From Hydrogenophaga sp. (GTDB lineage: Bacteria; Pseudomonadota; Gammaproteobacteria; Burkholderiales; Burkholderiaceae_C), in contig JAUXNG010000063.1 of the NCBI GenBank assembly GCA_030682835.1, positions 44,094 through 108,093 of the forward strand: a stretch of 64,000 nucleotides of DNA. The letters run 5' to 3'. The first letter of the stretch is position 1, and each line of letters opens with the position of its first letter. The notes under the pieces were generated by a model that worked only from the letters and a program-made list of their open reading frames with translations, did no database searches and was not told the DNA's origin. Positions 1 through 64,000 of this stretch are shown piece after piece. The position numbers and the translations under genes were made by a program.

Positions 1-47
1 TCCTGCGCATGCGAAGCCGCCTCAGGCCGGCTAAGCTCGCGGCCCAG

Positions 48-776
48 ATGAATACCTTTTCCGACAGCGTGGCCACCGCGCTGCAACTGATCCTCTCGGG
101 CGACCCGGGCCTGTGGGCGGTGGTGCTGCGCTCGCTCGCGGTCAGCGCGCTGGCCTGTGCGCTGGCCTGCGGCTTCGGCCTGGTGTTGGGCGCATGGCTG
201 GCGGTGGCCCGCTTTGCGGGGCGGGGTGCCGTGCTCACGCTGCTGAGCACCTTTCTGGCCGTGCCGTCGGTGGTGGTGGGCCTGGTGGTCTATCTGCTGC
301 TGTCGCGCTCCGGGCCGCTGGGTTTTCTGGGCTGGCTGTTCAGCTTCCAGGCCATGGTGCTGGCGCAGACGGTGCTGGTGCTGCCGCTGGTGACCGCGCT
401 CACGCGCCAGGTGGTCGAGGACGCGGACCGCAGCCATGGCGAACAGCTGCAGTCGCTCGGTGCCGGCGCCGTGCTGCGCGGCCTGCTGCTGGCCTGGGAT
501 GAGCGTTACGCGCTGCTCACCGTGCTGATCACTGCATTCGGACGTGCCGTTTCCGAAGTGGGCGCGGTGATGATCGTGGGCGGCAACATCGAAGGCTTCA
601 CGCGGGTGATGACGACTGCCATTGCGCTGGAAACCAGCAAGGGCGACCTGCCGCTGGCACTGGGCCTGGGGCTGGTGCTGCTGGCCGTGGTGCTGGCACT
701 CAATGCGCTGGTGGCGCTGCTGCGCCGCTGGCGCGAGCGGGTGGACGGCTCGGCCGCCGGCATGGTGGCGGCATGA
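48..776 (+). CDS. tupB: Tungstate ABC transporter permease (TupB-like)
   Basis: Hydrophobic permease with EVGAVMIVGGNI..TRVMTTAI motif typical of TupB/ModB-like permeases; followed by ATPase and TupA-like binding protein. Start may lie upstream (ORF opens at 9). Confidence 0.8.
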   Translation: MNTFSDSVATALQLILSGDPGLWAVVLRSLAVSALACALACGFGLVLGAWLAVARFAGRGAVLTLLSTFLAVPSVVVGLVVYLLLSRSGPLGFLGWLFSFQAMVLAQTVLVLPLVTALTRQVVEDADRSHGEQLQSLGAGAVLRGLLLAWDERYALLTVLITAFGRAVSEVGAVMIVGGNIEGFTRVMTTAIALETSKGDLPLALGLGLVLLAVVLALNALVALLRRWRERVDGSAAGMVAA

Positions 777-1534
777 GCGCCCACACTCTGTGCTTTGATC
801 TCCGGGGCGCCAGCGTGCACCTGGGACCCGCCAGGCGGCACGCGGCTCTGGTTGGGGTTGACCTGCGCATCGCGCCCGGCGAACGGGTGGCGCTCGTGGG
901 TGCCAACGGCAGCGGCAAGAGCACGCTGCTGCGCACGCTGCACGGCCTGCAGCGCATCAGCGCTGGCAGCCTGTACAAGGCGCCCGGGCTGCGTGAGGCC
1001 ATGTTGTTCCAGCGCCCCCACATGCTGCGCCTGAGCGTCTGGCGCAACATCGCGCTGGGTGTGTGGCTGCAGGGCGTGCCCTGGTCGCAGGCCCGCGCCC
1101 TGGCGCCGCAGGCGCTGGCGCGCGTGGGCATGGCCCCGCTCGCGGGCCGGCCAGCGCGCGCTCTCTCGGGCGGGCAGCAGCAGCGCCTGGCCCTGGCGCG
1201 CGCCTGGGCGCTGAAGCCCGATGTCTGGCTGCTCGACGAGCCCACTGCCAGCCTGGATCCCCATGCCAAGCGCGAGGTGGAGTCGCTGATTGCCGAATTC
1301 ACCCAGGCGGGCCGCGCAGACGGCCCCGGGGAAGGCGGTCAACGCGCGCAGCCCACCACGCTGGTGTTCAGCAGCCACAACCTGGGCCAGGTCAAACGCC
1401 TGGCCAGCCGGGTGCTGTACCTGGAGCAAGGCCATTTGCTGGCCGATCTGCCGGTGAACGATTTCTTCAACCACGAGCTGCTGCAGGCCCAGTGCCCCGC
1501 AGCCCACCTGTTTGTGAAAGGCGAGGGCCTGTGA
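773..1534 (+). CDS. tupC: Tungstate ABC transporter ATP-binding protein
   Basis: Walker A GANGSGKST, signature LSGGQQQRLALARA, Walker B VWLLDEPTASLD; ATGA overlap with the permease. Confidence 0.82.
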   Translation: MSAHTLCFDLRGASVHLGPARRHAALVGVDLRIAPGERVALVGANGSGKSTLLRTLHGLQRISAGSLYKAPGLREAMLFQRPHMLRLSVWRNIALGVWLQGVPWSQARALAPQALARVGMAPLAGRPARALSGGQQQRLALARAWALKPDVWLLDEPTASLDPHAKREVESLIAEFTQAGRADGPGEGGQRAQPTTLVFSSHNLGQVKRLASRVLYLEQGHLLADLPVNDFFNHELLQAQCPAAHLFVKGEGL

Positions 1535-2364
1535 AACTCCTGCGTTCTTCTGGCTGGCGCACCCGTGCGCTGGGGGTCGCGTTGCTGGGCATGGCCGGCT
1601 GGCTGGGCGCCAGCGCGGCATGGGCCCAGAGCATCGTGGTGGCCTCTACCACCTCCACCGAACAGTCGGGCCTGTTCGGTCACCTGCTGCCCGCTTTCAA
1701 GAAGGCCAGCGGTATCGACGTGAAAGTGGTGGCGCTGGGCACCGGCCAAGCGATCGACATGGCGCGCCGGGGCGATGCCGACGTGCTCTTCGTGCACGAC
1801 CGGGTGGCCGAGGACCGCTTCGTCGCCGATGGCTTTTCTGCCCGGCGCCACGACGTCATGTACAACGACTTTGTGCTGATCGGCCCGAAGGCAGATCCAG
1901 CTGCTGCCCGGGGCAGCGATATCGTGCTGGCATTGAAGAAGATCGCCGCGGCCGGGAGTGCCTTCATCTCGCGCGGCGACAAGAGCGGCACGCACGCCGC
2001 AGAACTGCGCTTCTGGAAGATGACCGGCACCGACGCGAACAAAGGCAGCGGGTACAGGGAATGCGGCTGCGGCATGGGCCCGGCGCTGAACATCGCTGCG
2101 GGCACGGGCGCCTATGTGCTGGCCGACCGCGGCACCTGGCTCAACTTCAAGAACCGCGCCGACATGGTCGTGCTGGTGGAAGGTGACAAACGTCTGTTCA
2201 ACCAGTACGGCGTGATGCTGGTCAGCGCCGTTAAGCACCCGCATGTGAAGACCACCGAAGGCCAGACCTTTGTGGACTGGGTGACTGGCCCGGCTGGGCA
2301 GGCCGTGATTGCGAGCTACAGGATTGGGGGCGAGCAGGTGTTTTTTGGGAATGCGGGGAGGTGA
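1531..2364 (+). CDS. tupA: Tungstate ABC transporter substrate-binding protein
   Basis: Signal peptide then VVASTTSTEQSGLFGHLLPAFKKASGIDVKVVALGTGQAIDMARRGDADVLFVHD, characteristic of TupA; GTG start overlaps tupC stop. Confidence 0.85.
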   Translation: MKLLRSSGWRTRALGVALLGMAGWLGASAAWAQSIVVASTTSTEQSGLFGHLLPAFKKASGIDVKVVALGTGQAIDMARRGDADVLFVHDRVAEDRFVADGFSARRHDVMYNDFVLIGPKADPAAARGSDIVLALKKIAAAGSAFISRGDKSGTHAAELRFWKMTGTDANKGSGYRECGCGMGPALNIAAGTGAYVLADRGTWLNFKNRADMVVLVEGDKRLFNQYGVMLVSAVKHPHVKTTEGQTFVDWVTGPAGQAVIASYRIGGEQVFFGNAGR

Positions 2365-2438
2365 GTGGGGGCGTGTGCGGTCGTCACATTCTTGGATGAG
2401 ATCGGCTGTGGCATGCCGCGTTCACTTTCTATCGCCTT

Positions 2439-3344
2439 TCATTTTGAAACACTGTGACTTCGCAATTCTTCAAGAAGCTTGACGCATGGCCCCGGGAGGA
2501 AGCCAGCCCTTCGGCGGAACGCCGTCAATGTTCTTGTGTTGGTTAGTTCACGAACCGGTAGTGCACGGATATCGTCAGCTTTGCGCTCGGCCCTGTACAT
2601 AGGCTCAGGCATCCAACTCAAAAATCTCGCGTTGGCGACCAAACTCTTGAGAAACAAAACGGATCGAGTTTCCACAACGATGGTCGGCATGCCCATGCCC
2701 TGGGCCGCGAACAGTCGTTGCAGATTGGCATACGGCTCTGTGCCCTTGGGCAGGAAGGCCCAAGGCTCGCGATGGATGTCGGCCAAATAAAGCTCAGACT
2801 TTTGCCGGAGTGGATGGGCCGCAGCAGCAACCACGCCACTGACATCATTCCATCGACAGTCCTTGATGGACACGATCTCTTCGGTGTCGGGGACTTCCAC
2901 GCTGAGCACAAGATCCACGTCGCCGCGAACCAGAAGTTGAGCGAGGTTGTTCCAAACATCTTCGGTGACCTGGACATGCAGGCCCGGCCATTTGGCCATA
3001 ACGTTGGATAACAGATCAGGCAGCACGACGCTTGAAACGCTGGCGATGGCGCCGAGCCTAACCGTGCCTCTGGCCAATCCCCGCATGGCGTCGATTTCTT
3101 CACGAGCGGCTCGTGCGTCGTGCTGCAGCAGCTTGGCATGGGGCAGCAGCGCCCGGCCGATGTCGGTCAGCATCATCCCCCTGGTATGGCGCTCAAAAAG
3201 CGGGGCACCCACGCTCTCTTCTAAGCGTCGGATAGACCGGCTTAGCGCAGGCTGGGTCAAGTTCAGACCCATGGCGGCACGCCCAAGGCTGCCGGCCTCG
3301 GCCACCACCGCGAAATGCTCTATCTGTGTGAGGTCGTAAGCCAT
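2439..3344 (-). CDS. LysR-family transcriptional regulator
   Basis: N-terminal HTH MAYDLTQIEHFAVVAEAGSLGRAAMGLNLTQPALSRSIRRLEE; divergent from the aldolase gene. Confidence 0.88.
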   Translation of the reverse strand: MAYDLTQIEHFAVVAEAGSLGRAAMGLNLTQPALSRSIRRLEESVGAPLFERHTRGMMLTDIGRALLPHAKLLQHDARAAREEIDAMRGLARGTVRLGAIASVSSVVLPDLLSNVMAKWPGLHVQVTEDVWNNLAQLLVRGDVDLVLSVEVPDTEEIVSIKDCRWNDVSGVVAAAAHPLRQKSELYLADIHREPWAFLPKGTEPYANLQRLFAAQGMGMPTIVVETRSVLFLKSLVANARFLSWMPEPMYRAERKADDIRALPVRELTNTRTLTAFRRRAGFLPGPCVKLLEELRSHSVSK

Positions 3345-3479
3345 GCACAAAGGTAATGACTTTTCACAATAAAAGCAATTTTCCGTTTGGCTTCGGCTTT
3401 GCATACTCCCGCTCTTCAAAGACCGGATTTCGCCGACGCGGCGTCGGCCACATCCAAATTTTCACGACAGGAGAATCCC

Positions 3480-4268
3480 ATGTTGGACAACGACGCATTG
3501 ATGCAGTTGCTGCAAGAGCGCAAGCAGATCAAGACTCAAGTCAGCGCTGAGGAATGGCAGGCCCGTGTTGACTTGGCTGCCTGCTATCGCCTGATCGCTC
3601 ATTTCAGGATGACGGACTGGATATACAACCACATCTCGGTTCGAGTTCCCGGCTCACATGAACACTACCTGATCAATCCTTTTGGCCTCCTCTACGAAGA
3701 AATCACGGCCTCCAGCCTAGTCAAGGTGGATGTCAATGGCCGTCTCGTCGAGGATGTGGCTCTGGAGGTCAACCCGGCAGCTTTTGTCATACACGGTGCC
3801 ATTCATCAGGCGCGGCCTGAAATCGAATGCGTTTTACACACGCATACGCGCGCCGGCGTAGGGGTCGCCGCTCAGGTGCAGGGCCTGCTTCCCATCTCCC
3901 AGCATGCCTTCAAGGTCTACGACCGCATTGCCTATCATGACTTTGAGGGCATCGCATTGGACCTGGACGAGCAGAAAAGGCTGGTCGCTGACATCGGTTC
4001 CAAGGACGTGCTTATCCTGCGCAACCACGGACTGCTCACCATGGGGCGTTCAGTACGCGAGGCATTCGAGCTGATGTACTACCTTGAGCGAGCCTGCGAA
4101 ATCCAGCTCGCTGCGCTGGCTGGCAAGAGCGAGGTCATCATTCCCTCCTCATCCGTCTGTCAGCGCACCTGCGAACAGTTTGGTAATGACAGCAGTTACG
4201 TGAAGGGACGCGACTGGCAAGCGTTGCTGCGCCTGCTGGATCGCACCGACCCGTCCTACAGGGATTGA
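3480..4268 (+). CDS. Class II aldolase/adducin family protein
   Basis: NHISVRVPG, HTHTRAGVGVAA, RNHGLLTMG metal-site motifs. Confidence 0.85.
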   Translation: MLDNDALMQLLQERKQIKTQVSAEEWQARVDLAACYRLIAHFRMTDWIYNHISVRVPGSHEHYLINPFGLLYEEITASSLVKVDVNGRLVEDVALEVNPAAFVIHGAIHQARPEIECVLHTHTRAGVGVAAQVQGLLPISQHAFKVYDRIAYHDFEGIALDLDEQKRLVADIGSKDVLILRNHGLLTMGRSVREAFELMYYLERACEIQLAALAGKSEVIIPSSSVCQRTCEQFGNDSSYVKGRDWQALLRLLDRTDPSYRD

Positions 4269-4503
4269 ACTGACCGGCGGGTACAGAGTCGAGTTGCTGA
4301 CCCTGGTTTGACTCAGCAACTCAAGACGGTCTGAACATGGCGCTCCACGCCATCGGTAAGACGCTCCATCCAGAACTGACGGACAACGAGAGTGCCCCTG
4401 GTGTCAAGGGCCGGCTTTCCATGGGAACTTCGTCTGTGATCTGGAGACTGCTTCTGGCCGATACCCGTCCAATCACATCACGACCAAGGTTCGCAATCGC
4501 CCC

Positions 4504-4926
4504 TCAAGGCTTGATATACCCATACTGCTCGCGAAACTGCAGCTGGCCGATGCGGACCACGCCTGACGGGGTGAAGGCGGCGTCCATCACGAACTGGTCC
4601 TTTTTCAGGTTCATGGCGCGCAGGGTGAGTTCGCACATCTCGAACTTCACGCCCCGGGCCACCAGGTCGGAGATCAGCGGGCCGTAGTCGATGTTGGCAT
4701 TCTTCTTGTCTTTGGCGCCCTCCATCAGGAAGTGCACGCCGTCGCCCAGCGCCACTGCGACGATTTGCGTGTTGGGCGCGGTGTCCAGGTAGTTGCGCAG
4801 CGTGCGCAGACCGGCGGTGGCCTGGGTGTCGCTGTTGTCGAAGTGGTAGACCACTTTGTCCTGCGCCATGGCGGCGCCCATGCTGAGCGTGAGCAGGGTG
4901 CCAGCGATGAATGAACGGATTTTCAT
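4504..4926 (-). CDS. Exported DsrE-like family protein
   Basis: Signal peptide MKIRSFIAGTLLTLSMGAAMAQ; body resembles DsrE/F-like domain (VVYHFDNSDTQATAGLRTLRNYLD). Confidence 0.6.
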   Translation of the reverse strand: MKIRSFIAGTLLTLSMGAAMAQDKVVYHFDNSDTQATAGLRTLRNYLDTAPNTQIVAVALGDGVHFLMEGAKDKKNANIDYGPLISDLVARGVKFEMCELTLRAMNLKKDQFVMDAAFTPSGVVRIGQLQFREQYGYIKP

Positions 4927-5119
4927 ACGGGTCTCCTTGATGTGGTGGGGTGTGATGGCGGCAGGCCTGTTGACCGGGGGCGCATGGTACTGCGCGGGGC
5001 CTGCATGGCGTGCACGCACACCGAAGACCCACGAGGCCACACGGGCATGGCGGCATCGCCCATGGGCAAGCGGGCTGCCTGTCACTTGTGCACGGTGGTG
5101 CCGTACCGTGTTGCCACAC

Positions 5120-5138
5120 TGTTCCCTGCGCGGGACAA
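5120..5138. promoter_or_regulatory. Imperfect palindrome TGTTCCC-N5-GGGACAA, candidate activator site upstream of aldehyde dehydrogenase
   Basis: Read directly; about 65-80 bp upstream of the GG-N10-GT element at 5202. Confidence 0.35.
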
Positions 5139-5201
5139 TTGTTTAGCGCTGATGTGTCAATAAAGAGAGCAATCTACCCAATAAATGCCGCCGTTTGCAG
5201 G

Positions 5202-5216
5202 TGGCACGGATGTTGT
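5202..5216 (+). promoter_or_regulatory. Candidate sigma54 promoter TGGCACGGATGTTGT
   Basis: Matches TGGCACG-N4-TTGC except TTGT; about 60 bp upstream of ALDH ATG. Confidence 0.6.
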
Positions 5217-5277
5217 GAATAGAGAAGCAGCCGCTCTGGCTTTCTTCTTTTCTCACCATCCTCAGAGGACGACACAC

Positions 5278-6798
5278 ATGCTGTACGCTGCACCCGGCAA
5301 CCCCGACGCCAAGATCGCCTACCAGTCCCGCTACAACAACTTCATTGGTGGCCAGTGGGTCGCACCGGTGAAGGGACAGTATTTCAACGTGATCTCCCCG
5401 GTGAACGGGCAGGTCTACACCCAGGTGGCGCGTTCCACGGCCGAAGACGTGGAGCTTGCACTGGATGCAGCCCACGCCGCCGCTGCCAGCTGGGGCAAGA
5501 CCTCGCCGACGGAGCGGTCCAACCTGCTGCTGAAGATTGCCGACCGCCTGGAGGCGAACCTGGAACTGCTGGCCTACGCCGAGACGGTGGACAACGGCAA
5601 GCCGATCCGCGAAACGCTCAACGCCGACATTCCGCTGGCCATTGACCACTTCCGCTATTTCGCGGGCTGCGTGCGGGCCGAGGAGGGCGGCATCAGCGAG
5701 ATCGACGGCGATACGGTGGCCTACCACTTCCAGGAGCCGCTGGGTGTGGTGGGTCAGATCATTCCCTGGAATTTCCCCATTCTCATGGCTGCCTGGAAGA
5801 TCCCGCCGGCGCTGGGCGCGGGCAACTGCATCGTGCTCAAGCCGGCCGAGTCGACCCCTGTCAGCATCCTGATCCTGATGGAGCTGATCGCCGACCTGCT
5901 GCCGCCGGGTGTGCTCAACATCGTCAACGGCTATGGCCGTGAGGCCGGCATGCCGCTGGCGACTTCCAAACGCATTGCCAAGATCGCGTTCACGGGCTCC
6001 ACCAGCACCGGCCGCGTGATCGCGCAGGCCGCGGCCAACAACCTGATTCCGGCCACGCTGGAACTGGGCGGCAAATCGCCCAACATCTTCTTCGCCGACA
6101 TCATGGACAAGGACGACGCGTTCCTGGACAAGGCGATTGAAGGCCTGGTGCTGTTCGCGTTCAACCAGGGTGAGGTATGCACCTGCCCCAGCCGTGCGCT
6201 GATCCAGGAGAGCATTTACGAACGGTTCATGGAGCGGGTGCTCAAGCGCGTGGCCGCCATCAAGATGGGCAGCCCGCTCGACACCGACACCATGATGGGC
6301 GCACAGGCCTCGAAAGAGCAGCTCTCGAAGATCCTGTCGTACCTGGAACTGGGCCGGGCTGAAGGCGCGCAGGTGCTCATTGGTGGCGAGCAGGCACAGA
6401 TGGGCAACGAGCTCAACGGTGGCTACTACGTGCAGCCGACGCTGTTCAAAGGCCACAACAAGATGCGCATCTTCCAGGAAGAAATCTTCGGCCCGGTGCT
6501 GGCGGTGACCACGTTCAAGGATGAGGCCGAGGCCCTGGAGATGGCCAACGACACCTTGTATGGCCTGGGCGCCGGCGTGTGGACGCGCAACGGCAACCTG
6601 GCCTACCGCATGGGCCGGGCCATCAAGGCCGGCCGGGTCTGGACCAACTGCTACCACGCCTACCCGGCCCACGCTGCATTCGGCGGGTACAAGGAGTCCG
6701 GCGTGGGTCGCGAGAACCACAAGGCGATGCTCGGTCACTACCAGCAGACCAAGAACCTGCTGGTGAGTTACAGCGAGAACAAGCTGGGCTTTTTCTGA
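5278..6798 (+). CDS. NAD-dependent aldehyde dehydrogenase (ExaC/AcoD-type)
   Basis: [36 protein letters not shown] start, [21 protein letters not shown] catalytic Cys region. Confidence 0.92.
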
Positions 6799-6805
6799 CG
6801 GGCAG

Positions 6806-6834
6806 GCTGCGCCGTCCCGTGGGCGCGGCGCAGC
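6806..6834. terminator. Hairpin GCTGCGCCG-N11-CGGCGCAGC after aldehyde dehydrogenase
   Basis: 9-bp perfect stem just after the stop codon; no clear U tract. Confidence 0.4.
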
Positions 6835-6873
6835 AGCTGTTCCATTCCAGAGCAACTGCGTTGCCACCGGGGT

Positions 6874-6888
6874 GGCATGGAACTTGTA
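6874..6888 (+). promoter_or_regulatory. Candidate sigma54 promoter TGGCATGGAACTTGT
   Basis: GG-N10-GT element upstream of the TonB receptor. Confidence 0.45.
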
Positions 6889-6945
6889 GCATGGGGCAGC
6901 GATGCAACAGACCGGCCCCAACCGGTCGCCCCACGGAGACAAGCC

Positions 6946-9036
6946 ATGCCCCATCCTCACCGCCCGATCCTGCGCCCGCTGAATGCCGCCTTGCTGCTGG
7001 CGCTGGCGGGCCCCGCGGGCGCCCAATCCTTGCAGGAGGTGGTGATCAGCGCCAACCGGCAGGAGCAGCAGAGCTTTGACGCGCCCGCTTCCATTCAGGC
7101 CGTGGGTCAGGACGTGATAGAGGCCGCCGGGCCGCGCGTGAACCTGTCCGAATCCCTCAACCGGGTGCCGGGCATCACGGTGCTGAACCGGCAGAACTAC
7201 GCGCAGGACCTGCAGTTGTCCATCCGCGGCTCGGGCTCGCGCTCACCTTTCGGCATCCGTGGCGCGCGGCTCATCGTGGACGGCATTCCGGCCACCATGC
7301 CCGACGGCCAAGGCCAGGCCTCCACCATCAGCCTGCCGTCTGCCCAGCGCATCGAGGTGCTGCGTGGCCCCCTGGCCCAGTTGTACGGCAACTCGGCCGG
7401 TGGCGTGGTGCAGGTGTTCACCGCCGACGGCCCCGAGCGGCCCGAGCTGCGCACGAGTGTGGACCTCGGTCCCCATGGCCTGCGCCGCTACGGCATGCAG
7501 CTGGGCGGCCAGAGCGGGTCGCTCAACTACCTGATCGACCACAGCGACTTTGCCACCGACGGCTGGCGGGTGAACAGTGCCGCCAAGCGCCAGCACACCA
7601 ACGCCAAGCTGCGCTGGCAGGCCAGCGAGGCCACGCGCGTCACACTCGTGGCCAACGTGTTCGACCAGCCGGTCTCCGGCGATCCGCTGGGGCTCACACG
7701 CGAGCAGTTCGAGGCCGACCCACGGCAGGCCGTGGCCAACTCGACCTTGTACAAGGCGGGCAAGGACGTCTCGCAGAGCCAGCTCGGTCTGGTGGTGGAC
7801 CACAAGCTGGACGCTCGCAGTGACGTCAGCGCGCGCGTCTATGCCGGCCAGCGCGATCTGGACAACCGGCTCTCGATTCCGCTGACGGCCCAGATGGCGG
7901 CCACGGCGGCGGGTGGCGTTGTGCAGCTTGACCGCCACTACAGCGGCACCGGACTGCGCTACACGCGGCGCCTGCCGGTGGGCGAAGGGCAGATTCAGCT
8001 GACGACCGGGCTGGACCATGAACGCATGAGCGAGCGCCGCCAGGGTTTCATCAACAATCTGGGTGCGCAAGGCATGCTCAAACGCGACGAGGACGACAGC
8101 GTGCACAGCACCGGCCTGTACGCCCAGGCCGACTGGGCCATCAACGCGGCGTGGAGCGCCGTGGCGGGCCTGCGCGCGAACCAGGTGGATTTCCGCGTAC
8201 AGGATTTCTACATCCGTCCCGACAATCCCGACGACAGCGGCCGAGCCCGCTTCAGCGCCACCAACCCGGTGCTGGGCCTCACCCACCACCTGAATGCGGA
8301 TACCAACGTGTATGCCAACGTGGGCAAGGGATTCGAGACGCCCACCTTCACCGAGATTGCGTACACGAGCACCGGCAGTGGCCCCAACCTGGGCTTGCGC
8401 TCGGCCCGCAGCACGCACGCAGAGGTCGGCGTCAAGACCCGGATCGCCGAAGGGCAGCGCCTGGACGCAGCGCTGTTCCATATTGGCAGCCGCGATGAAA
8501 TCGTGGTGGCCTCCAGCAGCGGGGGGCGCACCGTCTACACCAACGCCGGCCGGACCCGGCGCTCGGGGGTGGAGGTGGCGCACAGTGCGCAATGGACACC
8601 CGAGTGGCGCACACACCTGGCCTTGTCAACGCTGAACGCCCGGTTTGCCGAGGCCTTCACCAGCAGCAGCGGTGCCGTGGTGTCGGCGCGCAACCGCATT
8701 CCCGGTACGGTGGATCGTGCGGTGTTTGCCGAGCTGGCCTGGGCGCCGCGCGCCTGGTCGGGATTCACCGCGGCGCTGGAACTGGTGCACCAGGGCAGCA
8801 TGGCGGTGGACGACCTCAACAGCGACCGCACCGCGTCGGCCACCGTGTGGAACCTGCGGCTGGGCTGGGAACAGCAGCTGGGCGCCTGGCGCCTGCGCGA
8901 GACGCTGCGCATCGACAACCTGGGCGACAAGGCCTACATCGGCTCGGTGATCGCCAACGACGGCAACCGGCGCTATTTCGAGCCAGCGCCCGGGCGCCAG
9001 TGGGGCCTGGGGGTCACGGCCACCTACCGCTTCTGA
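6946..9036 (+). CDS. TonB-dependent outer-membrane receptor
   Basis: Signal peptide, plug domain (SLNRVPGITVLNRQNYAQDLQLSIRGSGSRSPFGIRGARLIVDGIPATMPDGQG), C-terminal aromatic TYRF. Confidence 0.9.
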   Translation: MPHPHRPILRPLNAALLLALAGPAGAQSLQEVVISANRQEQQSFDAPASIQAVGQDVIEAAGPRVNLSESLNRVPGITVLNRQNYAQDLQLSIRGSGSRSPFGIRGARLIVDGIPATMPDGQGQASTISLPSAQRIEVLRGPLAQLYGNSAGGVVQVFTADGPERPELRTSVDLGPHGLRRYGMQLGGQSGSLNYLIDHSDFATDGWRVNSAAKRQHTNAKLRWQASEATRVTLVANVFDQPVSGDPLGLTREQFEADPRQAVANSTLYKAGKDVSQSQLGLVVDHKLDARSDVSARVYAGQRDLDNRLSIPLTAQMAATAAGGVVQLDRHYSGTGLRYTRRLPVGEGQIQLTTGLDHERMSERRQGFINNLGAQGMLKRDEDDSVHSTGLYAQADWAINAAWSAVAGLRANQVDFRVQDFYIRPDNPDDSGRARFSATNPVLGLTHHLNADTNVYANVGKGFETPTFTEIAYTSTGSGPNLGLRSARSTHAEVGVKTRIAEGQRLDAALFHIGSRDEIVVASSSGGRTVYTNAGRTRRSGVEVAHSAQWTPEWRTHLALSTLNARFAEAFTSSSGAVVSARNRIPGTVDRAVFAELAWAPRAWSGFTAALELVHQGSMAVDDLNSDRTASATVWNLRLGWEQQLGAWRLRETLRIDNLGDKAYIGSVIANDGNRRYFEPAPGRQWGLGVTATYRF

Positions 9037-9086
9037 CGTGTGAGGGGCCGTTCGGGGTGAGCGGCGCTTTCCGGCACCGCCGGGGT

Positions 9087-9824
9087 TTACAGCCCGGGCT
9101 TCTGCAGCGCCCGCAACACCTCGGTCTGGAAGTCCGGGCCTTCGGCTGCGGCCATGAAATCTTCGATGCGGCCGTCGAAGCGCACCGTGCCCTGGTGCAG
9201 CAGCATCAGGCGGTCGGCGGTCTTCACTTCTTCGATCAGGTGCGTGGCCCACAGCACGGCCAGGCCGCGTGACTGGCACAGCCCGCGCACGCTCTCCAGC
9301 AGCTGCTGGCGCGAGGCCGGGTCCAGGCCCACCGTGGCCTCGTCCATCAGCAGCACGCGCGGCTCGTGCAGCAGGGCCCGCACCAGCTCCACCTTGCGGC
9401 GCGTGCCGCCCGAGAGGCTGCGCACCGTGGCGCCGGCCTGGTCGGCCAGCCCCACTGCGCTCAGGCCGTCGCCGATTCGCTGGCGCGCCAGGCTGCGGGG
9501 CAGGCCGTGCAGGTCGGTGTGGAACAGCAGGTTGGCCATCACCGTGAGGTCGAGATCCAGGGCGCTCTGCTGGAACACCACGCCCAGCGCGGCCAGGGCG
9601 CGGCTTGGGTGCTGCTGCATGTCGTGCCCGGCCACCTGCACGCTGCCCTGATCCGGGCTGAACAGGCCGGTGAGCAATTGGAGCAGGGTCGATTTGCCGG
9701 CGCCGTTGGGGCCCAGCAGGGCGAGCATCTCGCCCGCGCGCAGCGACACGCTCACCCCCTTCAGCGCGGGCTTGCCCCCGTAGGCTTTGTGCAGGTCGCG
9801 GGCGTTGAGCAGGTCGTCGGTCAT
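9087..9824 (-). CDS. ABC transporter ATP-binding protein (PQQ-dependent alcohol dehydrogenase system type)
   Basis: Walker A GPNGAGKST, LSGGTRRKVELVRAL; located by other PQQ-ABC components. Confidence 0.8.
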   Translation of the reverse strand: MTDDLLNARDLHKAYGGKPALKGVSVSLRAGEMLALLGPNGAGKSTLLQLLTGLFSPDQGSVQVAGHDMQQHPSRALAALGVVFQQSALDLDLTVMANLLFHTDLHGLPRSLARQRIGDGLSAVGLADQAGATVRSLSGGTRRKVELVRALLHEPRVLLMDEATVGLDPASRQQLLESVRGLCQSRGLAVLWATHLIEEVKTADRLMLLHQGTVRFDGRIEDFMAAAEGPDFQTEVLRALQKPGL

Positions 9825-10888
9825 GCGGGGCGGGCCAGCAGGTTCATGCGGCGCAGCAGGCGGCGTTCGCGCTCCACCGTGTCGAGCACGGCCTGGCGGT
9901 AGTCGCGTGTGTTGAGGTAGTCCAGCACCTGATCGTAGCGGGCCAGGGCCTGCTGGTGCCGTTCGCTGAACATGGCGCGCTGAAACACCTCGTGCAGCCG
10001 CTGCACCACCGCCTCGGGCGTGCCGGCCGGCGCGGCCAGGCCCCAGGGCGAGGTGTAGACCGAGTGCTCGTAACCCAGTTCGCGCAGCGTGGGCACCTCG
10101 GGCCAGCGGGCGCTGCGCCGCGCGCTGAAGATGGCGAGCAGGCGGATCTTGCCCTGGTCCACCCAGGGGGCGAAACCGGTGGAGTTGACGCCCGCCATCA
10201 GCTGCGCGCCGGCCACGGCGATCATCTGGTCGGCGGTGCCCTTGTAGGGCACATGCACATAGCGCACCTGGTGCTGCAGCAGGATTTCTTCCATCGCCAG
10301 GTGGGCCGTGGTACCAATGCCTGTGGAACCCACGATCAGCTCGCCGGGATGGCGATGTGCCCAGGCGATCAGATCGGCCAGGCTTTTCCAGGGGCTGCCG
10401 GCCGGCACCAGGATGCCGAATGTGGTGCCCGACACCTGCGCGATCGGGCTGAAATCGGTCACCGGGTTCCACGGCACGTTGTGCATCAGCGCGTGCCGGT
10501 ACACCGTGATGGGCACCTGCCCCAGGGTGTAGCCGTCGGGCTCCGCGGCTTTCAGCAGGTGTGCTACCTGCGTGCCGGCCGCGCCGGGTCGGTTGACGAT
10601 ATAGAAAGGCTGGCCGAGCAGCGGTTCGGCCTCTTCGACCAGCACGCGCAGGGTGAGGTCGGTGGCACCGCCGGCAGGCCAGGGCACGATGAGCTGGATC
10701 GGGCGCGCCGGCCATGGCACCTGGGCCCGTGCCAGGCCGGCGGCAAGAGGCTGCGCACCCGCCAGAGCCCAGCCACCGGCACCCGCCAGCCAGTGCCGCC
10801 GCGTCAGGCCCGGGCCCGCCGTGCCACACGGGGCAAGGGTTTGCCCTGTGTCATTCTTGAACACGGTGTTCAGCCGGGTGTGTCTCAT
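9821..10888 (-). CDS. Bug/TctC-family tripartite tricarboxylate transporter substrate-binding protein
   Basis: WPARPIQLIVPWPAGGATDLTLRVL and KPG/GTADQMIAV...AQLMAGVNS motifs; ATGA overlap with the ATPase gene. Confidence 0.8.
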   Translation of the reverse strand: MRHTRLNTVFKNDTGQTLAPCGTAGPGLTRRHWLAGAGGWALAGAQPLAAGLARAQVPWPARPIQLIVPWPAGGATDLTLRVLVEEAEPLLGQPFYIVNRPGAAGTQVAHLLKAAEPDGYTLGQVPITVYRHALMHNVPWNPVTDFSPIAQVSGTTFGILVPAGSPWKSLADLIAWAHRHPGELIVGSTGIGTTAHLAMEEILLQHQVRYVHVPYKGTADQMIAVAGAQLMAGVNSTGFAPWVDQGKIRLLAIFSARRSARWPEVPTLRELGYEHSVYTSPWGLAAPAGTPEAVVQRLHEVFQRAMFSERHQQALARYDQVLDYLNTRDYRQAVLDTVERERRLLRRMNLLARPA

Positions 10889-10990
10889 CGGTGCGCCTGG
10901 GGGTCTGCGGGACCGCTGTGGGGCGGTGCAGGGGGCTGTTTTGCCCGCCTGTGCGCATCCCGTTGCCATTCTTGTGCCAGCGAGCACGGC

Positions 10991-11005
10991 TGGCACCGTT
11001 TTTGC
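10991..11005 (+). promoter_or_regulatory. Sigma54 promoter TGGCACCGTTTTTGC(A)
   Basis: Near-consensus -24/-12 (TGGCAC-N5-TTGC), GG-N10-GC spacing; upstream of the PQQ-associated operon. Confidence 0.75.
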
Positions 11006-11079
11006 AAAACAGCGTGTGCATGCCCGGCATGCCCAGAGGCCGTGAAGGCCCGAATTCAACTGTTCAGGAGACAACTCGC

Positions 11080-12069
11080 ATGGCCCATCGCGCCGCTTTC
11101 AAGCTTCGCCCTCTGTTCATCGCGCTCTGCGCCAGCGCCGCGGCCATGGCCTCGTCCGCCTGGGCACAGAGCCAGGTCTATGTGTCGAGCGAGAAGGACA
11201 ACAAGGTCTATGTGTTCAACGCGGCCGGTGAGCGCCAGGGCGCCATCGATGTGTGCAAGCGCCCACGCCACATGCTGTTCAGTGCCGACAGGCAATCGAT
11301 CTATGTGTGCTGCGGTGACAGCAACGAACTCGGCATCGTGGACGTGGCCAGCGGCAAGATGACGGGCACGATCCCGCTGGGCGACAGCCCCGAGATATTT
11401 GACCTCAGCCCCGACGGCAAGACCGTGTACGTGTCCATTGAGGACGACAACGTCATGGCTGCCTACGACCTCGCCACGAAGAAGCCGCTGTTTGAGGTGA
11501 AGACTGGTGGCGAGCCCGAGGGTGTGCTGGTGATGCCCGACGGGAAAACCGCCTACGTCACGTCCGAGGTCGCCAACGTGGTCCACCTGATCGACCTGAG
11601 CCAGAAAAAGGTGGTGAAAAACATCAAGGTGGGCAAGCGCCCGCGCCGCTTCGTGCTCGCTAACGATGGTGCCGAGCTCTGGGTGACCAACGAGCTGGAT
11701 GGCACGGTGAGCGTGGTCGACACGAAGACCAACGAGATGAAGCATTCGGTGAAGTTCGAGGTGAAGGGCATGCGCGCGGCAGACATCACGCCGGTGGGCA
11801 TGGTGCTGAGCCCCGACGGCAAGAGCATGTGGGTGGGCCTGGGCAAGGCCAACCATGTGGCGCAGGTCGACGTGGCCAGCCGCACGGTGAATAACCAGGT
11901 GCTGGTGGGGAAGCGCGCCTGGGGCCTGGCCTTCGGTGGCGACGGCAAGACGCTGTACGTGACCAATGGCATGTCCGATGACATGACGCTGGTCGATGCC
12001 ACCACGGCCAAGGCCATGCGCACAGTGCCGGCCGGCCGCGTGCCGCACACCGTGCTGGTCAAGAGATGA
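11080..12069 (+). CDS. PQQ-catabolism-associated YVTN beta-propeller protein
   Basis: Signal peptide then repeated D.KT.YV.....V..ID motifs; operon context. Confidence 0.82.
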   Translation: MAHRAAFKLRPLFIALCASAAAMASSAWAQSQVYVSSEKDNKVYVFNAAGERQGAIDVCKRPRHMLFSADRQSIYVCCGDSNELGIVDVASGKMTGTIPLGDSPEIFDLSPDGKTVYVSIEDDNVMAAYDLATKKPLFEVKTGGEPEGVLVMPDGKTAYVTSEVANVVHLIDLSQKKVVKNIKVGKRPRRFVLANDGAELWVTNELDGTVSVVDTKTNEMKHSVKFEVKGMRAADITPVGMVLSPDGKSMWVGLGKANHVAQVDVASRTVNNQVLVGKRAWGLAFGGDGKTLYVTNGMSDDMTLVDATTAKAMRTVPAGRVPHTVLVKR

Positions 12070-12245
12070 CACCCCCCCGTTGCTTGCTCGCTGCGCGTAG
12101 CCGCATCCCCCCACGGGGGGGCGCACCCAGCGGCCCGGCGAAGCCGGTTCCGCGGGAGCCCTGGGTCGGTCTGTGGCGCGCCTGCTGCCTGGCGCTCCGA
12201 TCGCCTCAGGTCGGGGCCAGACCGGCTCCGCGGGAGGCTTGGTCG
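12066..12245 (+). repeat. Dispersed stop-codon-proximal hairpin repeat (copy 1), with internal 78-bp tandem duplication
   Basis: C/G-run hairpin plus GGCCCGGCGAAGCCGGTTCCGCGGGAG; second unit ACCGGCTCCGCGGGAG 78 bp downstream. Confidence 0.7.
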
Positions 12246-13439
12246 TGTCTGTGGCGCGCTTGCGGTCTGGCGGTGCTGGGTGTGGCGGGTCTGCTCGCTT
12301 TCCCTGCGTTTGCCGCCACCAAGGTCACCGTCGCCGTGGTGTCGCTCGATGGCGATCCGCGCCATGCGGCGCGGCGCCTGGAGCGGGCCTATCCGGGCCA
12401 TCCCACCGGGCGCGCCATCGACGGCGTGAAGCTCGCCGCGGCGGATTCGGCCTTTGAACTGGATGCTGCCGGCATCCAGCTCGAGGTGCGTGATGTGGTG
12501 CTGCCCAACGCAGCCGGCCTCGCTCGCGCGCTGGCGGATCTGAAGGCCGCCAAGGTGCAGCATGTGGTGGCCGACCTGCCCGCGGCGGAATTGCTCGCAC
12601 TGGTGCAGGCCGCGCCCGCCGCGCTGGGCGGTGCGATGGTGTTCAACGCCGGGCTGGACGACGACGCGCTGCGCGGTGCCCAGTGCGCCGCGCACCTGCT
12701 GCACACCTACCCCAGCCGCGCCATGTTGAGCGATGCGCTGGCGCAGTACCTGGCCGCGCGCAACTGGCGCAAGGTGCTTGTGCTGCAGGGGCCACAGCCA
12801 GGGGATGCGCTGCAGGCGGATGCCTTCAGCCGCTCGGCCAAGCGCTACGGCATCAAGGCCACGTCGAGCAAAGCCTTCAAGCTCACCGGCGACCCGCGCG
12901 AGCGCGATTTTGGCAATGTGCGCCTGCTCACCAGCGCCGACCGCGAGCACGAGGTGGTGGCGGTCCTCGACAGCGATGGGGAGTTCGCCCGCACCGTCCC
13001 CTACGCCACCCAGCTGCCGCGCCCCGTCGTGGGCGCTGCCGGCCTGGTGGCCACGCCCTGGCATCCGCAGTGGGAACGCAACGGCGGCCCGCAGCTCAGC
13101 CGCCGCTTTGCCCGGGCCAGCCAGCGGCCCATGAGCGGGCACGACTGGGCCGCCTGGCTGGCGGGCCGCTCGGTGGCGGCGGTGCTCAGCGAACTGCCCA
13201 AGGCGCCAGTGGCGCAACAGCTCAAGGCCCTGCGCGGTGGTGCGGTGGGCGTTGATGGTTTCAAAGGCCCGCGCCTGGGCTTTCGCGCGTGGGACGGTCA
13301 GTTGCGCCAGCCCATCTTCCTGAGCCACGTGGACGGTGTGATCGCGCTGGCGCCGCTCGACGGGGTGTTGCATCCGAAGGAGGTGATGGACACACTCGGT
13401 GTGGACGAATCGGAAAGCACATGCAGACAGCGACCCTGA
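12066..13439 (+). CDS. ABC transporter substrate-binding protein, PQQ-dependent alcohol dehydrogenase system
   Basis: Periplasmic-binding-like fold sequence, contiguous with permease and propeller; N-terminus is within a repeat element, true start uncertain. Confidence 0.75.
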   Translation: MTPPRCLLAARSRIPPRGGAPSGPAKPVPREPWVGLWRACCLALRSPQVGARPAPREAWSCLWRACGLAVLGVAGLLAFPAFAATKVTVAVVSLDGDPRHAARRLERAYPGHPTGRAIDGVKLAAADSAFELDAAGIQLEVRDVVLPNAAGLARALADLKAAKVQHVVADLPAAELLALVQAAPAALGGAMVFNAGLDDDALRGAQCAAHLLHTYPSRAMLSDALAQYLAARNWRKVLVLQGPQPGDALQADAFSRSAKRYGIKATSSKAFKLTGDPRERDFGNVRLLTSADREHEVVAVLDSDGEFARTVPYATQLPRPVVGAAGLVATPWHPQWERNGGPQLSRRFARASQRPMSGHDWAAWLAGRSVAAVLSELPKAPVAQQLKALRGGAVGVDGFKGPRLGFRAWDGQLRQPIFLSHVDGVIALAPLDGVLHPKEVMDTLGVDESESTCRQRP

Positions 13440-14254
13440 GCACCTCTTACCCCGCGCCGGGCCGCGTGGCCCACCTGCTGCGCGCGCTGCGCGCCGTGGT
13501 GGGCCGTGAGATCGGGCGTTTCCTGCGCCAGCCCTCGCGCCTGGGTTCGGCGCTGGTGCGCCCGCTGCTGTGGTTCGTGGTGTTCTCGGCCGGGTTTCAC
13601 AACGTGTTCGGCGTGGCCATCGTGCCGCCCTACGAAACCTACATCGAATACAAGGCCTACATGGTGCCCGGCCTGCTGGGCATGGTGGCGCTGTTCAACG
13701 GCATGCAGAGTTCGCTCTCCATGGTCTACGACCGCGAGATGGGCGTGATGCGCCTGCTGCTCACCGCGCCGCTGGCGCGAGGCTGGCTGCTCGCCTTCAA
13801 GCTGCTGGCGGGCACCGCGCTCTCGGTGCTGCAGATGGCGGTGTTCCTGGCGATTGCCTGGGCCTTCGGGGTGGACACGCCCTGGGCCTACCTGCCCGGC
13901 CTGCTGCTGGCCATGGCCTGCGGCGCCACCATGCTGGCTGCGCTCGGGTTGATGCTCTCGGTGTATGTGCGCCAGCTGGAAAATTTCGCGGGCACCATGA
14001 ACTTCGTGATTTTTCCCATGTTCTTCATCAGCTCGGCCTTGTACCCACTGTGGAAGCTGGAAGAGTCAGGCGCCTGGTGGTTGTTGAAGCTGGCCGAGTT
14101 CAACCCCTTCACCCACGCGGTGGAGGCGATCCGTTTTGCTTCGGTGGGCCAGTTCAACCCCCTGGCCTGGGCGGTGGTGCTGCTGTGCGGCACGGCTTTC
14201 TTTGTGCTGGCGCTGCGCGGCTACGACCCGCAGCGCGGCTGGAGCAGAAGATGA
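13421..14254 (+). CDS. ABC-2 type transporter permease (PQQ-associated system)
   Basis: Six TM segments, YETYIEYKAYMVPGLLGMVALFNGMQSSLSMVYDREMGVMRLLLTAPL. Confidence 0.85.
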   Translation: MQTATLSTSYPAPGRVAHLLRALRAVVGREIGRFLRQPSRLGSALVRPLLWFVVFSAGFHNVFGVAIVPPYETYIEYKAYMVPGLLGMVALFNGMQSSLSMVYDREMGVMRLLLTAPLARGWLLAFKLLAGTALSVLQMAVFLAIAWAFGVDTPWAYLPGLLLAMACGATMLAALGLMLSVYVRQLENFAGTMNFVIFPMFFISSALYPLWKLEESGAWWLLKLAEFNPFTHAVEAIRFASVGQFNPLAWAVVLLCGTAFFVLALRGYDPQRGWSRR

Positions 14255-14345
14255 CCCCCTGCGCCGCTTCGCGTCTTCCCCCCGCAAGGGGGACGGTGCC
14301 CTGTGGCCCGTCCTGAGCTTGTCGAAGGGCGGTTCCACCGCATCC
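14255..14345 (+). repeat. Dispersed stop-proximal repeat (copy 2) plus GCCC-GTCCTGAGCTTGTCGAA-GGGC palindrome
   Basis: CCCCCTGCGCCGCTTCGCG..CCCCCCGCAAGGGGG immediately after the permease stop. Confidence 0.7.
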
Positions 14346-14390
14346 TGGGTTGGGACACGCGCCCCGGCCTATTTATTGAGGCTTGTGAAC

Positions 14391-15191
14391 ATGCACCTGT
14401 TGACTTCTCGACGTGATCTTTTGCTGCTCGGTGCCGGCCTCGTGTGTGGACGATCCATTAAGGCCCAGGACGACCAGACCGGCGGTGACCCGCTGGGGTC
14501 CATGCAGTACCCGAGCCTGCGCGAGCAAACGATAGGCAAGGCCACGGCCCGGTTCTCGGACGCGGTGATTGTCCGGGGCCCCGCCTTTGCCGACGACGCC
14601 ATGAATGTGCCGCTGCTGGTCGACGCGCGCGGGCTCGACAAGTCGGGCGGGGGCGTGGCGCGCATCCGCGTGGCGGTGGACCGCAACCCGGTGCGCGCCG
14701 TGCTCGATTTCGAGCCCATGCGCGCGCTGCCCATGCTGGCGTTTCGTATCCGGCTGGAGCAGGCCTCACCGGTGCGGGCTTTTGTGCAGACGCGCGACGG
14801 CGAGTGGCATGTGGGCAGCACCTGGGTGCAGGCCGCGGGTGGTGGCTGCACCGTGCCGGGGGCGACGCGCGCCGACGGTTCGTGGAGCCGCACCCTGAAC
14901 CAGGTGCAGGCGCGTTTCTTCAACAACGTGCTGGAAGGCAGCCGGCGCCTGCGCGTGCGGGTGATGCACCCCATGGACACGGGGCTGGTGGCGGGCATCC
15001 CGGCCTTCTACATCGAAGACCTGCAGCTGGTGGATGGCGCGGGGCAGGTGTGGTGGCGCCTGGCCCTCCACGAGCCGGTGTCCGAGAACCCGCTCATCAC
15101 CTTCGAGCTGCCGCCGCAACCCGTCAGCGGACTGCGCCTGGTGGGCCGCGACAACAACGGCAACCGCATCGACGCCGAGGTGGTGGCATGA
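14391..15191 (+). CDS. Quinoprotein dehydrogenase-associated SoxYZ-like carrier protein
   Basis: SoxY-like and SoxZ-like domains in tandem (GGGCTVPGA; HPMDTGLVAGIPAFYIEDL); context. Confidence 0.8.
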   Translation: MHLLTSRRDLLLLGAGLVCGRSIKAQDDQTGGDPLGSMQYPSLREQTIGKATARFSDAVIVRGPAFADDAMNVPLLVDARGLDKSGGGVARIRVAVDRNPVRAVLDFEPMRALPMLAFRIRLEQASPVRAFVQTRDGEWHVGSTWVQAAGGGCTVPGATRADGSWSRTLNQVQARFFNNVLEGSRRLRVRVMHPMDTGLVAGIPAFYIEDLQLVDGAGQVWWRLALHEPVSENPLITFELPPQPVSGLRLVGRDNNGNRIDAEVVA

Positions 15192-15275
15192 GCCCCCACG
15201 CTCCACCGCTGCGCGGGTCGCTGCCCCCCAGGGGGGCTGATCCGGCTTGGGGCGGCCCGGCGTCGGATCGGAGGT
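15188..15275 (+). repeat. Dispersed stop-proximal repeat (copy 3), overlapping the N-terminus of the metallohydrolase ORF
   Basis: CCGCTGCGCGGGTCGCTGCCCCCCAGGGGGGCTGATCCGGC. Confidence 0.6.
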
Positions 15276-16279
15276 CCTTTCGGGTGAGGTGTCTGCTGGG
15301 AGGGCTGCTGGCCCTGGCGGCCAGTGGAGCGTTGGCTCAGTCCGTGCCGGTGCCGCCGTTCGTCTCGAAACCCGACATGGCGCGGCTGGACTACGACCTG
15401 CAGCCGCGCCAGATCGCGCCCGGCACCTGGGTGATCGAGGGCGCGGTGGCCGACTTCACGCGCGCCAACGGCTGCAACATCATCAACACCGCCTTCATCG
15501 CCACCGGCGCGGGTGTGGTGGTCATCAACACCGGCCCCTCGCGGCGTTACGGCGAGCAGCAGCGCCAGGCCATCGAACGCGTCACGCGCGAGCCGGTGCT
15601 GCATGTGTTCAACCTGAACCTGCACCCCGATTACTTCTTCGGTAACCAGGCCTGGGGCGACCGCCCCACGCAGGCGCTGACCGGCAGCATCGCCGGCATG
15701 CAGGCCGAAGGCCCGAGCTACGCCGACAACCTCTACCGGCTGTGCGGCGACTGGATGCAGGCCACCGAGTCCACCCCCGCGCGGCAGCCCATCGACCCCA
15801 ACACGCTGCCGCAGCCCTTGCGACTGGGCCAGCACGTGCTTGAACTGCACCGCCTGGACGGCCACACCGCCGATGACCTGGTGCTGCTGGACCGCAGGAC
15901 CGGCGTGCTGTTCGCCGGCGGCCTGGTCTTCGCCAACCGCGTGCCGACCACGCCACATGCCGACCTGCCGCGCTGGCTCGCCAGCCTGGACACGCTGGAG
16001 CGCTGGCTCGCCAATGGCACGGCGCGCCAGGTGGTGCCGAGTCACGGCCCGGTGCACAGCGGTACCGCCGGCGTGCAGCAGACGCGCGACTGGCTGCGCT
16101 GGCTGGGTGACACCTTGCAGGGCAGTGCCGAACGTGGGCTCGATCTGAACGAGGTGCTGCGGCTGCCCGTGCCCGATCGTTTTGCGCGCTGGGCCGCCCA
16201 GCCCGCCGAGCTGCACCGCAGCCTGACGCAGTGGTACCCCCTGCACGAGCAGCGCGTTCTCGCTGCGCCTGCGCGCTGA
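15188..16279 (+). CDS. Quinoprotein relay system zinc metallohydrolase (MBL fold) 1
   Basis: MBL-fold sequence (VVVINTGPSRRYGEQQR; NLHPDYFFGNQAW; DLVLLDRRTGVLFAGGLVF; PSHGPV); ATGA overlap with SoxYZ-like gene. Confidence 0.8.
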   Translation: MSPHAPPLRGSLPPRGADPAWGGPASDRRSFRVRCLLGGLLALAASGALAQSVPVPPFVSKPDMARLDYDLQPRQIAPGTWVIEGAVADFTRANGCNIINTAFIATGAGVVVINTGPSRRYGEQQRQAIERVTREPVLHVFNLNLHPDYFFGNQAWGDRPTQALTGSIAGMQAEGPSYADNLYRLCGDWMQATESTPARQPIDPNTLPQPLRLGQHVLELHRLDGHTADDLVLLDRRTGVLFAGGLVFANRVPTTPHADLPRWLASLDTLERWLANGTARQVVPSHGPVHSGTAGVQQTRDWLRWLGDTLQGSAERGLDLNEVLRLPVPDRFARWAAQPAELHRSLTQWYPLHEQRVLAAPAR

Positions 16280-16302
16280 GCCCGGCGCCATCCGCCGGGT
16301 TG

Positions 16303-16344
16303 TGACACCCGATCCGGGTGTTGACACATTTTTGAACAGTGTCA
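16303..16344. promoter_or_regulatory. Cluster of TGACAC/GTGTCA half-sites (candidate UAS)
   Basis: TGACAC at 16303 and 16322, GTGTCA at 16339; about 100-140 bp upstream of the sigma54 promoter. Confidence 0.4.
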
Positions 16345-16441
16345 CGGGGGGGACCCGGCGCCTGAACACCCATGTGCGCCATTCACCCGAAAAAGCGGCC
16401 TGCGCGCCTCGCCGGACGGCCTGAAATGTCACACAAAAAGC

Positions 16442-16456
16442 TGGCATAGATGTTGC
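16442..16456 (+). promoter_or_regulatory. Sigma54 promoter TGGCATAGATGTTGC
   Basis: GG-N10-GC upstream of the quinoprotein alcohol dehydrogenase. Confidence 0.7.
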
Positions 16457-16566
16457 CAATTCCTTCACTGTGGACGCCACGGACCGGAGGGTCGGGCAAT
16501 CACGCACGGCCGGGCAGCCCGCACGGACGCCGCCATCAACCTCACGAACGAGCAGGAGACAACACT

Positions 16567-18288
16567 GTGAAACGCACCCTCATCAGCCTATTGGTCATGG
16601 CCGCTACGGCCAGTGTCGGCGCCCAAGGCGTGACCGACGCCATGATCGCCAACGACGCCACCACCACGGACAACGTCCTGAGCTGGGGCCTGGGTACACA
16701 AGGCCAGCGCTACTCGCCGCTGACCGGGATCAATGGCCGCACGGTCAGCAAGCTGGTGCCCGTGTGGTCCATGTCGTTCGGGGGGGAGAAGCAGCGCGGC
16801 CAGCAGTCGCAGCCGCTGGTGCACAACGGCAAGATGTTCGTGACCGCTTCCTACTCGCGCATCTACGCGGTGGACACCAAGACCGGCCAGAAGCTCTGGA
16901 AGTACGAGCACCGCCTGCCCGAAGGCATCATGCCCTGCTGCGACGTGATCAACCGCGGCGCGGCGCTGTACGACAACCTCGTCATCTTCGGCACGCTGGA
17001 CGCGCAGCTGGTGGCGCTCGACCAGAACACCGGCAAGGTGGTGTGGCGCGAGAAGATCGACGACTACAGCGCGGGCTACAGCTACACCGCCGCTCCGCTG
17101 ATCGCCGAAGGCCTGCTCATCACCGGCCTGTCGGGCGGTGAATTCGGCGTGGTGGGCCGCGTGGAAGCGCGCGACCCCAAGACCGGCAAGATGGTGTGGG
17201 TGCGCCCGGTGGTGGAAGGCCACATGGGCTACAAGGATGGCAAGGAAAACGGCGTCACCGGCATGACCAACGCCTCGTGGCCGGGCGAGACCTGGAAGAC
17301 CGGTGGCTCGGCCCCATGGCTGGGCGGCACCTACGATCCCAAGACCCAGCTGGTGTATTTCGGCACCGGCAACCCCGGCCCGTGGAACAGCCATGTGCGC
17401 AAGGGTGACAACCTCTATTCAGCGTCCACCGTGGCTATCGACCCGAAAACCGGGCAGATCGTGTGGCACTACCAGAACACGCCCAACGACGGCTGGGACT
17501 ACGACGGTGTGAACGAGTTCGTCACCTTCGACATGGACGGCAAGCGCATGGGCGCCAAGGCCGACCGCAACGGCTTCTTCTATGTGAACGACGCGGCCAC
17601 CGGCAAGCTGGTCAACGCCTTCCCCTTCGTGAAGAAGGTGACCTGGGCCACCGGCATCGACCTCAAGACCGGTCGCCCCAACTTCGACGACGCCAACCGC
17701 CCCGGTGACCCCACGGCCGCCGGCGGCGACGGCACCAAGGGCAAGGCGGTGTTCTCCGCGCCGGGCTTCCTGGGCGGCAAGAACCAGATGCCCATGGCCT
17801 ACAGCCCCAAGACCGGCCTGTTCTATGTGCCCACCAACGAATGGGGCATGGAAATCTGGAACGAGCCCATCACCTACAAAAAGGGTGCGGCGTTCCTGGG
17901 CGCCGGCTTCACCATCAAGCCGCTGTTCGAGGACCACATCGGTTCGCTGCGCGCGATCGACCCCAAGACCGGCAAGGTGGCTTGGGAAGTGAAGAACAAC
18001 GCTCCCCTGTGGGGCGGTGTGCTGGTCGCAGGCGACCTGGTGTTCTGGGGCACGCCCGAGGGTTACCTGAAGGCGGCCGATGCCAAGTCTGGCAAGGAAG
18101 TGTGGAAGTTCCAGACCGGCTCGGGCGTGGTGGCACCTCCCATCACCTGGACCGAAGGCGGCGATCAGTACGTGAGCGTGGTCTCGGGCTGGGGCGGTGC
18201 GGTGCCGTTGTGGGGCGGCGAGGTGGCCAAGAAGGTCAACTTCCTGGAGCAGGGCGGTTCCGTGTGGACCTTCAAGCTGATGAAGTGA
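16567..18288 (+). CDS. PQQ-dependent alcohol dehydrogenase, predicted lanthanide-dependent (PedH/ExaF-like)
   Basis: Quinoprotein ADH fold, vicinal Cys pair [29 protein letters not shown], and W-D-Y-D-G-V-N at residues 310-316. Confidence 0.92.
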
Positions 18289-18345
18289 TGGCCCCCTGCG
18301 CCGCTGCGCAGTGCGCCCCCTGAGGGGATCACCACCGCCATCTGG
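18286..18345 (+). repeat. Dispersed stop-proximal repeat (copy 4)
   Basis: TGATGGCCCCCTGCGCCGCTGCGCAGTGCGCCCCCTGAGGGG starting at the ADH stop codon. Confidence 0.65.
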
Positions 18346-18445
18346 CTGGGCCAGATGACGGCGTGCGCGGGACGGGGACATCCCGGCTGAACGGCTGGAG
18401 ACTTCCCCGTCCTTTTTCTTTCCTGTCGATTTCTGGTTTCCGATC

Positions 18446-18769
18446 ATGCGTACTCTTCTGCTCCTGACTTCCAGCCTTCTCTTCGCCACGGGCGCTGCGC
18501 ACGCGGTGAACGAGGCCGCCGCGCTGGAACTGGCCAAGAACAACGGCTGCCTGTCCTGCCACTCGGCCAAGGAAAAGGTGGTCGGCCCGGCCTTCAGCAC
18601 CATCGCCGAGAAATACAAGGACGACAAGGACGCCGTCGCTTCGCTGGCGCAGTCCATCCAGTACGGCTCCAAGGGCAAATGGGGCCGCGTGCCCATGCCT
18701 GCCCACCCCGGCATGAGCGCCGGCGACATCAAGACCGTTGCGCAGTGGGTGATGACCATCAAGCCATGA
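18446..18769 (+). CDS. Small c-type cytochrome (c551/c552-like)
   Basis: Signal peptide, CLSCH heme motif, VPMPAHPGMS distal Met. Confidence 0.88.
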   Translation: MRTLLLLTSSLLFATGAAHAVNEAAALELAKNNGCLSCHSAKEKVVGPAFSTIAEKYKDDKDAVASLAQSIQYGSKGKWGRVPMPAHPGMSAGDIKTVAQWVMTIKP

Positions 18770-19611
18770 AACCCGTTCAAGGGAACGGCGGCGCGCGGCT
18801 GGCCTGGGCGCTGGCCGCCGCGCTCGCCGTGGCTCCCGCCGCATCCCTTGCGCAGGACAGCACGCGCGCCGACTGGCTGCGCAACCCGGCCATGGGCAAC
18901 TACAAGGCCTACGCCGAGTTCAAGATGGCCAACTACGCCTTCGCCCGCGAGGTGTGGGAAACACTGGCCGAGGTGGGCAATGGCGACGCGCTGTTCAACC
19001 TCGCCATCCTGGCCGAAGACGGTCTTGGCGAACCGCGCAACATGGCCAAGGCCGAGGCGCTCTACACCAGCGCGGCCCAGACGGGCAACTTCAAGGCGCA
19101 GTACCGGCTGGGCATGCTCTACAACGCCGGCCAGCAGCTTCCGCGCGACGTGGAAAAGGCCCGCGTGTACCTCACGCTGGCTGCACAAGGCGGCGACAAG
19201 GACGCGCTCGCCACCCTGGCCACGCTGGGCCAGCCCTCTTCATCGCTCACGCCATACCAGCAGGCAGAGTGGTTCAGCGCGAGCGGGCAGCACACCGAGG
19301 CGGCTGCGCTGTACACCCAGCTCGCCGCGGCCGGAGACGCGCGTGCGCAGACCCGCCTGGCCTGGATGTTTGAAGCCGGCCGTGGCGTGCCGCGCAGCCT
19401 GCCCGAAGCGGCCTGGCGTTTCGAACTCGCAGCACGCGCCGGCGAGCCCGAGGCCCAATATGCGCTGGCCGTGATGCACCGCACCGGACAGGGCCGCGAG
19501 CGCGACCTGGCGCAGAGCCTGACCTGGCTGCGCCTGGCCGCGGCCCAAGCCTACCCGGCGGCCGTAGCGGCGCTGGCGTCCACCGAAGAAGCTCAGGGGC
19601 AGGCCCGCTGA
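18766..19611 (+). CDS. Sel1-repeat/TPR-like exported protein
   Basis: Repeats such as AQTGNFKAQYRLGMLYNAG and AARAGEPEAQYALAVMHRTG; ATGA overlap with the cytochrome gene. Confidence 0.8.
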   Translation: MKPVQGNGGARLAWALAAALAVAPAASLAQDSTRADWLRNPAMGNYKAYAEFKMANYAFAREVWETLAEVGNGDALFNLAILAEDGLGEPRNMAKAEALYTSAAQTGNFKAQYRLGMLYNAGQQLPRDVEKARVYLTLAAQGGDKDALATLATLGQPSSSLTPYQQAEWFSASGQHTEAAALYTQLAAAGDARAQTRLAWMFEAGRGVPRSLPEAAWRFELAARAGEPEAQYALAVMHRTGQGRERDLAQSLTWLRLAAAQAYPAAVAALASTEEAQGQAR

Positions 19612-19620
19612 TCCACCCTT

Positions 19621-20424
19621 TCAGCGCACCCACTCGGCGCGCAGCACGCCCCCGGTGAGAAAACCGCTGGGCACTTTTTCCTCGCGTTCGAGTTTCACCA
19701 GTCCCTTGCCTTTGCAGTACCACTCGCGGCTGACCAGGGGCACATCGGTGAAGCCGTTGACCGGGTCGGTGTAGAGGTTCAGCCGCGCTTCACCCAGCAC
19801 CCGCAGGCACGGCGCGTGAGTGCCACCGTCGGCCAGGGTCACCGTGTCGTCCACGGCTTCGATGCGCCAGGTCATCTGTGCCTTGTGCGTGTACTTCAGA
19901 TCGCGCGGGTGCTCGTTCCGGCGCTGTATCAGGTAAGGCACGGTCGTCGTGCTCCATTCCGTGCCCACCTCATAAGGCGCTTTCAGCACCCACACCGGCT
20001 CGGCGTCCGCGGTGGGTTGTTCGTCGATGTCCGTGCGCGTGGCCACGCGTCGAATACCGGTCTCGTCGCTCAGCAGGTAGTAGCTCACGCCAGCCGAGTG
20101 GTGGCGCACGGCCAGCTGCTGTTCCTGAAACGTCTCGGGTGCGGTCACCCGCAGGGTCCACTTCTCGCCCTCGCGCGGCTCCTCGCCGGTGTACTGCACG
20201 GCCAGCGTCTGCTCGTCGCCCTCGCGCAACGGGAACCAGTCGTTGCCCAGGTCGCGATTGCTGCAGCCCGTGGTCAGCAGGAGGCACGTAGCAGACGCGC
20301 AGGCCAACGCCCGAGCGGCTGCCGAGTGCGGCCAGACGCACCGTGGAACCGGCTTAGCCGGGCCACTGGTGCGGTCCCCCCCCTCGGGGGGGACGACGCG
20401 AAGCGGCGCAGGGGGGGCCATCAT
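19621..20424 (-). CDS. Putative lipoprotein of unknown function (start uncertain)
   Basis: Lipobox-like LLLTTGC after a repeat-derived N-terminus; last gene of the extended pqq operon. Confidence 0.6.
   Translation of the reverse strand: MMAPPAPLRVVPPEGGDRTSGPAKPVPRCVWPHSAAARALACASATCLLLTTGCSNRDLGNDWFPLREGDEQTLAVQYTGEEPREGEKWTLRVTAPETFQEQQLAVRHHSAGVSYYLLSDETGIRRVATRTDIDEQPTADAEPVWVLKAPYEVGTEWSTTTVPYLIQRRNEHPRDLKYTHKAQMTWRIEAVDDTVTLADGGTHAPCLRVLGEARLNLYTDPVNGFTDVPLVSREWYCKGKGLVKLEREEKVPSGFLTGGVLRAEWVR
20335..20424 (-). repeat. Dispersed stop-proximal repeat (copy 5)
   Basis: On minus strand: TGGCCCCCCTGCGCCGCTTCGCGTCGTCCCCCCCGAGGGGGG...GGCCCGGCTAAGCCGGTTCCACGG, at the stop of the upstream gene. 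Confidence 0.65.
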
Positions 20425-20945
20425 TTCTCCGGTAGCTGGGCGCGCGGCAGGTCGCTCAGCTTGATGTCCACCCGGTCGTTGCTGGCGGGCAGCAACCAGG
20501 CCAGGCCGCCCTGGCCGCGCTTGGGCTCAGTGCTGCCCATCTGGGTGTTGCCTTCGCGCGCCTTCTTGATGCCGTCGCCCAGAATGCGGTGCAGGTCCTT
20601 CTCGTAGGGCAGGCGGTGCACGCGCGGCATCTCCAGCGGGGCGTTGTCCTTCATGGGATTGACCCAGATGTAGATGGCGCCCTTGTGTCCTCGCCCGGGG
20701 CTGGGCTCGTCGAACACGGCCGAGAGCAGCACGAAGCGCCGGGGGAGGGCGTCGTCGCTGGGCCAGCCGGAAACCCCTTGCAGTGTCTGGTGACCAAAAG
20801 CATAGAAGCCGCTCACCAGCAACACGCCCGCGGCTTTTACCCCCCAGTGCCAGCGCGTGGCCAGGCACAGGCACAGGAGCAGAAAGGCCAGCAAGGCGTA
20901 GACGATGGCGAGCAGCAGGAGCTGGGACGAGACGGCAGGGATCAT
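20421..20945 (-). CDS. Hypothetical membrane protein
   Basis: N-terminal hydrophobic helices; in pqq-linked operon. Confidence 0.6.
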   Translation of the reverse strand: MIPAVSSQLLLLAIVYALLAFLLLCLCLATRWHWGVKAAGVLLVSGFYAFGHQTLQGVSGWPSDDALPRRFVLLSAVFDEPSPGRGHKGAIYIWVNPMKDNAPLEMPRVHRLPYEKDLHRILGDGIKKAREGNTQMGSTEPKRGQGGLAWLLPASNDRVDIKLSDLPRAQLPEK

Positions 20946-20988
20946 CGGGTCGGCCGGGTGGGTGGGGTGGCGGGGAGGTCGCGTGGTG

Positions 20989-21609
20989 TCACAGGCCGGC
21001 CCGCTGCACGATGATGAGGGGGCGGGTGTTGAGGTCGAGCACACGGCCGCTGTCGTCGATGCTGAAGCGCACCAGCGTGCGCTCGTCGCCCTTGCGCGGA
21101 ATCTGCTGCGTGCCGGTGTAAATGATCTCGGCCTGCGGGTTCACTTTCACCACCGCCACGCTCACGTCCACCGGCTGCTGGTCGCGCGAGTCGTAGTAAT
21201 GGGCGTTGACCACGTATTCGCCCGGCACCAGCCCGCGCAGGGTGACGATTTCCTGGCGCACCGGGCTGGAGATTTCCCGTCCGTTGACCAGCACGCTGTT
21301 GTTCTTCGCGCCCCTGTCGTCGCGGTCGAGGTGCAGCATGCCGGCGTCGCGCTGGCGGAACCAGAGCGTCTTGCCGCCGGGCTCCAGCACCCAGGCGTCG
21401 ATGTCGTTGGGGTTGTGGTCGGGCCAGCTGACGGTGATGAGAAATTCGGCCTTGGCCGGTACGTCACCCGCCCTGCGGGCCTTCGGGTTGAAGGCCAGCA
21501 GGGCGATGACAAAACAGAAAACGAAGGCGATCAACATGTTGAACAACATGTCGTAGAACGGGTCGGTCTCGGTGTCACGAACCGCGCGGCCGATCGCCAT
21601 GGGCTGCAT
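20989..21609 (-). CDS. ExbD/MotB-like TM protein with DUF2135-like beta-sandwich periplasmic domain
   Basis: DPFYDMLFNMLIAFVFCFVIALLAF resembles the ExbD TM with conserved Asp; then VSWPDHNPNDIDAWVLEPGGKTLWF. Confidence 0.6.
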   Translation of the reverse strand: MQPMAIGRAVRDTETDPFYDMLFNMLIAFVFCFVIALLAFNPKARRAGDVPAKAEFLITVSWPDHNPNDIDAWVLEPGGKTLWFRQRDAGMLHLDRDDRGAKNNSVLVNGREISSPVRQEIVTLRGLVPGEYVVNAHYYDSRDQQPVDVSVAVVKVNPQAEIIYTGTQQIPRKGDERTLVRFSIDDSGRVLDLNTRPLIIVQRAGL

Positions 21610-22366
21610 CCTGGTGGGGGGATGGGACGGTTTGACGTGTCGGGAGGGGTGCGGCGAGCGTGTCGGCCACCAGGGCATCGGCAAAGCGGTCGAGCCGCAT
21701 CAGCTGCAGGCCGAGCAGAATGTTGCCGGCCAGCCCGGTGACGGTGGTGAGCAGCGCGATGCCCAGGCCGCCCGTGAGGTTCTTGAGCAGTTGCGACGAC
21801 TGGCTGGGGTCGAAGCTGTTCATCTGGCCCAGCTCGAGCGCGAGGATGGAAAACCCGATCACCTTGCCCAGCAGTCCCAGCTTGAGCTGGATGCCGTTGA
21901 GCCACCAGGCCATTTCGTGCGGGCCGTGGGCGCGCTCGCCCAGAACCTGCAGCCAGATGCTGTGGTCGGCACCGGGCCGGGCGCAACCCTCGTGGTATTC
22001 GGTGCTCCAGCTGGGCGGCGCGGCGGCAGCAGCTGGCCCAGCGAGTTGCTCGTCGAGGCGCACGCGCTGCTGGCCCAGCACCCAGGCGCGACGACCGGCC
22101 CAGGCCGAGCAGCCCGTGAACAGCAGCACGATGGTGACGGTCAGACCGGTCGGGTCGGCGTTCACCAGCCGGTGCCAGGCGCCGGCCTGCCAGAGCAGCC
22201 ACGCGCCGAACAGCAGCAGGCCCATATAGGCCAGCCAGAGCAGGAACAGGCCGTGCGGCTGGCGCTCCAGCGCGAGCGCCGAATGGCCGGCGCCCGGGAT
22301 GCGGCTCACCAGTGCGGCGCCCAGCATGCGGTGCTGGGGGTTGCTGGCGTTGGCAACGGGTGTCAT
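21575..22366 (-). CDS. MotA/TolQ/ExbB-like proton channel protein
   Basis: Three or four hydrophobic segments with GGLGIALLTTVTGLAGNILLGLQLMRL, typical of the ExbB/TolQ TM2-TM3 region; overlaps pqqE stop. Confidence 0.65.
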   Translation of the reverse strand: MTPVANASNPQHRMLGAALVSRIPGAGHSALALERQPHGLFLLWLAYMGLLLFGAWLLWQAGAWHRLVNADPTGLTVTIVLLFTGCSAWAGRRAWVLGQQRVRLDEQLAGPAAAAAPPSWSTEYHEGCARPGADHSIWLQVLGERAHGPHEMAWWLNGIQLKLGLLGKVIGFSILALELGQMNSFDPSQSSQLLKNLTGGLGIALLTTVTGLAGNILLGLQLMRLDRFADALVADTLAAPLPTRQTVPSPHQDAAHGDRPRGS

Positions 22367-23523
22367 GCGCCGGGCATCGGGTGCAGCGCACGCGACTCGG
22401 CGTCGCTGCGGAACACGATCGGAATGCTGCGCCGCGTTGGCGCCTGCTTCACCAGTTGCACCACCATTTCATGGTGCGGCGACTTGCTGCACACCGGGTC
22501 GGCTTCGGTTGGGTCGCCGGTGATCATGAAAGCCTGGCAGCGGCAGCCCCCAAAGTCTTTGTGGCGTTCGTCGCAGCTGCGGCAGGGCGCCTTCATCCAG
22601 CTGTCACCGCGGAACGCATTGAAGGCGGTGCTGCGCTGCCAGATGTCGGCAATCGACGTGTCCTTCACGTTGGGCAGCTGCAGGCCGGGCAGGTCGCGTG
22701 CGTTGTGGCAGGGCATGGCCAGGCCATCGGGGGCGATGGAAAGGAACACCGAGCCCCAGCCGTTCATGCAGGCCTTGGGGCGCTCCTCGAAATAGTCGGG
22801 CACCACGAACAGCACACGGGTTTTCGGGCCGCTGGTGCCCTCCTGTTCGGCGCGGAAGCGGTTGACTTCCGCCTCGGCTTGCTGCAATTCGTCGCGGGTG
22901 GGCATGAGGTGGTCGCGGTTGATCCAGGCCCAGCCGTAGTACTGCGTGTTGGCCAGTTCCAGGTATTCGGCTTCCAGCGCCACGGCCATCTCGATGATCT
23001 TGCGCACATGCGGCAGGTTGTGGCGGTGCAGCACGCAGTTCATCACCATCGGCCAGTCGTGCTGCTTGATCAGCCGGGCCACGCGCTGCTTCAGCTCGAA
23101 GGTCCTGGTGTGGCTGAGGAAGTCGTTCAGCTCTCTGGTGGAATCCTGGAAAGAAAGCTGCACATGGTCCAGCCCGGCGTCCTTGAGTCTTTGCGCACGC
23201 ACGGGCGTGAGACCCACGCCGGAGGTGATGAGGTTGGTGTAGTAGCCCAGGCGGTGCGCTTCCTGCACCAGTTCTTCCAGGTCGTCGCGCAGCAGCGGCT
23301 CGCCGCCGGAAAAGCCCAGTTGCGCAGCGCCCAGTTTGCGCGCCTGCTGCATCACGTCGACCCACTGCGCGGTGCTCAGCTCGTCGTTCACCCGCGCGTG
23401 CTGCGTCGGGTTGTAGCAGAACACGCAGTGCAGCGGACACTTGTAGGTGAGCTCGGCCAGCAACCACAGGGGCTGGCCGACCGCAGGCGCGTTTCTGGCG
23501 GTGGGCTCAGTCGATCCAGCCAC
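22363..23523 (-). CDS. pqqE: PQQ biosynthesis radical SAM protein PqqE
   Basis: CPLHCVFCYNP radical-SAM motif, GGEPLLRDDLEEL, C-terminal CRSCDERHKDFGGCRCQAF. Confidence 0.95.
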   Translation of the reverse strand: MAGSTEPTARNAPAVGQPLWLLAELTYKCPLHCVFCYNPTQHARVNDELSTAQWVDVMQQARKLGAAQLGFSGGEPLLRDDLEELVQEAHRLGYYTNLITSGVGLTPVRAQRLKDAGLDHVQLSFQDSTRELNDFLSHTRTFELKQRVARLIKQHDWPMVMNCVLHRHNLPHVRKIIEMAVALEAEYLELANTQYYGWAWINRDHLMPTRDELQQAEAEVNRFRAEQEGTSGPKTRVLFVVPDYFEERPKACMNGWGSVFLSIAPDGLAMPCHNARDLPGLQLPNVKDTSIADIWQRSTAFNAFRGDSWMKAPCRSCDERHKDFGGCRCQAFMITGDPTEADPVCSKSPHHEMVVQLVKQAPTRRSIPIVFRSDAESRALHPMPGA

Positions 23524-23770
23524 GGTGCTGACCTTCTTCGAGGAGTGCTTCGACTTGCGGCTGTATGCCCTGCGCATGGAACGCCTGCTCCAGCTCGGCC
23601 ACGATGGCCTCCAGGCTGCGCACGCCGTCGCAGCGCTTCAGGATTTCGGCCGCACTGTCGTTCAGCTGCACCATGCCTTCCGGGTACAGCAGCACCCAGC
23701 GCGTCTGGGCTTCCTCATACTGCAGTCGGAAGCGGCGCGAGAGTTTCGGATGGGTCGGCAGCGTGCTCAC
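23507..23770 (-). CDS. pqqD: PQQ biosynthesis peptide chaperone PqqD
   Basis: [44 protein letters not shown] (GTG start). Confidence 0.92.
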
Positions 23771-24507
23771 TGGCTGGCTTTCTCGATGGCGTCGAGCATG
23801 GTCCACAGGATGTCCAACTTGAACTTCAGGATGTCCAGCGCGCGGTGCTGCGCCTCGCGGGTGGTGAAGTGGTCCAGCGTGACGCGCAGGCCGTGCTCCA
23901 CGTCGCGGCTGGCCAGGGGGATGCGGCTGCGGAAGTAGGCCAGGCCGCTGGCCTCTATCCAGGGGTAGTGCGTGGGCCAGGTGGCCAGGCGGTCCTTGTG
24001 GATCTGCGGCGCGAACATCTCCGTGAGCGAGGAGCACACGGCTTCCTGCCAAGGCGCCTTGGCCGCGAAATTCACATACGCGTCGCAGGCGAAGCGCACG
24101 GCGGGCACCACGCCTTCGAGCGACCAGAGCGATTCCCGGGAGATGCCCACGGCTTCGCCCAGGCGCGTCCAGGCCTCGATGCCGCCGGCGGCCGAACCTT
24201 CATGGTCGCCGTGGTCGCCGTGGCCGTCGTGGTCCAGGATGCGTTCGACCCACAGCCGGCGGTGCGCCCGGTCGGGCATGTTGGCGAGGATGGCGGCGTC
24301 CTTGCGGGGAATGCAGATCTGGTAGTAGAAGCGGTTGGCCACCCAGCAGCGCAGCTCGTCGGGCGTGCAGCCACCGCTGTTCATGCGTACATTGAACGGG
24401 TGGTGGATGTGGTAGCTGCGGCCCTGCTCGCGCAGCTGCGCTTCAAACTCGGCAGGAGACCAGGGCGCCAGACCAGCGTAGGGGCGGGGGATGTGGGCGA
24501 GTTCCAT
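23767..24507 (-). CDS. pqqC: Pyrroloquinoline-quinone synthase PqqC
   Basis: [39 protein letters not shown]. Confidence 0.95.
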
Positions 24508-24511
24508 GTGT

Positions 24512-25429
24512 TCAGAATTCGATGTCCATGCCGTCGTGTGCCACGTCGATGCCGTGGCGCGTGAGCAGCGCGCGCTCGGGGCCGTCTTCCACCAGCATGG
24601 GATTGGTGTTGTTGATGTGGATGAGCACCTTGCGCACCGTGGGGGGCAGACGGTCGAGCTGTTCGATCATGCCGCCGGGGCCGCTCTGCGGGAGGTGGCC
24701 CATGTCGAGCGCGGCCTTTTTTGAGAGGCCCTGACGCTGCATCTCGTCGTCGGTCCAGAAGGTGCCGTCCACCAGCACCACGCTGCAGCCGGCCATGAGG
24801 TCCAGCAGATCGGGTGTGACCGAGGCCAGGCCTGGCGCGTAAAACACACGGGCGCCGGTCGCCGGGTTCTGCAGCAGCAGCCCGATGTTGTCGCCCGGGC
24901 GGGGGTTGCCGCGAAAGGGCGAGTAAGGCGGAGGTTTGGACGACAGCGCCACCGTCTGCACCTGCAGGCCGGGCAGGCCGGGCACATCGGCTGTGCGCCC
25001 GTCAATGCCCAGTTCATGCACCGCCACGCCGCAGTAGTGCGACAGGATGCCGGTGATCGGGAAACCGGTCGAAATATCGGAAAAGACCTCGGGCGTGGCC
25101 AGCAAGGGCAGCGGTGTCTGCCGCTCGCGCAGCATCAGCAGGCCGGTGACGTGGTCGATCTGTGCGTCCATGAGCAACACGGCCGCAATGCCGCTGTCGC
25201 GCACAGCGCGGGCCGGCTGCAGCTCGGGGTTGTCACGGATCTGCGTGAGGATGTCGGGCGAGGCGTTCACCAGCAGCCAGTCGACGCCGTCAACGCTGAC
25301 GGCAATGGACGACTGCGTGCGTGCGCGGGCGATCACCGTGCCCTGTCGCACGCCGGTGCAGTTGGCGCAGTTGCAGTTCCACTGCGGAAAACCGCCGCCG
25401 GCCGATGAGCCGAGAACCCGGATGCGCAT
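24512..25429 (-). CDS. pqqB: PQQ biosynthesis protein PqqB
   Basis: [24 protein letters not shown]. Confidence 0.96.
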
Positions 25430-25448
25430 AGACTGACCGTTCAGTGGG

Positions 25449-25488
25449 AAACAAGAAAAAAGCGCACGCGTTGTGCACCCGTGCGCTT
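25449..25488 (-). terminator. Rho-independent terminator between pqqA and pqqB
   Basis: Minus-strand stem AAGCGCACG-N11-CGTGCGCTT followed by TTTTCTTGTTT. Confidence 0.8.
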
Positions 25489-25509
25489 CTGATTCATCAA
25501 GTCCGCCGA

Positions 25510-25584
25510 TCAGCGGTTGGCGATGTACATGGTGATCTCAAAACCAAAACGCAGGTCGGTGAAAGCGGGGGTGGTCCATTGCAT
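25510..25584 (-). CDS. pqqA: PQQ precursor peptide PqqA (24 aa)
   Basis: [24 protein letters not shown] with conserved E-x3-Y. Confidence 0.96.
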
Positions 25585-25657
25585 GTTTGTCTCCGGTGGG
25601 TTGGCATGAATCGTGTCTGCAAGCTCGTCAGCACCACTGCACCTCAAGCCGCACGCC

Positions 25658-26776
25658 ATGAACAGCAATAACAATGCCAAGCGCGGGTCCCGGCCGCCGG
25701 CCCCTGCGTCGGCTCGTGGCCAGGCGGCCCGCGGCTGGCCGGCGCCCACCTTTCTGCCCGTGGGCGGGCGACACCGCATGGCCTACCGGCTGGTCGGTGC
25801 TGCGAGCGGAGAGCCCTGGCTGCTGCTGCACGGTGGCCCCGGCGGTGCCTGCCATCCGGGCCTGTTGCAGCCGCTCGACCTCAGCCGCCAGCGCGCCATT
25901 GCGCCGGACCAGCGGGGCTGCGGCGCCAGCCGGCCCCGGGGGTGCACACAGGGAAATCACACGGCTGCACTGGTGGCCGACCTGGAGGCTCTGCGTCAGC
26001 ACCTGGGCCTGGAGCGCTGGAGCCTGCTGGCGGGCTCCTGGGGGACCGTGGTAGCGCTGGCGTACGCGCGTCAGCACCCGAAACGCGTGCAGCGGGTGGT
26101 GTTGCGGGCCGCGTTTGCGCTGAGCCGCCGCGAGATCGCTGGCCTGGTGATGCCGTCGCGCCGTGTGCAGGGCCGGCTCGGCAGTGAAGCGCTCTGGCCG
26201 TCCGCGGCCGGTGCTGCTGTGTCAGCGGTGCTGGCCCGGCTGAGACACCTGCTTCAAAGTGGAACAACCGGTGTTGCAGCCGTGCGCGTGGCGCGGCGCT
26301 GGCAATTGCTGGAATCGGCGGGCGCTGCCGCGGGCATGCGCCGCGCCCTGCGCCACCTGGCTGCCACGCCAGGCAGCGGCCCTGCGCTCGCCGCGGCCCG
26401 GCGGGAGTGGACCGCATTGCAGCGGCGCCAGCGCCGGGCCGTGGCCCGAGCCCGAAGGCCTGCCGTCCACCGCGCCGACCGGGCCGCCCTGCGGGCCTGC
26501 CGCATCCAGTGCCATTACCTGCTGCACCGCGGTTTTGTGCCACCCGGCGGGCTGGACCACGCGGTGCGCGTGCTGGCCCGTGCCGGGGTACCGGTGGACT
26601 GGGTGCACGGCCGCTTCGACGCGATCTGCCCGCCACGCAACAGCCGGCGCTGGGCGGCAGTGGGCGCGCGCGAGCGGGCGCTGGTCACCCTGACCGAGCC
26701 CTTCAGTGGCCACCTGGGCCACGAGCCCGCCATGCTGGCGGCGCTGCGCCAGCGCGTGCGCGGGGCGCGATCATGA
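25658..26776 (+). CDS. Alpha/beta hydrolase, proline iminopeptidase-like
   Basis: [19 protein letters not shown] nucleophile elbow, [16 protein letters not shown]. Confidence 0.75.
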
Positions 26777-27822
26777 GTGGCTGGCGCCGCGGCCTCCTGG
26801 CATGCGCATTCGTCGTGGGCAGCCTCGGGTCCGCCGTTGCGAGCGAACCCTTCCACCAACCCGCAGGCTGCGAGGCGGTGGCGGAGCTGCCCTGGCAGGC
26901 AATGGCGCCCGGCATGTGGGTCTGGGCACCGGAAACCCCCGCCGAGGTATCGGTGGCCAACGGTGGACATGTGGCGCCCACCACGCTCGTGCTGGGCGGC
27001 TCAAAGGCGCTGGTGATCGACCCGGGCCCGAGCCACGCTCATGCCTGGCGGGTGCGGGAATCGGTGCGCTGCCGCTTCCGGGCGCGTGTGCGCTGGGTGG
27101 TGAACACCCACGCCCATGCCGAAAACGTGCTGGGCAATTCGGCCTTTGCCGAGGACGTGGCTCAGGGTGCCGTCGAGATCTTGGCCACCGCGGCCACGCG
27201 CGAGGCCATGGCGTTGCGCTGCCCGGCCTGCCTGGCCAGCCTGCGCGCGCGTGTGGGCGATGCCGCCATGGCGGGCACGCGCATCGTGCTGCCCGGGCGC
27301 ACGCTGCTGGCGGGTGACGAATTGCGCGTGGGCGAGCACCGGCTGAAGGTGCTGCCGGTGGAGCAGGGGCACACCGAGGGCGACCTGGTGCTGTGGGAGG
27401 CGGACCGGGGGCTGCTGTGGGCCGGCGGCCTGGTGTACGAAGGCCGTGTGCCGGAACTGGCGCAGGGCCGGCTGGACGACTGGCTGGCGGCCTTGCAGCG
27501 GCTGCAGGCGCTGCGGCCCGCGGTGGTGGTATCGACCGGGGTGTCGCGTGCCGGCCCATCGGGCCTGCCACCCCCAGCCCTGCTGGCGACACTGGCCTAC
27601 CTGCTCGACCTGCGCGCCGCGGTGTTGCAGGCCATGGACGCGGGTCGGCAGCCGCAGGAACCCGGGGTGGCGGCCCTGCCCGCCTACCGCAGCTGGGTGG
27701 GCTACGCCGAGCGGCACGATTTCAATGTGCAGCGGGCCTGGCGCGAACTGGAGCCGGTGTGGATGGACCAGGGTATGCCTCCACCGCCTGCCGACGGCTC
27801 AGCTCAGGACGTCGGGCGGTAG
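26773..27822 (+). CDS. Quinoprotein relay system zinc metallohydrolase (MBL fold) 2
   Basis: MBL motifs NTHAHAENVLGNS, EQGHTEGDLVLWEADRGLLWAGGLVYEGRVP; PQQ context. Confidence 0.75.
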   Translation: MSGWRRGLLACAFVVGSLGSAVASEPFHQPAGCEAVAELPWQAMAPGMWVWAPETPAEVSVANGGHVAPTTLVLGGSKALVIDPGPSHAHAWRVRESVRCRFRARVRWVVNTHAHAENVLGNSAFAEDVAQGAVEILATAATREAMALRCPACLASLRARVGDAAMAGTRIVLPGRTLLAGDELRVGEHRLKVLPVEQGHTEGDLVLWEADRGLLWAGGLVYEGRVPELAQGRLDDWLAALQRLQALRPAVVVSTGVSRAGPSGLPPPALLATLAYLLDLRAAVLQAMDAGRQPQEPGVAALPAYRSWVGYAERHDFNVQRAWRELEPVWMDQGMPPPPADGSAQDVGR

Positions 27823-29883
27823 CAGGTCTTTCTTGCGGTAGATGGTGTTGCGCGAGACGCCCAGCGCCTTGGCCGCGGCCGACACATTGCCCTTGTGCAG
27901 GCGCAGCATCTGCGCCATGGCGCTGAGCGCCACGTCGTGCAGGCGCTGCCCGTCGGTGCAGGGCTCGAAGGGCGGCGGGGGGGCACCCATGTCGGTGGCG
28001 GCGGGCAGCACCGGTGTGGGCGCCACGTACTGGGGGGGCAGCCGTGCGGGGGCTTCCGGGTCCAGCTCTTCCAGAAAATCGTCGGGCAGATGCGCGAACT
28101 CGATGGCGCCCTGGCAGCCCACCATCACCACCGCCGTGCGCAGCAGGTTGTGCAGCTGGCGGAAGTTGCCGGGCCAGTGGTAGCGCTTGAACACATCCAT
28201 GACCTGCGGCGAGATGGTCACCTGCGCGCCGTTCTCGCACAGCGCTTTCAGGATCTTCTGCACCACCAGATCGAAGTCGGTGCGCTCGCGCAGCGCGGGC
28301 AGGCGCACCACCAGACCGTTGAGCCGGTAGTAGAGGTCTTCGCGAAAATCGCCGCGCGCGATCATGTCCTTGAGGTTCTTGTGCGTGGCGCTGATCACGG
28401 CCACGTCCACCTCGACCTCCTTGCCCGCACCGAGCGGGCTCACCTTGCGCTCCTGCAGCACGCGCAGCAGCCGCGCCTGCAGGTGCTTGGGCATGTCGCC
28501 GATCTCGTCGAGAAACAGCGTGCCGCCGTGGGCCTGCAGGATCTTGCCGATCGAGCCCTTCTTGCGTGCGCCCGTGAAAGCACCCTCCTCATAGCCGAAC
28601 AGCTCGGACTCGATCAGGGTGTCGGGTATGGATGCGCAGTTCACGGACACGAAAGGCTGGCCGGCACGGGGCGAATCACCGTGGATGGCCTGTGCCAGCA
28701 GGTCCTTGCCGGTGCCGGTCTCGCCCAGCACCATGACCGGAATGTCGCGCCCCGACACCATGCGCAGCTTGTGGATGACGGACGACACCTGCGGGTCACC
28801 CGTGTCCAGGTAGTGCAGTGTCGAGAACTGCATCTTGCGGCCGGTCTGCTTCAAGGGGGCCGGTGCCGTCGCATCGGCTGTTTCGGGCGGGCGTGGGCGC
28901 ACGTCACTGGCTTCGGCCGGCGAGCGCTCACTCCCCGTGCCCATGCCCTGCGAGCCCGCCCAGGCGTTGGCCGGTTTGACCTTCACCCGGCACCACACCG
29001 ACACGCCGTTGTGCATCACAAGCTGCTTGGGCGTGGGCAGGGCACCACTGAAGCGCTCGAACAGGGCCGACACCGGCATGCCGAACAGCGACGAGAAGGT
29101 GTGGGCTTTCAGCGCGCTGAACGGCAGGCCGAACTGGAACTGCGCGCTGCGGTTGGCCGACAGGAAACGCCCCTCGGTGGAGAAGACCGCAATGCCCTCG
29201 ACCAGCGTGCCCAGGAACTCGGAGCGGCTGTGGAAATGGATGCGGATGGCCTTCGGAAAGATGTCGGCGAACATGTGGTTCTCGATCATCTGGGCCGACA
29301 TGCGCACGAGGGCCAGCGTGTGCTGGTGGAAGCTGCGGTGGTCACCGGTGACATCCAGCGCCCCGATCACCTGGCCGTAGGGGTCGATGATGGGCGCCGC
29401 AGAACAGGTGAGGAACTTGTTGGCCTCCAGATAGTGTTGGTTGCCGTGCACGGTGAGGGCTTCCTGTTCGGTGAGCGCCGTGCCCACCGCGTTGGTGCCC
29501 TTGCTGCGCTCCGACCAGTCCATGCCGGGCATGAGCGCGACCTGCGCAGCTTTTTCCAGAAAGTCGGTGTCACCCAGCGAGTGCAGCACCAGGCCTCTGG
29601 CCGTGCTCAGCACCACCAGGCTGTGGGTGTTGGCGATCTGGTCGTACAGCGTTTCCATCACCGGCGCCGCATGCTGGAACAGGAAACGGTTCTCGTCCAG
29701 CGCGTCGGCCATTTCGCCGCGCAGGGGGCTGGAGAAATCGGGCGCGTCTTCGGTCGACAGGCCGAAGGCGCGGGAACGGCGGTGGGACTCGTGGATGAGC
29801 GAGCTGGCGTCGGACACGGTGGGGTCCGAGGCCTGTGGTGGAACGCGCTGCACGTGGGGCTGCGTACCCATGGCTGCACTCAT
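27799..29883 (-). CDS. Sigma54-dependent transcriptional activator (GAF-AAA+-Fis, AcoR-like)
   Basis: GETGTGKD, GAFTGA, FLDEIGDMP, C-terminal Fis HTH VSAAAKALGVSRNTIYRK. Confidence 0.93.
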   Translation of the reverse strand: MSAAMGTQPHVQRVPPQASDPTVSDASSLIHESHRRSRAFGLSTEDAPDFSSPLRGEMADALDENRFLFQHAAPVMETLYDQIANTHSLVVLSTARGLVLHSLGDTDFLEKAAQVALMPGMDWSERSKGTNAVGTALTEQEALTVHGNQHYLEANKFLTCSAAPIIDPYGQVIGALDVTGDHRSFHQHTLALVRMSAQMIENHMFADIFPKAIRIHFHSRSEFLGTLVEGIAVFSTEGRFLSANRSAQFQFGLPFSALKAHTFSSLFGMPVSALFERFSGALPTPKQLVMHNGVSVWCRVKVKPANAWAGSQGMGTGSERSPAEASDVRPRPPETADATAPAPLKQTGRKMQFSTLHYLDTGDPQVSSVIHKLRMVSGRDIPVMVLGETGTGKDLLAQAIHGDSPRAGQPFVSVNCASIPDTLIESELFGYEEGAFTGARKKGSIGKILQAHGGTLFLDEIGDMPKHLQARLLRVLQERKVSPLGAGKEVEVDVAVISATHKNLKDMIARGDFREDLYYRLNGLVVRLPALRERTDFDLVVQKILKALCENGAQVTISPQVMDVFKRYHWPGNFRQLHNLLRTAVVMVGCQGAIEFAHLPDDFLEELDPEAPARLPPQYVAPTPVLPAATDMGAPPPPFEPCTDGQRLHDVALSAMAQMLRLHKGNVSAAAKALGVSRNTIYRKKDLLPPDVLS

Positions 29884-30238
29884 GTTGTCTCCTGGATCGG
29901 TGATCAGGCCGTCCCAGCAGGCCGGGTCCCATGGCCCTTGCAGGGTGACCTCGCTCGGCTGCTGTTCCGCTGGGCTGTCGTGCTCTGGTGTCATGCGATT
30001 GTCTTCATATCTGTGCCAGGGTTCAACAATGGTTATCCCGGTGTTGGCTGGGTCGGGGCCGTGTCATGGCCTGTGCCAAGCAAATAGCCCGCCATGTGCG
30101 GTGCCGTCTGCGCCGCGGGTGCGAGCGCGTGACACAGCCCGGCGGCCGAGTGTGGCAACTGCGCCAGAGTGGAACAGTGCAGCGGACATTCACGACGCGA
30201 CAGGGGGAGCACGCACGCCCCAGGCCCTTTTCCGCCCG

Positions 30239-30253
30239 TGGCCTGCATATTGC
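30239..30253 (+). promoter_or_regulatory. Candidate sigma54 promoter TGGCCTGCATATTGC
   Basis: GG-N10-GC about 48 bp upstream of the PedF start. Confidence 0.6.
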
Positions 30254-30300
30254 TAACTGGGCCTTCGACACCGCTTTTTTGACACCCGGAGACAAGCCCC

Positions 30301-30795
30301 ATGACATCCCCCCGACACCTCCTTCTTTCCCCTGCCGCGTGGCGCAAGCTGTGCGTGGCCGCGGCCAGCTGCATGGCCATGGCCGTGATGGCCCATGGCG
30401 ACGTGGTTCCGCAGGCGGTCGATACCAGCACGCTGCCCCAGCTGGGCGCCAAGTGGCTCGACGCCAATCCCTACAGCCAGGGCCCGGCCCACAAGGAGGC
30501 GCTGCGCATCGGCACCTCGGCCTACAACCAGAACTGCGCGCGCTGCCACGGGCTCGACGCCATCTCGGGCGGGATCTCGCCCGATCTGCGCAAGTTCGAC
30601 GCCGAGTGCTCCGGGCTGGCGGACGCGGCCAAGAAGGCGGCCTGTTACCAGGAGATGGACGACTTCTATGTGGCCACCGTGCGCCGCGGCCGGGTGCGCG
30701 ACGGCCGCGTCTACATGCCGCCGTTCGAGAGCACGCTGTCGCAGGAAGCGATCTGGTCGATCAAGACCTACCTGGAAACGCGGCGCGAGCCCTGA
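30301..30795 (+). CDS. pedF: Cytochrome c-550 PedF
   Basis: MAHGDVVPQAVDTSTLPQLGAKWLDANPY, CARCHGLDAISGGISPDLR. Confidence 0.88.
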   Translation: MTSPRHLLLSPAAWRKLCVAAASCMAMAVMAHGDVVPQAVDTSTLPQLGAKWLDANPYSQGPAHKEALRIGTSAYNQNCARCHGLDAISGGISPDLRKFDAECSGLADAAKKAACYQEMDDFYVATVRRGRVRDGRVYMPPFESTLSQEAIWSIKTYLETRREP

Positions 30796-30846
30796 GCGTT
30801 TCTGAGCCAGCCGCACCTGCCGACCCGTTTTCAAGGAGTCCCACGC

Positions 30847-31755
30847 ATGCAACTGTCCGCCTCCGATGACCGCCACCCCCAACCCTGCGACAGCGGCGTG
30901 ACGCGCCGCCGGGCCTTGTCCTGGCTCGCACCCGCCCTGGCGGGCGCCTGCCTGCCGGCGTACGCCCAGACCGAGCTGACCGACCTGGCCCGCATCCGCG
31001 CCAGCGGCATGCTCAAGGTGGCGCTTTACAAAGACAACGCGCCGTTTTCAGACGGCCCGGCCAGCGACTTTCGCGGCATCGACGTGGCACTGGCCGAGGC
31101 GCTGGCGCGACAGATGCAGCTCAAGCTATCCATCCTGCCCTTTGATGCGGGCGAGAACATGAACGACGACCTGCGCAACATGGTCTGGCGCGGTCATTAC
31201 CTGGGCTACGGACCGGCCGACGTGATGCTCCAGGTGCCGGTGGACAAATACCTGATGCAGCAGAACCGCCAGGTGATGGTGCTTGCGCCCTACATGCGCC
31301 AGCACCTCGTGCTCATGCACGACACACAGGTGGTGGCTGACGTGCGCCAGCCTGAAGACCTGAAGGGTGTCACCCTGGCGGTCGAGCGGGGCGCGGGGTC
31401 GGCCAGCGCGGTGCTGGGCTATGCCGGCGGTCTGCTGCGCAACCAGGTGAACATCTACAACACCGGCCCGCTGGCAGCGCAGGCGGTGGTCAACGGCAAG
31501 GCGGGTGGCGCCTACGTGACCCGCGCCCAGGCCGAGTCGGTGCTGCACCGTGCACAGGCCGCGCCGGGGCGCTACCTGTTGACCCCGCTGGTGCTCACCG
31601 CACTTCCAGACAAAGGCTGGCCCGTGGGCATGGCGATCAAGAACGAGCACAAGGAACTGGGGCAGGCACTGGAAAACGCGCTGCAGGCGCTGCGCAACAG
31701 CGGCGAGCTGCTTGCGATCTTCCGGCAGCAGGGACTTACCCTCACCGCACCCTGA
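30847..31755 (+). CDS. Quinoprotein dehydrogenase-associated substrate-binding protein (XoxJ/MxaJ-like)
   Basis: LKVALYKDNAPFSD...FRGIDVALAEALARQM; GHYLGYGPADVMLQVPVD. Confidence 0.85.
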   Translation: MQLSASDDRHPQPCDSGVTRRRALSWLAPALAGACLPAYAQTELTDLARIRASGMLKVALYKDNAPFSDGPASDFRGIDVALAEALARQMQLKLSILPFDAGENMNDDLRNMVWRGHYLGYGPADVMLQVPVDKYLMQQNRQVMVLAPYMRQHLVLMHDTQVVADVRQPEDLKGVTLAVERGAGSASAVLGYAGGLLRNQVNIYNTGPLAAQAVVNGKAGGAYVTRAQAESVLHRAQAAPGRYLLTPLVLTALPDKGWPVGMAIKNEHKELGQALENALQALRNSGELLAIFRQQGLTLTAP

Positions 31756-31776
31756 GGCTGCGCCTCCGCCGCTGCC

Positions 31777-32904
31777 TCAGCCGGCGGTTTTCTTGCGCGT
31801 GAGCTTGCGGTAGACCGTGGCCCGGCTGATGCCCAGGGCGCGGGCAGCTTCCATCACGTTGCCGCGCGCTTCTTCCACCGCCTTGCGGATGAGCGCGGTC
31901 TCCACGTCCTTGAGTGGCACGCCGGCGCCCGTGTTGGCGCGCAGCGGCGGGCTGGCACGGCCGTTGTTCAGCTGGGCCAGCACCTGCAGCCGCAGGCCCG
32001 ACCACAGGGGCAGTTCGCTGGGCGGACGCTGCGCCCGCGCAGCGTCGAACAGGCTTTCGGCGGGCACCGCAAACACGTCGCCGCTGTGGGGCCAGGGCAG
32101 CCCCGGCTTCAGGGTGAGCATGTCGGCAGCGGCCCGGTTGGCGCCCGTGATGTGGCCGTCGGCGTCCAGGCACACGAGCCCGTCACCGTCTTCGCCGAGC
32201 CGCGCGCCCGGCCAGTTCACGCGCAGCAGCAGCCGGTGAGGCTGGGCCAGCGCCAGCGCGTTCTCAATGCTGCGGGCCGACTGCGTCACCAGGTGCTTGA
32301 GCGCCGGGCGTTCGGGAACGTTGATGCCGGTGAGGTCCAGCATGCCGACGCAGCGGCCATCAGGGCCGAACAGCGGAGCGCCTGCGCAGCTGTACATGGT
32401 GGTGTCGTCAAAGAAATGCTCGCCCCGGTGCAGCCACACCGGTTGCTGTTCCGCCAGCGTGGCGCCGATGGCGGTGGTGCCCACGGCGCGCTCCGACAGA
32501 TCGACCCCGACGCGGGCGATCAGGTGGGCGCGCGGGTCGTGGCGGTCGATCGGGCCGTTCACGTCGATCACCACGCCTTGCGCGTCGGTGAGGATGGCGA
32601 AGTAGCGCGTGTCGGCCATGGCGCGGGCGAGCGACTGGATGACCGGCCCCGCGGCCTGCAGCAGGGGGCGGCTGGCTTCCAGAGCGCGGTGGGCGTCCTG
32701 TGCGGACACGGCCTGGAAGGTGAGCGACTGGTCGGGCCTGAAGCCGCTGGCCAGGCAGCGCCGCCAGGAGCGGTCGATCCAGGGTTCCATGGCCACTGGT
32801 GCGATGCCGCTGCCCTCACGCAGCACGGTGCGGCGGGCACTCTCGATCAGCGTCAGTCGATCGGGGGCCGGGGAGGCGCCGTGTGCAGTCGGGTGGTGGC
32901 TCAT
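31777..32904 (-). CDS. AcoR-like GAF-PAS-Fis regulator lacking the AAA+ domain
   Basis: GAF domain (VGVDLSERAVGTTAIGATLAEQQPVWLHRGEHF) and Fis HTH (NVMEAARALGISRATVYRKL) but no Walker A or GAFTGA. Confidence 0.8.
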   Translation of the reverse strand: MSHHPTAHGASPAPDRLTLIESARRTVLREGSGIAPVAMEPWIDRSWRRCLASGFRPDQSLTFQAVSAQDAHRALEASRPLLQAAGPVIQSLARAMADTRYFAILTDAQGVVIDVNGPIDRHDPRAHLIARVGVDLSERAVGTTAIGATLAEQQPVWLHRGEHFFDDTTMYSCAGAPLFGPDGRCVGMLDLTGINVPERPALKHLVTQSARSIENALALAQPHRLLLRVNWPGARLGEDGDGLVCLDADGHITGANRAAADMLTLKPGLPWPHSGDVFAVPAESLFDAARAQRPPSELPLWSGLRLQVLAQLNNGRASPPLRANTGAGVPLKDVETALIRKAVEEARGNVMEAARALGISRATVYRKLTRKKTAG

Positions 32905-33009
32905 GGGCTGTCTCGTGGTGGGTGGCTGGAGGCTTGTCAGCCCAGTCACTGCATCAAGTATGCCAAGCCAACAGTGTTTCATTTTGAGAATTTCGACGCC
33001 GCGGACATT

Positions 33010-33048
33010 CCGACTAGGGATAACCCTGCGAACCAAGTGGGCAGTCGG
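33010..33048. promoter_or_regulatory. Nested dyad CCGACT-AGGG..CCCT-...-AGTCGG in divergent promoter region
   Basis: Read directly between 32904 (minus) and 33130 (plus). Confidence 0.35.
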
Positions 33049-33129
33049 CCAGAACAATGGCGATGCAATTTGTTTCATAGGCATGGCACTTCATATCCAC
33101 GGTGCCGCTACCCACCAGGAGACCCTCTC

Positions 33130-33606
33130 ATGCAGAAAGTCCTGCACATCAATCCGGACAAATGCACCGGCTGTTTGCAGTGCGAAATGGCCTGTTCCTT
33201 CGAGAACTACGGCACATACGCCACGTCCAAATCGCGCATCAAGGTGTTCGACTTCCACCACACCGGCAAGAAGGTGCCCTACACCTGCACGCAGTGCGAC
33301 GAAGCCTGGTGCCTGCATGCCTGCCCGGTGGAAGCCATCACGGTCGACAAGGTGACGGGTGCGAAAGTGGTGAACGAAACCACCTGCGTGGGTTGCAAGG
33401 TCTGCACCATCGCCTGCCCGTTCGGCACCATCAACTACGTGCAGGAAACCGGCAAGGTTCAGAAGTGCGACCTGTGCGGCGGCGACCCCGCCTGCGTGGA
33501 AGCCTGCCCGACCACGGCCATCACGTTCGTGGATGCCAACTGGACCGGCATCGACAAGATGAAGCAGTGGGCCGACAAGCTGGGCAACCAGCCCAGCGCC
33601 GTCTGA
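33130..33606 (+). CDS. aorA: 4Fe-4S ferredoxin subunit of tungsten aldehyde oxidoreductase
   Basis: Cys motifs CTGCLQCEMAC, CTQCDEAWCLHAC, CVGCKVCTIAC, CDLCGGDPACVEAC; precedes AOR. Confidence 0.8.
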   Translation: MQKVLHINPDKCTGCLQCEMACSFENYGTYATSKSRIKVFDFHHTGKKVPYTCTQCDEAWCLHACPVEAITVDKVTGAKVVNETTCVGCKVCTIACPFGTINYVQETGKVQKCDLCGGDPACVEACPTTAITFVDANWTGIDKMKQWADKLGNQPSAV

Positions 33607-33633
33607 TCCCCCACCCAACGAAGGAGCACACAC

Positions 33634-35481
33634 ATGTCTTGGGCTGGAAAAATCCTCCGCGTCAACCTGACCGCGGGCACCGTGAAATCTGAACCGCTGA
33701 ACATGGAGTGGGCGCGTGCCTACATCGGTTCGCGCGGACTGGGCAGCAAGTACCTGATCTCGGAAGTCGACCCCAAGGTCGACCCGCTGTCGCCCGACAA
33801 CAAGATCATCTGGGCCACCGGCCCGCTGACCGGCACCATGGCCTCCACCGGCGGCCGTTACACCGTCATCACCAAAGGCCCGCTGACCGGCGCCATTGCG
33901 TGCTCGAACTCGGGCGGCTACTGGGGCGCCGAATTCAAGATGGCCGGCTGGGACATGGTCATCTTCGAAGGCCGCTCGGAAAAGCCGGTGTACCTGTACA
34001 TCAACGACGACGATGTGGAACTGCGCGACGCCAGCCACCTGTGGGGCCAGAGCGTCTGGAAGACCGAGGAGATCCTCAAGTCCAGCCTGCAGGACCCGCT
34101 GGTGCGCGTCTCCAGCATCGGCAAAGCCGGCGAGAACGGCGTGCTGTACGCAGCGGTGGTGAACGACCTGCACCGCGCGGCTGGCCGCTCGGGCGTGGGC
34201 GCCGTCATGGGCAGCAAGAACCTGAAGGCCATTGCCGTGCGCGGCACCAAGGGCGTGGGCAACATCCGCGACCCCAAGGCCTTCATGAAGACCACCTTCG
34301 AGAAGAAGAAGATCCTGGCCGAGAACGCGGTCACGGGTCAGGGCCTGCCTGCCTACGGCACCCAGGTGCTGATGAATGTGATCAACGAGATCGGCGCACT
34401 GCCCACCCGCAACCACCGCGACGTGCAGTTCGAGGGCGCCAAAGACATCTCGGCCGAAGCCATGGTCACGCCGCGCGAGAGCGACGGCAAGAAGCACCTG
34501 GTGACCAACCAGGCCTGCTTTGGCTGCACCATCGCGTGCGGTCGCATCAGCAAGATGGACGAAGGCCACTTCACCGTGCAGAACAAGCCGCAGTACTGGG
34601 GCGCCAACGGCGGCCTGGAATACGAAGCGGCCTGGGCGCTCGGTGCGGCCAACGGCGTGAACGACCTCGAAGCGCTGCAATACGCCAACCTGCTGTGCAA
34701 CGAAGAGGGGTTTGATCCCATCAGCTTCGGCGCCACCGTGGGCGCCGTGATGGAGCTGTATGAAATGGGCGTGCTGACCGCCGAGCAGCTGGGCATCGAC
34801 GCCAAGTTCGGCTCCGCCCAGGCGCTGGCCCACTTTGCCGAGATCACCGCCAGAGGCGAAGGCTTCGGCAAGGAAATCGGCATGGGCTCCAAGCGCCTGA
34901 CGGAGAAGTATGGCCACCCCGACCTGTCGATGAGCGTCAAGGGCCAGGAATTCCCGGCCTACGACGGTCGCGCCATCCAGGGCATTGGCCTGGCCTACGC
35001 CACCAGCAACCGTGGCGCTTGCCACCTGCGCGGCTACACCATCGCCTCTGAAGTGCTGGGCATTCCGGTGAAGACCGATCCGGTCGAGTCCGAGGGCAAG
35101 CCGGAACTGGTGAAGGCCTTCCAGGACGCCACCGCTGCCTTCGATTCGTCAGGCCTGTGCGTGTTCACCACCTTCGCCTGGGGCGTGGCCGACCTGGCAC
35201 CGCAGCTGCAGGCCGCCTGCAACGAAGAGTTCACCACCGAAGAGCTGGAAAAGATCGGTGAGCGCATCTGGAACATGGAGCGCGAATTCAACAACGCCGC
35301 CGGCTTCACCGCCAAGGACGACTCGTTGCCCAAGCGCCTGCTGACCGAGGCCGCCAAGACCGGTGCCTCCAAAGGCATGGTCAGCAAGCTGCCGGAGATG
35401 CTGCCCAAGTACTACGCCGCCCGCGGCTGGGACACGGAAGGCCGCCCCACCGCCGAGACCAAGGCACGCCTGAGCCTCTGA
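33634..35481 (+). CDS. aorB: Tungsten-containing aldehyde:ferredoxin oxidoreductase catalytic subunit
   Basis: MSWAGKILRVNLTAGTVKSEPL, IGSRGLGSKYL, cluster motif CFGCTIAC plus downstream SSGLCVFT. Confidence 0.93.
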   Translation: MSWAGKILRVNLTAGTVKSEPLNMEWARAYIGSRGLGSKYLISEVDPKVDPLSPDNKIIWATGPLTGTMASTGGRYTVITKGPLTGAIACSNSGGYWGAEFKMAGWDMVIFEGRSEKPVYLYINDDDVELRDASHLWGQSVWKTEEILKSSLQDPLVRVSSIGKAGENGVLYAAVVNDLHRAAGRSGVGAVMGSKNLKAIAVRGTKGVGNIRDPKAFMKTTFEKKKILAENAVTGQGLPAYGTQVLMNVINEIGALPTRNHRDVQFEGAKDISAEAMVTPRESDGKKHLVTNQACFGCTIACGRISKMDEGHFTVQNKPQYWGANGGLEYEAAWALGAANGVNDLEALQYANLLCNEEGFDPISFGATVGAVMELYEMGVLTAEQLGIDAKFGSAQALAHFAEITARGEGFGKEIGMGSKRLTEKYGHPDLSMSVKGQEFPAYDGRAIQGIGLAYATSNRGACHLRGYTIASEVLGIPVKTDPVESEGKPELVKAFQDATAAFDSSGLCVFTTFAWGVADLAPQLQAACNEEFTTEELEKIGERIWNMEREFNNAAGFTAKDDSLPKRLLTEAAKTGASKGMVSKLPEMLPKYYAARGWDTEGRPTAETKARLSL

Positions 35482-35503
35482 GTTGCCAGAAGACACGCAG
35501 GTG

Positions 35504-35561
35504 ATTGGGGGTCGGATCACCGACTGGAGCGAAGCGCAAGGCGTGTGCTCTGACCCCCAAT
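35504..35561. repeat. MITE/REP-like imperfect inverted repeat ATTGGGGGTCGGATCAC...GTGTGCTCTGACCCCCAAT
   Basis: 10-bp perfect outer stem (ATTGGGGGTC/GACCCCCAAT) within the aor operon. Confidence 0.65.
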
Positions 35562-35621
35562 GACCGGAAGCAACGAAGTAGCGGTCTCCTGAGGCCGCTT
35601 TCTTTTTTTGGAGAACACGTC

Positions 35622-36974
35622 ATGACCCACCACGTCATCCTCGGCGCCGGCCCGGCCGGCGTCATCGCGGCCGAGACCATCCGCAAGCACGCGCCGCACG
35701 ACCGCATCACCATCGTGGGCGATGAAAACGAAGCGCCCTATTCGCGCATGGCCATTCCCTACCTGCTGATCGGCAAGGTCGGCGAAGAAGGCACGCACCT
35801 GCGCCACACGGCGGGCCACTTCGAACGGCTGAACGTCCAGTTCCTGCGCGGTGTGCGCGCGCGCATGGTCGATTCCGCGAAGCGCAGCATCGAACTCAGC
35901 GACGGCAACACGCTCGCCTTCGACAAGCTGCTGATCGCCACGGGGTCGTCTCCCGCCACGCCGCCCATTCCGGGCATCAACGGCCCCGGCGTGCACAGCT
36001 GCTGGACGCTGGCCGATGCGCGCTCCATCGCCCGGCTGGCACAGCCCGGCGCCAAGGTGCTGCAGATGGGCGCGGGCTTCATCGGCTGCATCATCATGGA
36101 AGCGCTGCAGCAGCGCGGGGTGGAGCTGTCGGTGGTGGAGATGGGTGACCGCATGGTGCCCCGCATGATGGGCCCGACGGCCGGCGGCATGATCAAGGAC
36201 TGGTGCCAGACCAAGGGCGTGAAGGTCTACACCGGCGCGCGTGTCGAGGCCATCGAGCGCGGCACGGGCGAGGAGCCGGGCATCCTCGGCAAGATCGCCC
36301 AGGTGGTGGGCATCGGTTCGTCAAGCATGCCGACCGGGCCGATGCGTGTGCGACTGTCCACCGGCGAATCACTGGAGGCCGATCTGGTGATCAGCGCCAC
36401 GGGTGTGAAGCCCAACATCGGCTTCCTGGAGAACAGCGGCGTGCGCTGCCTGGTGGGTGTGCTGACCGACGAGACCCTGCAGACCAACGTGCCCGGCATC
36501 TACGCGGCCGGCGACTGTGCCGAGGCATTTGACAAAGTCAGCGGCAAGACGATCGTCAGTGCCATCCAGCCCAACGCCGCCGAGCAGGCGCGCGTGGCCG
36601 CGCTCAACATGGCCGGTCAGCGGGCCGAACTCAAGGGCGTGACCCAGATCAACGTGCTCGACACGCTGGGCATGATCTCCACGAGCTTTGGCAACTGGGA
36701 AGGCCTGCCGGGCGGCGAGCACGTGGAACTGACCGATCAGAAGACCGGCCGCCACCTGAGCCTGCAGTTCAAGGACGACCTCATGGTGGGCTGCAACAGC
36801 GTGGGCTGGACCGAGCACGTGGGCGTGATGCGCGGCCTGGTCGAAGGCCAGGTGCGGCTGGGCGAGTGGAAAGACCGTCTGATGCACGACCCGACCAAGC
36901 TGATGGACGCCTACCTGGCCAGCGCGCAGGCGCAAGGCCAGTGGAGCGGAGCCGCCGACGAGCGCCGCCGCTGA
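35622..36974 (+). CDS. aorC: FAD-dependent pyridine-nucleotide-disulfide-type oxidoreductase, AOR electron-transfer subunit
   Basis: VILGAGPAGVIAAETI FAD motif; INPGIYAAGDCAE-type motif; position after AOR. Confidence 0.85.
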   Translation: MTHHVILGAGPAGVIAAETIRKHAPHDRITIVGDENEAPYSRMAIPYLLIGKVGEEGTHLRHTAGHFERLNVQFLRGVRARMVDSAKRSIELSDGNTLAFDKLLIATGSSPATPPIPGINGPGVHSCWTLADARSIARLAQPGAKVLQMGAGFIGCIIMEALQQRGVELSVVEMGDRMVPRMMGPTAGGMIKDWCQTKGVKVYTGARVEAIERGTGEEPGILGKIAQVVGIGSSSMPTGPMRVRLSTGESLEADLVISATGVKPNIGFLENSGVRCLVGVLTDETLQTNVPGIYAAGDCAEAFDKVSGKTIVSAIQPNAAEQARVAALNMAGQRAELKGVTQINVLDTLGMISTSFGNWEGLPGGEHVELTDQKTGRHLSLQFKDDLMVGCNSVGWTEHVGVMRGLVEGQVRLGEWKDRLMHDPTKLMDAYLASAQAQGQWSGAADERRR

Positions 36975-37065
36975 AACCTGTCACCGTGCCCGCGAAGACC
37001 CGCGGGTTCAGCAACCGATCGACGGGGAGGCGGCGCAGCCGCCGCCCCGTCTGTAGCATCGCGCC

Positions 37066-37320
37066 ATGAACATCACCTTCAAACTGTTCGCCACCCTCAC
37101 CGATTACCTGCCCGCCGACGCGCGGCGCAGCAACCAGGTGGCGCTGGACGTGAGCCCCGATGCCACCATCAGCCAGATCATCGAGCCCTTCGGTCTGCCG
37201 CCCAAGCTGGTGCACCTGGTGCTGGTGAACGGCAAATACATCGCGCCTGAAAACCGCATGAGCACCACCCTTGTCGAAGGTGACGTGCTGGCCATCTGGC
37301 CCCCCATTGCTGGCGGCTAG
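37066..37320 (+). CDS. aorD: MoaD/ThiS-family small sulfur-carrier-like protein
   Basis: 84 aa ubiquitin-like, ends AIWPPIAGG with C-terminal GG. Confidence 0.85.
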   Translation: MNITFKLFATLTDYLPADARRSNQVALDVSPDATISQIIEPFGLPPKLVHLVLVNGKYIAPENRMSTTLVEGDVLAIWPPIAGG

Positions 37321-37415
37321 GGGATGAGACACCCCGCCGCGCTGCGCGCGACCCCCTCAAGGGGGCGACACCAGCCGTCTGGCAAAGCCAGTCCGGCGGT
37401 GTCTCTGGGGTGATC
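37318..37415 (+). repeat. Dispersed stop-proximal repeat (copy 6)
   Basis: CCGCCGCGCTGCGCGCGACCCCCTCAAGGGGG followed by a CGTCTGGCAAAGCCAGTCCGGCG hairpin after the MoaD-like stop. Confidence 0.6.
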
Positions 37416-37461
37416 CGTTCGCCCCGGTCCTGATCATTGTTCACGAGCTTGAAAACCTGAC

Positions 37462-37761
37462 ATGCAATCGAGCTACGCCGAATCGTTTGAACGCGACATG
37501 GGCTGCACTGAGGCCGAGTGGTTGGGCTGGCTGCCCGCGGCCATCGGCACCTGCCCCTGGACACTGGACGGTGCGAGCGCCACGGTCGAGATCGGTGGGG
37601 GCGCGCTGCAGCTTCGCTGGCAGGCGATGCCGCCGCGCGTGATCGCGCTCATGCGCATGCCGGTGCTGCGGGTGGGTTTTGCCTTCAGCGGGCTGGACGA
37701 GGCACAGCGGTACGCCTTCATGAAGCGCTTCGACCTCTACATGCAGCGCGGCGGCGGCTGA
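37462..37761 (+). CDS. Hypothetical protein (aor-linked)
   Basis: 99-aa ORF, codirectional with aor genes; no family recognised. Confidence 0.6.
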   Translation: MQSSYAESFERDMGCTEAEWLGWLPAAIGTCPWTLDGASATVEIGGGALQLRWQAMPPRVIALMRMPVLRVGFAFSGLDEAQRYAFMKRFDLYMQRGGG

Positions 37762-37787
37762 TGCGCCGCACGCCTGCGCCGAGGCAC

Positions 37788-38138
37788 TCAGGCGCTGATG
37801 CGCGGCCGGCGCCAGCCAAGCACTGTGTAGACCAGCACGGCGGAGGCCACCAGCCCCACGCCGTAGACCAGCGCAATCAGGAACCAGTCGGCTGGTCCGC
37901 CGGCGTCGGTGAAGCCCGAGGACGAGACCTTGGCCATGATCACCAGCGCTACGACGCCGCCGAACAGGCCCAACACTTCTGACCACACCAGGCGGCGTGA
38001 CACGATGCCGCGTTCGCGCACCACCAGCGCCACGAACGCCACGGCAGCGATCACGCCCGCGGCGATCATCACCCACAGCCAGAAGCCCAGCATTTCCTGG
38101 AACACCGAGAGGAAGACGAGAGGGTCAAGTTCTTTCAT
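37788..38138 (-). CDS. Small membrane protein (DUF5368-like)
   Basis: Three hydrophobic segments; SQR-adjacent, VFQEMLGFWLWVMIAAG. Confidence 0.55.
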   Translation of the reverse strand: MKELDPLVFLSVFQEMLGFWLWVMIAAGVIAAVAFVALVVRERGIVSRRLVWSEVLGLFGGVVALVIMAKVSSSGFTDAGGPADWFLIALVYGVGLVASAVLVYTVLGWRRPRISA

Positions 38139-38156
38139 GGGTTTCTCCTTGTCGGG

Positions 38157-39500
38157 TCAGGCGCGGCCGCGCAGCATGCTCATGTAGGTGGGTTTCAGCG
38201 CCATGGTTTTCATGACCCAGCTGATCCACAGTTCTTCCAGCGGCGCGATGACGCCCGGAAAAGACATGATGAGGTTGTCCTTGTAGTCGAACTCGATCAG
38301 CATGGCCTGGCCCAGCCGCGTGATGAGCGGGCATGAGGTGTAGCCGTTGTAGACCTCGTTCGAGGCTTTGCCGGTGATGTCGCCCACCAGGTGCGACAGC
38401 GCCACCGGCACCTGCCATTTCACGCTGGCAGCGGTCTTGCCTTTGGGCACCCCCGCGATGTCGCCCACGCCGAACACGTTGGGGTAGCGCTTGTGGCGCA
38501 GCGTGTCGCGGTCCACTTCCATCCAGCCGTCGGCGGCGAACACGCCCTCGGTCCAGGGCAGCGGGCTGTTGCGCACCACTTCGGGCGCGCGCATAGGTGG
38601 CACCACGTTGATGAAGTCGTAGCCTTGCTCGGCCGTGCCGATGGGGGTGGTGTAGGTGGCCACGCGCCGGTCCAGGTCGATGGCGGTGAGCACATGTTCG
38701 GGGCGCACCTTGATGTCGCGGTCCTGGAACAGCATGCGCACTTTCTCGGCCACGATGGGCACGCCGAACAGCGTCTTGCCCTGTGCCATGTAGTGGAGCT
38801 CGGCCTTGCCGCGGTTGCCGCGGCGGCGCAGGTGGTCGTCAGAGATGAAGGTGTACTTGAGCGGTGCACCCGCGCACTTCATTTCGCCGAGCGGGCGCCC
38901 GAACACCCCCACGCCGCCGGTGTCGGCGAAGCGCGAGAGCGCGCCCCAGGTGGCGCTGGCGGCCTGCGGGCTGTGGTAGATGCTGCCCAGCCCGTTTTCG
39001 CCGATGCGTGACGTGTCCATGCCGGCGATAGCGCCGTAGTTCAGCTCCAGGCCGGTGGCGACGATCAGGAAGTCGTAGGGCACAAGCTTGCCGCTGGCGG
39101 TGACCACCTTGCGTCCCTCCGGATCGATCTCGGCAGCGCCCTCGTTGATGAGGGTCGTGCCCGCGGGCATGTAGTCGCGAGTGGTCGACACCACGTAAGA
39201 CTGCGGCTTGATGCCCCCGGCCACCAGGGTGAAGCCGGGCTGGTAGTAGTGTTCCTTGCGCCCGTCGATCACGGTGACAGTGGCGCCTTGCAGGGAGCTG
39301 GCCAGGCGGGACGCCGCGGCCAGTCCCGCCGCGCCACCGCCCACAATGACGATGCGCGCCGAGGTTTTCACGGTGCTGGCCAGCGCCGCGGGTGCGGGGG
39401 CCAGCGTGCTGCCGAGCGCGGCAGCGCCCACGCCGGTGAGGAACCGCCGGCGGGCGGCCTGTTGCGGCGTGCTGGCCGCGAGCTTGGGGAAGTCTGGCAT
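38157..39500 (-). CDS. Sulfide:quinone oxidoreductase-like FAD flavoprotein, Tat-exported
   Basis: Tat motif RRRFLTGVG; IVGGGAAGLAAASRL; YYQPGFTLVAGG; KCAGAPLKY. Confidence 0.82.
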   Translation of the reverse strand: MPDFPKLAASTPQQAARRRFLTGVGAAALGSTLAPAPAALASTVKTSARIVIVGGGAAGLAAASRLASSLQGATVTVIDGRKEHYYQPGFTLVAGGIKPQSYVVSTTRDYMPAGTTLINEGAAEIDPEGRKVVTASGKLVPYDFLIVATGLELNYGAIAGMDTSRIGENGLGSIYHSPQAASATWGALSRFADTGGVGVFGRPLGEMKCAGAPLKYTFISDDHLRRRGNRGKAELHYMAQGKTLFGVPIVAEKVRMLFQDRDIKVRPEHVLTAIDLDRRVATYTTPIGTAEQGYDFINVVPPMRAPEVVRNSPLPWTEGVFAADGWMEVDRDTLRHKRYPNVFGVGDIAGVPKGKTAASVKWQVPVALSHLVGDITGKASNEVYNGYTSCPLITRLGQAMLIEFDYKDNLIMSFPGVIAPLEELWISWVMKTMALKPTYMSMLRGRA

Positions 39501-39552
39501 GTGTGTCTCCTGGTTCTCGTCGGCCAGGCTGCGCGCCTTGCGCCACCCGGTA

Positions 39553-39566
39553 TACCCCCGTGGGTA
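39553..39566. promoter_or_regulatory. Dyad TACCC-CCGT-GGGTA (CsoR/CstR-operator-like)
   Basis: Perfect 5-bp arms, about 53 bp upstream of the SQR-like gene. Confidence 0.5.
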
Positions 39567-39598
39567 ACGCACTGTAAGTTCCAGGCCCGGTTCGCACC

Positions 39599-39612
39599 TT
39601 GATATTTCTCAA
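39599..39612. promoter_or_regulatory. FNR/ANR-like box TTGATATTTCTCAA
   Basis: 9/10 match to TTGAT-N4-ATCAA in the SQR/nsrR divergent region. Confidence 0.5.
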
Positions 39613-39759
39613 GGGTGGCGCGCGCGCTCGCGGTGGGACCGGCCTGCCCGCAACAGCTCCAGGCGCTGCATTTCAGCCGTGCGGGGGCTTTGCGGGCCTT
39701 CTTTTGCCGGTACAGTGAACGTCCAGGACACTGCCTGCTGTTCAACAGACGAAGACCCG

Positions 39760-40314
39760 ATGCGACTCACCCAATGGACCGACTACAGCCTGCGTGTGCT
39801 GATGTACTGCGCTGCCTGCGAAGGGCGGCAGTTCCCGCCCACGGTGAGCGAAATTGCCGAGGCGCACGGCATTTCGCGCAGCCACCTCACCAAGATCGTG
39901 ATGATCCTGGCATCGTGCGGCTGGATCGCCACCACGCGCGGGCGTGGCGGCGGCCTGCGGCTGCTGCAGTCGGCCAATCGGCTCACGCTGGGCGAGATCG
40001 TGCGCCAGACCGAAACCGACGTCGCGCTGGTGGAGTGCTTTGACCGCGACACCAACACCTGCCGGCTCGACGGTTACTGCCGGCTGAAGGGGGCGCTGTT
40101 CAACGCCAGGAAAGCGTTTTTTGATGTGCTCGACGGCATCACGCTGGCCGACCTGCTCACCCCGGTGGCCACCAAGTCGGCGCACGCCGGGCTGTTGCCC
40201 CACCTGATTCCGATCCAGTTCGCCTCGCTGAAGATGCCGAAGCAGGCGCCTGCCGAGGTGGCGGCTGCGGCACCGGCCAGGCGTCCGTCGCGCGTGCGCA
40301 AGACCGGAATCTGA
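39760..40314 (+). CDS. nsrR: Rrf2-family transcriptional regulator NsrR
   Basis: MRLTQWTDYSLRVLMYCA, C..CRLDGYC cluster cysteines, nos context. Confidence 0.87.
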   Translation: MRLTQWTDYSLRVLMYCAACEGRQFPPTVSEIAEAHGISRSHLTKIVMILASCGWIATTRGRGGGLRLLQSANRLTLGEIVRQTETDVALVECFDRDTNTCRLDGYCRLKGALFNARKAFFDVLDGITLADLLTPVATKSAHAGLLPHLIPIQFASLKMPKQAPAEVAAAAPARRPSRVRKTGI

Positions 40315-40368
40315 ACCACGCGCCGCGATCCGGGCCTTCAGGCCACTGCCCAGAGCGAGCAGACCCGG

Positions 40369-41364
40369 CTAGGCCCAGCGTCCCTTGGACCACACCCGGT
40401 CGTCGGCATCCACGATCAGGCTGTCCACGCCCTTCAGCGGCGAGAGCAGGCGGCGCCCGGCCGCGGCACCGGCCACCATCACGGCGGCTCCCAGGCCGTT
40501 GACGGCCTCGGTGTGCCGCGACACCGTTACCACGCCGCGCACGCCGCGGCTGGGCATGCCGGTGGCCGGGTCCAGCAGGTGGTGGTAGCGGCGCCCCTCG
40601 TGTTCAAAGCAGCGCTCGTAGTCGCCCGAGGACGCCACGCAGGCGTCGCTGACCCGCAGGGTGGTGAGCAGGCGCCCCGGTGCACGCGGGTCGCGAATGC
40701 CCACGCGCCAGTCCTGCCCCTGAAGCTGACCGCGGGTGAGCACGTCCCCGCCGCCGTTGATCATGGCGTTGTGCACGCCGTGCCGCTCCAGCACCTGCAT
40801 GCCCGCCCGGAGAATCGGCAGTTTGGCCACACCGCCGAGGTCCAGGCGCATGCCCGCCCGGCGCAGCGCCACTTCGCCCCTCGCAGGCCGGATGGACACG
40901 TCGCCGAAGGCCACCAGCTGGCGTTCTCGGTGCAGGGCCTGCGCGCTGGGAATGCGGGTGTTCAGCGGGTCAAACGACCAGCCCTGGTAGGCACCCACCG
41001 TGATGTCGAACGCGCCCTCGCTGAGGCGGTACAGGGCCTGGGCTCTTTCCAGCACGGCCAGCAGTTCGGGCGTGGCCTGCACAGGGCCCTGGCCGGCACG
41101 GCGGTGCAGCGCACCCAGCAGGCTGTCGGCCCGGTGGTGGCTCAACATGCGTTCCAGCCGGTGCATCTCGGCGTACGCCGCCTGCACGGCGGCTGTGGTG
41201 GCGGCGGGGCTGCCCTGCGCCACGATGTCGACGCGTGTGCCCATCAGCACGCGCGAAGCGCGGTGCACGTCTGAGCCGGCCATGGCCGGGGGCAACCCCA
41301 GGCCGGTCACGAGCAGCCCGCCCAGACCGGCCAGACACTGTCGGCGTTGCAGCGGGAAGCTCAT
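40369..41364 (-). CDS. apbE: FAD:protein FMN transferase (ApbE/NosX)
   Basis: MGTRVDIVAQG, GAFDITVGAYQGW, INGGGDV, DPATGMPSRGVRGVTV motifs. Confidence 0.88.
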   Translation of the reverse strand: MSFPLQRRQCLAGLGGLLVTGLGLPPAMAGSDVHRASRVLMGTRVDIVAQGSPAATTAAVQAAYAEMHRLERMLSHHRADSLLGALHRRAGQGPVQATPELLAVLERAQALYRLSEGAFDITVGAYQGWSFDPLNTRIPSAQALHRERQLVAFGDVSIRPARGEVALRRAGMRLDLGGVAKLPILRAGMQVLERHGVHNAMINGGGDVLTRGQLQGQDWRVGIRDPRAPGRLLTTLRVSDACVASSGDYERCFEHEGRRYHHLLDPATGMPSRGVRGVVTVSRHTEAVNGLGAAVMVAGAAAGRRLLSPLKGVDSLIVDADDRVWSKGRWA

Positions 41365-41379
41365 GGTGCGCCCGCTGCT

Positions 41380-41775
41380 TCAGATCGACTGGGCCACCAT
41401 GAAGTCCACCGCGGCCTTGACGTCGTCATCCGTCAGGGCACTGCCGCCACCGCGCGCGGGCATCATGCCCTTGGCACCGGTGAAGCCTTCGATGGAGTGC
41501 TTGTAGAGCGTGTCGTTGCCCTGGGCGATACGCGGGCCCCAGTCGGCCTTGTCGCCAGGCTTTGGCGCGCCGGCCACGCCCGCGGCGTGGCACATGGCAC
41601 ACACGGAGTTGTAGACCTTTTTGCCCACCACGTTTTCGGCCACAGGTGCGGGTGCAGGCGCGGCAGCGGCCGGTGCGGGCGCTGGTGATGCCGCGGTGGT
41701 GGCGGGGGCCTTGTCGCCGCAGGCCGCCAGGGCCGCGCTGAAGCCCACGATGAGGAGAAGTTGCCGGGTGTTCAT
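41380..41775 (-). CDS. c-type cytochrome (c5-like lipoprotein)
   Basis: Lipobox AACG, Ala/Pro linker, CAMCH heme motif, MMPARGG. Confidence 0.88.
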   Translation of the reverse strand: MNTRQLLLIVGFSAALAACGDKAPATTAASPAPAPAAAAPAPAPVAENVVGKKVYNSVCAMCHAAGVAGAPKPGDKADWGPRIAQGNDTLYKHSIEGFTGAKGMMPARGGGSALTDDDVKAAVDFMVAQSI

Positions 41776-41851
41776 GCGGATTCCTTGGATGGAGGTTGAA
41801 TGGATGGGTATCATTTTAATATTCATTCGATGTGTATATATTCGGCATTTG

Positions 41852-41865
41852 TTGACCCATGTCAC
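41852..41865. promoter_or_regulatory. FNR/DNR-like box TTGACCCATGTCAC
   Basis: 9/10 match to TTGAC-N4-GTCAA upstream of the cytochrome c gene. Confidence 0.5.
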
Positions 41866-41878
41866 GCGCTGTGGCGCA

Positions 41879-42499
41879 TCAGGGGTGGCTGTGGTGCGCA
41901 TGGGGGGCCAGTTGTTGCAGTGCCGCTGGCAGTCCTTTGCGCAGGGTCTCGGCGTGCAGCCATTCGCCCCCTTCCTGCGCGGCAAAGCGGCGCGCCTGGT
42001 TCAGGGAGGCAAAAGCGGGCAGGTTGCCCGAGCGCATGGGACCCATGCGGCTGGAGCCGTGCACGTACCAGGCGGTGTCGGCCGGTACCCATGCGCCGGT
42101 GTCCAGGTCAGTGACGTACGAGGTCAGAATGGTGTCGGCGCTCTGGCCGGGCGTGTAGCGCGTCACCTGCTGGAGGTAGAGGAACAGGTTCAGGGACGAG
42201 TCGAGGTACTGCACGTCGCCGTTGCTGAAGATCACCTGGGCCGCCCAGCGGCGCTGGCGGGCGGGGTACATGCCGCACACGGGGCAGCGGGCTTGCGCCG
42301 GTACCTCGCGAGGGGCGTCTACCGGCAGGCCAGAGGCGGGGTCGTGGGCGAAGGTGGGTGCTGTCACGCACAGGTCGTCGGGCACCTCTGCCGCCGGGCG
42401 GGACGGTGGGCCGAAGCCGCCGGCCCGGTAAGCCCATGCGGCCAGGCCACCGCTGCCACCGAGCAGCAGCCAGCCCATGACGGTGCGGCGCGAGGACAT
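41879..42499 (-). CDS. NosL-like copper chaperone (paralog 2)
   Basis: CPVCGMYPA metal site, WYVHGSSRMGPMRSGNLPAF. Confidence 0.8.
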   Translation of the reverse strand: MSSRRTVMGWLLLGGSGGLAAWAYRAGGFGPPSRPAAEVPDDLCVTAPTFAHDPASGLPVDAPREVPAQARCPVCGMYPARQRRWAAQVIFSNGDVQYLDSSLNLFLYLQQVTRYTPGQSADTILTSYVTDLDTGAWVPADTAWYVHGSSRMGPMRSGNLPAFASLNQARRFAAQEGGEWLHAETLRKGLPAALQQLAPHAHHSHP

Positions 42500-42509
42500 C
42501 AGATGCACA

Positions 42510-43055
42510 TCACATGCGGGTGTCGTGCAGCGCGCCACCGCTCAGGTCGACCAGATCGGGGCGGATGTCGGCAAACCGGACGGCGCGCCCGCCGTGCGCC
42601 TGCACGAAGCTCTGCGCGCCCGCCTCGGTGGCGAAGCTGGCTGCAGTGGGGCCCATGGAGCCGTGGCGCCGGCTGCCGAGCACGTAGACGGCGGTGCGTG
42701 CGTCGATCCAGTGGCCCTGGGGCTGGTCCCAGTCGGCCAGGGCCATGTCCTGCACGTAGGCGCTGATCACGGGGCGGACCTGCTCGGGTGCGACCAGCGT
42801 GGCGAGCAGCTCCATCGAATCGCAGAACCACTGCACCTCGGCCACGTTGGCGTAGCGGATCTGGCCCTTGGGGCCCGGGTAGTCGGCCAGCAGCATGCCG
42901 TCGAGCGAGCAGCTGACCTGTGGGCCGAGTTCGGCTGGAGCGGCTGAAGCGGCGTCACCGCTCTGCCCGCAGCCCAGCAGGCTGAGGGTGGCCAGGCCCG
43001 CGCAGCCGCACAGCAGGCGGCGACGGCTCAGGGGTAGGGTGGAATCGGTGTTCAT
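42510..43055 (-). CDS. nosL: NosL copper chaperone lipoprotein
   Basis: LLGCGQ lipobox, CSLDGMLLADYPGPKGQI, YVLGSRRHGSMGPTA. Confidence 0.85.
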   Translation of the reverse strand: MNTDSTLPLSRRRLLCGCAGLATLSLLGCGQSGDAASAAPAELGPQVSCSLDGMLLADYPGPKGQIRYANVAEVQWFCDSMELLATLVAPEQVRPVISAYVQDMALADWDQPQGHWIDARTAVYVLGSRRHGSMGPTAASFATEAGAQSFVQAHGGRAVRFADIRPDLVDLSGGALHDTRM

Positions 43056-43879
43056 GGTTTGAATCTCCAGGAAGCCAGGGCGAGAGGGACGACGATCCAG
43101 GCCAGCATGGCCGTGGTGAGCCAGCTCAGCTGGCCAAGGGCCGGCGGCAGGATGCTGGCCAGGCCATACAGGCGGCGCACGTCGTCAAGCGAGAACACGT
43201 TGAGGATGCGGAAGATGTCGGCCGGGTTCAGCAGCAGCAGGTAGGCCAGCAGGTCGCCGCCGAACTGGCCGCCGGTGGCCACCAGCAGGCCCAGCAGCAA
43301 CAGGTCGAACACCAGCACCATGGCGAACCACAGCGCAATGGCCAGGCCCGAGGCGCGCGTGCGGTCGCGGGCCAGCACGGACAGCAGCACCGCCAGGCTC
43401 AGGAAGGCCAGGCCCAGCAGCACCGAGCTGATCACGAAACCCCCGTAGTGGTACAGGCCGCCCCAGCTGAAGCGCTGGAACAGCAGCACCGCCACCAGCG
43501 CAAAGCCGGCCACGGTGGACAGCGTCAGCGCACCCGCCAGGCCCAGGTACTTGCCCAGCAGCAGTTCGAGCCGCGTGATGGGCAGGGCCAGCAGCAGGTC
43601 GAGCGAGCCGCGCTCGCGCTCGCCCACGATGGCGTCGAAGCCGAGCAGCAGCGCGATCAGCGGGATCAGGTAGATCACCAGGCTCACCAGGCTGGCAATG
43701 GTCAGCTCGATCGAGCGCGGCCCGATCTGGCCCTGCGCCGCCGAGCCGAAGTAGGTGATGAGCAGCGAGAACACGGTGAACACCAGCGCCACGGCCAGCA
43801 CCCAGCGGTTGCGCAGCCGGTCGCGGAATTCCTTGGCGGCCACGGCCTGAACCTGGCGCCATTGCAGTGAAACAGTCAT
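43052..43879 (-). CDS. nosY: NosY ABC-2 permease
   Basis: AAKEFRDRLRNRWVLAVALVFTVFSLLITYFG, FDAIVGERERGSLDLLLALPI. Confidence 0.92.
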   Translation of the reverse strand: MTVSLQWRQVQAVAAKEFRDRLRNRWVLAVALVFTVFSLLITYFGSAAQGQIGPRSIELTIASLVSLVIYLIPLIALLLGFDAIVGERERGSLDLLLALPITRLELLLGKYLGLAGALTLSTVAGFALVAVLLFQRFSWGGLYHYGGFVISSVLLGLAFLSLAVLLSVLARDRTRASGLAIALWFAMVLVFDLLLLGLLVATGGQFGGDLLAYLLLLNPADIFRILNVFSLDDVRRLYGLASILPPALGQLSWLTTAMLAWIVVPLALASWRFKP

Positions 43880-44820
43880 GGGGCTTCCCTCAGGCCGAAA
43901 TACACGTCTTCGAGCGACGGTTCCTGGATCTGCAGATCGCTCAGGCCGGCGCATGCCAGGTGCGCGAGCACCCGCATCTTGTGCTCGCGCGGGCAGCGCA
44001 GTTCCAGCCTGCCGGGCTCGCCCGCCTGCAGGGCCATGTCGACACCGGCGAGCGCTTCTGGCAGCGTGCGGGCCAGCGTCTGCAGCCGTTCGGGCGTGCC
44101 ATGCAGCTGGAACAGCAGGGGCATGCGCGAGCGCTCGCGCAGCGCCTGCACCGAGCCTTGCGCGCAGACGCGGCCGTTGCTGAGCATGGCCAGCGTGTCC
44201 ACACGCTGCTGCAGCTCGGCCAGGATGTGCGAGCTGATCACCAGCGTCACGCCCTGTGCGCGCAGCCGGTCGAGCTGCTCGTAGAAATCGCGGATGGCCG
44301 ACGGGTCGAGTCCAGTGGTGGGCTCGTCGAGCAGCAGCAGCTGCGGGCTGCCCAGCAAGGCCTGGGCAAAACCCAGCCGCTGGCGCATGCCCTTGGAGTA
44401 CTCCCGCACGGCCCGCGCGCCGGCGCGGGTCAGGCCCACGCGGTCGAGCAGCTCGGCGCACTGGGTCTGCGGCGCACCCTTCAGGCGGGCAAAGAAGCGC
44501 AGGGTCTCCAGGCCGGTGAGGTTGTCGTAGAGCACCAGGTTCTCGGGCAGGTAGCCCAGGGTGCGGCGCGTGGCCCGGAAGTCGGGACCATTGACCGCGC
44601 TGCCGTTCACCGTGATGCGTCCCTGGCTGGGCGTGATGAGGCCGAGCACGAGCTTGAACAGCGTGCTCTTGCCCGCGCCGTTGTGGCCGATCAGGCCGAA
44701 GAGCTGGCCGCGCGGCACGCGCAGGGTGACGTTGTCCAGCGCCAGCAGGGGCGCGCGGCGGCTGCCATAGGGTTTTGTGACGCCCTCCAGGTGCAGGGCT
44801 TCAGCGGAAATACTTGTCAC
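43876..44820 (-). CDS. nosF: NosF ABC ATPase
   Basis: GHNGAGKST, YSKGMRQRLGFAQALLG, LLLLDEPTTGLDP. Confidence 0.92.
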   Translation of the reverse strand: MTSISAEALHLEGVTKPYGSRRAPLLALDNVTLRVPRGQLFGLIGHNGAGKSTLFKLVLGLITPSQGRITVNGSAVNGPDFRATRRTLGYLPENLVLYDNLTGLETLRFFARLKGAPQTQCAELLDRVGLTRAGARAVREYSKGMRQRLGFAQALLGSPQLLLLDEPTTGLDPSAIRDFYEQLDRLRAQGVTLVISSHILAELQQRVDTLAMLSNGRVCAQGSVQALRERSRMPLLFQLHGTPERLQTLARTLPEALAGVDMALQAGEPGRLELRCPREHKMRVLAHLACAGLSDLQIQEPSLEDVYFGLREAP

Positions 44821-46084
44821 GCCAGGTGCTCCAGTCGGTGTGTGTTGGCGCCATGGCCGGGTGGGGGTCGATCACGCTGGGCACGCGCAGCACCGGGAAC
44901 TGGTGCCCCAGCACGCGCAGGGCCTGCACGGCCGGGCTGCCCAGCAGCAGCTGGATGGACGGGTGGCGCCACTGCAGGCGGTCCACCAGGTCGTTGGCTT
45001 CGTAGGGCAGGTCGCCGATGCCGTTGCCGTCGCGGTCCCAGCCCAGGTAGTTGCTCCAGTGGTTGCCCTGGCCGGGCTGCGGGTGGCCCCAGCGCTCGTC
45101 GCGGGCGCCCACGTAGCGCACCTGTTCGCGGTTGCCGATGAAGTCGTTGCCCACCACCTGGTTGCGCGTGGAGCCGGCCGAGAGGTGCACGCCGACGTGG
45201 TTGTCCACCACCAGGTTGCCGCGCAGGGTGACGTATTCGACGTCGTAGATGAACAGGCCACGGTTGTTGCCGGCGATCACGTTGTTCTCGATCACCGAGT
45301 CCTGCATGGTGCGCAGCATGATGCCGTGGTCGGAATTGCCCCAGGTGCGGTTGCCACGCACCACCTGGTCGCGCACCTCCATCAGGGCCAGACCACCGCG
45401 GTTGTAGTAGCTGTCGTTGTCTTCCCACACGTTGTGGTACGAGTTCATGTAGTGCGCGCCGTAGCGGCTGTGGTGCAGGCGGTTCGACCTGAACTCGGCG
45501 TGGTGCGAGACGTCCACATACAGCGCGTCGCGCACGAAGCTGATGTCGTTGTCGGTGATGCGGGCCCGCTGGGTGTTGTAGAGCTGGATGCCGTTGCCGC
45601 GCTGGGGCGAGTTGAAGTCGCGCAGGCCGGTGATGCGGTTGTGCTCGATGCGCACGTCGTCGGCCTTTTCGATCCACAGACCAAACAGGTTGTAGGTGAG
45701 GTCGCAGCGCCGGACCACGGTGCGGTGCGCGCCGGGCTGGATGTAGATGCCCGCGTGCTGCGCCTTCAGGCTGGTGCCCGAATCGCGCACGATCAGTCCT
45801 TCGATCAGCACATCGGGCGAGGCGACGCGGATGGTGTCTCCCTGCTGGCCACCGCTCAGGGTGGGGCGGTTGATGCCGCGCAGGGTCAAAGGTTTGTCGA
45901 TGCGCAGGTTCACGCGGTAGAAGCCGCGCGCCACCTCCACCACGTCGCCAGCCGCCGCCTGTGCCACCGCGGCCTGGATGTCGCCGCCCGGCTCCACCCG
46001 CCACACGGCGGACCAGGCGGGCAGTGCCAGCGCGAGCCAGCACAGGCCAGCCAGCCAGCGGGACCCGTTGCGCTGCATCGTCAT
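44801..46084 (-). CDS. nosD: NosD periplasmic copper-insertion protein
   Basis: Parallel beta-helix repeats (NVIAGNNRGLFIYDVEYVTLRGNLVVDN). Confidence 0.93.
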   Translation of the reverse strand: MTMQRNGSRWLAGLCWLALALPAWSAVWRVEPGGDIQAAVAQAAAGDVVEVARGFYRVNLRIDKPLTLRGINRPTLSGGQQGDTIRVASPDVLIEGLIVRDSGTSLKAQHAGIYIQPGAHRTVVRRCDLTYNLFGLWIEKADDVRIEHNRITGLRDFNSPQRGNGIQLYNTQRARITDNDISFVRDALYVDVSHHAEFRSNRLHHSRYGAHYMNSYHNVWEDNDSYYNRGGLALMEVRDQVVRGNRTWGNSDHGIMLRTMQDSVIENNVIAGNNRGLFIYDVEYVTLRGNLVVDNHVGVHLSAGSTRNQVVGNDFIGNREQVRYVGARDERWGHPQPGQGNHWSNYLGWDRDGNGIGDLPYEANDLVDRLQWRHPSIQLLLGSPAVQALRVLGHQFPVLRVPSVIDPHPAMAPTHTDWSTWRDKYFR

Positions 46085-48714
46085 GCCAGGTGTCCCAGCG
46101 ACTTGAGCGCCAGGAACAGCGCCGCGCCGATCAGCAGGTTCTTGAAACCCACGTAGCTGAGCATGTCCATCCAGTTCGCCACGCGGTAGTTCGCCTGCCA
46201 CCACGGGCCGTCCTTCACGTAGCGCTTGCCCGCCATGCGGATCAGCACTTCGTACATGCTCCAGCCGAACCACCAGCCAATGATGGCGCTGGCCGAGAGC
46301 TGGCCGTCGGCCCCGAGAACCCAGGCCACGGTGGCCGCCAGGGCCAGCGAGAGCCCGGCGAACTGCAGGGCGCGCTGGGTTTTCCAGCCGTCGCGGCTCC
46401 AGGGCCACAGGTGGTGCTGCGTTTCCTGCCACAGGCCCTTGAAGCCGGTGGCTCGACCACCCGCCCATGGCTCGGCCGGCGGCGTTGGCATGCGCGGGTC
46501 GGGGCCCGGCGCGGCCTTGGCCGAGATGGCCGGCACGGCGTCGATCGGAATGAAGTAGCCGTCGCGCCCGATGGGGGTGATGAGCAGGCCGTCGCGCTCG
46601 CGGCGCTTGCGTTCCCTGGCCAGCGGCGGGCAGCCTTTGGTGTCGGTGTAGAGCACCATGCAGTCCAGGCAGTGCAGGCATTCGCGGTGGTCGATGCGGC
46701 CTGTCGCGTCGATCGCCTGCGCGCCACAGCCCACGGCGCAGGCCTTGCAGCTGTTGCAGTCCTGCTTGCGCTTCAGGCCGAACCAGCGGAAGGTGCTGGG
46801 CATGGCCAGCGAGGCGCCCAGCGGGCAGATGTACTTGCAGTAGGGCCGTTCGATGAACAGCGACAGCCCCAGGATCGCCACCACGAACAGCCCATAGGGC
46901 CAGCTGCGGTTGCTGACGCCGACCAGGAAGGTGGTCTTGAACGGTTCCACCTCGGACAGCACCTCGGCCAGGCCCATGGAGAACATCGACACCACCAGCA
47001 GGCCGAAGAAGATGGCGTATTTCAGCCACTTCAGCTTGTCGTGCACGGCCTGCGGCACCGGCTTCTGCCACCGTTTGAAACCGATCTTGCGGGCGATCTT
47101 GAACAGCGCTTCCGACAGCGAGCCAAAGGGGCACATCCAGCCGCAGAACAGCCCGCGACCGAACAGGAACACCGTGACGATGATGAAGATCCAGAACAGA
47201 AAGATGAACGGGTCCGACAGGAACAGCGACCAGGTCCACTGGAACAGCAGGCTGTGGAACCAGGTCAGCACCTGGGTGATGGAGGGCTGCGCCATCAGGC
47301 CGAAGCCGACCAGCGAGATGGACAGAGCCCAGGCGCTGTACTTGAAGCCGTTGACCGGCCACTTGTTCTTGTGCGTGGACAAGCGGGTGAGGCGTTCGCG
47401 CAGCGCGTAGACCACGGTCACGGCGATCAGCAGCGCGCTGAACAGCGCAATTTCGAGGGCGCGGCTTTTCCAGATGCGAACCCAGGGTGCGTCGGGCTCG
47501 CGCACGACCGGGCGCCCGCCTTGCAGCATCTCGGCGGGCAGCCAGTAACGGGTTTCGAAGACCGCGAAGCTGCGGTGCCCGGTGGCGCGGTCCACCCGGT
47601 TGCCCAGGAAGGCCAGCTTCCAGGGGTATGCGGCCGAAAAGCTCTCCGAACGGACGATGAAAATCGCCGACTCGCTGTACCGCGGTGAGCCCGCTGCCTC
47701 CAGCCCGTAGAGGTTGTACGAGTCCAGGTCGCGGAAGGTGAAGGCGTCCACGCCCTGTTTGACCTGGATGCGGTCGTAGATGCCGCCCCGCACGAAGCCC
47801 GAACCCTTGAAGGACTCGATACCGGCGGTGCGCACCACGAACAGCGCCTGCTCGTTGTCTTTCAAACGCGAACGCAGCGAGGTGTAGCCCGACTTGCCGA
47901 GCAGGCTCCCGCCCAGGTCGGGGTGGTTGAGGTCGCCGAACCAGAGTTCGATGAAAGGCTCGGTGCTGCGCTCCAGGCCGAGCTGCTCGGGCATCACGCG
48001 CACGCGCTGCACGGCGCCGAGTTTCACCAGCTCGTCCCAGCTGTAGGTCCGGCCGATGGTGGCAAATCGGGGAGGATCCCGACGGGTCGGCTCGATGATG
48101 CCCACCTGGCGTGCCACCGCCGAGCCTGAGAGCTGCATCACCTGGTTCTGCGCGATCACCGTCACGGTGGCGCCCGAGATGGCGTCCAGGCCCAGGATGT
48201 TCTCGTCCGGGCGCGAGGGACCTACCTCGATCAGGTCGGTGACGGATTTGCCCAGGTACTGGTCGTTGAACTTGATGAGCACGGATTCTGGAATGCCCAG
48301 CAGCAGGATGGGCTCGGAGTGCTTGAGCACCTTCACGCCGACATAGCGGCCCTGCACATCCATGCCGATCAGGGTGACCACGGGCTTGCCCGAATAGGCC
48401 GGGGTGTCGGTGATGTCGGTCGACAGCATCACGTAGCCGAGCAACTCGCGTTTGCCGGGCTGCTGCGGGTCGGCCGCGCCGTAGGCTTCCACATACGGTG
48501 GCTGGCCTTTGCGCAGTGAAAAATGGGTGGCGCCGGGAAACACATCGGTGCAGGGCACCAGGGCGCACAGATCGGGCGCGGTGGCCAGGTCGGCAGGCAG
48601 TTGCGCCTCGTAGGCCTGGGCCAGTGCCGCACGCGCGCCCAGCAAGGACAAGAAGATCAGGAAAAGCACAGCCAGGACCCGAAGGCTGGCTGTGAACTGG
48701 CGATAGACCGTCAT
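46081..48714 (-). CDS. nosR: NosR membrane regulator/electron donor
   Basis: FMN-binding domain (DAISGATVT), TM segments, Cys clusters GLFCGWMCPFGSL and CNSCKACAVGC. Confidence 0.95.
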   Translation of the reverse strand: MTVYRQFTASLRVLAVLFLIFLSLLGARAALAQAYEAQLPADLATAPDLCALVPCTDVFPGATHFSLRKGQPPYVEAYGAADPQQPGKRELLGYVMLSTDITDTPAYSGKPVVTLIGMDVQGRYVGVKVLKHSEPILLLGIPESVLIKFNDQYLGKSVTDLIEVGPSRPDENILGLDAISGATVTVIAQNQVMQLSGSAVARQVGIIEPTRRDPPRFATIGRTYSWDELVKLGAVQRVRVMPEQLGLERSTEPFIELWFGDLNHPDLGGSLLGKSGYTSLRSRLKDNEQALFVVRTAGIESFKGSGFVRGGIYDRIQVKQGVDAFTFRDLDSYNLYGLEAAGSPRYSESAIFIVRSESFSAAYPWKLAFLGNRVDRATGHRSFAVFETRYWLPAEMLQGGRPVVREPDAPWVRIWKSRALEIALFSALLIAVTVVYALRERLTRLSTHKNKWPVNGFKYSAWALSISLVGFGLMAQPSITQVLTWFHSLLFQWTWSLFLSDPFIFLFWIFIIVTVFLFGRGLFCGWMCPFGSLSEALFKIARKIGFKRWQKPVPQAVHDKLKWLKYAIFFGLLVVSMFSMGLAEVLSEVEPFKTTFLVGVSNRSWPYGLFVVAILGLSLFIERPYCKYICPLGASLAMPSTFRWFGLKRKQDCNSCKACAVGCGAQAIDATGRIDHRECLHCLDCMVLYTDTKGCPPLARERKRRERDGLLITPIGRDGYFIPIDAVPAISAKAAPGPDPRMPTPPAEPWAGGRATGFKGLWQETQHHLWPWSRDGWKTQRALQFAGLSLALAATVAWVLGADGQLSASAIIGWWFGWSMYEVLIRMAGKRYVKDGPWWQANYRVANWMDMLSYVGFKNLLIGAALFLALKSLGHLA

Positions 48715-48769
48715 GTTGTTATGTCCTCGGACCGCGTTCCCCTCCCGGAACGGAACGCGGTCACATGCC

Positions 48770-50698
48770 TCAGGCTTCCACGATCATGCGGGTGCGCATT
48801 TCCAGGTGCAGGGCGTGGCAGAAGTGCGTGCAGTAGCACCAGTACACGCCGGGCTCACCGGCGGTGAAGGTCACCGACGCGGTCTCCAGCGGATTCACGA
48901 TGAAGTTCACGTCGTGGTTCGGAATGGCGAAGCCGTGGGTCAGGTCTTCGATCTTGTCCAGGTTGGTCAGGATCAGCGTGACCTCGTCACCCTTCTTCAC
49001 CTTGAACTCGCGCAGGCTGAAGGCCGGCGCCTGCGAAGTCATCTTCACGGTCACCTTCTTGCCGTTGCGGAATACGCCCGACTCCTTCGGGTCCTTGATC
49101 GCGTTCGGGAAGTCGTCCAGGTCGTAGACCTGCTTGGGCTTGACCAGGTCGCGCTTGAAGATGATGAAGTCGTGCGGCTCGCCGCGCACCGGGTGGTCGG
49201 CCAGCAGCACCATCTTCTCGCCCGACATGTCGATGATCTGCTCGTTCTCGGCGTGCAGTGGGCCCACCGGCAGGAAGCGGTCTTTCGAGAACTTGCAGCC
49301 CACGGCCAGGTACTTGCCGTCGGCGGCCACCGTTTCCGATTGCGAGCCGTTGATGTGGCCCGGCTGGTACTGCACGTCCAGGCGGTCGACCACGTACTTG
49401 GCGTTCTTGTCGCCAGCGTGGAACTTGATGGCGGCGTCCACGTTCCACTTCACGATCTGGCTGTCCAGGAACAGCGTGGTGTAGGCGTTGCCGCGGCCGT
49501 CGAAGGCGGTGTGCAGCGGGCCCAGGCCGATCTCGACCTCGGCGACGATGGACGAGTCCAGGTCTTCACGCGTGCCGTCGAACCATTCCAGCACCTTTGC
49601 CAGTTCGATGACGGTGGCGGTGGGCGAGAGCTTGCCGGCGCAGATGAAGTACTTCTGGTCCGGGCTGGCGTTCACGCCGTGCGGGTTCTTCGGCACCGAG
49701 ACATGCGCCGTGAGGGCGGTCTTCGGGTCCTTGTTGGCCGCGTGCGTGCCGTCCACCACGGGCACCTTGGAGCTGCCAATCGTCTTGAATTTGCCGGCCT
49801 TCACCGCCTCTTCGATGCGCGCGATGTTGAAGAAGATGCAGGCGTCGCGCTCGGCGGACATCATGTCCTCGTACTTGGCGCCCATCTCGGTGTTGTACTG
49901 GTTCGAGGCGGCGAGCTTGCCGTCGTACGACGTGGCCACCAGGTCGCAGTTGCCGTCGATCAGCACCTGCCAGCGCACTTCCATGGTCTCGGCGTCGACG
50001 CAGCTGAACAGCGAGCGGTACGTGTCGGCGTCCTCGATGCCGGCGTTGGGCAGCGGAATGCCGAACTCACCGCCGCAGAACACGCGCGTGGTGTAGTTGA
50101 TGGCCGGGTCCACCGGGTCGCGCTTGTCGGGGAAGATGCCGTGGAAGCCCTGCACGTTGGGCAGCTGGGTGATCTTGTCGCAGATGAAGTAATCCAGGCG
50201 GATGCGTGCGATGCGGCTGTTGATCTTGTCGTTGATCCAGGCGTAGCGACCGTCGTAGTTGCCGTCCTTGTAAGAGGCGTGCGTGTGGTGGGTATCGCCC
50301 ACGGTGTAGCGCAGCGCGCCATTGGGCTTGGTGCCCATGATCGCCTTGGACTCGTTGGTGTGGCCCCAGCCCACCAGGGCGTCGGGCACGAAACAGGGAA
50401 TGCGCAGCAGTTCGCGGCCCGAGGGCAGGCCGAGCACGCGCATGTCGCCGGTGTGGCCACCGCTCCAGAGGCCGTAATAGGTGTCGAGCTCGCCGGGCTT
50501 GAGGTGGGTGTCGTTGCCGCTGGCATGGGCGGCGTTCGATGCCACGGCGGGCGCGGCCGTGGGGCCGCTGGCGGCCGGCTGCTTGTCGGTGCAGGCCGCG
50601 GCGCCCAGCGTCAGGCCGGTCAGTGCGGCCGTGTTGAGAAACCGTCGACGCCCCCATGCGGTGGTGTCGTTGCCAGACAAGGTGCTGTCGTTCTTCAT
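48770..50698 (-). CDS. nosZ: Nitrous-oxide reductase NosZ (clade I, Tat-exported)
   Basis: Tat motif RRRFLNTA; CuZ His ligands; C-terminal CuA motif GVYWCYCTHFCHALHLEM. Confidence 0.97.
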   Translation of the reverse strand: MKNDSTLSGNDTTAWGRRRFLNTAALTGLTLGAAACTDKQPAASGPTAAPAVASNAAHASGNDTHLKPGELDTYYGLWSGGHTGDMRVLGLPSGRELLRIPCFVPDALVGWGHTNESKAIMGTKPNGALRYTVGDTHHTHASYKDGNYDGRYAWINDKINSRIARIRLDYFICDKITQLPNVQGFHGIFPDKRDPVDPAINYTTRVFCGGEFGIPLPNAGIEDADTYRSLFSCVDAETMEVRWQVLIDGNCDLVATSYDGKLAASNQYNTEMGAKYEDMMSAERDACIFFNIARIEEAVKAGKFKTIGSSKVPVVDGTHAANKDPKTALTAHVSVPKNPHGVNASPDQKYFICAGKLSPTATVIELAKVLEWFDGTREDLDSSIVAEVEIGLGPLHTAFDGRGNAYTTLFLDSQIVKWNVDAAIKFHAGDKNAKYVVDRLDVQYQPGHINGSQSETVAADGKYLAVGCKFSKDRFLPVGPLHAENEQIIDMSGEKMVLLADHPVRGEPHDFIIFKRDLVKPKQVYDLDDFPNAIKDPKESGVFRNGKKVTVKMTSQAPAFSLREFKVKKGDEVTLILTNLDKIEDLTHGFAIPNHDVNFIVNPLETASVTFTAGEPGVYWCYCTHFCHALHLEMRTRMIVEA

Positions 50699-51081
50699 GT
50701 TGAAACCTTTTGGGTTGTGGTTGGAGTTGCGGTTACGGGAAGGGGCGGGCCCCGCGCGGGTGGCGGCATGGCCTCGGGGGCGGGCGCCACGCGGTGTTCG
50801 CCGCGCAGCACGATCAGGAGAAAGGGGGAGCGGGGCGCAACAACTGCAGCCGCGTCAGGGGCGGGCAGGGCGCAGGGCAGGCACAGGGCACAGTCCGGCG
50901 TGGCGGCCGCCGGGTGCTCGGCGTGGCCGTCAAGGCTGACCCACTTGACGCCGCCGCTGCTGCAGACCAGCACCATGCCGGGTCGGGCCATCAGGGGGGA
51001 TGCCCAGACGAGCACCCAGCACAACAGACAGCACGTCACCCAGCGCCGCCGGGCTTGTGTGGTCTGTACAAATGGAAACAT
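50695..51081 (-). CDS. DUF2946-like small exported protein
   Basis: LVCSSGGVKWVSLDG ... DCALCLPC; ATGA overlap with nosZ. Confidence 0.65.
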   Translation of the reverse strand: MFPFVQTTQARRRWVTCCLLCWVLVWASPLMARPGMVLVCSSGGVKWVSLDGHAEHPAAATPDCALCLPCALPAPDAAAVVAPRSPFLLIVLRGEHRVAPAPEAMPPPARGPPLPVTATPTTTQKVST

Positions 51082-51100
51082 GGACCGACTATAAGCCGAT

Positions 51101-51123
51101 AAGTTTCACTTGAAATGCATGTT
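51101..51123. promoter_or_regulatory. NsrR-like operator AAGTTTCACTT-G-AAATGCATGTT
   Basis: 18/22 match to AAGATGCATTT-N-AAATGCATCTT; nsrR is in this window. Confidence 0.65.
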
Positions 51124-51132
51124 TAACGACGT

Positions 51133-51146
51133 TTGATGTGGATCAA
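51133..51146. promoter_or_regulatory. FNR/ANR box TTGATGTGGATCAA
   Basis: Perfect TTGAT-N4-ATCAA upstream of the nosZ operon. Confidence 0.85.
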
Positions 51147-51253
51147 TTCGCTGATGCGGTGTCTTTTGCTTTCAGCGCCCGTGCGCTGGCGCCAGAGAGC
51201 CGCGCGCGCCGGAGCCGCCGCTGTCTCAGCGGCTCGCGTGGCAGCGCCGGGGA

Positions 51254-51790
51254 TCAGCGCGCGATCTCGTCCTTGTAGTCGCCCACGGCGGCCTGAATGA
51301 CTTCGCGCGCAGCCACAGTCTGGGCTTCGTGCTGGGTCTTGACGACCAGCACGAACTGCCCGTTGGCAATGGCGTCGGCCACCAGATTGGACAGCCAGCC
51401 TTCTTTGGCGCCGTCCGGGACCTTGTCGCCCGCTGTGGCGCCGACCGCGGCGCCCACCACCGCACCGATGCCGGCGCCCCAGCCCATCATGGCCAGGGGG
51501 GCGAGCAATGGGCTCGCGATGAACAGGCTCACGTTGCCGGCCACCAGGGCCACCTGTGCCAGGGCGCCCAGCCCGGTGCCCACGGCAGTGCCCACGGCGC
51601 CGTCCACCACCACGTCTTTCAGCACCGCCTGGCTGTCGGACGCCGGTGCCGGCTCGTCGGGTGGCGAATCGTCGGCGTAGATGTGCAGGTCGGCCGCCGA
51701 CAAGCCGCGTTGCAGCAGCTTGTCGCGGGCGGCTTCGGCGTCGGCGCGGGTGGCAAAGAAGCCGGACACATGGTGGGGCTGAGGCTGCAT
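51254..51790 (-). CDS. Glycine-zipper membrane protein (hypothetical)
   Basis: GAVGTAVGTGLGALAQ and GAGIGAVVGAAVGATAG segments. Confidence 0.7.
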   Translation of the reverse strand: MQPQPHHVSGFFATRADAEAARDKLLQRGLSAADLHIYADDSPPDEPAPASDSQAVLKDVVVDGAVGTAVGTGLGALAQVALVAGNVSLFIASPLLAPLAMMGWGAGIGAVVGAAVGATAGDKVPDGAKEGWLSNLVADAIANGQFVLVVKTQHEAQTVAAREVIQAAVGDYKDEIAR

Positions 51791-51932
51791 GGAATTCTCC
51801 CGGGGTGCGAGGTGAGGCGTGGGTGCGGCGAAGCTGCACCAGCCACCAGCATCGCGACGCGCGCGCGCGCCGTCTGTGCGATGCCGGACGCTGCACCGGC
51901 CCAGACCCGTGCCTGCCCGGTCCATCAAGCGC

Positions 51933-52316
51933 TCAGGGGGACGGCCACCACAGCGCCGCGGTCTTCATGCCCAGCAGGGTGAGGGCCAGCGAGCCGAACA
52001 GGTGCAGCGCGGCATTGCCCGAGGCGAGCAGCCAGCGCCCGTGCTGCAGCATCGCCACCACCTCGACCGAGAAGGTGGAAAACGTGGTGAGCGCGCCCAG
52101 GAAGCCGGTGACGATGGCCAGGCGCCAGGCCGGATCGATCTGCGTCTGGCTCTGGAAGAACACCACCGCCAGGCCCACCAGGTAGGCACCCACCCAGTTG
52201 GCGCTGAGCGTGCCCCAGGGCAGCAAGGCGCCTCCCTGGTTGAGCCACAGGCTCAGCTGCCAGCGCAGCAGCGCGCCGGTGCTGGCACCCAGGCAGATGG
52301 CGATCACGGTCAGCAT
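51933..52316 (-). CDS. crcB: Fluoride channel CrcB/Fluc
   Basis: GALLRWQL, GFLGALTTFSTFSVE. Confidence 0.93.
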   Translation of the reverse strand: MLTVIAICLGASTGALLRWQLSLWLNQGGALLPWGTLSANWVGAYLVGLAVVFFQSQTQIDPAWRLAIVTGFLGALTTFSTFSVEVVAMLQHGRWLLASGNAALHLFGSLALTLLGMKTAALWWPSP

Positions 52317-52355
52317 GGGTCGCGGGGTGCTTCAGCGCGCGGGCTTGGGGCCTGC

Positions 52356-53366
52356 TCAGAACGGCGACTCGTCGTCGCCCACGGCGGTCACGGCCTCGTG
52401 CCGGCCCACCTTGGCGCTCTGGCCTGGCGCAGCCGGGGCGCTCGGCCCGTCGGCCGCTGCCATCCCCAGTTCCATTTCGCCGCCCAGTGCTTCGAGCAAC
52501 TCGGGCAGCAGGCGCTGCAGTTCGCCCGTGCTCAGGGCCACGTCGGTGTCGAAACCGCTCTCGCCCTCGTCTGGGCGGCCGTCGAACACGCCTTCCAGAA
52601 AACTGATTTTCTTCAGCTGCATGGACTCGGTCAGCGTGAAGCCGATGCGGCCCTCCCAGCTCATGGCCAGGCGGGTGGGCAGCTTACCCTCGGTGATGTG
52701 CTTGCGCACCTCCTCGGTGGCGAGGTTGTGGCGGGTGAACTTCACCACCGACTTTTCCTCGTCGCCCGACTTCAGCTCGCATTCACGCTCGACACTGAAT
52801 GCACCCGGCCATTCGTCGGGCGTGGTGGCCGATAGCCACTGCGTCATGGCGGTCTGCGGCGTCACCTGGGTCTGCAGCAGTGTGATGGCCAGGCCGTCGA
52901 ACACCTTCACGAGCGCGGTGACGAGCTCGTCGAGCTTGCCCTGGCTGCTGGCGTCGGTGACGAGCCAGCGGTTCTCCAGGTCGATCCACACCCACGAGGG
53001 GCTGCGGCGCGCGAAAGCCTGCGGCAGCAGGGCCAGCAGCGCGTCTTCGCGCAGCTCTTTCATCTGCTTCTTGCCGGGCTTGCGGCCGGTGGTGGCCTCG
53101 ATGTGCTCGGCTTCCTCGTCCGCCTTTTCGCGCACCACCGAGCCGGGCACGCCCTTGGTTTCCATCTGCAGCTTCAGGATGCGCTGCCCCGCCACCGATT
53201 CCACCAGCGGGCCGTGGGCCTCGCCGCGCGGTTCCACCCAGCCCACCGATTTGTCCTGCGTGGCGCCACAGGGCACAAAGCGCATGCTGTCCAGCGCCGT
53301 TTCCATGGCCTCCAGCGTGGGCGCCCAGCCGGGCGCGATGCGGTAGATCGTCACATTCTTGAACAC
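52356..53366 (-). CDS. rdgC: Recombination-associated protein RdgC
   Basis: MFKNVTIYRI, GWVEPRG, GRKPGKKQMKELREDAL. Confidence 0.95.
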   Translation of the reverse strand: MFKNVTIYRIAPGWAPTLEAMETALDSMRFVPCGATQDKSVGWVEPRGEAHGPLVESVAGQRILKLQMETKGVPGSVVREKADEEAEHIEATTGRKPGKKQMKELREDALLALLPQAFARRSPSWVWIDLENRWLVTDASSQGKLDELVTALVKVFDGLAITLLQTQVTPQTAMTQWLSATTPDEWPGAFSVERECELKSGDEEKSVVKFTRHNLATEEVRKHITEGKLPTRLAMSWEGRIGFTLTESMQLKKISFLEGVFDGRPDEGESGFDTDVALSTGELQRLLPELLEALGGEMELGMAAADGPSAPAAPGQSAKVGRHEAVTAVGDDESPF

Positions 53367-53458
53367 GTCATTCCTTCACAAAGCACAAAACCCGGGCGCA
53401 ACGGGTGCGGCCGGGTCTGCATCTTAGCCTTGCCGGGCCGGGGGTCCCCGGCGCGCGT

Positions 53459-54754
53459 TCACATGCGCGAGGGCAGCCAGGTGGCCAGCCCGGGGAACCA
53501 CCACAGCAGGGCCAGCGCCAGTGCCATCAGGAAGAAATAGGGCATGCAGACGCGGGCGATCCAGGTGATGTCGCGCTGCGTCATGCCCTGCAGCACAAAC
53601 AGGTTGAAGCCGACCGGCGGCGTGATCTGTGCCATTTCAACCACGATCACCACGAAGATGCCGAACCAGATCAGGTCGATGCCGGCTGCGGTCACGGTGG
53701 GCAGGATCACGCCCATGGTCAGCACAATCATGGAAATACCGTCGAGGAAGCAGCCCAGCAGCATGTAGAACAGCGCCAGCGCGATCAGCAGCACCACGGG
53801 TGAGAGGTTGAGCCCGGTGACGAACTCCGCCAGGTGGCGCGGCAGGCCGATGTAGCCCATCGACAGCGTGAGGAAGGCCGCGCCCGCCAGAATCAGCGCG
53901 ATCATGCAGTAGAGCCTGGTGGCACCCAGCAGCGAGTCGCGAAAGGTCTGGCGGTTCAGCGAGCCCTGTGCGCCCGACAGCAGCAGCGCGCCCACCACGC
54001 CCACGGCCGCGGCTTCGGTGGCGGTGGCAATACCGGTGTAGATGCTGCCGATCACCCCGCCGATCAGCAGCACCACGGGGATCAGGTGGCGAGACTCGTG
54101 GAGCTTCTGTTTCAGCGTCAGCTCGCCATCCGATCGCGGCACCTGGGTCGGGTTGAGCAGCGCCCACACCATGAGGTAGCCGCTGAACAGCATCGCGAGC
54201 AGCAGGCCGGGGATGACGCCGGCCACGAACAGGCGGGCGATGGAGACCTCGGCGGCCACGCCGTACACGATCATGATGATGGACGGGGGAATGAGCAGGC
54301 CCAGGGTGCTGGCGCCGCCTAGGGAGCCCACGATCTTCTCGGCCGGATAGCCGCGTTTGCTCAGCTCCGGGATGCTCATCTTGCCGATGGTGGCGCAGGT
54401 GGCAGCCGAGGAGCCTGAGACCGCGGCAAAGATGGTGCTGCCCAGGATGTTGGTGTGCAGCAGCCGGCCGGGCAGGGCGTTCACCCAGGGTGCCAGGCCG
54501 CGAAACATGCTCTCGGAGAGTTTGGTGCGGAACAGGATTTCGCCCATCCACACAAACAGGGGCAACGCGGTGAGCGTCCAGCTGCTCGCGGCTCCCCAGA
54601 TGGTGATGGCCATGGCGTCGCCGGCCGGTCGGGAGGAAAACAGTTCCATGCCGATCCAGGCCACACCGGCCAGCGTGAGGCCGATCCACACGCCGCTGCC
54701 CAGCAGGGCGAACAGCGCGACGATCAGCAGTGCGGTGATGGCCATGTCATTCAT
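53459..54754 (-). CDS. TRAP transporter large permease (DctM)
   Basis: GSSAATCATIGKMSIPELSKRGYP, LIPPSIIMIVYGV. Confidence 0.93.
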   Translation of the reverse strand: MNDMAITALLIVALFALLGSGVWIGLTLAGVAWIGMELFSSRPAGDAMAITIWGAASSWTLTALPLFVWMGEILFRTKLSESMFRGLAPWVNALPGRLLHTNILGSTIFAAVSGSSAATCATIGKMSIPELSKRGYPAEKIVGSLGGASTLGLLIPPSIIMIVYGVAAEVSIARLFVAGVIPGLLLAMLFSGYLMVWALLNPTQVPRSDGELTLKQKLHESRHLIPVVLLIGGVIGSIYTGIATATEAAAVGVVGALLLSGAQGSLNRQTFRDSLLGATRLYCMIALILAGAAFLTLSMGYIGLPRHLAEFVTGLNLSPVVLLIALALFYMLLGCFLDGISMIVLTMGVILPTVTAAGIDLIWFGIFVVIVVEMAQITPPVGFNLFVLQGMTQRDITWIARVCMPYFFLMALALALLWWFPGLATWLPSRM

Positions 54755-55250
54755 GTCGGGTCCCCGTCATGGCGTGGGGACGCAGGCCGCGCCACTCCAG
54801 CACCCATTCATCCAGCAATGCGATCAGCAACACGGTGGTGCCCAGGCCCATGAGGATTTGCGGTATCCACAGCGGCGTGGCGTCACTGCCCATGGAAATG
54901 TCGTGGAACATGTGCGACTGCCAGGCCAGCCGCCACGCATAGGCCGCCAGCAGCCCCGCGAGCAACACCGCCACCGTGAGCGACCACAGTTCCAGCCCGC
55001 GGCGTGCCGCGCCCCGCAGCCGGCCGATGACCAGCGTCACACGGATGTGCTCGTGCGATTTGAGCGTGTGTGCCAGCGCCAGAAAGCCGGCACCTGCCAT
55101 GGCATAGCCGGCGTACGCATCGGTGCCGGGCACGTGGAAATGCATCAGCCGCCCGATGATGGAGAGCAGCACCATGGCCAGCACGCCGACCATGGAAAGC
55201 GCGGCCAGCCAGGCCGAGCCGATGTAGAGGGCATCAAGCGTCTTGCGCAT
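54747..55250 (-). CDS. TRAP transporter small permease (DctQ)
   Basis: Four TM segments, HIRVTLV motif, overlaps DctM. Confidence 0.88.
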   Translation of the reverse strand: MRKTLDALYIGSAWLAALSMVGVLAMVLLSIIGRLMHFHVPGTDAYAGYAMAGAGFLALAHTLKSHEHIRVTLVIGRLRGAARRGLELWSLTVAVLLAGLLAAYAWRLAWQSHMFHDISMGSDATPLWIPQILMGLGTTVLLIALLDEWVLEWRGLRPHAMTGTRHE

Positions 55251-55378
55251 CGGGATGGGTTCACTTCAAGTGAGGGGAGGCTACGCCCGCAACGGTCCAG
55301 GCGGGGGCTACCGCCAGCCCGGCTGTGCCGGACGGTGGATCGCCGCCGCCTGGGGCGCGCGAAGCCTGGCGGGGGTGC

Positions 55379-56353
55379 TTACTTGCGGTAGGCGTCGAGC
55401 ATGGCTTGGCCTTCAGGGCCTGCCTTGTCCAGCCATTCCTTGAGCATCGTCTCGCCCACCTTCTGCATGTCAGCCTTCAGCTGGGGCGAAGGTGGCAGCA
55501 CCGACATGCCGTTGGCCTTGAGCTTCTCCAGCGTGTCGGTGTTGACCTTGCGCGACTCGGCCCAGCCGCGGGCTTCGGCGTCTGCCGCCGCCTTGAGCAC
55601 GGCGTCCTGCGTGGGCTTGTCCAGCGCATCGAAGGCGCGCTTGTTGGCAATGATCGCGTTCTTGGGGAGCCAGGCCTGAACGTCGTAGTAGAACTTCAGG
55701 TGCTCAAAGAGCTTGCTGTCCACGCCGGTGGCGCCTGAGGTCATGTTGGTTTCCACCACGCCCGTGGCCAGCGCCTGAGACAGTTCGGCCGCCTGCACCG
55801 TGACCGGCTGCGCGCCCACCAGTTCGGCGATGCGCGAGGTGGCGGGGCTGTAGGCGCGCCACTTGCTGCCCTTCAGATCGGCGGCGCTGTTGATCGGCTT
55901 CTTGCTGTAGATGCCCTGCGGCGGCCACGCCACGGTGTAGAGCAGCGTCATGCCCTGCTCGGCCAGCTTCTTTTCCAGGATGGGCTTCTGCGCCGCATAG
56001 AGCTTTTGCGATTCCTCGTAGCTGGTGGCCAGGAAAGGCAGGCCGTCGGCTCCGAAAATCTGCCATTCGTTCTGGTAGGCGGCCAGCAGGATCTCGCCCA
56101 CCTGGGCCTGCCCGCCCTGCACGGCGCGCTTGATCTCGGGTGCCTTGAACAGAGAGGCGCCAGGGTGCACGGTGATCTTGAGTTTGCCGCCGCTGGCCTT
56201 GTCGATGTCGGCCGCGAACTGCGCCAGGTTGACCGAGTGGAAGTTGGTGGCTGGGTAGGCGGCGGGCAGGTCCCATCTGGTCTGGGCTGCGGCCGGTAGG
56301 CTCAGCGCCAGCGCTGCACTGGCCAGGGTGAGACTGAAAAGACGACGCTTCAT
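55379..56353 (-). CDS. TRAP transporter substrate-binding protein (DctP)
   Basis: Signal peptide; VQGGQAQVGEILLAAY; GSKWRAYSPATSRIAELVGAQPV. Confidence 0.9.
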   Translation of the reverse strand: MKRRLFSLTLASAALALSLPAAAQTRWDLPAAYPATNFHSVNLAQFAADIDKASGGKLKITVHPGASLFKAPEIKRAVQGGQAQVGEILLAAYQNEWQIFGADGLPFLATSYEESQKLYAAQKPILEKKLAEQGMTLLYTVAWPPQGIYSKKPINSAADLKGSKWRAYSPATSRIAELVGAQPVTVQAAELSQALATGVVETNMTSGATGVDSKLFEHLKFYYDVQAWLPKNAIIANKRAFDALDKPTQDAVLKAAADAEARGWAESRKVNTDTLEKLKANGMSVLPPSPQLKADMQKVGETMLKEWLDKAGPEGQAMLDAYRK

Positions 56354-56581
56354 GGGGACGACTCCGGTGTGGTTGAGGACTCGACAAGGCCATGCAATTT
56401 GCAGGCCACGCGGCGGCAGGTCCAGCAGGTGCGCCGGCTCTGGGGCGTCTGGCACTCTACCTGTGGCGTCGCAAAGTGTGCTTGGTGTTTTCCCTGTATG
56501 TCAATAATTTGGTGGCAAATCGTCATTGAAATACATAAACTGGCGCCAGGCTTTCACCCCGCTTCACTGTCTGGAACCGCC

Positions 56582-57151
56582 ATGGCCCGTGCCTCTCCTC
56601 GTTCTTCTGCCCGCACCAGTTCCCCCGCCAAAGCCGCCGCGGCACCGGCTGGCCAGCCTATCGTGTCCTCGGCCCACCTCGTGTCGCCGCACAGCGCCGA
56701 GATGAGCGAGTTCGAGTTCGGCCTGATCGTGGCGGGCAATGCCTTCCACCGCTGGGTGACGCACTGCATGAGCGCGGCCGGTCTGAAAGACCTCACCGCA
56801 CTGGACGTGCTGGTGCTGCACCACGTGTCGCACCGGGCGCGGGACAAGCGCCTGTCCGACATTGCCTTCATCATGAACGTGGAAGACACCCACCTCATCA
56901 ATTACGCGCTGAAGAAGCTGCAGGCGCTCGGGGTGGTGGAGTCGAGCAAGAACGGCAAGGAAGTGACCTACGGGCCCACCGAGGCGGGCAAGGCCTTTGT
57001 GGCGCGCTACCGCGAAATCCGCGAGTCGTGCCTGATCCACGCGCTGCGGGCTGACGACGCGCTGAACCACGACATAGGAGAGCTCGCGCGGCTGTTGCGC
57101 GTGCTCTCCGGCATCTACGACCAGGCCGCGCGCTCGGCGGCCTCGCTGTGA
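56582..57151 (+). CDS. MarR-like winged-helix regulator
   Basis: LTALDVLVLHHVSHRARDKRLSDIAFIMNVEDTHLINYALKKLQALGVVE. Confidence 0.8.
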   Translation: MARASPRSSARTSSPAKAAAAPAGQPIVSSAHLVSPHSAEMSEFEFGLIVAGNAFHRWVTHCMSAAGLKDLTALDVLVLHHVSHRARDKRLSDIAFIMNVEDTHLINYALKKLQALGVVESSKNGKEVTYGPTEAGKAFVARYREIRESCLIHALRADDALNHDIGELARLLRVLSGIYDQAARSAASL

Positions 57152-57210
57152 GTGCGGCGAGGCTCAGAGGTGTTTCCCGGGTTTCCCTTATCTGATCTGG
57201 AGTGGATGAC

Positions 57211-60200
57211 ATGAGCGCAATCGCAGACAACCGCTGGCAGTTCTGGATCGACCGGGGCGGCACCTTCACCGACATCGTGGCCCGGCGGCCCGACGGCTCG
57301 CTGCTCACGCACAAACTGCTGTCGGAGAACCCCGAGCAATACGCCGACGCGGCGGTGGCCGGCATCCGCAACCTGCTGGGCTTGCAGGCGAGCGAGCCGA
57401 TCACGCCCGAGCGCGTGGCTTGCGTGAAGATGGGCACCACCGTGGCCACCAACGCGCTGCTGGAGCGCAAGGGCGAGCCCACGCTGCTGGTCACCACGCA
57501 AGGATTCCGTGATGCCCTGCGCATCGCCTACCAGAACCGACCGCGCCTGTTCGACCGGCACATCGTGCTGCCCGAGTTGCTCTACGAGCGCGTGATCGAG
57601 GCGCAGGAGCGCATGGGCGCGCACGGCGACACCGTGCAGGCACTGGACGAAGCGCACCTGCGCGAGCGCCTGTGGGCCGCCTTCGACGCCGGCCTGCGCA
57701 GCGTGGCCATCGTTTTTCTGCACGGCTACCGCTACACCGCACACGAACAGGCCGCCGCGCGGCTGGCGCGCGAGGCCGGCTTCACGCAGGTGAGCACGTC
57801 GCACGGCACCAGCCCCATGATGAAGTTCGTCAGCCGCGGCGACACCACCGTGGTGGATGCCTACCTCTCGCCCATCCTGCGGCGCTACGTGGAGCAGGTC
57901 GGGGCCGAGATGCCCGGTGTGCCGCTGTTCTTCATGCAGTCCTCGGGCGGCCTCACCGACGCGCACGCCTTCCAGGGCAAGGACGCCATCCTCTCCGGCC
58001 CGGCCGGCGGCATCGTCGGCATGGCGCGCACTGCGGAGCTGGCCTTTGCTGAAGAGGCGTCATCGGCCGGCACTGTAAAGGTGATCGGCTTTGACATGGG
58101 GGGCACGTCCACCGACGTGTCGCACTACGCGGGCGAGTTCGAGCGCGAGTTCGAGACGCAGGTGGCCGGCGTGCGCATGCGCGCCCCCATGATGAGCATC
58201 CACACCGTGGCGGCGGGCGGGGGCTCCATCCTCTCTTTCGATGGTTCGCGCTTTCGCGTCGGCCCGCAGAGCGCGGGCGCCAACCCCGGGCCGGCCAGCT
58301 ACCGGCGCGGCGGCCCGCTGGCCGTGACCGACGCGAACGTGATGCTCGGCAAGATCCAGCCGCGGCATTTTCCCCAGGTGTTCGGCCCCGCGGCCAACGA
58401 GGCGCTCAGCCACGCGGCAGCGGCCGAACAGTTCGACGCGCTGGCCCGCGAGACCGGGCGCAGCGCCGAAGACGTGGCCGAGGGTTTCATTCAGATCGCG
58501 GTCCAGCAGATGGCCAACGCCATCAAGAAGATTTCCGTGGCCCGCGGCTACGACGTGACGCGCTACACGCTGCAGTGCTTCGGCGGTGCGGGCGGCCAGC
58601 ACGCCTGCCTGGTGGCCGACGCGCTGGGCATGACCCGGGTGCTGGTGCACCCGCTGGCCGGCGTGCTCAGTGCCTACGGCATGGGGCTGGCCGACCAGAA
58701 CGTGATCCGCGAGCAATCGGTCGAGCTGCCGCTGGAAGCCGCGTCCTTGTCGGCCATTGCGCAGGCGCTCGACGCGCTGGCCGAGGCGGCGAAGGGCGAA
58801 CTGCAGCGCCAGCCCCTCGGCGCGGGCACCCCCGCTGTGCACCGGCGCGTGCATGTGCGCTACGAGGGCAGCGACGCCTCGCTGGTGGTGGCCGACGGCG
58901 ACCTTGAGCAAATCACCGCTGGTTTTGAAGCCGCCTACCGCCAGCGCTTCGCCTTCCTCATGCAGGGCAAGCGCCTGATCGTGGAAGCGGTGTCGGTGGA
59001 GGCGGTGGTGCCCGGAGACGCACCCGCCGAGCCGCGGCAGGCGATCCACGAGCCGCGCGAGGTGCCCCGCCGCGAAACGGTGCGCGTGTACACCGGTGGT
59101 CGGTGGCACGACGCGGCGCTGGTGGTGCGCGATGACATGCGCGCCGGCGATGTGCTGGCCGGCCCGGCCATCATTGCCGAGAAGAACGCCACCACCGTGC
59201 TGGAGCCCGGCTGGGAAGCGCGCCTGACCGCGCTGGACCACCTGGTGCTGGAGCGGCGCACCGCGCGCACGCTGAGCTACGCCGCCGGCACCACCGCCGA
59301 CCCCGTGCTGCTGGAGGTGTTCAACAACCTCTTCATGAACATCGCCGAGCAGATGGGCCTGCAGCTGCAGAACACCGCCTATTCGGTGAACATCAAGGAG
59401 CGGCTGGACTTCAGCTGCGCCCTGTTCGACGCGGCCGGCAACCTGATCGCCAATGCGCCCCACATGCCGGTTCACCTGGGCAGCATGGGCGAGAGCATCA
59501 AGACCGTGATCCGTGAGAACGCCGGGCGCATGGCGCCGGGCGACGTGTTCGTGCTGAACGATCCGTACCACGGGGGCACCCACCTGCCCGACATCACCGT
59601 CATCACGCCGGTGTACCTGTCGGGTGATGCCGAGCCCACCTTCTACGTGGGCTCGCGCGGCCACCACGCCGATGTGGGCGGCACCACGCCGGGCTCCATG
59701 CCGCCGTTTTCCACGCGCATCGAAGAGGAGGGCGTGCAGATCGACAATGTGAAGCTGGTGGACCGCGGTGTGCTGCGCGAGGCCGATATGCTCGCGCTGC
59801 TGGGCAGCGGCGCCCATCCATCGCGCAACCCGGCGCAGAACATGGCCGACCTGAAAGCCCAGATCGCGGCGAACCAGAAGGGCGCGCAGGAGCTGCACAA
59901 GATGGTGCAGCAGTTCGGGCTGGACGTGGTGCAGGCCTACATGGGCCATGTGCAGGACAACGCCGAGGAATCGGTGCGCCGCGCCATCACCCGCCTCGGC
60001 ACGCGCCTGAAAGATGGGCGTTTCACCTTGCCGCTGGACAACGGGGCACAGATCCAGGTGGCCGTGCAGATCAACGCCGCCGAGCGCAGCGCACGCATCG
60101 ACTTCAGCGGCACCTCGGCGCAGCTGGCGAACAACTTCAACGCACCCACCGCGGTGTGCATGGCGGCTGTGCTCTATGTGTTCCGATCGCTGGTGGACGA

Positions 60201-60876
60201 CGACATTCCGCTCAACGCGGGCTGCCTTAAACCCATCGAGGTCATCATCCCGGCGGGTTCGATGCTCAACCCGCTCCCGCCCGCTTCGGTGGTCGCTGGC
60301 AACGTCGAGACGTCGACCTGCATCACCAACGCCCTGTTTGGCGCGCTGGGCGTCATGGCCGGTTCGCAGCCGACCATGAACAACTTCACCTTTGGTGACG
60401 CCCGCCGCCAGTACTACGAAACCATCTCGGGCGGCAGTGGCGCCGGTGGCCTGTTCGACGACAGCGGCACGCAGGTCGGCGGCTTCTCGGGCACCAGTGT
60501 GGTCCAGACGCACATGACGAACTCGCGGCTCACCGACCCTGAGGTGCTGGAGTTCCGGTTTCCGGTGCGCCTGCTGGGCTACGCCATCCGCAAGGGGTCA
60601 GGCGGGGCAGGGCAGTGGCGCGGGGGCGAAGGTGGTGTGCGGCGCATCCAGTTTCTGGAGCCCATGACCGCCAGCATTTTGTCCAACGGCCGTGTGTACC
60701 CGGCCTTCGGTATGGCGGGCGGCGAAGCTGGTCAACCCGGCATCAACCGCGTGCAGCGCGCTGACGGCCGCCTGGAAGAAGTGGCGCACATTGGTCAGGT
60801 CGAGATGGAGCCGGGTGATGTGTTTGAGATCCACACCCCGGGCGGCGGTGGATTTGGAACGCCGCCCAGGCATTGA
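57211..60876 (+). CDS. Fused hydantoinase A/B (5-oxoprolinase-type)
   Basis: WIDRGGTFTDIVARRPDG; GFDMGGTSTDVS; NDPYHGGTHLPDITVI; GGGGFGTP C-terminus. Confidence 0.92.
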   Translation: MSAIADNRWQFWIDRGGTFTDIVARRPDGSLLTHKLLSENPEQYADAAVAGIRNLLGLQASEPITPERVACVKMGTTVATNALLERKGEPTLLVTTQGFRDALRIAYQNRPRLFDRHIVLPELLYERVIEAQERMGAHGDTVQALDEAHLRERLWAAFDAGLRSVAIVFLHGYRYTAHEQAAARLAREAGFTQVSTSHGTSPMMKFVSRGDTTVVDAYLSPILRRYVEQVGAEMPGVPLFFMQSSGGLTDAHAFQGKDAILSGPAGGIVGMARTAELAFAEEASSAGTVKVIGFDMGGTSTDVSHYAGEFEREFETQVAGVRMRAPMMSIHTVAAGGGSILSFDGSRFRVGPQSAGANPGPASYRRGGPLAVTDANVMLGKIQPRHFPQVFGPAANEALSHAAAAEQFDALARETGRSAEDVAEGFIQIAVQQMANAIKKISVARGYDVTRYTLQCFGGAGGQHACLVADALGMTRVLVHPLAGVLSAYGMGLADQNVIREQSVELPLEAASLSAIAQALDALAEAAKGELQRQPLGAGTPAVHRRVHVRYEGSDASLVVADGDLEQITAGFEAAYRQRFAFLMQGKRLIVEAVSVEAVVPGDAPAEPRQAIHEPREVPRRETVRVYTGGRWHDAALVVRDDMRAGDVLAGPAIIAEKNATTVLEPGWEARLTALDHLVLERRTARTLSYAAGTTADPVLLEVFNNLFMNIAEQMGLQLQNTAYSVNIKERLDFSCALFDAAGNLIANAPHMPVHLGSMGESIKTVIRENAGRMAPGDVFVLNDPYHGGTHLPDITVITPVYLSGDAEPTFYVGSRGHHADVGGTTPGSMPPFSTRIEEEGVQIDNVKLVDRGVLREADMLALLGSGAHPSRNPAQNMADLKAQIAANQKGAQELHKMVQQFGLDVVQAYMGHVQDNAEESVRRAITRLGTRLKDGRFTLPLDNGAQIQVAVQINAAERSARIDFSGTSAQLANNFNAPTAVCMAAVLYVFRSLVDDDIPLNAGCLKPIEVIIPAGSMLNPLPPASVVAGNVETSTCITNALFGALGVMAGSQPTMNNFTFGDARRQYYETISGGSGAGGLFDDSGTQVGGFSGTSVVQTHMTNSRLTDPEVLEFRFPVRLLGYAIRKGSGGAGQWRGGEGGVRRIQFLEPMTASILSNGRVYPAFGMAGGEAGQPGINRVQRADGRLEEVAHIGQVEMEPGDVFEIHTPGGGGFGTPPRH

Positions 60877-60987
60877 CCGGGTCGACGTACACGCCCGGAC
60901 CCCGAACACCGCGGAACCGGCTAGTCTGGTTAAGGGGGTTGCCCCTTCAGTGGAGGGCGACGCGCCGCTGGCACGACGCGGGGGGCG

Positions 60988-62133
60988 TCACAACTCCTCG
61001 ACGCGGCGGGCCGGGTAGCTGTCCCAGCTCTGGCAGCCGGGGCAGTGCCAGAAGTGCTGTCGTGCCTCGAAGCCGCAGGCGGCGCAGCGGTAGCGCCTGA
61101 GCGGCGCACTGGCCTGTTCCAGCGCGGCCTGCACCCGTGGCTGGGCTTGCGGGTCGGACAGGCGCTCACCCGCCAGCCATTGGGTGGCGATCACCAGCGA
61201 GCCTTCGGCCTGCAGGTGGTTCAGGTAGCGTGTGCGCGCTTCATCGGGGCCCTTGCTCAGCGTGGCCAGCGCCTCGGTCACGTCCAGCGAGGGCGCGCGG
61301 GCATGGCAGGCCTCCAGCACGGCCACCGCTTCGGGCACGCGTCCAGTCTGCTGAGCCAGGTCGGCCAGCGAACGCGCAGCCAGCGGCAGGCTCTGGGGCG
61401 CCTGCGCGATCAGTTTCAGCAGCGCCTCGAAGGCGCCCGGGGCGTCTCCTGCCTGCGCCCTCAGCGCGGAGAGCGCCATCCAGCCACGTCCCAGCTGCGG
61501 GGCCTTGTGCACAGCACGATCCAGCAGCTGCTGCGCCTGTGCCGTGTCGCCGACCCGCAGTGCCTGTTCTGCTTCTTCGCACAGGTAGTGCGCCAGCCGG
61601 GTGGTGAAGCTGCCCTGTTCGGCGGCCTCCAGCTGCTCGGCCACGCGCTGCGCCTGCGGCCAATCGCGTGAGCGTTCGTAGATCGCCAGCAGGGCCAGCA
61701 TGGCTTCGGCCTCGAAGGCCGAGCCCTGGAGCTTGTGCAGCGCCGCTTCGGCACGGTCGAGCAGGCCGGCCTTCAGAAAGTCCAGCGCCAGCGCGTGCTG
61801 CGCGCGGTCGCGGTCCTTGCGGCTGATGTCGGCCCGCGCCAGCAGATGTTCGTGCACGCGCACGGCCCGGTCGTAATCACCGCGGCGGCGAAACAGATTG
61901 CCCAGTGCAAAGTGCAGCTCGGCGGTGTCAGGGTCGCCCTGCACCGCCTCGATGAAGGCGTCGATGGCCTGGTCTTGCTGCTCGTTGAGCAGGTGGTTCA
62001 GGCCGCGGAAGTAGGCCTTGGGGGCGCGCCGGCCTTCGATGCGCCACTGGCGCAGGTCCAGGCGCGAGGCCACCCAGCCGAGCGCAAACGCCAGCGGCAG
62101 ACCCCAGAGCAGCCAGGTGAAATCAAAGTCCAT
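60988..62133 (-). CDS. lapB: LPS assembly TPR protein LapB
   Basis: N-terminal TM, TPRs, C-terminal rubredoxin-like CAACGF...CPGCQSWDSYP. Confidence 0.93.
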   Translation of the reverse strand: MDFDFTWLLWGLPLAFALGWVASRLDLRQWRIEGRRAPKAYFRGLNHLLNEQQDQAIDAFIEAVQGDPDTAELHFALGNLFRRRGDYDRAVRVHEHLLARADISRKDRDRAQHALALDFLKAGLLDRAEAALHKLQGSAFEAEAMLALLAIYERSRDWPQAQRVAEQLEAAEQGSFTTRLAHYLCEEAEQALRVGDTAQAQQLLDRAVHKAPQLGRGWMALSALRAQAGDAPGAFEALLKLIAQAPQSLPLAARSLADLAQQTGRVPEAVAVLEACHARAPSLDVTEALATLSKGPDEARTRYLNHLQAEGSLVIATQWLAGERLSDPQAQPRVQAALEQASAPLRRYRCAACGFEARQHFWHCPGCQSWDSYPARRVEEL

Positions 62134-62431
62134 GGCGGGGGTCGTCGGCGCGTGGCATCAGCGTGGTGTCGGTCTCGAAAGAAGTGCTGTGCTCCGCCGC
62201 CGCATCGGCACGGCGGCTGCGCAGCTTCTTCGCGCGCAGCCACAGCGGCAGCATCACGGCCACGCCCAGGAAAACCCCGAGCACCAGCGCCATCAGCAAA
62301 ACCAGCACCAGAGGCGCCTCCCAGCGAGCGCCAAAGAACAGGTGCAGCGTGACAGGTGCCTGGTTGTTCAGCGCGAAGGCGAACAGCACAAAAAAAATGG
62401 CTGCATTGAGCAGCCACATCAGGTATTTCAA
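62123..62431 (-). CDS. lapA: LapA-domain membrane protein
   Basis: Two TM helices, located between ihfB and lapB. Confidence 0.85.
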   Translation of the reverse strand: MKYLMWLLNAAIFFVLFAFALNNQAPVTLHLFFGARWEAPLVLVLLMALVLGVFLGVAVMLPLWLRAKKLRSRRADAAAEHSTSFETDTTLMPRADDPRHGL

Positions 62432-62464
62432 ATCATCCCCTCTGTGGAGGGACGATTGTAGCGA

Positions 62465-62785
62465 TCAGGTCGCTTTTCCGGGCTCACGCCCCAGTATCTC
62501 GGCGGTCTTGGCGTCCACCTGTTCGCGCAGGGCTTTGCCCGGCTTGAAATGGGGAACCCGCTTTTCAGGAATCATGACGCTCTCGCCCGAACGCGGGTTG
62601 CGTCCGATGCGGGGCGAGCGGCGATTGACGGAAAAACTGCCAAAGCCCCGGATCTCGATCCGATGTCCCTTGACCAAGGCATCGCCCATGGCGTCGAGGA
62701 TCGTCTTGACGGCGAACTCCGCGTCGCGGTGGGTGAGCTGGGCAAATCGGCCGGCAAGGGCTTCAACAAGGTCGCTTCGGGTCAT
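62465..62785 (-). CDS. ihfB: Integration host factor beta subunit
   Basis: [37 protein letters not shown]. Confidence 0.96.
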
Positions 62786-62822
62786 GTCGGGGATTCACTC
62801 GATCAGTCGGTCGGGCTGCACC

Positions 62823-62851
62823 GGGCCGGCAACCCGAAGGATGGCCGGCCC
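62823..62851. other. Hairpin GGGCCGGC-N13-GCCGGCCC between rpsA and ihfB
   Basis: 8-bp perfect stem; no U tract on the minus strand. Confidence 0.5.
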
Positions 62852-62864
62852 GTGTTCAGTCGGC

Positions 62865-64000
62865 TCAGTTGTTGTTGTCGAGCTTGGCGCGCAGCAGGGC
62901 ACCCAGGCTGGTGGTGCCGGCGTTTTCACGCGAAGACTGCTGGCTCAGCGAAGCCATGGCTTCGTTCTGGTCAGCCATGTCCTTGGCCTTGATCGACAGC
63001 TGGATGTTGCGGGTCTTGCGGTCGATGTTCACCACCACGGTGGTGACTTCGTCGCCTTCTTTCAGCACGTTGCGCGCGTCTTCCACGCGGTCACGGCTGA
63101 TCTCAGAAGCGCGCAGGTAACCCAGCACGTCTTCACCCAGGTCGATCTCGGCGCCCTTGGCGTCCACCGTCTTGACCTTGCCGGTCACGACGGAACCCTT
63201 GTCATTCACCGACACGAAGGTGGTGAACGGGTCGCCGTCGAGCTGCTTGATGCCCAGGGAGATGCGCTCGCGCTCCACGTCGATGGCGAGCACGATGGCT
63301 TCCACTTCCTGGCCCTTCTTGAAGTTGCGCACAGCAGCTTCGCCGGTCTCGTTCCAGGACAGGTCGGACAGGTGCACCAGGCCGTCGATACCGGCAGCCA
63401 GGCCCACAAACACGCCGAAGTCGGTGATCGACTTGATCGGACCCTTGACGCGGTCGCCACGCTTGGTCTGCTCGGCGAACTCGTGCCAGGGGTTGGCGCG
63501 GCACTGCTTCATGCCCAGGGAAATACGGCGCTTGTCTTCGTCGATGTCGAGGACCATGACCTCGACTTCGTCGCCCAGCGACACCAGCTTGGAAGGAGCC
63601 ACGTTCTTGTTGGTCCAGTCCATTTCGGACACGTGCACCAGACCTTCGATGCCTGGCTCCAGTTCAACAAATGCGCCGTAATCGGCGATGTTGGTGATCT
63701 TGCCGAACATGCGGGTGCTCTGCGGGTAGCGGCGCGAAACGCCCATCCACGGGTCATCGCCCATCTGCTTCAGACCCAGCGAGACGCGGTGCTTCTCGGT
63801 GTCGAACTTCAGGATCTTGGCGGTGATTTCCTGGCCAGCCGTCACCACTTCGCTTGGGTGACGGACACGGCGCCAGGCCATGTCGGTGATGTGCAGCAGG
63901 CCGTCGATACCGCCCAGGTCCACGAACGCACCGTATTCGGTGATGTTCTTGACCACGCCGTGAACGATGGCGCCTTCTTTCAGCGTGTCCATCAGCTTGG
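62865..64000 (-). CDS. rpsA: 30S ribosomal protein S1 (5' end truncated by window)
   Basis: Repeated S1 domains ([42 protein letters not shown]). Confidence 0.97.

Follow-up and report, generated by a model that had tools for sequence, protein, structure and literature searches.

The four metal ligands of the lanthanide-dependent alcohol dehydrogenase PedH have been assigned by residue number and role in PMC11845868, according to which MxaF is devoid of the extra Asp. The importer PedA1A2BC of Pseudomonas putida, including its PedA2 component, has been described in PMC6839425; growth via PedH at low La depends on it, whereas growth via PedE is unaffected. Homologues of PP_2677 and PP_2678 are conserved together with lanthanide-dependent alcohol dehydrogenases and absent from P. 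aeruginosa, and the Pseudomonas cluster is under the control of AgmR and PedS2/PedR2 (PMC12997753). For exaA of Azospirillum brasilense, control by sigma-54 together with a LuxR-type regulator is cited in PMC6115532. A search of open-licence papers for a lanthanide alcohol dehydrogenase in Hydrogenophaga retrieved only passing terms in a review on metal tolerance, and one for PedH in Comamonadaceae retrieved nothing.

The window investigated here comprises 64,000 nucleotides of a contig from a draft genome of Hydrogenophaga sp., and its features are compiled in Table 1. The alcohol dehydrogenase (ADH) gene begins with the GTG at 16567, which is preceded by a Shine-Dalgarno-like AGGAG, and the N-terminus of the protein resembles a signal peptide (both from direct reading of the sequence). 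The protein scores 749.5 bits with TIGR03075 (cut-off 480), and its phmmer match to PedH (6zcw; E = 1.4e-240) is far beyond chance. The nearest solved structures by bit score are PedH (803), ExaA (1flg; 680) and XoxF (about 350), with alignment identities of 64.9% to PedH, 59.7% to ExaA and 45.0% and 43.7% to XoxF. The codons TGG GAC TAC GAC GGT GTG encode residues 310–315 (W D Y D G V), and the column of D313 is occupied by Asp325 in PedH, Asp301 in XoxF of strain SolV and Asp320 in XoxF1 of M. extorquens, but by Ser in ExaA. All four metal ligands of PedH (E199/N281/D323/D325) are retained in the alignment as E192/N269/D311/D313. Directly before the Glu ligand, ExaA has Asp, whereas the ADH, PedH and XoxF all have Gly. 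The string WDYDGVNE is identical in the ADH and in XoxF of strain SolV; the short motif alone thus cannot separate PedH from XoxF, which requires the whole protein.

Table 1. Features of the 64,000-nucleotide window that belong to, or are discussed together with, the ADH locus
Feature	Position	Strand	Basis or remark
Aldehyde dehydrogenase, possible next step	5278..6798	+	Pfam Aldedh
PedB-like ATP-binding subunit	9087..9824	-	TIGR03864, above cut-off
Sigma-54-type site TGGCACCGTTTTTGC	10991..11005	+	89 bp upstream of PedA2-like gene
PedA2-like YVTN beta-propeller protein	11080..12069	+	TIGR03866, above cut-off
PedA1-like periplasmic binding protein, lanthanide importer	12066..13439	+	TIGR03863, above cut-off
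PedC-like permease	13421..14254	+	TIGR03861, above cut-off
SoxYZ-like quinoprotein-associated carrier (PP_2677 type)	14391..15191	+	TIGR04557, above cut-off
SoxH-like zinc metallohydrolase (PP_2678 type)	15188..16279	+	TIGR04558, above cut-off
TGTGACAC...GTGTCAC inverted elements, possible upstream activator site	16301..16345	.	pattern
Sigma-54-type -24/-12 site TGGCATAGATGTTGC	16442..16456	+	125 bp upstream of ADH start
PedH/ExaF-like PQQ alcohol dehydrogenase	16567..18288	+	GTG start, 573 aa
W-D-Y-D-G-V motif, catalytic D311 and lanthanide-ligand D313	17494..17511	+	reading frame, alignment
c-type cytochrome, likely electron acceptor	18446..18769	+	Pfam Cytochrom_C
pqqB, pqqC, pqqD, pqqE	22363..25429	-	TIGR02108, TIGR02111, TIGR03859, TIGR02109, above cut-offs
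pqqA	25510..25584	-	
Sigma-54-type site TGGCATTGTTATTGC	25665..25679	-	95 bp upstream of pqqA
AcoR-like sigma-54 activator (GAF, PAS, sigma-54 interaction, Fis-type HTH), candidate regulator	27799..29994	-	domains
4Fe-4S protein, AorABC-like cluster	33130..33606	+	
AFOR-family large subunit, AorABC-like cluster	33634..35481	+	
FAD/NAD reductase, AorABC-like cluster	35622..36974	+	

The comparison with relatives from family genomes revealed a partition at the D313 column: Asp is present in all 48 further PedH-like proteins (67–92% identity) and Ser in all 21 ExaA-like proteins (50–53% identity). One PedH-like relative (L066) has kept the extra Asp, but its Asn ligand is replaced by Gln. The named relatives with 90–93% identity to the ADH are mostly Hydrogenophaga. 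In the maximum-likelihood tree of PedH-like, ExaA-like and XoxF proteins, which was computed rapidly, contains some long branches and was used for its shallower branching, the ADH is located in a clade of 50 sequences including PedH (SH-aLRT 93) and outside of the ExaA-like and XoxF clades, both of which have a support of 100. It belongs to a wider ethanol-dehydrogenase branch that also holds ExaA. The preliminary description had read W-D-Y-D with Asp311 and Asp313 in the frame from 16567 and proposed a lanthanide-dependent PedH/ExaF-like enzyme. Reading frame and alignment confirm the motif, and its second Asp falls into the lanthanide-ligand column defined by PedH and the two XoxF proteins; the grouping with PedH apart from ExaA-like proteins and XoxF agrees with the proposal, as do the alignment, the conserved ligands and the gene neighborhood. 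The ADH is best regarded as a predicted member of the known PedH/ExaF-type lanthanide enzymes.

The neighborhood of the gene points in the same direction. The window encodes homologues of all four PedA1A2BC subunits, each above its curated cut-off, and the importer genes are found near the ADH in 40–44 of the 54 long named relative loci, mostly in the same order. Within the family, PedC is present in 43 of the 56 genomes with a PedH-like gene vs 13 of the 195 without (p = 3e-25, a value that overstates the number of independent events, as do all co-occurrence p values given here, since the genomes are related), and in only one of the nine genomes that have an ExaA-like gene alone. The corresponding numbers for the genus are 29/30 and 3/30. 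Thirteen family genomes possess a PedH-like gene without PedC, so the coupling of importer and enzyme is not strict. The cytochrome c gene is present in 48 of the 54 relative loci, the aldehyde dehydrogenase gene in the vicinity of the ADH in 13.

Several further genes lie among these units. A TctC-type periplasmic binding protein (9821–10888, - strand) is located between the PedB-like and PedA2-like genes and recurs in 35 of 54 relative loci. A second SoxH-like metallohydrolase (26767–27822, + strand) scores below the cut-off of either quinoprotein relay family. The closest family of the TonB-dependent receptor at 6946–9036 (+ strand) is PqqU, with a score of about half the cut-off, and the receptor could serve the uptake of PQQ or of a lanthanide chelate.

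The absence of a calcium-type partner from the window, already stated in the preliminary description, is confirmed and applies to the draft genome as a whole. A protein search of its 3.6 Mb (87% complete) retrieved the ADH gene alone as a PQQ alcohol dehydrogenase, and the sole other match of the draft genome to TIGR03075 has 31.7 bits, far below the cut-off. Among the 251 family genomes sampled, a PedH-like gene is present in 56, an ExaA-like gene in 22 and the two together in 13, and a repeat search with an ExaA-like query retrieved the same 22 genomes; an ExaA-like match was found in only two of the 60 genus genomes. The ExaA-type partner is accordingly missing in 43 of the 56 family genomes with a PedH-like gene, and its lack is not exceptional but the usual state among the PedH-like carriers of the family sample. 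Other family genomes do encode PQQ enzymes of more remote kinship, among them quinohemoprotein types with WDYT, and long frames matching at 38–41% identity exist in genus genomes, so that calcium-type quinoproteins are not absent from all of these organisms.

Taken together, the product of 16567–18288 is very probably a PedH/ExaF-type alcohol dehydrogenase that resides in the periplasm, depends on PQQ and a lanthanide and functions as outlined below, its lanthanide dependence being predicted from homology. An unlikely alternative, albeit the most serious one, is a metal-promiscuous enzyme that binds lanthanides but is physiologically active with Ca as well, which would make the organism independent of rare earths. 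According to the review PMC11845868, PedH from cultures lacking rare earths may also coordinate Ca, so that some Ca activity of the ADH is possible, and a genome with the ADH as its sole PQQ alcohol dehydrogenase would profit from such flexibility. However, PedH showed no activity when assayed under the same Ca conditions as PedE (PMC5487730), the ADH has the same active-site ligands as PedH, and the enzyme and the lanthanide importer tend to be present together. It is highly improbable that the ADH represents an ExaA/PedE-type calcium enzyme in which Asp arose at the second position without consequence for the metal. The identity to ExaA and the shared ethanol-dehydrogenase branch would fit this scenario, but Asp in all 49 PedH-like and Ser in all 21 ExaA-like proteins, the separate clades and the full set of importer and maturation genes adjoining the ADH speak against it; a divergent ExaA was rejected on the basis of the Ser/Asp split and the tree. 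A XoxF-type methanol dehydrogenase for growth on methanol, prompted by the exact WDYDGVNE string of XoxF SolV, is the least credible reading and was rejected in view of an overall identity of 44–45% to XoxF vs 65% to PedH and of the position outside of the fully supported XoxF clade.

For the favored PedH/ExaF-type dehydrogenase, the following sequence of events is proposed. The PedA1A2BC-like importer would bring the lanthanide into the cell, pqqABCDE would provide the PQQ cofactor, and the SoxYZ-like and SoxH-like proteins may aid maturation or protection. The presumed bound metal is a light lanthanide, with E192, N269, D311, D313 and PQQ as its ligands. It would polarize PQQ, which in turn would accept hydride from a primary alcohol, the predicted substrate class, and thereby release the aldehyde. 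A c-type cytochrome, probably the one encoded at 18446, would then receive the electrons. The organism thus probably needs rare earths to oxidize alcohols by the PedH-like route, which would add Hydrogenophaga to the small set of non-methylotrophs that are predicted to be rare-earth-dependent.

The regulation of the locus can be approached via its promoter patterns. The 64 kb window contains only three matches to the strict -24/-12 pattern TGGCA[CT]N5TTGC (+10991, +16442, -25679), each upstream of a pathway unit. Of 56 relative loci, 54 have the pattern upstream of the ADH; it also precedes pqqA in all 24 loci where this gene was found and the beta-propeller gene in 27 of 48, while 41 sites lie elsewhere in the 1.2 Mb. 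A looser sigma-54 pattern precedes the ADH in 64 of 66 relatives (1.1 expected from mononucleotide shuffles), and TGTGACA/GTGTCAC elements are located farther upstream in 48 of 66 (3.9 expected). The AcoR-like activator is encoded in 29 of the 30 genus genomes with the PedH-like enzyme vs two of the 30 without. The -24/-12 sites, which are known here as sequence patterns, and the co-occurrence of the activator led us to propose that the AcoR-like protein drives the three units from sigma-54 promoters. The transporter operon, the enzyme and the pqq operon accordingly appear to be co-induced, with the activator as the putative link to the promoters. This possible sigma-54 regulon is the part of the finding that may be new. 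In a broader perspective, we slightly favor a scenario in which Hydrogenophaga and related Comamonadaceae harbor a lanthanide-only sigma-54 regulon, whose AcoR-like activator would induce importer, enzyme and PQQ synthesis jointly on alcohol or aldehyde, usually in the absence of an ExaA-type calcium partner, so that the lanthanide switch of Pseudomonas and methylotrophs would be unneeded.

The window also contains an AorABC-like tungsten-type aldehyde oxidoreductase cluster (33130–36974, + strand). Divergent from its AorA-like gene lies the gene of an AcoR-like protein (31777–33084, - strand) with GAF, PAS and HTH_8 domains but without a sigma-54 interaction domain. The cluster is located on the same contig about 17–37 kb from the PedH-like gene in many genus genomes, and its association with this gene is weak (25/30 vs 17/30, p = 0.047). 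In the present window, it is not preceded by a strict sigma-54 site. The idea that the lanthanide ADH and the tungsten-type oxidoreductase are functionally linked was not adopted: the two are neighbors, but their co-occurrence in the genus is weak and a common promoter pattern was not found. At the margin of the window, an ABC transporter (9–2364, + strand) composed of a permease, an ATPase and a PBP_like_2 binding protein resembles tungstate (Tup) systems; a specificity for tungstate is a guess. The translations further allowed us to recognize an apparent nitrous-oxide reductase (nos) gene cluster at 44801–50698 (- strand).

Among the known systems, the ADH is most reminiscent of PedH from P. 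putida KT2440 (PDB 6zcw), with which it shares the four metal ligands, the Cys-Cys pair and 65% identity. The likeness extends to the P. putida PedH locus with its PedA1A2BC-type importer and the neighboring SoxYZ-like and SoxH-like genes; the differences are the lack of a PedE partner in the draft genome and the pqq operon located beside the cluster. According to the literature (PMC11845868), ExaF of Methylorubrum extorquens AM1 is a lanthanide-dependent ethanol dehydrogenase of the same type. The calcium ethanol dehydrogenase ExaA/PedE (1flg) has the fold family and the catalytic Asp in common with the ADH, but harbors Ser at the Asp313 column. XoxF (4mae, 6oc5) shares the four metal ligands and the Gly before the Glu ligand and differs by its separate clade. 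With respect to regulation, the PQQ alcohol dehydrogenase of A. brasilense, ExaA, is under sigma-54 control too, yet with a LuxR-type regulator where the present locus has an AcoR-like candidate. The Pseudomonas system relies on AgmR and PedS2/PedR2 in place of the putative sigma-54/AcoR-type control. With its conserved sites, sigma-54 control is a specific alternative to the lanthanide switch PedS2/PedR2 that can be put to the test.
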